The position numbers and the translations under genes are program-made. The notes below the pieces were generated by a model. The model was not told the DNA's origin. It worked only from the letters and a program-made list of their open reading frames with translations, and ran no database searches. A DNA stretch of 32,219 bases. Origin: Holosporaceae bacterium (GTDB lineage: Bacteria > Pseudomonadota > Alphaproteobacteria > UBA3830). Shown in pieces: positions 1 to 32,219 of this stretch (positions are counted from its first letter, which is position 1; every line of letters starts with the position of its first letter). The stretch covers positions 1-32,219 of the forward strand of contig JAISZX010000066.1 in NCBI GenBank assembly GCA_031284365.1, read 5' to 3'.

Positions 1-85
1 ATATATGCAAATTCTTTTATAGTTTATTCTTGAGATATCTGGGGGAAAGAGGAAAATCCACAGTCACGGGGCGACCGAAGGAAGC

Positions 86-123
86 AAGTGCGCACTTATG
101 CGTATCCAGTATTCGGATAACGC
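86..123 (-). promoter_or_regulatory. oriT: Candidate oriT (Q-type/Ti-like nic region with adjacent inverted repeat)
   Basis: Minus strand reads GCGTTATCC-GAATACT-GGATACGC (imperfect inverted repeat, one bulge) followed by ATAAGTGCGCACTT, resembling the RSF1010/Ti nic consensus TAA(g/a)TGCGCcCT with the IR on the same side; it lies about 90 bp upstream of the relaxase gene. Confidence 0.6.
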
Positions 124-210
124 AAAATTGCCTACGGCGTATTTTGAGGAAATTTTGAGATATGCGAGGAGGTATGTTACCTTGTGAAGGTTTTGATATG
201 ATCCAAGCAA

Positions 211-3200
211 ATGGCGATATATAGCCTACATGTCGGTTTTGTAAGCAGGAGCAGCGGACGGAGCGCCGTACAATCTGCGGCTTACATTTGCGGAGAAAAT
301 TTGCACGAAGAGCGTCGCGACAAAATGGCAGATTATAGCAAGAAGGCCAAAAATGTGGCGTTTGTGGCTACGTTAGCTCCGGAGCAGAGCAGATATAAAG
401 GATTGGAAGTTTGGAACGCCGTTGAAAATTTCGAAGACAATTATGCAGATAAACATTTTAAAGACGAGAATGCCAGAATAAAATTTAAAAAATCTGCTCA
501 GACAGCCCAAACAGTCGTTGTGGCTCTTCCGAACGAATTTTCTCTAGCAACCAGCAAGGAATTGTTGGAAAAATTTATCAATACAAGATTTGTAAGTCGC
601 GGGTTAATCACGACTTATGCAATTCATAATTCTGAGGGAAATTCGCATGCGCATCTTCAAATTAGTCGGCGTGCAATTAATGAAAACGGCGATTTTTTGG
701 AGCGCAAAGATCGCGAAATTTGCACAAGAGCTGCTCTATTGGAAACGCGGAAACTATGGGCCGATATGACCAATGAATTTCTGGCTCGAGATGGGTTAAA
801 GGAGCGAATAACAGAAAAGAGTTTTGCGGATTTAGGAATTAATCTAGAGGCCACAAAGCATCGCGGCTGGTATGCGGACATTATTGGAACGGATAGCAGG
901 ATAGCGCAGGAAAATCTGGAAATCTCGAAAAGAAATGAAGAGAAAATTCTTATGGATCCGAGTATTATTTTGGATTATCTAAACGAAAAAAGCGCAGTAT
1001 TTAGCCAAAAGGATATTTTAAATGAAATTGGGAAAAGAGTCTTTGAAGGTAATAGGGTATCGGCGGTATTTGAGAAGGTTTTGGAGGAGGCGAAATACGT
1101 TGGAGAAAGCATCAACGGAGAGTTTTTGTATACGGGAGAGAGGTATCAGAAGCTGGAATCAGACGTGTTATCTAAATTTGATATTCTTGCATCGCAAGAG
1201 GCGAAAACAGTTTGCAGAAATGAGATAATTTTATCTGTTTTGGAAGAATACCCATATCTTAATAAAGAACAAAAAGTTGCTGTGGAAGGATTATGTGAAA
1301 ATGGTAATGTCGGCATTCTTCTGGGAAGGGCAGGGGCAGGCAAAACGACGACCATGAAAGCAGTGTCCGATATTTATAAAAACAGCGGGGCTCGAGTGAT
1401 AGGCATGAGTCTATCGGCGGTGGCCTCGGAAAATTTGGGCAGGGATGCGGCAATCGAAAGCGCAACGATAGCATCTTGGTCTCATAGATGGCGTTCCTAT
1501 GAGTTGGCGCAGGAGAGGTTTTTATCATTCGAAGCAGTGGTAACGGAGGGAATACTAAAGCAATTCGATTGGTATAACGATCTAAAAAGATATGAAAATT
1601 CTCAACTAAAATCCGGCGACGTAATTATAGTGGACGAAGCAGGAATGGTGGGCGCCAAGGATTGGAAGACGATACTGGACGCCGCCGAAAGGTTCGGAGC
1701 AAAGATAATAGCGGTAGGGGATGATAATCAATTCAAAGCGATTTCCGCCGGAGACTGCCTGAGGCAGTTCATAAATATGGATCGAGCAGAACTCAATGAT
1801 TCTACAACAATCGCCTCCGATGTCGACGAACTCCGGCAAAATGTATTCGAGCTTTCTGAAATTCATCGTCAACGTGAAAAATGGCAAAAGGAAGCGAGCG
1901 TTGAATTATCGAAGCTTAATGTGGGAGAAGCGCTGGCGAAATATGAAAATAACGGCCGGGTGCATACATGTGAAATTCCATCTTTCCCTGTGGCTAAAAA
2001 GTACTTAGAAATTGAAAAAATAGGATCGGCGGCTGTTTTGTGTTCCACCAATAGAGAGTGCACTACAATTAATGATGAAATCCGTTTTTTGAAGAAGGAG
2101 AAAGGAGAACTGGGGAAAGATTTTATAAAGATAAATGATAAAAACTTTGCTGAGAATGATAAGGTTATCTTTCAGGAAAATAATAAATTATTTGATGTGA
2201 AGAACGGGCAGGTTGGACTCGTAAAGTCGTTTTATGATGGAATCCTGTCTATAGAAACAGAATCAGGGACAAAAAACATCAATGTTTCAGAGTATGATAA
2301 AATAAATCATGGCTATGCGATAACGTTACATAAATCTCAGGGAAAAACTTTTGATAATACAATTGTAGTAGCCGGAAAGATGATGGATGCAAAAGCGATG
2401 TATGTGAGTATGACGAGGCATCGGGAAAATGTCGATTTATACTACAAAAAATCTGATTTTGGATCGTTCAGAGAGCTTGTAAACGCTGCGTCCAGATATG
2501 CCCATAAGGACTCTTTGGAGGATTATAGAAACATCGAAAATAAGAACAAAGCCAGAGTATTTGAATATAGGGAATTATTACTGGAAACTGCGTCTGTGCA
2601 GAGGGAAATAAATATCGGCGAAGCCGCATGGGAAGATTATTGGAAATTAAAAGAAAAGAGCAATACTCTTGGGAAAGAAATTTTGCAAAATTACGAGTCT
2701 TCGAAATTGTATTTGCATCAAATGGGAATCACAAAAGAGAAGCTAGAAATAGCAGTTGGCGTGAAGCTGCGACCGTTGAGCAACGTTGAGTTAGATGCAA
2801 AAAATACAGTTGAATTGTATGCAAAAACAGCCGGTGAAACGCGAACGTTATACAAAAAAATGAAAGCGGAAACCTTTAACATCAAAAATCATGTTTTATA
2901 CAAGCAATATTCGGAAATTCGCGATAATCGCAACGAATTCGCATCGAAAATTTTATCAAATTATCCGCTGCATCGGGAGTTTGTGAGAGAAATATCGAAA
3001 CAGTTCTTTATTTCCAGGAGAACTATGGAAAATCAGGTGAATTATGAAAAAAATGAGGCTGTTTTGAAAGAAATAGGAGCCATGAAGATAGCCCGCAATC
3101 CCTTCAGCAGACTTATACCAGCTACAGGAGAATTTATAAAGTCTGAGCAAAGCAATTCCCTCTATAAACTTTCACTGGAAGCCCACAGAAAAGTCGAAGG

Positions 3201-3690
3201 ATATGGCTTATATGTTAGCAGCGCCATGTTGGACAATTATGTGGGTTCAAAAGGCATAGAGATGGATACAAAAGAACAGATATACAAATATGCGAGCATA
3301 TTGGTTCAAAAAACTGTTGATGAACAAAATCTCAAAGCAGTATCTCCGGAATTGTTGGAATCTTGTATCAAACGAGCTATATGTTTTGAAGCATTAATGC
3401 AGGCTTCAGGGAAGAAAGAATTAACCCCCAAAATGGTAGACATTTTGCATAATAGGGCGCTGATATTGAGCGATAAATTAACGGACAATAATATTCGCGT
3501 GCTCAATGATAAGTCTCTTATGGAGCGAGCTAATTCAGCGATTCATGTGGAGAATGCATCTTCACTGTCGCCGGTTCAAAAAGAGCAAATTATCGATGCT
3601 CAAGTTCGAGAACTAAATCATGAGCGTCAGAGAGAAATATCCCAAATGAAAGAACTGGAAAAAAGTAAAAATTTTGAAATAGGTATGTGA
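211..3690 (+). CDS. traA: Conjugative relaxase-helicase, MobA/MobL N-terminal domain plus TraA (Ti-type) SF1 helicase
   Basis: 1159 aa; N-terminus MAIYSLHVGFVSRSSGRSAVQSAAYICGE is MobA/MobL-like; HUH-type motif NSHAHLQISRR; Walker A GRAGAGKTTTM; Walker B VIIVDEAGMVG; helicase motif HGYAITLHKSQGKTFD. Confidence 0.95.
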   Translation: MAIYSLHVGFVSRSSGRSAVQSAAYICGENLHEERRDKMADYSKKAKNVAFVATLAPEQSRYKGLEVWNAVENFEDNYADKHFKDENARIKFKKSAQTAQTVVVALPNEFSLATSKELLEKFINTRFVSRGLITTYAIHNSEGNSHAHLQISRRAINENGDFLERKDREICTRAALLETRKLWADMTNEFLARDGLKERITEKSFADLGINLEATKHRGWYADIIGTDSRIAQENLEISKRNEEKILMDPSIILDYLNEKSAVFSQKDILNEIGKRVFEGNRVSAVFEKVLEEAKYVGESINGEFLYTGERYQKLESDVLSKFDILASQEAKTVCRNEIILSVLEEYPYLNKEQKVAVEGLCENGNVGILLGRAGAGKTTTMKAVSDIYKNSGARVIGMSLSAVASENLGRDAAIESATIASWSHRWRSYELAQERFLSFEAVVTEGILKQFDWYNDLKRYENSQLKSGDVIIVDEAGMVGAKDWKTILDAAERFGAKIIAVGDDNQFKAISAGDCLRQFINMDRAELNDSTTIASDVDELRQNVFELSEIHRQREKWQKEASVELSKLNVGEALAKYENNGRVHTCEIPSFPVAKKYLEIEKIGSAAVLCSTNRECTTINDEIRFLKKEKGELGKDFIKINDKNFAENDKVIFQENNKLFDVKNGQVGLVKSFYDGILSIETESGTKNINVSEYDKINHGYAITLHKSQGKTFDNTIVVAGKMMDAKAMYVSMTRHRENVDLYYKKSDFGSFRELVNAASRYAHKDSLEDYRNIENKNKARVFEYRELLLETASVQREINIGEAAWEDYWKLKEKSNTLGKEILQNYESSKLYLHQMGITKEKLEIAVGVKLRPLSNVELDAKNTVELYAKTAGETRTLYKKMKAETFNIKNHVLYKQYSEIRDNRNEFASKILSNYPLHREFVREISKQFFISRRTMENQVNYEKNEAVLKEIGAMKIARNPFSRLIPATGEFIKSEQSNSLYKLSLEAHRKVEGYGLYVSSAMLDNYVGSKGIEMDTKEQIYKYASILVQKTVDEQNLKAVSPELLESCIKRAICFEALMQASGKKELTPKMVDILHNRALILSDKLTDNNIRVLNDKSLMERANSAIHVENASSLSPVQKEQIIDAQVRELNHERQREISQMKELEKSKNFEIGM

Positions 3691-3703
3691 CGATAAATTA
3701 CTT

Positions 3704-4525
3704 TTACAGAGATTTTATTTCAGAAATCGCTAACCCTGTAATTTCTGAAATTTCACGCAACTCCATATTTCTTGCCAGTAATTTTTGAGCGATTTTTTTC
3801 TTTTCATTTGTTTCACCTTCTTCTCTAGCGATGGTGAGTTCGCTATTATGGTCACTGATGGTTCTCTGGCGAAGATCGGCTATGGCACGGACTTCATCAT
3901 CGGCACTGATGTATTTTAGCGTCTCCATTGCTTCCTTTATTTCTTCTATTTCCAAGAACATCTCGTCAATAAAAATCGGATTTTTCAAAAAAGAAAGCCA
4001 GGCGGTGAGGAGATCGCGCCGATCGGCTTTTTTCGGATCGAAGCGCGGTAACTCCACAAAAAATATCCTCGCCTTATCGGTCATAATCTGATATGGATCG
4101 GGATCGCTCGGCTGAAACGTCATGTAGACTTCACTTATGGCGTTTTGGCGATCTGTCACGTTCTCCCCAAGTATCCAGACTCCGATGACGTTCGGTCCGT
4201 TGTAGGATTTTCCCTTCTTTACGGCTCTGGGCATCATGTTGGCCAGATAATGGAAGGCCCGCTGAGGGATCTCGCCGGTGTTGCGTACCTGAATTTCAAT
4301 ATCTAGTTTTGTGCCATTGTCGGTGGTGGCCTTCACGTCTAGACGGCTGGCCTTGTCCCTTTCTAGAATCCTCTCGATTTCGGTATTTTCTAACTGTAGG
4401 TCATTGATATATGGATTGTTTTTGAACAGAGAATTTAAAAGCGAGATTAACAGCGGTTTGTTCTTCTCCACACCGAAGATATTTTTAAATATGTAATCTA
4501 ATTTCGGGTCTAGTAGGTCTATCAT
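3704..4525 (-). CDS. Rpn/PD-(D/E)XK nuclease family transposase-like protein
   Basis: 273 aa; MIDLLDPKLDYIFKNIFG start, LDIEIQVRNTGEIPQRAFHYLANM core, and C-terminal IAQKLLARNMELREISEITGLAISEIKSL tail typical of the family. Confidence 0.9.
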   Translation of the reverse strand: MIDLLDPKLDYIFKNIFGVEKNKPLLISLLNSLFKNNPYINDLQLENTEIERILERDKASRLDVKATTDNGTKLDIEIQVRNTGEIPQRAFHYLANMMPRAVKKGKSYNGPNVIGVWILGENVTDRQNAISEVYMTFQPSDPDPYQIMTDKARIFFVELPRFDPKKADRRDLLTAWLSFLKNPIFIDEMFLEIEEIKEAMETLKYISADDEVRAIADLRQRTISDHNSELTIAREEGETNEKKKIAQKLLARNMELREISEITGLAISEIKSL

Positions 4526-4601
4526 AACTACATCCGCTTCGTAATATGCGTCCGCATACGCGAGTAATTATACAATATCCTTACGAAAAATATAACTTTT
4601 T

Positions 4602-7310
4602 TCAGCGCAGCAAAACATCTTCCACATTATGTGGTTTAAAAAGGCGGTTACCTGAGCTAATATGCGTTACCGTTTCTCCAAATGACTGGACTAATTGTTG
4701 GGCATTGTTTGTTTCGGAAAGCAGTAGCTTATTGCAGTCGGATAATTCACGAGAATTTTCAAAGAAGTGATTGATTATTATGGTATTTGAAGCGTGCTGT
4801 ATCAATTTCTTCCCCATAACGATTTTAATGGTTTCAGGAGTAATTATTTTCTCCATAAATGGCGTTAGCGCCTGCAGATGAACATCGCCTCCGCAGGATA
4901 ACCAAAGTACGGATTTATTCGATCCATAATATTCAGAAAAAGAGAATTCTTTTCTTTTCGAAATCAGCGCCTTAAAGCAGTGGAGCTCTTTTGCTATTCG
5001 GCTGCGGATTTTGATAAAAGTATCCTCATTATCTTCGATATTAACGAATGGCATCAATATAGATTTGATCTGTTTGAATGGAGCAAAACACAGTATTTGA
5101 AAGAATTCCTTTGTATTAATATCAAGACCAATGAGATATGCTATCAAATCCTCAATTTCTGCACATTCTGTTTTGATATTTTTAGCGAATCCCGAGATAT
5201 TTTGGCTATGGCGCAAATCTCCGAGGAAATCCCAAGATAAGCCGTTTTTTCTCAGAGGATTTATCAAAATATCGTCTTTTTCTGCCAAATGTTCGAAAAG
5301 AAAGTCTCCCTCTTCGAAGACTATGCCCTTTCGTTTACTGATCCTCATATCCGTCAATAATTGCCCCACGGTTTGGTTTATGGAGTCATCATTTCCCCAT
5401 ATATAGAAGGGCCTTTCGAATACAACTTCTGAGAAGTTCATGCCGGATAATTTTAGATAATCACCAAAAAATTTTGAGTATTTCTCACTAAATGTACTCA
5501 AGTCCAAAAGACGAACGGAGGTCGCCATATCTTGTTGGCATGGTTTTTGGTGGCCGTGCTCATGTAGTTTAAATTTCGTTTTAGCGACTACAGCTATTCC
5601 CGAGAATTTGATGAATGCCTCACCTGGGGTAAGATTCATGATTTCAGCATAGGGCACTGTTTGCTTTTTCTCGGTTTTTTGAGCGATATTAACTCCATCT
5701 CTCATGGTGTTTGCGCCGTAGGAAATGGCTTCCGACGCGGACACTTCTTCCTTCTCTCCGAGGAAGCTGCTCATATATTTAGCGGTATCCGGTTCGGGTA
5801 TGCCCATGACGATTTTAGTTCCACAAAGCCCTGTGATTGTTCTTGCAACTTCGTGGCCATAAATCCTATTCAATTGGGATATCATTTGGGTTCCAATAAC
5901 AAAGCAACCTCCGTATTTTCTGATTTCCGCCAATGACGTTTCTATTCTCGGCAGTCTATTCAGATTATGAAGCTCGTCGATGAAGAACCAGCAACGTGAC
6001 AAACGTGACGTTTGATCCGATATTTGCTTGGTACCAAATTTCAGTATTTTTGATCCAATCGCCTCCGTTGTCGGCGAATCTTGGCAGCAATTTTCCTGTC
6101 TCATCAGTGATTCAGTGGCGATCGATAACCAAGCAGTGATCAAAGGAGTCAATGATGCTCTTTCCACAGGTCTACATGATAGAAACAAAAGGCCATTTTT
6201 ATCCGAAGCAATCCATTTTCGAATGCTGAAATTTCCGTCAGAGGACTCCTTCAGAATATCAAAAACCGAAATGGCGTTAATGAGCATGGCGCGAACGGAA
6301 ATGGCCATTTTATCGGCTCTTTCGTCCATCAAACCATGGCCATATGTTCCCTCCAGATAATTTTGCATCTCCTTGAGGGATACTTTGAGCAATAGATTCA
6401 GAAACTCGTCAGTAGATTTTCCTTCCTTGATAGCTTTTTTAGCGGTTTCTTGGAAGACAATTTTAGCTGCTTCTTCCCAGAATTTATCTTGGCTATTTTC
6501 GCCGTTTCCGATAAGACAGGCGGCGACGTTTTTCAGTAAAATTTCGTCCTGACATTCGTTCAGAAAACTCCAGGAAATGGAGCGACCATCCAGTGGATTT
6601 AATATGATATCTCGACTTTCATCATAATATTTGTTCAAGTACGTGCCTACGGTATCAACAATGACGATCTTCTCGTTTTTGGTCGCAATCTGATCCAGAA
6701 GCTCAATCATGACGTTTGTTTTGCCGGAGCCTGTTGTGCCGGTAAGAATCGTGTGTCGGCATTCGGTTCCCTTGGGATAGGGGATATCCGCCAATATAAT
6801 GTCGCTTTTGTGTCTGATATATTTCCTGATTTTTGTTCCTTTCACATACTCATGTCCGGAAATCAGTTCTTTGCCGTCGCTGAGAGATTTGCCAAAATAT
6901 TTGTTGAAAAGCACCATGAGAAGCATGGCGGCAATGCTGATGCATGTGCTGAGCTTGAGAGCAAAGCTCAATGAGTCTTCAAAGCTAGCTTTGAAAAACA
7001 AACAAGGTTCGCCCGTGGCAATGACATAATCCGATACCTCTTTCCATTTACCGCTTCCAAATTTGAAATATGAGTGACTGAACAGGGTGGATGGAAGCGT
7101 CGTCATGTTGCTTCTATAGGTTGCTTTCAGGCAAACGAAATAGTTCCATATGCTGCTCGAGTTCCATTTGTTTATGAGATAGAAAAGGAAGCTCCCAAGA
7201 AAGCTCAGTCGCCCCACAAGCCAGATGACGTTCCAGTTTTGCATCATCATGCGCACACGATGCGCCAGCACCTGTCCGCCAATGGTGCTATGGTCTGAAT
7301 ATCTACTCAC
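4602..7310 (-). CDS. traD: Type IV coupling protein TraD (F-type) with an extra C-terminal domain
   Basis: 902 aa; N-terminal membrane segments, Walker A LTGTTGSGKTNVMIELLDQ, Walker B WFFIDELHNL, GTQMISQLNRIYG. Confidence 0.93.
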   Translation of the reverse strand: MSRYSDHSTIGGQVLAHRVRMMMQNWNVIWLVGRLSFLGSFLFYLINKWNSSSIWNYFVCLKATYRSNMTTLPSTLFSHSYFKFGSGKWKEVSDYVIATGEPCLFFKASFEDSLSFALKLSTCISIAAMLLMVLFNKYFGKSLSDGKELISGHEYVKGTKIRKYIRHKSDIILADIPYPKGTECRHTILTGTTGSGKTNVMIELLDQIATKNEKIVIVDTVGTYLNKYYDESRDIILNPLDGRSISWSFLNECQDEILLKNVAACLIGNGENSQDKFWEEAAKIVFQETAKKAIKEGKSTDEFLNLLLKVSLKEMQNYLEGTYGHGLMDERADKMAISVRAMLINAISVFDILKESSDGNFSIRKWIASDKNGLLFLSCRPVERASLTPLITAWLSIATESLMRQENCCQDSPTTEAIGSKILKFGTKQISDQTSRLSRCWFFIDELHNLNRLPRIETSLAEIRKYGGCFVIGTQMISQLNRIYGHEVARTITGLCGTKIVMGIPEPDTAKYMSSFLGEKEEVSASEAISYGANTMRDGVNIAQKTEKKQTVPYAEIMNLTPGEAFIKFSGIAVVAKTKFKLHEHGHQKPCQQDMATSVRLLDLSTFSEKYSKFFGDYLKLSGMNFSEVVFERPFYIWGNDDSINQTVGQLLTDMRISKRKGIVFEEGDFLFEHLAEKDDILINPLRKNGLSWDFLGDLRHSQNISGFAKNIKTECAEIEDLIAYLIGLDINTKEFFQILCFAPFKQIKSILMPFVNIEDNEDTFIKIRSRIAKELHCFKALISKRKEFSFSEYYGSNKSVLWLSCGGDVHLQALTPFMEKIITPETIKIVMGKKLIQHASNTIIINHFFENSRELSDCNKLLLSETNNAQQLVQSFGETVTHISSGNRLFKPHNVEDVLLR

Positions 7311-7427
7311 CAGGATGCTCCTGGAGGCGATAGCTCAATCCGATTATCTTTTTTCAATGATGCCTCTTTCTTGATCATAGTTAATTTTTCGTTAAATCCC
7401 AGTAGCCTCAGACCATAGCAAACAGAC

Positions 7428-7450
7428 TTATCCACAGAAATTGTGGATAT
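7428..7450. promoter_or_regulatory. Inverted pair of DnaA-box-like sequences (TTATCCACA ... TGTGGATAT)
   Basis: TTATCCACA at 7428-7436 and TGTGGATAT at 7442-7450 form a 7-bp inverted repeat in the traD / 221-aa ORF intergenic region. Confidence 0.4.
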
Positions 7451-7456
7451 TAACCA

Positions 7457-8122
7457 TTACAATTGTTCCGCAATTTTTTGTTGCTCCTCTTGCCGATACC
7501 TTTCTTGATAAAAGAGGATTTCATCAGAAAATTGCTTGGTTACATAGGATAAAGCTGTGATAAATTCCATGTGAGGTTCAACTAGCGCTATCTCTATATT
7601 TTTGCTTACATATAAAGCGGTGTTGTCTCCTACAGATGGGATATCTGAACTTGCAACTGTGTATTTTTTAGATAATTCTGAATGTAACTGTGAAAATCTT
7701 TTGCCACCACAATGCATCAGAAATCGTATTACTAAGCCTTTCTGATCTAAAATTAATTCAACTTTTTTTACGGGCAAACTCTCAGAAGAAAAATCATCTG
7801 CATTTAAATATAAGACTTTATATTTTTTATTGTAGATACTATCTTCCTTAATTACCTCAAACCTATCTCTAATCTCTTCTTCAGTTGTATTTTCTATCTC
7901 TATTCCATACGGAGCGGGATTGCCGATGCTCGGTCTCGGAACGATAGGTTTCTTTTTCGGGAGGATGGGTTTCTTTTGTTGCAATTCAATTGCTTGCTTC
8001 TGTTTTTGTCGTCGCTCCAAAGCGTTCCTGTCCTGATAATAGCTATAACCATATTTTCCGAGCAAAATCACCACGCAAGCGATCGCGCTTGCTAAGTATA
8101 TGCGTTTGTCTTTCTTATCCAT
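7457..8122 (-). CDS. Hypothetical single-pass membrane protein with Lys/Pro-rich linker
   Basis: 221 aa; one N-terminal hydrophobic helix (IYLASAIACVVILLGKYGYSYY), then KKPILPKKKPIVPRP linker and soluble domain; ends directly upstream of traD. Confidence 0.7.
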   Translation of the reverse strand: MDKKDKRIYLASAIACVVILLGKYGYSYYQDRNALERRQKQKQAIELQQKKPILPKKKPIVPRPSIGNPAPYGIEIENTTEEEIRDRFEVIKEDSIYNKKYKVLYLNADDFSSESLPVKKVELILDQKGLVIRFLMHCGGKRFSQLHSELSKKYTVASSDIPSVGDNTALYVSKNIEIALVEPHMEFITALSYVTKQFSDEILFYQERYRQEEQQKIAEQL

Positions 8123-8123
8123 A

Positions 8124-9368
8124 TTATTTTCCTTTCTCTAAAAGTTCTTGGATTTTATTTAGCGAGTCGCCAAGATCTTTTTGTTTGACGGTATCTATGG
8201 ACTCGCATCCTTTAGCCACACTTTTTTCTCGACGCAATTGGTCAACGACGGTTTTCAGCCGCTGCGCAAACGTTATTAATTGATGCAACTCTAGAGAATC
8301 AAAAAAGCTAATACGCAGTGTGCAGGAGGGCAATTTATCCTCCGGATCGATGGCTGCCATCACATTTGATCGCTCCTGACCGGTGCAGGAACAACCGGCG
8401 GCAAAGGAATATTCCTTTAGGCGTTCCATAATGTCCGTCAGCAGAACTCCGGCAATTGAAACAGACACAATGTGGGACGGACTGGACGAATTTATGTGAA
8501 TATTTCCGATTTTCGTCAGTTCTGTTGTTAGTACGTTGAAATTTCGCGCTATTTTTGCGGTATCGAATTTGAAATTTTGCACGGCGGCGGCAAAAGCGGC
8601 GATCAATTCCGTCGCTTTTGAGCCTGGGAAAAATTCGTCGCCGGAGCCGAATAGAATCGGCTGCAATCTTGATGGATCGCGTATGTACAGCGCTCCAATG
8701 CCTTTGGGGGAGCCGATTTTGTGGCCGGCCATGGTCAGTAGATCAATATGCAAAGCCTCAATGTCGATGTCGTACTTGCAAAAAGCCTGGGCAGCGTCCG
8801 TGTGAAACAGAATTTTGTGCTGTCGAGCGATTTCTCCTATGGCTTTCACGTTCTGCAAAGTTCCAATTTCGCTGTTGAGCATCTGGATGGAGATTAATTT
8901 CGTGTTTTTTCGAATACTTTTGCGCAACTGTTCCAAATCCACGTTCCCATGGCGATCTACATTCAGGTAGGTGACCTTGTATCTCCGCGTCTCCAGATGC
9001 TTGAAGACATTCAGCACGCTTTTGTGCTCGATCTTCGACGTAATCAAATGGCATCCAGGATTTCCCTGGGCTACTCCGAGAATAGCGATGTTATTGGCTG
9101 TCGTCGCGCTGCTGCAAAAATGTATCTGATCGGGCTTTGCATTTATCTTTCCCGCAACAATCTTCGCAGCCCTTTCTTCGATTTCCTTCAGGTGTTTCGC
9201 ATGAACATTCAGACCAGAAGAATTGCCGTCCAGCTGTGCAACCTTTACAAATTCCTCCAACGCTCCTCTGCTCGCTGCATAAGAAGCGGCGTAGTCCAGA
9301 TAAATTACTTCGTTTCCACCTGCTAACGCAGGAATCATCAAGAAAGATAATACAAGAAGTTTCTTCAT
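8124..9368 (-). CDS. Cysteine desulfurase (class V aminotransferase, NifS/IscS-like) with putative N-terminal signal peptide
   Basis: 414 aa; IYLDYAAS, SAATTANNIAI, HTDAAQAF, PLP-lysine motif AGHKIGSPKGIGALY, Cys loop AAGCSCTGQERS; N-terminus MKKLLVLSFLMIPALAGG is signal-peptide-like. Confidence 0.93.
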   Translation of the reverse strand: MKKLLVLSFLMIPALAGGNEVIYLDYAASYAASRGALEEFVKVAQLDGNSSGLNVHAKHLKEIEERAAKIVAGKINAKPDQIHFCSSATTANNIAILGVAQGNPGCHLITSKIEHKSVLNVFKHLETRRYKVTYLNVDRHGNVDLEQLRKSIRKNTKLISIQMLNSEIGTLQNVKAIGEIARQHKILFHTDAAQAFCKYDIDIEALHIDLLTMAGHKIGSPKGIGALYIRDPSRLQPILFGSGDEFFPGSKATELIAAFAAAVQNFKFDTAKIARNFNVLTTELTKIGNIHINSSSPSHIVSVSIAGVLLTDIMERLKEYSFAAGCSCTGQERSNVMAAIDPEDKLPSCTLRISFFDSLELHQLITFAQRLKTVVDQLRREKSVAKGCESIDTVKQKDLGDSLNKIQELLEKGK

Positions 9369-9468
9369 TATGATTTCTCTTTGTTAATTTGTGCGTTCAT
9401 TGATTGGTCTTCTAATTCTTCTTCATTTTCAACCTCAGCTATATTGGTCAGTTCTCGCAATTTATTTT

Positions 9469-10434
9469 CTAGTCCGGCAAATGCAAACAATAATCTGCAA
9501 CCATACTTGGTGAAAGTGAGCGGCTAAGTGCGTATTCCACAACGGCATCATCCTTAGAAGCGCATAGAATTAAGCCAACACTGGAATTTTCGTTTGCCTT
9601 TTTCACATCTCTGTCTAATGCTTCCAAATAAAATTCCAACTGTCCAAGATGCTCAGGCTTGAATCTTCCTATTTTCAGCTCTATAGCAATTAAACACATC
9701 AGAGTACGATTGTAAAAAAGCAAGTCTATTAGAAAATCTGTATTTCCAACCTGAACTCTGTATTCTTCTCCTATAAATGCAACGTCTTTTCCGAATTCTA
9801 AAATGAAATTTTTGATATTTGCGACAATAGATTTACGAAGATTTTTTTCGCTATGCGTTTCCGGAATATCGAGAAATTCCAAGACGTAGCTGTCGCGCAA
9901 AGCAGAAATCTCCGGCGTTTTTGAAATTGCTCGCCGGTTTTTTTTGTTAGAAATCATTGTGCGTTCGAATATCATGGCATCAAGTTGTCGTTCCAGTTCA
10001 CGAAAAGAATATTTGTTTTGGACTGCAGCTCTAATATAAAATTCTTTTGTTTCGTCAGTTTTAGCAGAAGCCATAATCAGCAAGTTATTAGACCAGCTAA
10101 TTTCTCGCAACAGTGTCGCGAGTTTTGGGTTCTCGACGTAGGTTTCATAAAATTGCGCCATGCGCCAAAGATTTGATGGAGAAAACCCTTTTATTCCTAC
10201 ATACTTTGTTTGTATGGTTTGAGATAGTCTCTCAACGACAGCTTTGCCCCAGTTGTCGGTTTTCGTTTTCTCGCTTATATAGCGGCCAATAGACCAATAC
10301 ATATCGATTAATTCTCGATTTACTGCTTGAAATGCTCTGGAACGAGCGTTTTCTATGATAACAATAACGTCGTTGAATGGCACGTTTTCGTCTGATTCTT
10401 TTGTTATTATATCTTTCACAAATACCTCATCCAT
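9469..10434 (-). CDS. YhcG/DUF1016 family PDDEXK nuclease domain protein (apparent 3' frameshift)
   Basis: 321 aa; MYWSIGRYISEK, GFSPSNLWRMAQFY, VQVGNTDFLIDLLFYNRTLMCLIAIELKIGRF, LCASKDDAVVEYALSRS. Confidence 0.92.
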   Translation of the reverse strand: MDEVFVKDIITKESDENVPFNDVIVIIENARSRAFQAVNRELIDMYWSIGRYISEKTKTDNWGKAVVERLSQTIQTKYVGIKGFSPSNLWRMAQFYETYVENPKLATLLREISWSNNLLIMASAKTDETKEFYIRAAVQNKYSFRELERQLDAMIFERTMISNKKNRRAISKTPEISALRDSYVLEFLDIPETHSEKNLRKSIVANIKNFILEFGKDVAFIGEEYRVQVGNTDFLIDLLFYNRTLMCLIAIELKIGRFKPEHLGQLEFYLEALDRDVKKANENSSVGLILCASKDDAVVEYALSRSLSPSMVADYCLHLPD

Positions 10435-10609
10435 TAATCAGCTTTAGAATCTCTTCTTCCTGCAGTCCCGTGATTTTCACTATATATTCCATGCTTGAGC
10501 CTCGAGTAAACATATCTTTAGCTATGGTAACAATATCCTTCATTTTTAGCCCTTCTTCGCGAAGATTTTTCCTATATGCAGCGGCTTTCTTTTTGAAAAA
10601 ATATCTCAT
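10427..10609 (-). CDS. Small ORF resembling the C-terminal tail of Rpn-family proteins
   Basis: 60 aa; MKDIVTIAKDMFTRGSSMEYIVKITGLQEEEILKLING resembles the tail of the 3704-4525 protein; stop overlaps the YhcG start (ATGGATGA). Confidence 0.55.
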   Translation of the reverse strand: MRYFFKKKAAAYRKNLREEGLKMKDIVTIAKDMFTRGSSMEYIVKITGLQEEEILKLING

Positions 10610-10611
10610 GT

Positions 10612-11235
10612 TTAATCCTTATTTTTTTGATCGAGTTTTTTGGTTAGCTTGTCTAATTTGTCATTAAACTCGTGATCTATGATTTTTGAAATCACAGTAC
10701 CGCCGCCGCCAAAGGCTCTTGGAACTTTATAGGAAATGGCAATGTCCATGTAAATTGGACAATAGTAAAAGTTATAAACTAACAAGCAGATACATCCAAC
10801 TATGTCTGCCAAAAGCATATTAATTAAGGCAACAGGAAAGATCAGAGCCAGCGTATATGGTCCTGCAATTTTACGACAGTGTATTAATCTAGCAAAAATT
10901 TCTCCGAAAGCTTTGGCATCAAAGGCTTGATGTTCCCGAAGCCAATCTTGATCAAGATCGGCAAACATCTCTACTCCGTATCTTTTTGCAAGATATTGGC
11001 TGTAAAAAAAAGTTACTGTATTAAACACAGAAAAACTAAGTTGTATGCCTAAAAAGAACACATATACACCTAAATCTTTGTTCAGATCCTTCCCACATAA
11101 GGAAAAAAACACAAAGCCAATACCGAAGAAACCTACTACGGCAAAAATAGCAGCCAATACATATTGTAAGTTATATATAAACATTCTCCGTAGAAATTTA
11201 TCTTTATCTGTCATTTTTAACTCCTGTATATTCAA
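10612..11235 (-). CDS. Hypothetical multi-pass membrane protein
   Basis: 207 aa; several hydrophobic segments (VLAAIFAVVGFFGIGFVFFSLC, YVFFLGIQLSFSVFNTVTFFYS, YTLALIFPVALINMLLADIVGCICLLVYNFYYC); directly downstream of traG. Confidence 0.7.
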   Translation of the reverse strand: MNIQELKMTDKDKFLRRMFIYNLQYVLAAIFAVVGFFGIGFVFFSLCGKDLNKDLGVYVFFLGIQLSFSVFNTVTFFYSQYLAKRYGVEMFADLDQDWLREHQAFDAKAFGEIFARLIHCRKIAGPYTLALIFPVALINMLLADIVGCICLLVYNFYYCPIYMDIAISYKVPRAFGGGGTVISKIIDHEFNDKLDKLTKKLDQKNKD

Positions 11236-11237
11236 TT

Positions 11238-14057
11238 TTAGTCATCTCCCCAAGAAAATGTATTTATCGTCTTATCCACAACAGCATGCGCCGCTCCTTT
11301 CCCAGCTCTTTCCTTTTCTTTTTGTCTAATTTTGCGTGCTTGATTTTTTATTTCCATTTTTTCTTGGGAGATATTGGATTTAGTGTTTTGCAACTTGTCG
11401 CTGACGACGACTTTGATTGCGCGTTGATCGCCTTGTAGCTTTTCTTTTTTAGCCTTTCTATCGTCATCCATTTTATCGATGTTGGTTCGCGTCTGTTGTT
11501 CTTGTTGTTTATATTCTGGCCTGAAGTCACTTTCCGCCTGCTTTCGATTATAATCGCCCCAGCCTGGCTGCTTCATTTGCGGCATCGTCGGCCTCATTCT
11601 TACGGTTTCTCTGCTTTTCGCCTCCATGAGCCAGCCTTGCGCTTGCTCTTTATCAGATGCACTGCTGGAATCAATCATTTGGGAGGCTTCAGACTTGGTG
11701 TATCCTCTTTCTGTGGCTATTTCCAACGCATGATCCCGTAGATTACTCCTCTCACTGATGGTCAGGCTGCTCGCTCTGTTGTAGCTTTCCTGGTAACTTT
11801 TCGCCATGTGTTCGTTGTAGGCCTTATCCTGACTGTACTGACTCATTTTCGAAAGCGTATCCGTATGATCTCTCGCCAACTGCGCTACCTCGTCGTTTCT
11901 GCTGGATGCCGCTATGTCCTGCATATAGGAATCAAATCTCTTCTGGGTTTCAGCAATATCGTGAGATGTGGACGCCTGGCTGGAATCGCCGTAATTCGTG
12001 GTGTTGCTGGACTCTACTCCTCCATTCATGCCGATTCCGACTTGTCCAGCGACTGAACCGCTTACAGATACCTTGCTCTTCTTGCTGCCTGCGCCTTTAG
12101 AAAGGTCGATATGACCACCTGCATTTGCTCCAAAAGCTAAGTTTCCTCCGGCTTTAGTCCCATCAGCGTAGGCATGCCCGTTGTAATACTGATCCAATAT
12201 CTTTGCATCATTGTGTATCTGCTGAGCTTTATCCGCCCCCATGTTGTATTTGCTAGAGATATCCTGGGCCGACATGCTGCTGAAACTATGGGCCAACCGA
12301 GATGTTTCACTGTGGGAAGCGCTCTTGCTCTGAGAGTATTTTACCGTGGCGTCATAGGCTCTCTGCATCGAATCGCCGTAGCCCTTGCGAAATTCCTCCG
12401 TATCTGTACTGGTGGCTGAAAAGTCTCTGACTCCGCTGCTTACGGCATGACTTATGGTGGAGAATCCACTGGCGTCGTTGATAATTTGTACTCCTCCGGT
12501 ATCAAGTCTATGTCCTCCGGCCGACAGGGAACTGGAGAAACTCCTCTGTAATTGGGAAAGATTGTCCAACTGCTGGTTTCTCATGCTGACATTGCCGAAC
12601 GAGAAATTACCGGAAGATACTTCCGCGGCAGCAGAGCTAGCAGCTTGCATCGAGGTGCCTGTCATCTGACCTGCAAGATGTACAAACGTCCCCACTCCCT
12701 TCACTATGGCTATGCAGATAAATGGTATACTCATGGATAAATATCCAGCCAGGAGTTTTATTTCTGCATTAGCCTCCGACACTCCTATGTAATTGGCTAT
12801 GGTTAATCCTCCGGCAGTACCAAGTTCGGATAAAGTGGACGCCCTTGCTGCTATGTTCATAATATAGTTAAGAATGGCGTACATTGGAGGCCAGGCCTGT
12901 AGCCAAATTAAAATCGCAACCCAATTCATGAAAAATTTATAGCCGCTTGGAACCATACAAAGCGGTATTATGAAGATAAAACAGGCATAGGCCAGCGCTT
13001 CTATAACCGCTTTCATTATTGGCAGCAACTTTGTAGCCAGTCGTCCGACCGTATCAAATGTGCTACTCTGTTGTTGCAGAGCCCTTGTCTCCGCATAGGT
13101 AATGGCGTTACCGGCCAATTTGCAGTTTTCGGACGCTGCGTCTCCTATGGCATTGATCATCAAGGCCTGCTTCAGGCTGTTTTCTGCATTTTCTGCTATA
13201 TCTCCAAGATATGAGGTGATATTTTGCAGATTTGCTTTGATCTCGGCCTTTAGGGCAGTCTCCAAACTCGAGTTCATCATCAATTTAGGAGAGTTACTTC
13301 CGGAATTGGCGATGAATCTTCCGGTGAAAAACTTCCTTCCCAGAAGAGAAAACGATCTGTCCAGTTCCGCAGCCCAGGCCTGATTGAATTTCTCCGCGGC
13401 TTCTTCACATGTGACGTAGACAGCCATGCCTTTACCCGTTATTGGTATCCAGAATATTCCTCTGTTTTTGGATGGATTGCTGGTTATCAGTCCCCATAAA
13501 TCGTTTGTATTTCTTAGGTCATCGAAACTGTACTTTTGGTTCAACATGATGTCGTATTTCACGCATTGACCGACGAAATTGCGCATGTTTTCCTTGAAAT
13601 TTTGATTTGTGATCCTAAAGGTTTTGGCTTTTTCCAGAATATCAGAGCCAAACATCATGCCGTTTTTCTGATATTTCATATCATCCGGAGTGGAGAAGCT
13701 TTGCTCTACGATTTCCGTAAGCACTTTCCCCAGCTTGCTGGTTTGGGACGCAAAAAGAGCTAATCCATAGGGCACATGATCGATTTTATAGGCATATCTT
13801 GTGATGGCGTCCTTTATCCATACGGTGCTGGTGGGAAGAAACAGCATATTGGTCATGAGCAGCACCGGCATACCCCAGGTTTTCAGAATTTGCATGGGAT
13901 TGCCATACAAAATCATGTAATAAACCATAAACGCACCAACAAGACCTCCGATCCTCAGCATGGCCGTCAGCGTCCCGCTGCCTCCGTTCAAACACATGGC
14001 AACGGCTTTTATTACCTCATATACAATCTCGCCTCCTCCTATGGTGTATAGGTCCAC
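11238..14057 (-). CDS. traG: Conjugal transfer mating-pair stabilisation protein TraG (F-type)
   Basis: 939 aa; N-terminal multi-TM TraG_N-like region, long Ser/Ala-rich soluble C-terminus; follows traH as in F-type operons. Start codon appears to be GTG. Confidence 0.92.
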   Translation of the reverse strand: MDLYTIGGGEIVYEVIKAVAMCLNGGSGTLTAMLRIGGLVGAFMVYYMILYGNPMQILKTWGMPVLLMTNMLFLPTSTVWIKDAITRYAYKIDHVPYGLALFASQTSKLGKVLTEIVEQSFSTPDDMKYQKNGMMFGSDILEKAKTFRITNQNFKENMRNFVGQCVKYDIMLNQKYSFDDLRNTNDLWGLITSNPSKNRGIFWIPITGKGMAVYVTCEEAAEKFNQAWAAELDRSFSLLGRKFFTGRFIANSGSNSPKLMMNSSLETALKAEIKANLQNITSYLGDIAENAENSLKQALMINAIGDAASENCKLAGNAITYAETRALQQQSSTFDTVGRLATKLLPIMKAVIEALAYACFIFIIPLCMVPSGYKFFMNWVAILIWLQAWPPMYAILNYIMNIAARASTLSELGTAGGLTIANYIGVSEANAEIKLLAGYLSMSIPFICIAIVKGVGTFVHLAGQMTGTSMQAASSAAAEVSSGNFSFGNVSMRNQQLDNLSQLQRSFSSSLSAGGHRLDTGGVQIINDASGFSTISHAVSSGVRDFSATSTDTEEFRKGYGDSMQRAYDATVKYSQSKSASHSETSRLAHSFSSMSAQDISSKYNMGADKAQQIHNDAKILDQYYNGHAYADGTKAGGNLAFGANAGGHIDLSKGAGSKKSKVSVSGSVAGQVGIGMNGGVESSNTTNYGDSSQASTSHDIAETQKRFDSYMQDIAASSRNDEVAQLARDHTDTLSKMSQYSQDKAYNEHMAKSYQESYNRASSLTISERSNLRDHALEIATERGYTKSEASQMIDSSSASDKEQAQGWLMEAKSRETVRMRPTMPQMKQPGWGDYNRKQAESDFRPEYKQQEQQTRTNIDKMDDDRKAKKEKLQGDQRAIKVVVSDKLQNTKSNISQEKMEIKNQARKIRQKEKERAGKGAAHAVVDKTINTFSWGDD

Positions 14058-14063
14058 GTTATT

Positions 14064-15263
14064 TTATTCCTCTAATTCTTCTTTCCCAGGCTTTGTCATC
14101 ATTGCCTCTGATGGTAGACCATTTCCTAAAAACTGCAGCCAATTTTCCTTGTTTATGATGGTTAAATCTGAAACCCCGTAGGTTTCTTCGAAAATCTTCG
14201 GCAATTTGGCTCTTTTATTAGGGCTGTACTTAAATTCGTACGTTTTTAATCTTCCGTCCTCTTCCTCGATAAAATCAATCTCCCCACCATCGTAATTTCT
14301 CCAAAAATACCTACGACATCTTCTTCCTTCCCGCTGAGCCTTTTTCATGAGCTCAACAACGCAAAAATTTTCCCATATGCCTCCGACATCGTTTCGAAGA
14401 TCCATGCTTTGGTAAATACCAAGCAGTGCGTTTCTTATTCCAACATCATAGAAAAAGATTTTTCTTGTTCGATTCCCAGCAATTTCATTTCTGAGGTTTC
14501 TAGAAAAAGCCGGCAGCGCGAATATCACATAACATTTCTCCAGAAGATCAACATACTTCTTTACGGTATTTGCATTAATCTCGAGTCTCTTTGATAATTC
14601 ATTGAAAGAAACTTCCGAACCTATCTGCAAAGCCAAACACTGAAGTAATTTCAGGATTTGATCAGAGCGCCTTACATTCTCAAACACAAGTATATCTTTG
14701 TATAAATAACCGTTAACTAGATTTTCCAATTCGTCTCTGGCTTCATCTTCCGTCATTCCATGAATACATGGATACATTCCCAATCTCAGAAAATTATCTA
14801 AACTAGCATCTGCTATAAACGCTCCCTGGACGTCCTTTAATTCGTTTACAGAGAAAGGGTACAAGATAAACGAGCGACTTCTTCCGACAAGCGGCTCTCC
14901 AGTTTTATTAGCTAAATCAAAGCTGGACGAACCGGTTGCTATAACTTGAATCTCAGGAAAAACATCGTGAATTATCTTCAATGTCCGACCTATGTTGATG
15001 ACATTCTGTGCTTCGTCGATGGCAATTATGTCGAAACCGTCAACATACTGCTTCAAAAGCTGTTCGTTGGTTGTTTCAAGAGCCTGTTTTACACTCAATA
15101 GGTCGCAGTTCAAGTATACACATCTTTTTCCTAATGACTCATTTTCAGCAATAATTTGCCGAAGAAGTGTAGTCTTACCGACTCTTCGGGTACCAAAAAT
15201 CAAAATAACTCTATCTTGAAAGAGAGAGCCATTAATTTTACTAAATATATCACGTTTAATCAT
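14064..15263 (-). CDS. AAA ATPase with DUF4143 C-terminal domain
   Basis: 399 aa; VILIFGTRRVGKTTLLRQII Walker A, IIAIDEAQNV Walker B, VIATGSSSFDLANKTGEPLVGRSRSF, C-terminal NYDGGEIDFIEEEDGRLKTYEFKYS. Confidence 0.92.
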   Translation of the reverse strand: MIKRDIFSKINGSLFQDRVILIFGTRRVGKTTLLRQIIAENESLGKRCVYLNCDLLSVKQALETTNEQLLKQYVDGFDIIAIDEAQNVINIGRTLKIIHDVFPEIQVIATGSSSFDLANKTGEPLVGRSRSFILYPFSVNELKDVQGAFIADASLDNFLRLGMYPCIHGMTEDEARDELENLVNGYLYKDILVFENVRRSDQILKLLQCLALQIGSEVSFNELSKRLEINANTVKKYVDLLEKCYVIFALPAFSRNLRNEIAGNRTRKIFFYDVGIRNALLGIYQSMDLRNDVGGIWENFCVVELMKKAQREGRRCRRYFWRNYDGGEIDFIEEEDGRLKTYEFKYSPNKRAKLPKIFEETYGVSDLTIINKENWLQFLGNGLPSEAMMTKPGKEELEE

Positions 15264-15347
15264 GTTATTCGGCCTAATATCCTCAGCAAACTTATTGTAT
15301 TCAGTATATTGATAAAAGCAACTTCTATATTATCCATCGTGCATACA

Positions 15348-15572
15348 CTACCTAACAGCCTTAGGAATCGATTCAGGCCGGGCGTTGCCCTCCCATTTTT
15401 TAACGAATCCTATTTCTAAAAAAGTAAGGAGTACTTTCGCGGCAAAGGCTCCTGTAAAACCTCCGATCCTCAGCATCGCCGTCAGCGTCCCGCTGCCTCC
15501 GTTCAAACACAATGCAACTGCCTTCAGGACCTCATAGACAATCTCCCCTCCTCCTATGGTGTATAGGTCCAT
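15348..15572 (-). pseudogene. Truncated duplicate of the traG 5' end fused to unrelated sequence
   Basis: MDLYTIGGGEIVYEVLKAVALCLNGGSGTLTAMLRIGG matches the TraG N-terminus; 15459-15571 aligns without gaps to 13944-14056 with about 10 mismatches by eye. Confidence 0.88.
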
Positions 15573-15575
15573 CAA

Positions 15576-15956
15576 TTACTCCAAACTTACCTCTAGACCT
15601 TCTTTGTGAGCGACATCAATTAGCTGTTTATCAAACGTAGCGATCGGGCATTTGTATTTTTTAGCCAACAGTAGATACGATGCGTCGTAGGCCGTTAACC
15701 CCGTTTCCACAGCGTATAGAAACAGCTTCATCGGATCGGATCGATGTCTTTCAATACCGAGGGCATCAACAGCGGCGAAACAATTCTTGACGGCACCAGT
15801 AGATAAAGCCTGGCGTTTGGCCGTTTTCCACATAACATTCGCAAACTCGTAATCAAATAAATCTGTTGTGATAAATCTTTTGTCATCATCGAAAAAGTTC
15901 ATTGATAACTCTTGTCTCACAAACTTTACGACAAACGACGTGTCCAGTACTACCAT
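15576..15956 (-). CDS. PIN-domain VapC-like toxin
   Basis: 126 aa; MVVLDTSFVVKFV, FEYEFANVMWK-like core, GLTAYDASYLLLAKKYKCPIATFDKQL. Confidence 0.88.
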   Translation of the reverse strand: MVVLDTSFVVKFVRQELSMNFFDDDKRFITTDLFDYEFANVMWKTAKRQALSTGAVKNCFAAVDALGIERHRSDPMKLFLYAVETGLTAYDASYLLLAKKYKCPIATFDKQLIDVAHKEGLEVSLE

Positions 15957-16177
15957 TTTCTACCCTCATTTTTGAAGGCCGTCATCTCCTCAAACCCAAG
16001 ATTCAACTTCGGACAGTTAGCTAAAGATGCCTTGATTTTTGCAGCTCTGTTACGGCGTACTTTTTTGATGATATACGCTTCCCGGCCTTCGAATGTCACC
16101 GTCAACTCTTCTTCGTCCTTGAGACGTGGAAGAAGCTTGAACATTTCTTTGCGCAATTTAGTTAAAGATATCTGCAT
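15950..16177 (-). CDS. Type II antitoxin (Phd/VapB-like)
   Basis: 75 aa; MQISLTKLRKEMFKLLPRLKDEEELTVTFEGREAYIIKKV; overlaps the PIN toxin start. Confidence 0.75.
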   Translation of the reverse strand: MQISLTKLRKEMFKLLPRLKDEEELTVTFEGREAYIIKKVRRNRAAKIKASLANCPKLNLGFEEMTAFKNEGRKW

Positions 16178-16242
16178 ATTTACTCCGTTATTACTTCAAT
16201 ACATCCTTATGATACTATATGCACGTACATATGTCAAGCTTT

Positions 16243-17598
16243 TCATCGCACCTCCCGTCCCTTTTGCAGAGTTTCGAAGGTATTTTCGAGTTTTTTCTCG
16301 TAGATTTTGGTGCTTTCGATCATGATAAGCATTTGGTTCATCTGTTCGTAGGCCATCTTGCGCTTTCTGTTGATGGTCGCCTTGGCCTCCTGCAACTGAG
16401 AGAGAAATTTGTTGACTTCTTCGTCCGACACCTGGGCATTTTTGAGATTTGCCGTTTCCTCCAGCATTACGTCCAAAATCTCGGAAATATACTGATGTAT
16501 GAGATCAACGCAAATAATGTCTGTGAAGTCTCTTAAATCAAACTCCGATCTTTTGTAGGTGGTTAGCACGTTCACCATCTTGTATATGGGAAGACGCACT
16601 TTTCCGATGAACTCTATCTCGTTCTTGGTCAGCGGCTGATCGTTGATGGCTTTTTGGGTGATGTCCGAGAGCGTTTTTCTAACTCTATTGGCGAATCCTC
16701 CGGAAGCAATATTAAAATCCTTCGCTTGAACCCTGAGACATTTTCCAGTTTCATCACAGCCGTATCCGGACACATTCCCGCCTTCGAGCAAAGCTTTTAT
16801 CAGATCGTCGGTTACTTTACTTGGGTATCTGACTACTCTTCGATTTCCAGATTCCTGGAAGGAAACAATCGTGCCGGAGACGGTCATGCACAGATACCCC
16901 AGCTCCGGGTCCGAGGCCAGGTAACCATTGCGTTTAATAACTTCCCAGGCCACGTTAAATTCCTCTGCAAGAATGTCTTTGTATTCTGCTTCGCTGCTTT
17001 TTCCAGCAAGCACTCTGGAGCGATTACTTCCGGCTCCACATTCGTGTTTGGCCGCCACCCAGCCCTTAAACATGCCGCTCTTGCTGCCCATGGATGTGCA
17101 TATGTGCCGACTTGCGACATCAGACTTTGGCCATGCTCCTCCCACCAGAGTGGCCGCCATCTCGCAGGAGTTCATGCTGGCCTGATTGATTTTAGAAGCC
17201 ATATCCTGCAGCTCCGCCATCACCGATTGCACCGCAGGAGCAAATGTCTTCATGGCCAGCATAAAGCCGTAGCTGACAGCGCTGGAGCCTATGCTTTTCA
17301 TTGCGTCCACCAACTGCGCGCTGTTTACAAAGGAAAATCCTCCGGTAAACATATCTATGCCTCCGCAGCCGGCGTTGACATTAGGTAGCTGCAGCGTCGC
17401 CACTTGAGAATTCCTTGCCCTATTCCTGACGCTTAGCCCGCCTCCGTTGTAATATCCCGCAGATTGATCATGATGGACTCCAGGAGACGTGGAATTTGTC
17501 ACTGCTCCAAATTTTTTGAAAAACTCTTCCAGATCTGCGCCCACTCCGCAGTAGACATTCTGGAATAACAAAGAAAAAATCAGTAGTTCTTTTCTCAT
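16243..17598 (-). CDS. traH: Conjugal transfer pilus assembly protein TraH
   Basis: 451 aa; GCGGIDMFTGGFSFVNSAQLVDAMKSIGSSAVSYGFMLAMKTFAPAV is characteristic of TraH. Confidence 0.95.
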   Translation of the reverse strand: MRKELLIFSLLFQNVYCGVGADLEEFFKKFGAVTNSTSPGVHHDQSAGYYNGGGLSVRNRARNSQVATLQLPNVNAGCGGIDMFTGGFSFVNSAQLVDAMKSIGSSAVSYGFMLAMKTFAPAVQSVMAELQDMASKINQASMNSCEMAATLVGGAWPKSDVASRHICTSMGSKSGMFKGWVAAKHECGAGSNRSRVLAGKSSEAEYKDILAEEFNVAWEVIKRNGYLASDPELGYLCMTVSGTIVSFQESGNRRVVRYPSKVTDDLIKALLEGGNVSGYGCDETGKCLRVQAKDFNIASGGFANRVRKTLSDITQKAINDQPLTKNEIEFIGKVRLPIYKMVNVLTTYKRSEFDLRDFTDIICVDLIHQYISEILDVMLEETANLKNAQVSDEEVNKFLSQLQEAKATINRKRKMAYEQMNQMLIMIESTKIYEKKLENTFETLQKGREVR

Positions 17599-18431
17599 TG
17601 CAATTCTCCGTCACCCATGATTGAGACAATCCTTTCCTCCATCTCCTGAATGGATATCATTCCAATTGCCACTGGTATTACGTGCCCTGATTTGGGATTT
17701 ACGGCGAACAGCGATGGATATGTGTTCACTCCCCAGGTTTCCGCTAGACCGTTGTCTCGAACGCTCCTCTCGAACAACTCATGCGTTTCACCAAATTCAC
17801 TGATGGCCAGCACGTCCCAGTCGTATTTTTCGCTAAATCCTTTAACCACAGGAGCAAATGCATCGCAGTAGGGACAATTATTCTTGAAAAAGAAGAACAA
17901 TCCATATTTTTGGGACAATTCATGGATTTTTTCTTCCGCCAGTCTCTTTTGTTCCGCCAAATAGATATGTCGAGCATTCTGGGACATGGGAGATTCCTGC
18001 GTATAATCTATGTCCGGAGTCTTGTATACGTTTTGCATCCAGACTTTTGCGAATTCTCCGGATTTTTGTATTATCTCGTATTGCATTTTTTGATAATTGA
18101 ACACGTTTTGAGAAGTGGGATACATCACGGCCGCCGCTTTGGCCTCCTCCAATTGTGCTTGATATAGTTTTAGCTCCTCTGTGGCAGGATATTGAGCAGA
18201 AATAGAAGAATCTTTAGACTCCTGGTTGGTATTAAAATCATCGGGTTGAGCCTCAGGCTCATACCAGTGCCAGCCTCTGGCGTGATCATCATAGAAGGAT
18301 TTTCCGTCCTCGGCATTGGATAAACCAGTTAAAAATAGAAAAATTATCAAACAGTTAACCATTAATTTCACTTTTCTAAATGCCGCCCGAGCGGCATAAT
18401 TCCATTCATCGCCTGTACTGCAAGTACTCAT
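17595..18431 (-). CDS. traF: Conjugal transfer pilus assembly protein TraF, thioredoxin-fold with CPYC
   Basis: 278 aa; FFFFKNNCPYCDAFAPVVKGFSEKY, WGVNTYPSLFAVNP. Start at 18431 has GGAGG upstream and ATGA overlap with traN; an alternative start is 18362 (MVNCLIIFLFLTGLSNA). Confidence 0.93.
   Translation of the reverse strand: MSTCSTGDEWNYAARAAFRKVKLMVNCLIIFLFLTGLSNAEDGKSFYDDHARGWHWYEPEAQPDDFNTNQESKDSSISAQYPATEELKLYQAQLEEAKAAAVMYPTSQNVFNYQKMQYEIIQKSGEFAKVWMQNVYKTPDIDYTQESPMSQNARHIYLAEQKRLAEEKIHELSQKYGLFFFFKNNCPYCDAFAPVVKGFSEKYDWDVLAISEFGETHELFERSVRDNGLAETWGVNTYPSLFAVNPKSGHVIPVAIGMISIQEMEERIVSIMGDGELQ
18375..18414 (-). repeat. Hairpin repeat copy A (TGCCGC-CCGA-GCGGCA core)
   Basis: Shares about 40 bp with copies B and C; lies at the traF 5' end. 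Confidence 0.7.
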
Positions 18432-20341
18432 TTGCCGCCTCCAACTTTCAGAGAACCGGTCAGATGTCTCATGTTTTCTTTAAGGTAAGCCGCTTCAGAT
18501 GCTCCAGAGCGCCGCCTGGGCGGCGTAACGTCATTAACCGCCAGTGGCGCAGCCACCATCTGCTCCCTAATGCGATCTAGTTCTCCTTCCCTTGCAAAGT
18601 GTTCTCCGCCCTGAGGCTTAAACTTGCCCATAATATCGTTGGTAATTTCTGTTAAATCTAATCTCGAAAAGTCGATCCGGCTCAGCTGTTCTGGAGTAAA
18701 TCCTCCGCAGCTAGGGTGTTCTGAGTCTCCAAAGTTCATGCCCAATTGCGGCTTTCCCTGCTCCTGCAAAAGTTTTGCGAACTTCGTTCCAAAGCAACAG
18801 AATACTGATTTTTTTCTCAGGCAGAATTTCGTAAATCCCACATTTATCTCTTCTGCACAATGGGTTCCGACATATATGCATTTCCCTTCTTCACGGAGTT
18901 TTGCCAGAGTTTTAGCGTCCTCGTCGCATCTTGTGAGGCCAAGACTCACACCCAGCCCCTTTCCGTTGCCACAACAATCTTTGATGCCAACTCCTATTCT
19001 GATTTTATTGCAGGAGCGATCTTGTCCCTTGAATATATTGATATTCGCCGTACCGTCCATCTCTTTTCTCGCCTCTTCCAGAATCGAAAGGTATCCCAAA
19101 GCCTGAATCATATCTTTGTCGGATTCGTAACTGGAATCGATGCAGTCTCCTCCCAAACAAAACGGATTTTTCTTAGAAAATTTATGTTTAGCCACCACAA
19201 CTCTATCTCTACATTTAAACTTCCATCTCCAGCGCAAACATTTGCCATCTTTTTCTTCCAGACATTCCGGATCAGGCTGCCGAGAGTACCCTCTGGCTTT
19301 CAGATCTGTGCAGGTATCTTTGCAGGACGATCTACAGCCAAAGGTCATGGTTCTACCCCAGGAGCCATTCACCTTTTTTCCTTTCCAGAACTTCTCCGAA
19401 GGCGGATCGTCCTCAAATGATTCGTAGCGACACAATCCCTGGTCGCACAATTCTTCATAGTGTTTGTAGGCGTCGTCTGGAATCCAATAATGCTCTCCGG
19501 TGTCATTCACAACCCGATGATGGAGATAGGCGTTTCCTATTTCTCCCCAGGGGATGTATTCATCGCTGGCTCCTCCCAGAAGCTTGGTTATCAGCGTCGC
19601 AGCACTTACTACGTGATTTTGTAATGCCGGCACCAAATAACAACTTGGGTGTATCCAGGGATGACCGTTTTGCTGTATGGTTTTCCTCAAAATCACATTT
19701 ACTCCGTTTACTCGATAGGTTTCGTCCACATAAGCTCCTCCCCAGGAAACTGTGCTTATATGGGTAATGTCGTTAAATACTCCATCTTCCCGAAATATCT
19801 CTTCTGGTTCGTCAACTATTTCCACTTTGATGGTCAAATATCCGTGATTCCCACAATTCTGACCCGCCGTTATATATGGAGGAGTCTGAAGATACACGTA
19901 CCTCTTCTTGATCATTCTTGCTTTTACAAAATACTCTTCGTCCGGACATTCTTCGCAGGTTTCAATGGTGTAGTCATCGCTCCCTTCTTCCACAGATTCC
20001 GTTTCTTCAAAAGCCCGCTCCGGATGTTGGTGTATTTCTTCAGATCGAGTCATAAACGGTTCGGTATCGTCCAATATGTAAGGCTTACGAGTTTTGTGAA
20101 TGTTCCGCAAATCCCTGCCGTGTTCTGTTTGTTCCAAATGTTCGAATGATTTAGATAATTCGGTCCTGTTGATAAAAACTCCATCTCGATATTGAGGTAC
20201 ATGAGTCTTGTGGGCTCCGGATTTTATTTCACCCTCTATGTCGTTTTTGCTGGATTCGGCCACCCGTTTCCCATGCTCAAACGAATCCCTCACGGCTTCT
20301 GCTTTGAAGAACGATAAAAACATCAGTAATGTCATTATCAT
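18428..20341 (-). CDS. traN: Conjugal transfer mating-pair stabilisation protein TraN
   Basis: 637 aa, Cys-rich (CCGNGKGLGVSLGLTRCDEDAK, YVGTHCAEEINVGFTKFCLRKKSVFCCFGTKFAKLLQEQGKPQLG, PSCGGFTPEQLSRIDFSRLDLTE), signature TraN motifs. Confidence 0.95.
   Translation of the reverse strand: MIMTLLMFLSFFKAEAVRDSFEHGKRVAESSKNDIEGEIKSGAHKTHVPQYRDGVFINRTELSKSFEHLEQTEHGRDLRNIHKTRKPYILDDTEPFMTRSEEIHQHPERAFEETESVEEGSDDYTIETCEECPDEEYFVKARMIKKRYVYLQTPPYITAGQNCGNHGYLTIKVEIVDEPEEIFREDGVFNDITHISTVSWGGAYVDETYRVNGVNVILRKTIQQNGHPWIHPSCYLVPALQNHVVSAATLITKLLGGASDEYIPWGEIGNAYLHHRVVNDTGEHYWIPDDAYKHYEELCDQGLCRYESFEDDPPSEKFWKGKKVNGSWGRTMTFGCRSSCKDTCTDLKARGYSRQPDPECLEEKDGKCLRWRWKFKCRDRVVVAKHKFSKKNPFCLGGDCIDSSYESDKDMIQALGYLSILEEARKEMDGTANINIFKGQDRSCNKIRIGVGIKDCCGNGKGLGVSLGLTRCDEDAKTLAKLREEGKCIYVGTHCAEEINVGFTKFCLRKKSVFCCFGTKFAKLLQEQGKPQLGMNFGDSEHPSCGGFTPEQLSRIDFSRLDLTEITNDIMGKFKPQGGEHFAREGELDRIREQMVAAPLAVNDVTPPRRRSGASEAAYLKENMRHLTGSLKVGGGK
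18505..18543 (-). repeat. Hairpin repeat copy B (CGCCGC-CTGG-GCGGCG core) within traN 3' coding region
   Basis: Alignable with copies A and C; encodes AVNDVTPPRRRSGA of TraN. Confidence 0.65.
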
Positions 20342-20892
20342 TGCCCCTCCAGAAGCTTGGAATGTGCAAATTCCAATGTCACATTGCCGGACAATCTGTT
20401 GATTTCTACGCCGTTTTTTATCAACACAAATGTGGGAACTTTTTTGATGTTGTATTGCCTGAACAAATCTGGATGAATCTGAAGCTGTAGCCCTTTCGGA
20501 TTAATCTCCAGTATCTTGTTCTTAGTTTTCAAAAAAGAATCTTCGTGAATACCTCTAAGCACAAGTGTTGCGTTATACTTTTGGGATTGATCGCCTAGCT
20601 CCATCAATGACGCTTTTGGCATCGAAAATGACACAAACACGATGATGCCGTTTTCTAAAGTTGCTTCTTTGTTCGGAATATTCTGAATTCCAGAGCCGCA
20701 ATCTTTGCAGCCATCTTCAGTGGCAGGAAGCTCGCCAGTTATGAACTCTAACTCTTTCGCCATGTTATAAACTTTCTCAAGATTGAGTCTTTGCTGTTTC
20801 GCGAATTTTACGTCCTCAGAAGTTCGATCCTGAGCTGCGGAAAAATCAAATGCCACAATAATCAGAAGGACTCCTCCTATAAAAGGCAGCAT
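20338..20892 (-). CDS. trbC: Type-F conjugative transfer protein TrbC
   Basis: Thioredoxin-like IIVFVSFSMPKASLMELGDQSQKYNATLVLRG ... NIKKVPTFVLIKNG. Likely start is 20892 (MLPFIGGVLLIIVAFDFSAAQ signal peptide), not the track's 21078, which overlaps traU deeply. Confidence 0.92.
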   Translation of the reverse strand: MLPFIGGVLLIIVAFDFSAAQDRTSEDVKFAKQQRLNLEKVYNMAKELEFITGELPATEDGCKDCGSGIQNIPNKEATLENGIIVFVSFSMPKASLMELGDQSQKYNATLVLRGIHEDSFLKTKNKILEINPKGLQLQIHPDLFRQYNIKKVPTFVLIKNGVEINRLSGNVTLEFAHSKLLEGQ

Positions 20893-21851
20893 TGTCTTTT
20901 TCTCCAGATCAAATATCCAAAATCTTCTCCCGTGTATGGTTTTTCTTTTCCTCCTTCCCAATGAACACTGGTTCGCCCAAGTGGCTTGCACCCGCCCTTG
21001 CCTGTCGTTGAAGACGGATACAGCATCTGCTGCTTGTATTGGCTCTTCATCATCAGGGGCATTAAATATGGTCCACACATTCCGCTTTTGCCGATGGTTC
21101 CCTGAGCCAATAATTCCCTATGCATTTTCGCCAACATGCGAGACGTTAGAAGAAGAGATGCTTGCACTCCTCCAATATGATATGGAACATGTCCCGTATA
21201 CGGATAAATGCTCCCCTGACATCCGGCGCACCAAAACATCTCGTCCAGAGGAAAACCGGCGGTCGCAGCAACGGAATCCGCGGCACAAGCTGCTTGCGCT
21301 ATTGGATTGCCAAATATTACTGCTTCAGGATTTAGCACAAATGCCGTCTCATCATCGTTCCACAGAGGATCAAATTCTGTGATGTAAGCAACATCCATCT
21401 GCCCCTTTTCCATGCAAACGAAATTGGTGAGAAGTTCCAGCCAATATAGGACTGGGTAAATGTAGTAATGAACCTGATAAAAACTGCTTTTCGTATTGTT
21501 GGTAGTGGCGCCGGTGGAAACGTTTCCATGTCCTCGAATACTGTCCGCTCCTATCTGGAGACCACCCATGTTCACAAGACAAAATTTCACTCTTGTAACG
21601 TCGATTAGTCTTGCCGGTTCCCAAAACGATACCGGAATGCCGATGCGAGGAATCGGTTTTTCGCAGGTGCAGAGAATTTCTCTAGGGTTACTGGTATCTT
21701 CCCCACTTGGAGATACTTTTAGTCCGCAGATTGTTATGGGAAACAAACAACTCCAACATATGTCGGTGGCGGGATTAACAAACCTGCCGGTGCATTTGCC
21801 ATATCCCTCAAACATCAATAACAAAGAAAAAATGCAGATAAAAAACCTCAT
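20877..21851 (-). CDS. traU: Conjugal transfer pilus assembly protein TraU
   Basis: 324 aa; CTGRFVNPATDICWSCLFPITICGLKVS, LLTNFVCMEKGQMDVAYITEFDPLWNDDE, GCQGSIYPYTGHV are TraU signatures. Confidence 0.96.
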   Translation of the reverse strand: MRFFICIFSLLLMFEGYGKCTGRFVNPATDICWSCLFPITICGLKVSPSGEDTSNPREILCTCEKPIPRIGIPVSFWEPARLIDVTRVKFCLVNMGGLQIGADSIRGHGNVSTGATTNNTKSSFYQVHYYIYPVLYWLELLTNFVCMEKGQMDVAYITEFDPLWNDDETAFVLNPEAVIFGNPIAQAACAADSVAATAGFPLDEMFWCAGCQGSIYPYTGHVPYHIGGVQASLLLTSRMLAKMHRELLAQGTIGKSGMCGPYLMPLMMKSQYKQQMLYPSSTTGKGGCKPLGRTSVHWEGGKEKPYTGEDFGYLIWRKRQCCLL

Positions 21852-21864
21852 GCGATATTTTCCA

Positions 21865-22500
21865 TTATTCCGTTACCCCAACTGTTTCTTCGATAATCGT
21901 GAGTAGCTTCGCGCCTTGTTTCTGAAAAACAATCGCCGGAATATGTCGTATTCCTAATTTCGTTGTCAGTATGCCGTGCTGATCAAAATAAACGGCCCGA
22001 TCTAACTGATTTTGCAAATCAAAAGGCGAGCCATTCACCAAAACAATCTTGCCGGACTCATGTCCATGAATGGTTGCATCCTTCAGTTTCGAAATTGCCC
22101 ATTTGATGTGTTTTCCAGCGCCTCCATCTATGAATAACAGTGGTTTTGAGAGACCTATCTTGTTTAGAGGGTTAAACCGTTCTCCTTTTTTCACAAAAAC
22201 CTGCCCCTTGTGGTCGGATAGGTCTCTTGTCACCGTAATTGTTGGATCAAACTTATATTCCTTTGTCTTCTGGGTGTGCGTAATTCCGACAATCGGTTGT
22301 GGATGCAAAATCATTTCTTTAATCCTGCTTTCTACTTTTATTTTTTCGGACTCCCATACGCCCGTTTTCTCCAACTCTCTAAGCCTAGAAAAAATCTGCT
22401 CCAATAAGTCCCTCTCCGCTATCTCAAATGTCTCTCCAAATACTCCAAGGTCCTTGGCTTCAGTGGATACGACGGCAAAAAACAGTAGCAAAATCAGCAT
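21865..22500 (-). CDS. traW: Type-F conjugative transfer protein TraW
   Basis: 211 aa; LGVFGETFEIAERDLLEQI, FDPTITVTRDLSDHKGQVFVKKGERFNPL, LFIDGG. Confidence 0.93.
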   Translation of the reverse strand: MLILLLFFAVVSTEAKDLGVFGETFEIAERDLLEQIFSRLRELEKTGVWESEKIKVESRIKEMILHPQPIVGITHTQKTKEYKFDPTITVTRDLSDHKGQVFVKKGERFNPLNKIGLSKPLLFIDGGAGKHIKWAISKLKDATIHGHESGKIVLVNGSPFDLQNQLDRAVYFDQHGILTTKLGIRHIPAIVFQKQGAKLLTIIEETVGVTE

Positions 22501-22527
22501 TAGCTTTTCTCAATTATTACCTTCGTG

Positions 22528-23010
22528 CTACGGCGCAATTTCTTCATTTGGCGCTGTCACCAATCCAAACACTCGACCTCGGATATCAGATGCCGAAATC
22601 AATCCAAATTCCTTGTATCTGGAGTCCAAACTATCAGGATGTGTTCCGGCGACAAAAACGTACCCTTCTGGAATTTTTCCCTCTTCCATGGGGCTAAGAA
22701 GCTCTGCCTTTTGGACCTCGCCTACCCTCGCCTCTCCCACATAAACAACTCTACCAACACGCTGAATTTCGTCTCCGGGGACTCCAACCATATATTTAAC
22801 AAACGTCCGTCCTCTAAAATCGAAGGCACATAAACCTCCTTTCTTTGGCTTGAGGTTATATATTTGCAAACACACTCTGAAAGGCACAGATGTCGAATTC
22901 AAAAAGATGAGTCTCATCTGGCTAATAACAACCAAACAAACAAAGCAAATAAATAGTCCCCAAAGTAAAACCCTCGGATGATTTTCACTTAACCAATTAA
23001 AAAGCTTCAT
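22528..23010 (-). CDS. S26-family conjugative transfer signal peptidase (TraF/TrhF-like)
   Basis: 160 aa; N-terminal TM, NSTSVPFRVC (catalytic Ser region), FVKYMVGVPGDEIQ (catalytic Lys region), PEGYVFVAGTHPDSLDSRYKEFGLI. Confidence 0.92.
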   Translation of the reverse strand: MKLFNWLSENHPRVLLWGLFICFVCLVVISQMRLIFLNSTSVPFRVCLQIYNLKPKKGGLCAFDFRGRTFVKYMVGVPGDEIQRVGRVVYVGEARVGEVQKAELLSPMEEGKIPEGYVFVAGTHPDSLDSRYKEFGLISASDIRGRVFGLVTAPNEEIAP

Positions 23011-25510
23011 GATTTCTCTCCTGTAAAATATGCTCTACAGCCTCCATAATCTCGTATCCCTGTTTCCTAAGCTCCTGCACCGCCGCGTAATCTTCCGCTT
23101 TCGTTGAAAATAATAATCCGCTAAATGGGTCCAACAGCAGCTTCCCCACTGCGTAACCGTCGGCTCCGTTGATCAGCACCTCAGCATATTTTCCCTGTTC
23201 CGTTTTAACCGAAGTAATGACCCTTTCCTTATGCTCATCCAGGAGAATGCGTTTGCTGTTTTTCAACTGCGCTATGGATTCTTCTTTTTGGGACAGAAAG
23301 CAATTCCAGTCGGAATTATCCCAGGCTGCTTGGGCCCCGGCGCAGGAATAAAAGTCATTTACACTCTGTGTGCCAACAACCAGTGATCCCCGATATTTGC
23401 GCAGTCTCCTTGCCAAGGTCTCAATGAATACTTCGCTCTGCTTGGTTCTTAGCATGTCCCAAGCTTCATCAAACACAATATTGAACGGAGTTTTTCTATC
23501 TCCCAAAAACATCTTGTTCGTTATATTAATAACCATCATTTGCACAACCACAGATTGTAGATCTTTTCTCTCCTTAAGCTCCTCTAACTCAATTACAATC
23601 AGGTCGTTATCCAAATTAACGTTGGATTCTCCGTTAAAATATTTCCCATACGCTCCCGAAGCCGTGTATGGATACAACATTTGTCCCAAATCCCTAGCCT
23701 GATCGTCATTTAGAGATAGAAGGGAATCTGCTATGTCCGTAATAGTCGTTTTATTTCTGTTTTTCTTGAAGGTTTCGTTGGTGGCCTGCTCCAGTAAAGC
23801 AGCTCCCTTGTCATCCACTCCGTTTATAGGAGCCGCCATCGTCTGTATTACCGACTTCAGCATCGCCAACGTATCTTCAACGGCTTCTTGATTCTTTGGA
23901 TCCAGTGTCGAGAACGGATTAAGACAAATGGATCCAGCGTCACGCTGGTTTTTATTGAATTCTATAAACTGACCGCCCAGCATATAGCAGGTTTTTTCGA
24001 ACGATCTTCCCACATCCAGCACAAATACTCTTCCTCCAAGACCTATGGTAGAGGCCATAAGCTCCTGCATAAACACTGATTTTCCTGCGCCGGAACGACC
24101 GACTACCGTTACGTTGTAGTTCCCGGCGGTATTATCGAACGGACAGAATTTTATAACCTGTCCTTTTCTTCCTCCGAACAGCATGGCCGGAGTTTTTGTG
24201 CCTTTCCATTCGGCCTGTTGAGGAACCAGATTCGCCGATTCCACTGATATGGTCGTTCTGAGCTTCTTGAATTCTTCCAAGGATGCAATTGTGTCTCTAT
24301 GCCACGCCAGCGGCAATGTGGTTAGCAACGAATGCAGCTGCGTTCCAAGGTTGGATTCAACTCTAAATAGCATTGTGGAAAACATCGTCCTCAACGTTTG
24401 CTCTGCACTCGACATTTCCCCCTTAGGGCTAAACAAAATCACATTGAATTGGGTTTTAACCAGACGCTCCCCCTTGTTCAAACAATTTTGGGCATACTGT
24501 AATTCTGCATGTTCTCTCTCAATATTCGGTATGTACTTACCTATGGGAGAATACATCTGCTTCTCGGCCATGCTGGCTTTCATGGCTATTTTGGCCACGT
24601 CATTCGATTGCTTATGTATGTGAACGCCATAGTGCATGATAAATGGAAACGGGAATTGCCTCGTATCTCTGAACATGTCTCCTATAAGTTCAGACATCTG
24701 ATACAGAGTCCATTCGGCTGGATAATTCACCACTGAAAACGTCTTGATTTCAATTTTGCCGTTTCTGAGTTTGAGTAAATCATCCTCCACAATCACATCC
24801 GTATCATGGGCTATTATCTGATTTCTAATGGGATCAAGACGATTCCACTTTTTATCCGAAGTATCTGTACAGCTGAAATCTGCATTAAAAACACCATCCA
24901 AAAATTGGATCAACCTTTCAGCATTCATAACTTTGTTTGGAACGCCCACTATAGTCAGCGTAGCCACTATTTGTTTCTTGATTTCCGTCACCTTTTTGAT
25001 CGTCAGATCAACGTCTCCGTCCAAATTAATGCACACGCTCATGTAACATCTGAAATCACGCAATACATACGGCGACAAATGTGATTTAATTGCTAATTGA
25101 CTCAAATATTTCGCCCTTCTCATGGCCAATGTTTGCATTATTTCAGAAGAATTTTCACGAGCTTTGATATATTGATCCAGTATGTGGCCGATGTTTTTAT
25201 CGGCATATATCATCGTTTGAATACTGCTTTCTTCTGGCAATATTTGTGTGAAAATATTACTCAATTCCTTCTGCATATTGTCGCTGTTGCCCACCAGAGG
25301 TGACGTTTCCAAAACGAAACCGATATGCTTGTCGGAAATAAACAACTCCGATTCCGTGTCGTACCATTGATATGGCAAAAAATCTGATAAATGATGCGCT
25401 TCTTCCAGTTCGGTAAGAGACTTCTCCTTCGGATCAACAAGTCCGCTAAAAATATCGCTGATCTTCCTGCCTATATGCTCTAATTTAAAACTATTTATGT
25501 TTAGATTCAT
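22997..25510 (-). CDS. traC: T4SS ATPase TraC (VirB4 family)
   Basis: 837 aa; Walker A VVGRSGAGKSVFMQELMA, NIVFDEAWDMLRT, GTQSVNDFYS. Confidence 0.96.
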   Translation of the reverse strand: MNLNINSFKLEHIGRKISDIFSGLVDPKEKSLTELEEAHHLSDFLPYQWYDTESELFISDKHIGFVLETSPLVGNSDNMQKELSNIFTQILPEESSIQTMIYADKNIGHILDQYIKARENSSEIMQTLAMRRAKYLSQLAIKSHLSPYVLRDFRCYMSVCINLDGDVDLTIKKVTEIKKQIVATLTIVGVPNKVMNAERLIQFLDGVFNADFSCTDTSDKKWNRLDPIRNQIIAHDTDVIVEDDLLKLRNGKIEIKTFSVVNYPAEWTLYQMSELIGDMFRDTRQFPFPFIMHYGVHIHKQSNDVAKIAMKASMAEKQMYSPIGKYIPNIEREHAELQYAQNCLNKGERLVKTQFNVILFSPKGEMSSAEQTLRTMFSTMLFRVESNLGTQLHSLLTTLPLAWHRDTIASLEEFKKLRTTISVESANLVPQQAEWKGTKTPAMLFGGRKGQVIKFCPFDNTAGNYNVTVVGRSGAGKSVFMQELMASTIGLGGRVFVLDVGRSFEKTCYMLGGQFIEFNKNQRDAGSICLNPFSTLDPKNQEAVEDTLAMLKSVIQTMAAPINGVDDKGAALLEQATNETFKKNRNKTTITDIADSLLSLNDDQARDLGQMLYPYTASGAYGKYFNGESNVNLDNDLIVIELEELKERKDLQSVVVQMMVINITNKMFLGDRKTPFNIVFDEAWDMLRTKQSEVFIETLARRLRKYRGSLVVGTQSVNDFYSCAGAQAAWDNSDWNCFLSQKEESIAQLKNSKRILLDEHKERVITSVKTEQGKYAEVLINGADGYAVGKLLLDPFSGLLFSTKAEDYAAVQELRKQGYEIMEAVEHILQERNHEAF

Positions 25511-25556
25511 ACTATTCCCTCTAAATCACTCCCAATCGCGTCACAAGTCACGAAAC

Positions 25557-25937
25557 TTAATTCTTCGCCTGTGGTGCAATCACCCATTCGGCTGGTTTAA
25601 CAACGATGTACAAATGATGCGCCGCATGCAGATTTTGGGACGCATCTTCGTAGGTCATCATATACATTCGCTTTATATCCTCGACTCCACGAGAAATGTT
25701 GCCGTCTTTGAATACCTTTAGTTTTGTCGCCATATCTCCTGATAGAACCAAATCGTCGTCTATTTCTTTGATAATTCCTTTGTCCGTCATCCTGGATATC
25801 TTGTGTATCGAGGCCTTTGGATATGCTCTCACCACATCTCCTTCAAACTCCCCATTCCAAGTGGAACATGAAGGCAGCATGATGCTGCATACAATCAATA
25901 AAAAATTAGATGCAATAAATCTCTTCATCCTAAACAC
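25557..25937 (-). CDS. traV: Short TraV-like lipoprotein
   Basis: 126 aa; lipobox IMLPSCS; located between traB and traC where traV is found in F-type operons. Confidence 0.6.
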   Translation of the reverse strand: MFRMKRFIASNFLLIVCSIMLPSCSTWNGEFEGDVVRAYPKASIHKISRMTDKGIIKEIDDDLVLSGDMATKLKVFKDGNISRGVEDIKRMYMMTYEDASQNLHAAHHLYIVVKPAEWVIAPQAKN

Positions 25938-25941
25938 CTCC

Positions 25942-27285
25942 TCAATGCGTTATAGTATTGCCTATTCTCCAAGCGGCGCCCGAGCGCCGAACTCCAGAAA
26001 TCGCCAGTCCGGCTCGGACCTTCTTCATATGAACCGCTGACGCCTTTACTGAATCCGTAAATACAATGGTTACCTTCCTGCCTCCGTCTATCATGATCAC
26101 CGGCTGCATTTGCTCCGCCCTTTTAATGATAAAATCCGCATATTTTTCCACCGCGTTCCCTATTCCTTTAGACGCTCCCTGTTGCAACATTTTTGAACCC
26201 GCTTGGGGAGAGAATTGCGCCAATCCAGAGTTTGGTTCAAACGTTACATGCGAACGACTATTGGAGGACAGATAATCCGCCATACCAGACATAAATCCTG
26301 CCACAGCTGCGTTTCTTGCCACCTCTCCTGCTCGATCAAAAACCATGCCACGAATTTTAGAACAGCCATTTTCAGCGGCCACGTATCCTTTGACTGGAAT
26401 ATCAATGCCCACTCCGGTTCTATTATCTATCTTCACTATCCGTTCCAGACGAATTATCACGCTCTCGGAAGATAAATCTCCGTAGGCCGCCCCTATAACT
26501 ATCGCGTCCTTTAAAAATCCCTTGACGTTGTTGGGTAAGTTTCCCATATCATTAATTCTCAACAACACCGGCTCAGGGTTGGCAGACGCTCCTATGCCAG
26601 CGCTAGCTATCACAGTTCCCACGAGCACCGCTCTCGCATAGGTGCCGGCGAATATAAAGTTTTCGTCTAAATCGTATTCGCTATCTGTATTGCTGAACCT
26701 AATAACCTTAATTCCATTCTTGAGCACCTTTTGATTTGGCCTTTCCCCAGAAAAAGCACGAGAAATACCGGAAGTATTCTCATCGCCAAGTACGCCTCTC
26801 TGATCCACGAAATTCTCGATTTTATCCATTAATAGTGGTGTAGATTCATTGGAATTTAAAACTTGATCTGCGGAATTAGATTTTCCTTTATATGTTCGGT
26901 TTTCAGGCACATCTTCGGAAGAAATAGCGGTACTTTCCCGTTGATCATCAAATGCATTTAGATGAACGCCAAGACCTATCACCAGCTTTTGGATTGAATC
27001 CAGTTGTTTCTGCAGTCTCGCGTTATGATCTTCAAGCTTTTTGTTATGAATCCTGATGTCTTCGATCTCGTTTGTGCTCTTTTCCACCCATAATTCTTGA
27101 TCCGATAATCCGTCCACTCCTGTTTTAATCTCCTTTTTATAATACCGCGCCGCCTTCAAGTTGTCGGAGTTTTTGCTCTCCCTGAACGCCATCATGATTA
27201 AAAAAGTCATCATTAATCCGCCCGCTACAAATCCAAAATTTTTATACTGTTTCGCCTTCACAAATTTTTCGAACTTTTCCCTCAT
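25942..27285 (-). CDS. traB: Conjugal transfer protein TraB (VirB10-like)
   Basis: 447 aa; N-terminal TM, coiled coil, FIFAGTYARAVLVGTVIASAGIGASANPEPVLLRI, C-terminal VTIVFTDSVKA. Confidence 0.94.
   Translation of the reverse strand: MREKFEKFVKAKQYKNFGFVAGGLMMTFLIMMAFRESKNSDNLKAARYYKKEIKTGVDGLSDQELWVEKSTNEIEDIRIHNKKLEDHNARLQKQLDSIQKLVIGLGVHLNAFDDQRESTAISSEDVPENRTYKGKSNSADQVLNSNESTPLLMDKIENFVDQRGVLGDENTSGISRAFSGERPNQKVLKNGIKVIRFSNTDSEYDLDENFIFAGTYARAVLVGTVIASAGIGASANPEPVLLRINDMGNLPNNVKGFLKDAIVIGAAYGDLSSESVIIRLERIVKIDNRTGVGIDIPVKGYVAAENGCSKIRGMVFDRAGEVARNAAVAGFMSGMADYLSSNSRSHVTFEPNSGLAQFSPQAGSKMLQQGASKGIGNAVEKYADFIIKRAEQMQPVIMIDGGRKVTIVFTDSVKASAVHMKKVRAGLAISGVRRSGAAWRIGNTITH
25970..26006 (-). 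repeat. Hairpin repeat copy C (CGGCGC-CCGA-GCGCCG core) within traB 3' coding region
   Basis: Alignable with copies A and B; encodes LAISGVRRSGAAW at the TraB C-terminus. Confidence 0.7.
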
Positions 27286-27989
27286 GATTTCCTCAGCACA
27301 TACAGTGTCGCTTTGCGGTTCTTTCCCAGAGCTAAATCAGAAAGCGATAATGCAACATCTCCCTCTTTTGAAAACATACGTTCGTCCAGTCTAAATACTC
27401 CTTCTTTGTCAGTTGTGACCCTGAATCTCAAACACAAAAAACCATCCATGTAATATCCAGATTCAAATGTCGCTTTTAGATGGCTGTGGAATCTGTCCGT
27501 AACTCCAGTAAATTCAAGTCCCTGCTGACTAGTAGGTAGATTAATGAACTTCTTCATCACGCAACTGATAGCTTCTTCGTAGTCGTTAGTATTTGCTTCC
27601 GCGCCAATACCGCCAAATAACGAATCCGGTGAAACTGCTGATGTATCCGATACCAATTCTATTGAATTCGCGTCTCCATCAACTACTTCCAGTAATAAAT
27701 CCTGGGTTTTGCCTGACATTGTCGTCACGCTCAGACTTATGGAAGTGTATCCATTATCTTCCGTCGGTCTGATGAATGCCTCGCCTGTCTTATCGTTCTT
27801 TTCGGCATGAAACGCGCTGTCTATGCCTAAAATGCTATCGATTTTGTCTCCCTTTACGCTGATTCTGTTAAGGTTTTGATACGAAATCTTGGCTTTAATT
27901 ACCTTATCTTCCATCCTGAATTGCTCGGCCTGAGATGATGAAAATAAACATACAAATAGAATTAACAACCTATTGATTGGCTGTTTCAT
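27282..27989 (-). CDS. traK: Conjugal transfer protein TraK (secretin-like)
   Basis: 235 aa; signal peptide; between traE and traB; RISVKGDKIDSILG, TSISLSVTTMSGKTQDLLLEV. Confidence 0.88.
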   Translation of the reverse strand: MKQPINRLLILFVCLFSSSQAEQFRMEDKVIKAKISYQNLNRISVKGDKIDSILGIDSAFHAEKNDKTGEAFIRPTEDNGYTSISLSVTTMSGKTQDLLLEVVDGDANSIELVSDTSAVSPDSLFGGIGAEANTNDYEEAISCVMKKFINLPTSQQGLEFTGVTDRFHSHLKATFESGYYMDGFLCLRFRVTTDKEGVFRLDERMFSKEGDVALSLSDLALGKNRKATLYVLRKS

Positions 27990-28542
27990 TTTCAGCTCCT
28001 ACTTTTTTAATTTCCCTGAAAAACAATCTTCCACGGTAAGTTTTGAAGCTTACTTCGTAAACCTCATGACTTTCCTTGATCTTTTTGGCTCCCACATGGC
28101 TGTTTAGCGTTCCCTCCACATGGACCACATTTCTGTCCGGATATACCGTAACTTCCTTTACCTCAAACGTCGTCGAAGCATCGTTTTGTTTCAATTTTTT
28201 GATGTCCTTTTCGTATTTGTTTCTCAGATAATTGCTGGTTTCTACGTCCGCATATCGAGACAACATCTCGGTGTTATAGGGCAACGTCGTTTGATTGACG
28301 TCCAATGCCAAATGCAGGAAATACACCGCCATTTCTTCTAAATATTCCGGAGAAAAGCGATTGCCTTCTGCCCAAAACTCCCTTCGCAATTCCGGCGGAA
28401 GAAGTATCACCCGCTCGCTCCTAAAAAGCAGACACAGCGACATAATTATCATCAGCACCAACAGGGCTGCCGTCAGTCCCAGCAGCATGTTACGCTGATA
28501 CTCAAAATTCGTTACCCTTTTGGTCGCAAAATTAAACTTCAT
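27970..28542 (-). CDS. traE: Conjugal transfer protein TraE
   Basis: 190 aa; single N-terminal TM, YLEEMAVYFLHLALDVNQTTLPYNTEMLSRYADVE typical of TraE. Confidence 0.92.
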   Translation of the reverse strand: MKFNFATKRVTNFEYQRNMLLGLTAALLVLMIIMSLCLLFRSERVILLPPELRREFWAEGNRFSPEYLEEMAVYFLHLALDVNQTTLPYNTEMLSRYADVETSNYLRNKYEKDIKKLKQNDASTTFEVKEVTVYPDRNVVHVEGTLNSHVGAKKIKESHEVYEVSFKTYRGRLFFREIKKVGAENETANQ

Positions 28543-28638
28543 TAGAGATGATCCCCAAAGGTTTTCTGCTTAGTAGCTTTATCGCAGTGGTTTGTATTTG
28601 CACTAAATTCCTCCCTAAATAATACAATTCTCTTTCGC

Positions 28639-28935
28639 CTACCGTATCCACCATCTCACATAGGATGGAGGAATGCCTTGTCTCACAAGCTTTGACGATG
28701 TGGGCAGATACCAATACAACATCGATCGTATTTTTCCTTTGCCGAATTTCTTCTGGAATATTTTGAACAAAAATGCAGTAACGACGGATAAACCTATGCC
28801 TACAAAAACGTGTTCCGTAACCATGCCCAATGCAAATGGCATGGCGCACACAAGAACTTGATTTGCAGGCCAGATTAGAATCCTGGCGGGAGCATCAATG
28901 TGACTCAAAATAACGTGACTGTTAATTTGCAACAT
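28639..28935 (-). CDS. traL: Conjugal transfer protein TraL
   Basis: 98 aa; HIDAPARILIWPANQVLVCAMPFALGM ... YWYLPTSSKLVRQGIPPSYVRWWIR. Confidence 0.9.
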   Translation of the reverse strand: MLQINSHVILSHIDAPARILIWPANQVLVCAMPFALGMVTEHVFVGIGLSVVTAFLFKIFQKKFGKGKIRSMLYWYLPTSSKLVRQGIPPSYVRWWIR

Positions 28936-28943
28936 AGCGGCGC

Positions 28944-29267
28944 CTAGGAAATCGCCTTCAATAACTGCTCCGCCATCTGAATTAATGCCCCCTCCCCTTC
29001 TCCCACAAAGGATTTGGCTGCATACAAAAATCCAGTTCCCGCTAATCCCGCAATGCCCATCTTAAAGTTGTTCGCAAATAGGCATACTCCACTGCCAAAT
29101 AATCCGCCACCAATGATCGCCGGCATCCAGTCCTTCATCGTTCCTATAAACGTTTTACTCGCCGCTTTAATCTGAGCGTCCGTAATTCCACAAAACGCCT
29201 GGTCTATATTTAAAAGCATCATCACCAGTACCATTAGCCCGAATATTAGAATTGCTCTTCTGTTCAT
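28944..29267 (-). CDS. Pilin-like protein (TraA/VirB2-like propilin)
   Basis: 107 aa; signal sequence then two hydrophobic segments; first gene of the traLEKB cluster; strong SD (GGGAGGAG) upstream. Confidence 0.75.
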   Translation of the reverse strand: MNRRAILIFGLMVLVMMLLNIDQAFCGITDAQIKAASKTFIGTMKDWMPAIIGGGLFGSGVCLFANNFKMGIAGLAGTGFLYAAKSFVGEGEGALIQMAEQLLKAIS

Positions 29268-29327
29268 CTACTTTCTCCTCCCATGTTCTTTGTTTCATAA
29301 TTGACTAGTTACGTTATTATGCTGCTG

Positions 29328-29696
29328 TCACGTGATCGGCCTCCACTGTTGTCTCTCTCTACTAACAAAACTTATGTCGGCTACATGAATTTTTGTTTTA
29401 GAACTAATGAGCACCGATAAATTGTGAAGGCAGTAATTAGTGTCAACGATCGGTATTTTTAAAAAAGACGTAAGGCTACGAATTTTATTGGACAATTTCA
29501 GACGACAAAGCCCATATCCTAAAACAGCCTCTACATTATATTGCTCAAAGAAATACGCTGTCCAATTTTTTTTGGATGTATCAATATACACAACTTCATG
29601 GTCAAGCCCCTCAAATGCCTCACCAAAATTCTTTAATGAAGACCAAAAGTCGACGTCCCATAAACTCGATTCATCGTACAATATGCCTATCCTCAT
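29328..29696 (-). CDS. Hypothetical protein, possibly a truncated glycosyltransferase-like fragment
   Basis: 122 aa; MRIGILYDESSLWDVDFWSSLKNFGEAFEGLDHEVVYIDT resembles the N-terminal Rossmann part of sugar-transfer enzymes. Confidence 0.45.
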   Translation of the reverse strand: MRIGILYDESSLWDVDFWSSLKNFGEAFEGLDHEVVYIDTSKKNWTAYFFEQYNVEAVLGYGLCRLKLSNKIRSLTSFLKIPIVDTNYCLHNLSVLISSKTKIHVADISFVSRERQQWRPIT

Positions 29697-29846
29697 GGTC
29701 TATTCCCATCTTTTTTCTTTAAATACAGGCTAACTCTATGGTTTCCATAACTACCGCATTACTCTCTTCCCTTAACCTGAGTACGCCCTTCCATTCCCAT
29801 AAACAGAATTACACGTCAGAGTTGCATGCCTTTCTGCTGAAAATCT

Positions 29847-29890
29847 ACTGTGAAAAATTACCAGGGGTTCCCCTAGTAAAAAATCACAGT
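29847..29890. promoter_or_regulatory. 44-nt nested palindrome in intergenic region
   Basis: ACTGTGA-AAAA-TTAC-C-AGGGG-TT-CCCCT-A-GTAA-AAAA-TCACAGT. Confidence 0.6.
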
Positions 29891-30193
29891 GAATTTTTAT
29901 TGATATTGACTATGGAAGGTCTCAAATTGTAGAGATTATTTGCGTTCATCCACGAAAACGAAGCATTTTTTCTATTGGCCAATAATCTTCCGTTTTGTTG
30001 AGATATGCTCAAACGATGCATAAAGTTCACATTCCGTGAGGAGATGGACGCATCGAATCCGTTATTCTGAGTGGAACAAAAGTAGTCGATACAATAACTT
30101 CAAAAATGACGTCATCAACACATTTTCCCCTTGAAAAAATGTAAGATATGACATACATATGGCTTGAACAAATGAGGCTTCGATGAAAGACCG

Positions 30194-30769
30194 TCATGCC
30201 TTTTGTAAATTCAACGATTGCAAATAGTCTTCAAAAGTATCAGGAACGCCGCCGGGAAATAGCTTCTTGGCCACAAGGTCTGCGCTCCTGCCGGTACAGC
30301 GAGCGATGGAGTATTTCACGGCGGCTCCGATGACTGATGGAGTGGAAGTGGATGGGATAGTAAGATTGAAACTCTCATTCATGCCGTCATAGCCTTCTAA
30401 TTTGTCATGTTTCCATGGAGAAATTACTATAATTCCATCATCCATTTTTACAGAGCAATGTTGCATATTCTTAAACATAGCATGTTTATTTTTATAGTTA
30501 TATTTTTGTAATACGTATTCTACAAAATCCTTATAACGTCCAGTAATTGCCGAGATATCAAACAAATTGTAATCCGGATCGTTTTTTCCCACGACTCTGC
30601 TTTTTTCAAGTACTGTTGTTAGTGCACTTCCTATGTTGTAGCAACCATCTTCCGATGATAAATATATATCAACTCCCTTTGGATCTTGAGCACATACACT
30701 ACCACTTTTTGATTCTGTATAGAGTTCAAAAAAATCTGTGTTACAATAAACGGAAGCGTGCTTTTCCAT
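30194..30769 (-). CDS. CdiI-like contact-dependent growth inhibition immunity protein (DUF1436-like)
   Basis: 191 aa; layout YSYKTK-like (YNYKNKHAMFKNMQHCSVKMDDGIIVISPWKHDKLEGY) then LTIPSTSTPSVIGAAVKYSIARC; directly downstream of the toxin. Confidence 0.75.
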   Translation of the reverse strand: MEKHASVYCNTDFFELYTESKSGSVCAQDPKGVDIYLSSEDGCYNIGSALTTVLEKSRVVGKNDPDYNLFDISAITGRYKDFVEYVLQKYNYKNKHAMFKNMQHCSVKMDDGIIVISPWKHDKLEGYDGMNESFNLTIPSTSTPSVIGAAVKYSIARCTGRSADLVAKKLFPGGVPDTFEDYLQSLNLQKA

Positions 30770-30770
30770 T

Positions 30771-32219
30771 TTATTTTACCTTTATAACTGTAACTTTTAC
30801 CCCATTCCTTTCTCCATAACTTACACAATGTTTTATTTGTTGCATATGTATAGCAGACGTGTTTCCAGGAATTGCCAAATGTAGTTCTTTGGCCGCTATC
30901 ATGTCCGAGGTAAGCGGAAATTTTTCAAGAGTATGTCCACTAAAATCAACCATCTTATTAATATAGCCATTAACAGTGTAACGGACCATTTCTGGGTTAG
31001 CAATTCTCGAAAGTGTGTTAGTGTCAAGTGTTTTGGCGCTGATCGCAAGACCATTTTCTCGATCAAAGAAATCGAAAGTTTTGAAGTTTTTAGGCAGTCT
31101 CCAACTGGCTGGCAATATGGATGCAGTGTAATTCTCAAAAGCGTACCCGCGTTCGAACCAATTTCCGAACCAACTCATGCCGATTTTGCTTCCGTCGACT
31201 ACGGTAGCTGTAGATTTCGTGGCGGCTCCGAGCATTGCGCCGCGAAATTTGGTTACTCCGGCCATGGCCGCGCCTGCTTTTCCAAGCGCTCCGGGAGCAA
31301 AAATTTGGGTGGAGATATTTCCGACGTCGGCCAAATTTTGAGCGACCACTTCCGGCATTCCTCCGGAAATCATCCCACGCTCGATTCTTTCAAACGCAGA
31401 ATCGATTCCATCCGAGAGCTTATGCATCCAGCCGGAAAGAACATTTCCCGTTGCGTCGTCCAGCGCTCCGAAAACGGTACCAATCCCCTGTCCGATTTTC
31501 GCCAATCCCCTGTTGATGAAGTAACTCGCCGCCATACTATCGATAATTTCCGGATCCGATCTCATGCTTTCCGGCATTTTGGACATCTGATAGTCCATAT
31601 ATTGCTCGTGAGTCATGGCGTCAGCCGCGCGACAATTGTCTGCCACAACTCCAAGCACAACTCCAACACCTTCCCTAACTCTCGTGACCGCCAGAGGTTC
31701 CGGCGCTTGACTCAGTGCAAACAGCAGCTGCTGATACATGCCGATTCTGTCGTTCAGGACGCTCAGCTGAGTTTCTTTGGAAGCGGCAGTGATGCTCTGC
31801 TCAAATTTACCGGAACCGGCTGAACTGCTTCTTGCAACCTCCTCCTTTTTCGCCTGAAGCGCACCTATGGCTCCGCTGATTTCTCGGGCCACGGACGCTC
31901 TTGTCTTCGCAGACACAGGCTTCCCGGAGGTTAACTTCGCGATTTCAGCTTCGCCAACCGTCGATTTAAGCTTTTGATTAAGCTGATCGTTAACGGCGAC
32001 TGTTTCTTCCGCAACACTCTTTACTTTTGTTTCTTCCTGCTGAGTTGTACGCTGAACGGCTTCGTCCGTCCGCTCAATTTCTTCTTTAGGAGCGTTGGCA
32101 GCCATTTGTTCGAGTCGGATTCTCGCCCTGACCTGCTGTAATTCGTCCACCTGGGCCATCATGGCGGTGAATTCTGCGATGGAGGGGTTTATGACGGAGC
32201 GTTTGTGGGACTCAGCCTC
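30771..32219 (-). CDS. Polymorphic/CDI toxin protein, C-terminal nuclease domain (partial; ORF open to window end)
   Basis: C-terminus GYAFENY...FKTFDFFDRENGLAISAKTLDT resembles CdiA-CT tRNase domains of PD-(D/E)XK type. Upstream of the called ATG the frame is stop-free to 32219 (EAESHKRSVINPSIAEFTA-MMAQVDELQQ). Confidence 0.75.
   Translation of the reverse strand, partial: EAESHKRSVINPSIAEFTAMMAQVDELQQVRARIRLEQMAANAPKEEIERTDEAVQRTTQQEETKVKSVAEETVAVNDQLNQKLKSTVGEAEIAKLTSGKPVSAKTRASVAREISGAIGALQAKKEEVARSSSAGSGKFEQSITAASKETQLSVLNDRIGMYQQLLFALSQAPEPLAVTRVREGVGVVLGVVADNCRAADAMTHEQYMDYQMSKMPESMRSDPEIIDSMAASYFINRGLAKIGQGIGTVFGALDDATGNVLSGWMHKLSDGIDSAFERIERGMISGGMPEVVAQNLADVGNISTQIFAPGALGKAGAAMAGVTKFRGAMLGAATKSTATVVDGSKIGMSWFGNWFERGYAFENYTASILPASWRLPKNFKTFDFFDRENGLAISAKTLDTNTLSRIANPEMVRYTVNGYINKMVDFSGHTLEKFPLTSDMIAAKELHLAIPGNTSAIHMQQIKHCVSYGERNGVKVTVIKVK

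Follow-up and report, generated by a model that had tools for sequence, protein, structure and literature searches.

The traD gene of the window (the whole stretch of 32,219 nucleotides of DNA that was analysed) encodes an F-type coupling ATPase with intact catalytic motifs; further along the same chain comes a second coupling-protein module, which lacks these motifs. This second module (module 2) is present wherever traD was found in the family and is kept under purifying selection, and the anatomy of TraD, in which the motor module (module 1) carries a dead twin, is near certain. The twin probably descends from a tandem duplication of the whole traD gene and was later fused to it, the direction of the steps being inferred; from analogy with other secretion ATPases, it was probably kept as a docking or assembly part.

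Layout of TraD and its element

The window as a whole belongs to an F-type conjugation cluster that is almost complete and includes a TraA relaxase. Its relevant features are listed below with the evidence in brackets; L041, L042 and L043 are loci of related genomes.

211-3690, forward strand: traA relaxase/helicase of the same element (TIGR02768 TraA_Ti, E=2e-139)
4602-7310, reverse strand: traD, coding for a 902-aa F-type coupling protein with two modules in tandem, GTG start (ORF, NCBIfam and Pfam matches)
6831-7310, reverse strand: N-terminal membrane domain, residues 1-160, with TM segments 28-46 and 116-134 and a periplasmic loop between them (hydropathy; AlphaFold2 helices)
5562-6815, reverse strand: module 1, residues 166-583, canonical NBD and AAD with intact catalytic motifs (TrwB_AAD_bind 171-577, TraG-D_C 440-561; Walker A and B)
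6717-6740, reverse strand: Walker A of module 1, GTTGSGKT, residues 191-198 (sequence)
5973-5990, reverse strand: Walker B of module 1, WFFIDE, residues 441-446 (WFFIDEL, 441-447) (sequence)
5502-5561, reverse strand: linker, residues 584-603 (the place of two TM segments in L042 and L043, and of a stop codon and new gene start in L041)
4845-5501, reverse strand: module 2, residues 604-822, degenerate first half of the NBD, AAD-like helices and the next strand; the proven homologous part (BLASTP, Pfam, hhalign, fold)
5370-5399, reverse strand: WGNDDSINQT, residues 638-647, where module 2 has lost its Walker A (hhalign alignment)
5004-5006, reverse strand: Arg769 of module 2, in IRSRIA (aligns with Arg340 of module 1)
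4605-4844, reverse strand: C-terminal fifth, residues 823-902, where the Walker B half has been lost; homology could not be demonstrated (shuffle test)
11238-28542, reverse strand: F-type T4SS genes traG, traH, traF, traN, trbC, traU, traW, signal peptidase, traC, traV-like, traB, traK and traE (NCBIfam matches)

The whole protein matches both TIGR02759 TraD_Ftype (E=1.8e-125) and TrwB_AAD_bind (E=7.4e-128). Despite the former E-value it reaches only 419.9 bits, over three stretches, and misses the equivalog cut-off (521), so that it counts as a divergent TraD, whose assignment rests on homology and on its place in the tra cluster instead of that threshold. Module 1 is a putative hexameric DNA-dependent ATPase.

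Homology and predicted fold of the second module

An earlier note on this DNA had read positions 4602-5417 (TraD residues ~632-902) as a second, degenerate ATPase domain in place of the usual short tail. Homology to the T4CP ATPase core is borne out by three comparisons. Specifically, residues 601-902 align to residues 1-600 with 24% identity over 213 aa (BLASTP, E=4e-7), with a Smith-Waterman score of 103, where 1000 shuffles average 37.6 and peak at 67; the last 302 aa by themselves match Pfam TrwB_AAD_bind (E=3.4e-12); and hhalign joins the family profiles of the two modules with a probability of 98.4% (E=5.9e-15, 200 columns). Module 2 of the relatives matches TrwB_AAD_bind as well, four of them at 6e-10 to 1e-12 and L040 at 2e-7, while the more divergent modules of L042 and L043 gave no TrwB_AAD_bind match in the same HMM test. 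Arg769 is the sole invariant residue across nine module-2 sequences, and its counterpart in module 1, Arg340, is likewise invariant.

The proven homologous stretch covers residues ~604-822, which shifts the range of ~632-890 given before: the similarity begins sooner, at ~604-616 (YLKLSGMNFSEVVFERP versus DIILADIPYPKGTECRH), and for residues 823-902 homology is not demonstrable. Similarly, the first three of the four segment pairs that had been aligned by eye lie on the hhalign path, but the fourth (TNNAQQLV...; TNNAQQLVQSFGETV versus TQMISQLNRIYGHEV) is not significant alone, as the C-terminal slice scores 9.6 where column shuffles reach 12.5, and is consistent only in its order and predicted secondary structure.

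Fold prediction agrees with the profile searches, with modest model confidence. When the AlphaFold2 model of module 2 alone (pLDDT 59.5 and pTM 0.56, a moderate confidence) was compared with the PDB by Foldseek, the top 33 matches were all TrwB chains (best E=4.8e-6, probability 1.00), at a TM-score to TrwB of only ~0.37. In the full-length model (pTM 0.38) strands and helices follow one another in module 2 as they do in module 1; residues ~604-830 mostly have a pLDDT of 65-89, and residues 849-902 are unreliable. Module 2 is thus modelled as a RecA-like NBD fold with an AAD, and since HMMs also find TrwB and TraD in this region, the check that had been proposed for it came out in favour of a coupling-protein fold. 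These RecA-like HMM and fold matches rule out an ordinary acidic disordered tail and set the C-terminus apart from that of the usual TraD.

The loss of Walker A and Walker B from the second copy, also pointed out before, extends to the relatives: Walker A, Walker B (DE-like) and GTQ are absent from all eight module-2 copies and present in all eight module-1 copies. Module 2 is accordingly judged, by its sequence, to be dead as an ATPase. Elsewhere, one genome (G182) carries two copies of a TraD of ordinary length (L049 and L057), both with the Walker A variant GTIGAGKG, which lacks the usual T/S after the lysine.

Distribution of the tandem layout

A search for the same layout in other TraD proteins, suggested by the earlier note, found it again in five other MAGs of one Holosporaceae-like family, with fused proteins of 899-946 aa (L038, L039, L040, L042 and L043); in a sixth MAG (L041) the second unit is a separate, adjoining gene. 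Within a sample of 50 genomes of the order, every genome with a traD match (8/8) also carries module 2; some genomes hold nothing but fragments (G018, G048 and G035), and wherever module 2 is complete, in seven loci, the open frame is intact. Those matches that bear a name are MAGs of Holosporaceae or alphaproteobacteria, one of them labelled water-buffalo rumen; isolate codes suggest a termite-gut origin for others.

In wider samples the layout was not seen. No tandem was found among 387 alphaproteobacterial genomes, where the matches were all of ordinary TraD length, nor, beyond the window's own genome, among 399 genomes of the phylum, where one further weak match was obtained (G703, E=5.7e-9, 787-aa frame). 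Plasmids likewise yielded no tandem, and no plasmid TraD match spans 80% of the query. In the scans of contigs the single protein gave no matches, and the alignment gave them.

All of these sequences come from MAGs, and the assembly that holds the window has 6.7% contamination, so that two genes joined by an assembly error or a frameshift have to be considered. The same fusion occurs, however, in six family members, counting the window's own genome; four of the six lie outside the window's genus, and the MAGs come from several projects. This recurrence rules out an artefact, to which we attach a practically negligible probability. As a separate observation, the window's own assembly holds another copy (L002, positions 1-756; contig G000:C123), in which a module 2 of a different type (type B, see below) is cut off by the contig end; it therefore belongs to a second, different tandem traD, of this genome or of a contaminant.

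Selection on the second module and its possible exchange between lineages

The catalytic motifs of module 2 are gone, its sequence diverges fast and three genomes retain fragments only, all of which would be expected of an inactivated traD duplicate that became fused when a stop codon was lost and is now decaying without function. Against such a relic stand (i) the open frame in every complete locus and the presence of the module with every traD of the family, (ii) its length, which is conserved even where identity drops to ~22%, and (iii) its substitution pattern. More specifically, the comparison of G046 with G044 (dS ~1.2) gives a dN/dS of 0.126 for module 2 and 0.041 for module 1, so the twin is constrained, albeit less than the motor. 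Neutral decay is disfavoured by this ratio (0.13 when rounded), and the relic, largely refuted by purifying selection, is left as a very improbable explanation. Within module 2, mean identity is 27.6% in the AAD-like part and 33.2% in the NBD half.

Two unlike types of module 2 can be told apart: type A in the window, G031, G023, G046 and G044, and type B in G029, G037 and the second copy of the window's assembly (L002), to which G018 is added by alignment. Both types occur on related TraDs: between the window and G029, identity is ~69% in module 1 but ~22% in module 2, with the fall at the module boundary. Module-2 data reject the grouping of the window, G031 and G029 that module 1 supports (p=4e-7), and module-1 data reject the pairing of G029 with G037 (p=0.002), although they do not firmly reject that of the window with G031 (p=0.067), a pair that the relaxase tree also recovers. 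An exchange of module 2 between TraD lineages would be a fair reading of these seven sequences, chiefly of G029; the relaxase tree does not decide. No co-variation of the relaxase, or of its C-terminus, with the type of module 2 emerged from the comparison.

Probable origin by duplication and fusion

The earlier note had attributed the second copy to a duplication within the gene, and here the related loci point elsewhere. In L041 a TAA stop closes module 1 and a new 463-aa gene starts at once; the product of this gene matches TIGR02759 TraD_Ftype in one stretch (residues 19-238 to profile positions 24-247) that includes the membrane domain, from TM1 onwards. In L042 and L043 two hydrophobic, predicted TM segments separate the modules. 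Module 2 therefore has a membrane domain of its own in L041 and a TM pair in L042 and L043, and has neither in the window and L038-L040. A single internal duplication of the ATPase domain is disfavoured by the TraD-type membrane domain of the second L041 gene, and a whole-gene duplication fits the split gene and the TM pair better.

The split, partly fused and fully fused relatives suggest the following course: the whole of traD would have been duplicated in tandem, the ATPase motifs of the twin would have been lost early, the twin would then have been joined to traD in most lineages, and its membrane anchor would have been lost in several of them.

Possible functions of the second module

In the proposed mechanism module 1 would burn ATP and pump, while module 2, held beside it and retaining the front half of the T4CP fold together with the all-alpha region, would dock the relaxosome of the element or another substrate. 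Two lines of evidence favour such a docking module. First, the AAD of coupling proteins points into the cytoplasm and is the part that recognises the relaxosome, and the C-terminus of F TraD binds TraM (PMC7434980); in type VII secretion, ATPase3 of EccC serves as the receptor for substrates and has a hypervariable pocket (PMC6986878, PMC6954902). Second, a role in specificity accounts better than a purely structural one for the fast divergence of module 2 and for the presence of two dissimilar types on related TraDs. Against docking weigh the lower mean identity of the AAD-like part compared with the NBD half of module 2, the small number of sequences behind the exchange reading, the lack of visible co-variation with the relaxase and the low confidence of the structure models. 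Taken as a whole, the statement that module 1 pumps with ATP and that module 2 is a non-catalytic docking platform derived from a duplicated traD is about as likely to be right as wrong. A bolder version, in which the exchangeable pseudo-ATPase twin would be a cassette for substrate or relaxosome recognition, the T4SS counterpart of the receptor/motor tandem of EccC, reached through traD duplication and repeated fusion, is more tentative and somewhat doubtful.

An alternative is that module 2 sits beside module 1 in the membrane, in pairs of a catalytic and a non-catalytic unit, and stabilises or gates the TraD hexamer. In L041 (split) and in L042 and L043 (fused), module 2 is anchored in the membrane next to TraD, which is in line with such a mixed ring, as is a reported model in which F TraD forms dimers and then trimers of dimers (PMC7434980). 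Yet the Walker B half and the arginine-finger helix region of module 2 are gone or unrecognisable, which may have cost it the ring interface; the membrane anchor is missing from the window's form; and rapid divergence would be unusual for a ring interface. This role is possible but on balance unlikely.

Alternatively, module 2 could be a built-in inhibitor that binds module 1 and keeps TraD inactive until substrate comes, as CagZ does with Cag-beta, whose AAD it embraces, trapping the monomer (PMC9886983); the ATPase domains of EccC are also auto-inhibited, through linker contacts (PMC6954902). CagZ has no known fold kinship to module 2, however, and with two unlike types on related TraDs each would have to co-evolve with its module 1, which makes inhibition a rather improbable role. 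If instead the twin sets the choice of substrate, as the docking proposal has it, this would explain how specificity changes among close elements while the motor stays unchanged.

Comparison with known coupling proteins

Module 1 and the membrane domain match F-type TraD (TIGR02759) and VirD4-type T4CPs in sequence, motifs and neighbourhood, but the window's TraD adds a degenerate T4CP module of ~300 aa, whereas VirD4-type proteins have 500-750 aa and at most a variable acidic CTD (PMC7434980). The best structural match of module 2, and its closest sequence match in the PDB, is TrwB of R388 (PDB 1e9r, 1gki), which has one active NBD where module 2 lacks any catalytic motif. FtsK-type T4CPs do have an additional ATP-binding domain, but no AAD, and the classes of T4CP in the same review include no VirD4-type protein with a degenerate second T4CP module (PMC7434980).

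Other systems share single traits. EccC and EssC of type VII secretion, with tandem FtsK/HerA-type ATPase domains, likewise carry several related ATPase domains on a single chain, after an N-terminal membrane part, and the distal domain of EccC is the substrate receptor (PMC6954902), from which substrate binding by module 2 could be argued by analogy. They belong, however, to another branch of the family and another secretion system, and ATPase3 of EccC keeps a conserved nucleotide-binding site that module 2 does not. In IncHI plasmids the coupling ATPase TraG has an adjacent partner, TraJ, and the Legionella DotL complex has a C-terminal docking part, the DotL tail with IcmSW (PMC7434980); but TraJ is a multi-TM protein of ~200 aa and the DotL tail an acidic extension, and neither has been described as a degenerate T4CP copy. 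CagZ likewise is a non-catalytic partner that binds a T4CP and controls its oligomeric state (PMC9886983), but it is a small protein in its own right, for which no T4CP ancestry has been reported.

In the open-access literature, no paper was found that describes a tandem or pseudo-T4CP module. A conserved dead twin would be a new architecture relative to the published T4CP classes consulted, which have one motor module and at most a variable C-terminal tail. Moreover, the twin exists in related bacteria in a split, a membrane-anchored and a soluble version, and the family thereby provides a natural way of asking what else, besides ATP hydrolysis, a coupling protein requires.

Genes in the neighbourhood of traD

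An Rpn-family PD-(D/E)XK nuclease/transposase gene lies between traD and the relaxase gene (3704-4525, reverse strand). On the other side, position 7457-8122 of the window holds a 221-aa ORF with no family match; in L031 (3268-3900) and L032 (7283-7903) this place adjoining traD is taken by an unrelated, Fic-like ORF with the motif HPFREGNGR (73% mutual identity). Because of this replacement, no constant partner gene beside traD was found in the comparison of the window with these two loci. A cysteine desulfurase-like gene (IscS/NifS/DndA family) adjoins traD within the tra cluster (8124-9368, reverse strand), and two other genomes have look-alike ORFs next to traD (L031, 3959-5305; L032, 8006-9319). 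Finally, the interval between traG and traH in the tra cluster holds a gene for an AAA-type protein with weak matches to DnaA, Hda and RecA (14064-15263, reverse strand).

Follow-up and report, generated by a model that had tools for sequence, protein, structure and literature searches.

Palindromic elements that insert in frame into proteins are known best from Rickettsia and Wolbachia, and, to our knowledge, the mechanism by which they move is still open. The Rickettsia palindromic elements (RPEs) are 105-146 bp long, have inverted ends and are present both as intergenic copies and as in-frame intragenic copies; a guanylate kinase which carries an RPE insert remains active (PMC2229807). In R. 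conorii, 44 RPE integrations of ten families are described (PMC10969869). The order of the Holosporaceae is stated by one study to have arisen independently of the Rickettsiales (PMC6447387). In the literature found by full-text search, the coverage of which is partial and does not prove priority, no palindromic elements are described in Holosporaceae; the papers that came up dealt with Rickettsia or, in general terms, with Holosporales or Rickettsiales, apart from a shrimp review unrelated to the subject.

The stretch of DNA analysed here (the window, 32,219 nucleotides) comes from contig C113 of a MAG of 1.44 Mb in 133 contigs, with a contamination of 6.7%, which is labelled G000 among the genomes compared. 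It contains a minus-strand F-type tra operon, whose nearest relatives are found in MAGs labelled Holosporaceae or Alphaproteobacteria, several of them ruminant-derived, with a TraC identity of 76-87%. Three repeats in this operon, copies A, B and C (Table 1), are very probably short versions of a mobile palindromic element that is non-autonomous and belongs to a lineage of rumen Holosporaceae. The element is a new family of the RPE kind, first known from Rickettsia, and itself lies outside the named RPE families. We infer its mobility from the presence and absence of copies, from their number and from their nesting.

Table 1. Element copies and related genes in the window (R1 is a covariance model described in the text).
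Feature	Position	Strand	Description
Copy A, whole module	18376..18427	-	H1 18415-18427, linker, H2 18380-18397; traF 5' end
Copy B, whole module	18505..18556	-	H1 18544-18556, linker, H2 18510-18525; within the traN C-terminal linker
Copy C, whole module	25969..26019	-	H1 26007-26019, linker, H2 25974-25989; in place of the traB C-terminal tail
Possible decayed copy, traV end/traC start	25532..25572	-	18.1 bits with R1 (window search, E 0.012); low confidence
traF, host of copy A	17595..18431	-	TIGR02739, E 3.9e-55; possible internal start 18362
traN, host of copy B	18428..20341	-	TIGR02750, E 2.5e-59
traB, host of copy C	25942..27285	-	NF010289, E 8.2e-35
NifS-like gene, paralogue without element of the interrupted C39 gene	8124..9368	-	tblastn 66% identity, 42-residue gap at the element

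An earlier note on this DNA had described three minus-strand repeats of about 40 bp, each with a hairpin. The repeats are present at those sites, and each module extends further, to 51-52 nt. It begins with a 13-nt hairpin (H1), which had been overlooked, followed by a conserved linker and then by the hairpin described before (H2). The sequence of H1 is GTACT-TGC-AGTAC in copy A, GTGGC-TGC-GCCAC in copy B and GTCCG-AGC-CGGAC in copy C. The linker reads ..GGCGATT..TGGAGTTA, with the consensus [AT]GGCG[AG]T...TGG/A.GTTA, and H2 consists of a stem of 6-7 bp and a loop of TCGG or CCAG. Copies A-C form a subfamily, which is marked by GT..AC in H1 and by GGCG, not TGCG, in the linker. The placement of the copies inside tra coding sequence stands for copy B, which has conserved coding sequence on both sides, whereas copy A precedes the TraF signal peptide and copy C replaces the TraB tail. 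The three copies are read in different frames, as had been noted. The frame of copy A is that of the inserts in the NifS-like and TOPRIM proteins considered below (GDEWNYAARAAF; WNYAARAAF). Copy B is offset from this by one frame (LAVNDVTPPRRRS, resembling LDAFTGVTPLRRQS in G011), and the frame of copy C is shifted because this copy is one base shorter.

The comparison with related tra operons, which have the same gene order and lack the repeats, describes the state of the sites without the element. Here the orthologue comparison proposed in the earlier note came out in favour of insertion, as the inserted residues are missing from the TraB, TraN and TraF orthologues. Copy A is missing at the traN-traF junction in five relatives, where the junction spacing is almost nil. 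In the window it is placed downstream of the same ribosome-binding site as in the relatives, between this site with the ATG of traF and the TraF signal peptide, where the relatives have no sequence. Copy A is thus an N-terminal extension of TraF, or a leader if translation begins at 18362. Copy B is missing from the TraN alignment in five relatives, which read EQM-RERLKGSDGTEA where the window reads EQMVAAPLAVNDVTPPRRRSGASEA, a net gain of 10 residues. Copy C is missing from the TraB alignment in six relatives; the TraB C-terminus is ...MKKVRRNLYAKKQY in the relatives and ...MKKVRAGLAISGVRRSGAAWRIGNTITH in the window. Since the sites are empty in related tra operons, A, B and C are insertions in the window lineage. 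The sequence around the candidate decayed copy is missing in relatives as well, and this candidate was undetected in the window by the refined model R2. Another side match of R1, at 29172-29202 in traA, is ordinary conserved pilin sequence common to the relatives and was rejected.

Three covariance models were used in the genome searches: R1, built from A-C only, R2, which was refined, and R3, from which all window copies were excluded. Such models were required, since pattern matching with motifs had failed to reveal the copies elsewhere in the genome: the short pattern gave the hairpin of contig C39 among several matches with one mismatch, and the longer one gave just two window copies. The search with a model of A-C, also proposed in the earlier note, uncovered further copies: R1 matched 17 places in G034 at E<=1, versus 0-2 places in each of the other relatives, and in the own genome its strong matches were A-C only. 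With R2, the number of copies is about 31 in G034, four in G000 and one each in G011, G062, G014 and G019. The remaining family members gave no match or weak ones at E>0.002, and members of the order outside the family gave zero copies at E<=0.001. The G034 copies are dispersed and lie mostly outside long ORFs. Three of the four G000 copies are located within 8 kb, which is unexpected for a freely transposing element. In the opposite direction, R3 recovers copies C (E=1.5e-6) and A (4.3e-6), with copy B as a weak match (0.14, rank 4), and finds nothing under E 0.5 in the related tra loci. Judging from its R1 match and its own H1, copy B belongs with A and C. The genomes are MAGs, so some of the single copies may be mis-binned. 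Neither Pfam nor NCBIfam has a model that matches the element, and the plasmid, phage and viral collections gave no match to exact patterns and blastn, which are weak tests. Class-wide matches in G110, G088 and G160, genomes that are larger or GC-rich, were taken as chance. A match in G300 (E 5e-8), accompanied by an H1-like hairpin, may be a genuine copy; eight family members of G300 have no copy.

The stems of both hairpins are preserved while their sequences change. The compensated differences reported earlier for H2 are borne out: both partners are altered in five of the six pairs, pairing holds in 95.6% of cells, and none of 500 shuffles equals this. The selection of these copies by a structured model is biased towards paired H2 stems; the outcome is the same with the non-window copies alone. 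H1 lay outside every model. Among 38 copies, 28 have an H1 stem that pairs perfectly over 5 bp or more, and 19 distinct stems occur; in shuffles such a stem is formed in 1.8%. The alignments were made by MAFFT, which is blind to structure. The folding energy of A-C is unremarkable (z -0.6 to -1.6), and the predicted minimum-energy fold of copy C differs from the H1-H2 fold.

The full-length element is about 145 nt long and has inverted ends. The longer copies run about 90 nt past H2 and terminate in the complement of their start. An example is the C39 element of 146 nt, with the ends CCAACGTGACGTTGGATCC...GGATCAAACGTCACGTTTG, which folds end to end (z -3.3). Analogous ends were seen by eye in L125 and L142, and the fold of L125 does not stand out (z -0.6). 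A-C contain no trace, above chance level, of the 3' half of the full-length element, and the window copies, as 52-nt modules, are shorter than a 100-150 nt palindrome. Such short modules also occur outside the window in the same form, both solitary and in a tandem array (G034:C27). In G011 and at several places of G034, the element is nested in a 240-nt MITE-like repeat with the ends CTTACCACCCTACGG...CGACGGGTGGTAAG and the TIR CTTACCACCC, a version of which without the element is present at G034:C59. This nesting implies that part of the amplification is hitchhiking. A conserved ORF across the compound repeat was ruled out, as the frame varies between copies. Neither a target-site duplication of the element copies nor a cognate transposase of the element was established.

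Judged by protein alignment, the clearest cases of in-frame insertion lie elsewhere than in the window, in a NifS-like and a TOPRIM protein. The fourth G000 copy (C39:1331-1372, L138) lies in frame within a NifS-like gene, and the window paralogue of this gene (66% identity) lacks 42 residues exactly at the element. The G062 copy is in frame in a 941-aa TOPRIM/DUF927 protein; homologues encoded by many family genomes match it up to about residue 237 and from residue 283 onwards and have no counterpart of residues 238-282. Three homologues that were inspected directly carry a short unbroken ADND...NPGLTKA at the insert site. The inserts of these two unrelated proteins are read in the same frame and share 47% identity over 43 aa (E 3e-9), with the common peptide VGS.F.S.AA.AAV...TLQAQ..Y..AG. 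Around the junction, each of the two proteins shows differences in some five codons, so that the insertion may be imprecise.

Besides the mobile element, three other origins of the repeats can be considered. The similarity might be due to chance or might reflect GC-rich stretches of normally conserved coding sequence. Pairwise, copies A-C have 33-35 identities in a 52-column alignment. In 200 dinucleotide-shuffled windows, the best match to copy A had 27.4 identities on average and 32 at most, compared with 33 for B and 32 for C (ungapped) in the real window. The primary identity of A-C, just slightly over the best of the shuffled windows, is by itself only moderately beyond chance, and the decisive evidence for the repeats is provided by the independent covariance-model searches. 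Out-of-sample recognition in both directions (R1 and R3), the independent amplification in G034, the covariation of H2 and the orthologues without the sequence leave this explanation with practically no probability, and it is already refuted by the genome searches. The repeats may instead act in the tra operon as functional RNA, kept by selection for processing, stability or attenuation at gene junctions. Such a role would agree with the location of A-C on the transcribed strand, close to gene ends in a single operon, and with stems maintained through compensatory change. It is nevertheless unlikely, as the repeats are missing from related tra operons of the same gene order, further copies are found in unrelated genes and intergenic regions, no Rfam family matches the element above the gathering threshold, and there are no U-tract terminators.

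A slightly smaller probability is assigned to REP elements moved by RAYT (Y1) transposases, which, together with the CGTC-tagged repeats, are likewise hairpin repeats found in part within genes (PMC3733652). The GGAG conserved ahead of the hairpin, as part of the motif TGGAGT a few nt upstream of the stem, and the PF01797 genes of G000, G011, G007 and G002 speak for such a relationship. However, there is no GTAG/CGTC tag at the hairpin end and no linked tyrosine transposase; G034, with about 31 copies in a genome 85% complete, has no PF01797 match, while G007 and G002 have no confident copy despite many PF01797 genes. In G000, the copies and the RAYT genes are on different contigs, and the full-length copies measure 145 nt with inverted ends, as opposed to 20-40 nt for REPs. 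The presence of PF01797 is unassociated with copy number, and the RAYT link was ruled out.

The mobile palindromic element remains the preferred reading, and the suggestion of the earlier note that it is comparable to RPEs and possibly new is supported by the extra copies, the orthologues without the residues and the lack of a matching model. Like RPE-1 to RPE-8 and others (PMC2229807, PMC3767692, PMC10969869), it is a palindrome of about 100-150 nt with inverted ends that is repeated many times, between genes as well as in frame in conserved protein genes, in Alphaproteobacteria that are host-associated and have small genomes. In-frame insertion is found in the NifS-like, TOPRIM/DUF927 and TraN proteins, the 100-150 nt palindrome in C39 and, by eye, in L125 and L142, and dispersed as well as intergenic copies in G034. 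Unlike RPEs, it occurs in a Holosporaceae lineage, with 52-nt two-hairpin modules both alone and in tandem, and has compensated stem changes. Membership in a named RPE family was rejected: the insert peptides have no match at E<=1 in NCBIfam, which includes the RPE1 model TIGR01045, while this model matches other elements. The Wolbachia palindromic elements (named in PMC3767692) resemble it by description, as protein-coding palindromic repeats of an intracellular alphaproteobacterium. The element also shares small size, inverted ends and a non-autonomous character with the MITE, Correia, ERIC and RUP repeats (PMC2229807), and it rides in a MITE-like repeat. The TIRs seen are those of the outer MITE.

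The element would spread as DNA, probably through hairpins used by a trans-acting transposase or by hitchhiking in MITEs. Within genes, it may persist by retaining an open frame and by landing where the added residues are tolerated. The A-C subfamily probably multiplied locally within the tra operon of the window, as suggested by its common traits and by the clustering of the genomic copies. Most likely, the copies are selfish DNA without a required function, through which TraF, TraN and TraB gain short peptides. It is a tentative and rather doubtful extension that the stems of the two-hairpin module may vary freely provided that they pair, so that the mobiliser or RNA recognises secondary structure instead of sequence, in an element that is actively spreading, creating peptides in conjugation and core proteins and multiplying within single operons. 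The Holosporaceae family offers fresh material in its low copy number, visible empty sites and a pair of paralogues with and without the insert; nested copies help to set the element boundaries, and the stems reveal which feature is preserved.

Elements of the RPE1 type were also observed in these genomes. TIGR01045 scored above its cut-off on G062:C101, with two copies, and on G000:C84 when neighbours in frame were included. These elements are 144 nt long, and 16-17 of their first 20 bases are inverted-repeated at the opposite end. Unless the two contigs are mis-binned, these organisms apparently also have RPE1-like elements, which suggests that RPE families may extend beyond Rickettsia.

Outside the window, the locus L190, which lies within an open frame of 136 aa, is likely to be one genuine copy of the element in an alphaproteobacterium of a different family. 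The copy L142 is oriented antisense relative to the traW and traU genes around it, and the traU start apparently falls inside its terminal part.

Loci of the element, of two other repeat families and of the cargo-like genes of the window
Feature	Location	Strand	Remark
Likely element copy L190	G300:C24:4190-4231		R2 (refined covariance model) E 5e-8; H1-like hairpin
Element copy L142	L012:8889-8930	minus	traW-traU gap of a different tra operon
MITE-like L181	G034:C59:834-1047		
MITE-like L182	G019:C10:25428-25641		
RPE1-like L195	G000:C84:372-488	minus	TIGR01045 above cut-off
RPE1-like L194, L196	G062:C101		TIGR01045 above cut-off
PD-(D/E)XK transposase family	window 3704-4525		amid tra genes
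YhcG/DUF1016 nuclease	window 9469-10434		amid tra genes
AAA_14/DUF4143 ATPase	window 14064-15263		amid tra genes
PIN domain	window 15576-15956		amid tra genes

The MITE-like family, represented by L181, L182 and further sites and occurring in one genus of the window's family, carries the TIR CTTACCACCCTACGG...CGACGGGTGGTAAG, the ends of which gave 16-30 matches in three genomes versus 1-7 with a control pattern. The three RPE1-like elements are 144 nt long, with inverted termini matching at 16-17 of 20 bases. All three lie on contigs of Holosporaceae MAGs, outside Rickettsia. The window's own genome also holds an RPE1-like fragment on C76 and possibly a further one on C8.

Two neighbouring genes occupy window 30194-32162: one codes for a 463-aa protein that had no match in an NCBIfam search, and immediately after it, on the 3′ side, comes the other, an immunity gene of CdiI type (PF07262, E 1.9e-30). 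The two products likely form a contact-dependent inhibition toxin/immunity pair adjoining the tra operon.

The interrupted NifS-like protein (L138:1086-2525) ends C-terminally in NVTLDPPMANVTFDPP, a tail that is absent from the window paralogue and looks like a second palindromic insertion, of H1 type. That paralogue, a cysteine-desulfurase-like gene within the tra region (window 8124-9368), has a predicted product with an apparent signal peptide, which is unusual on a PLP enzyme.
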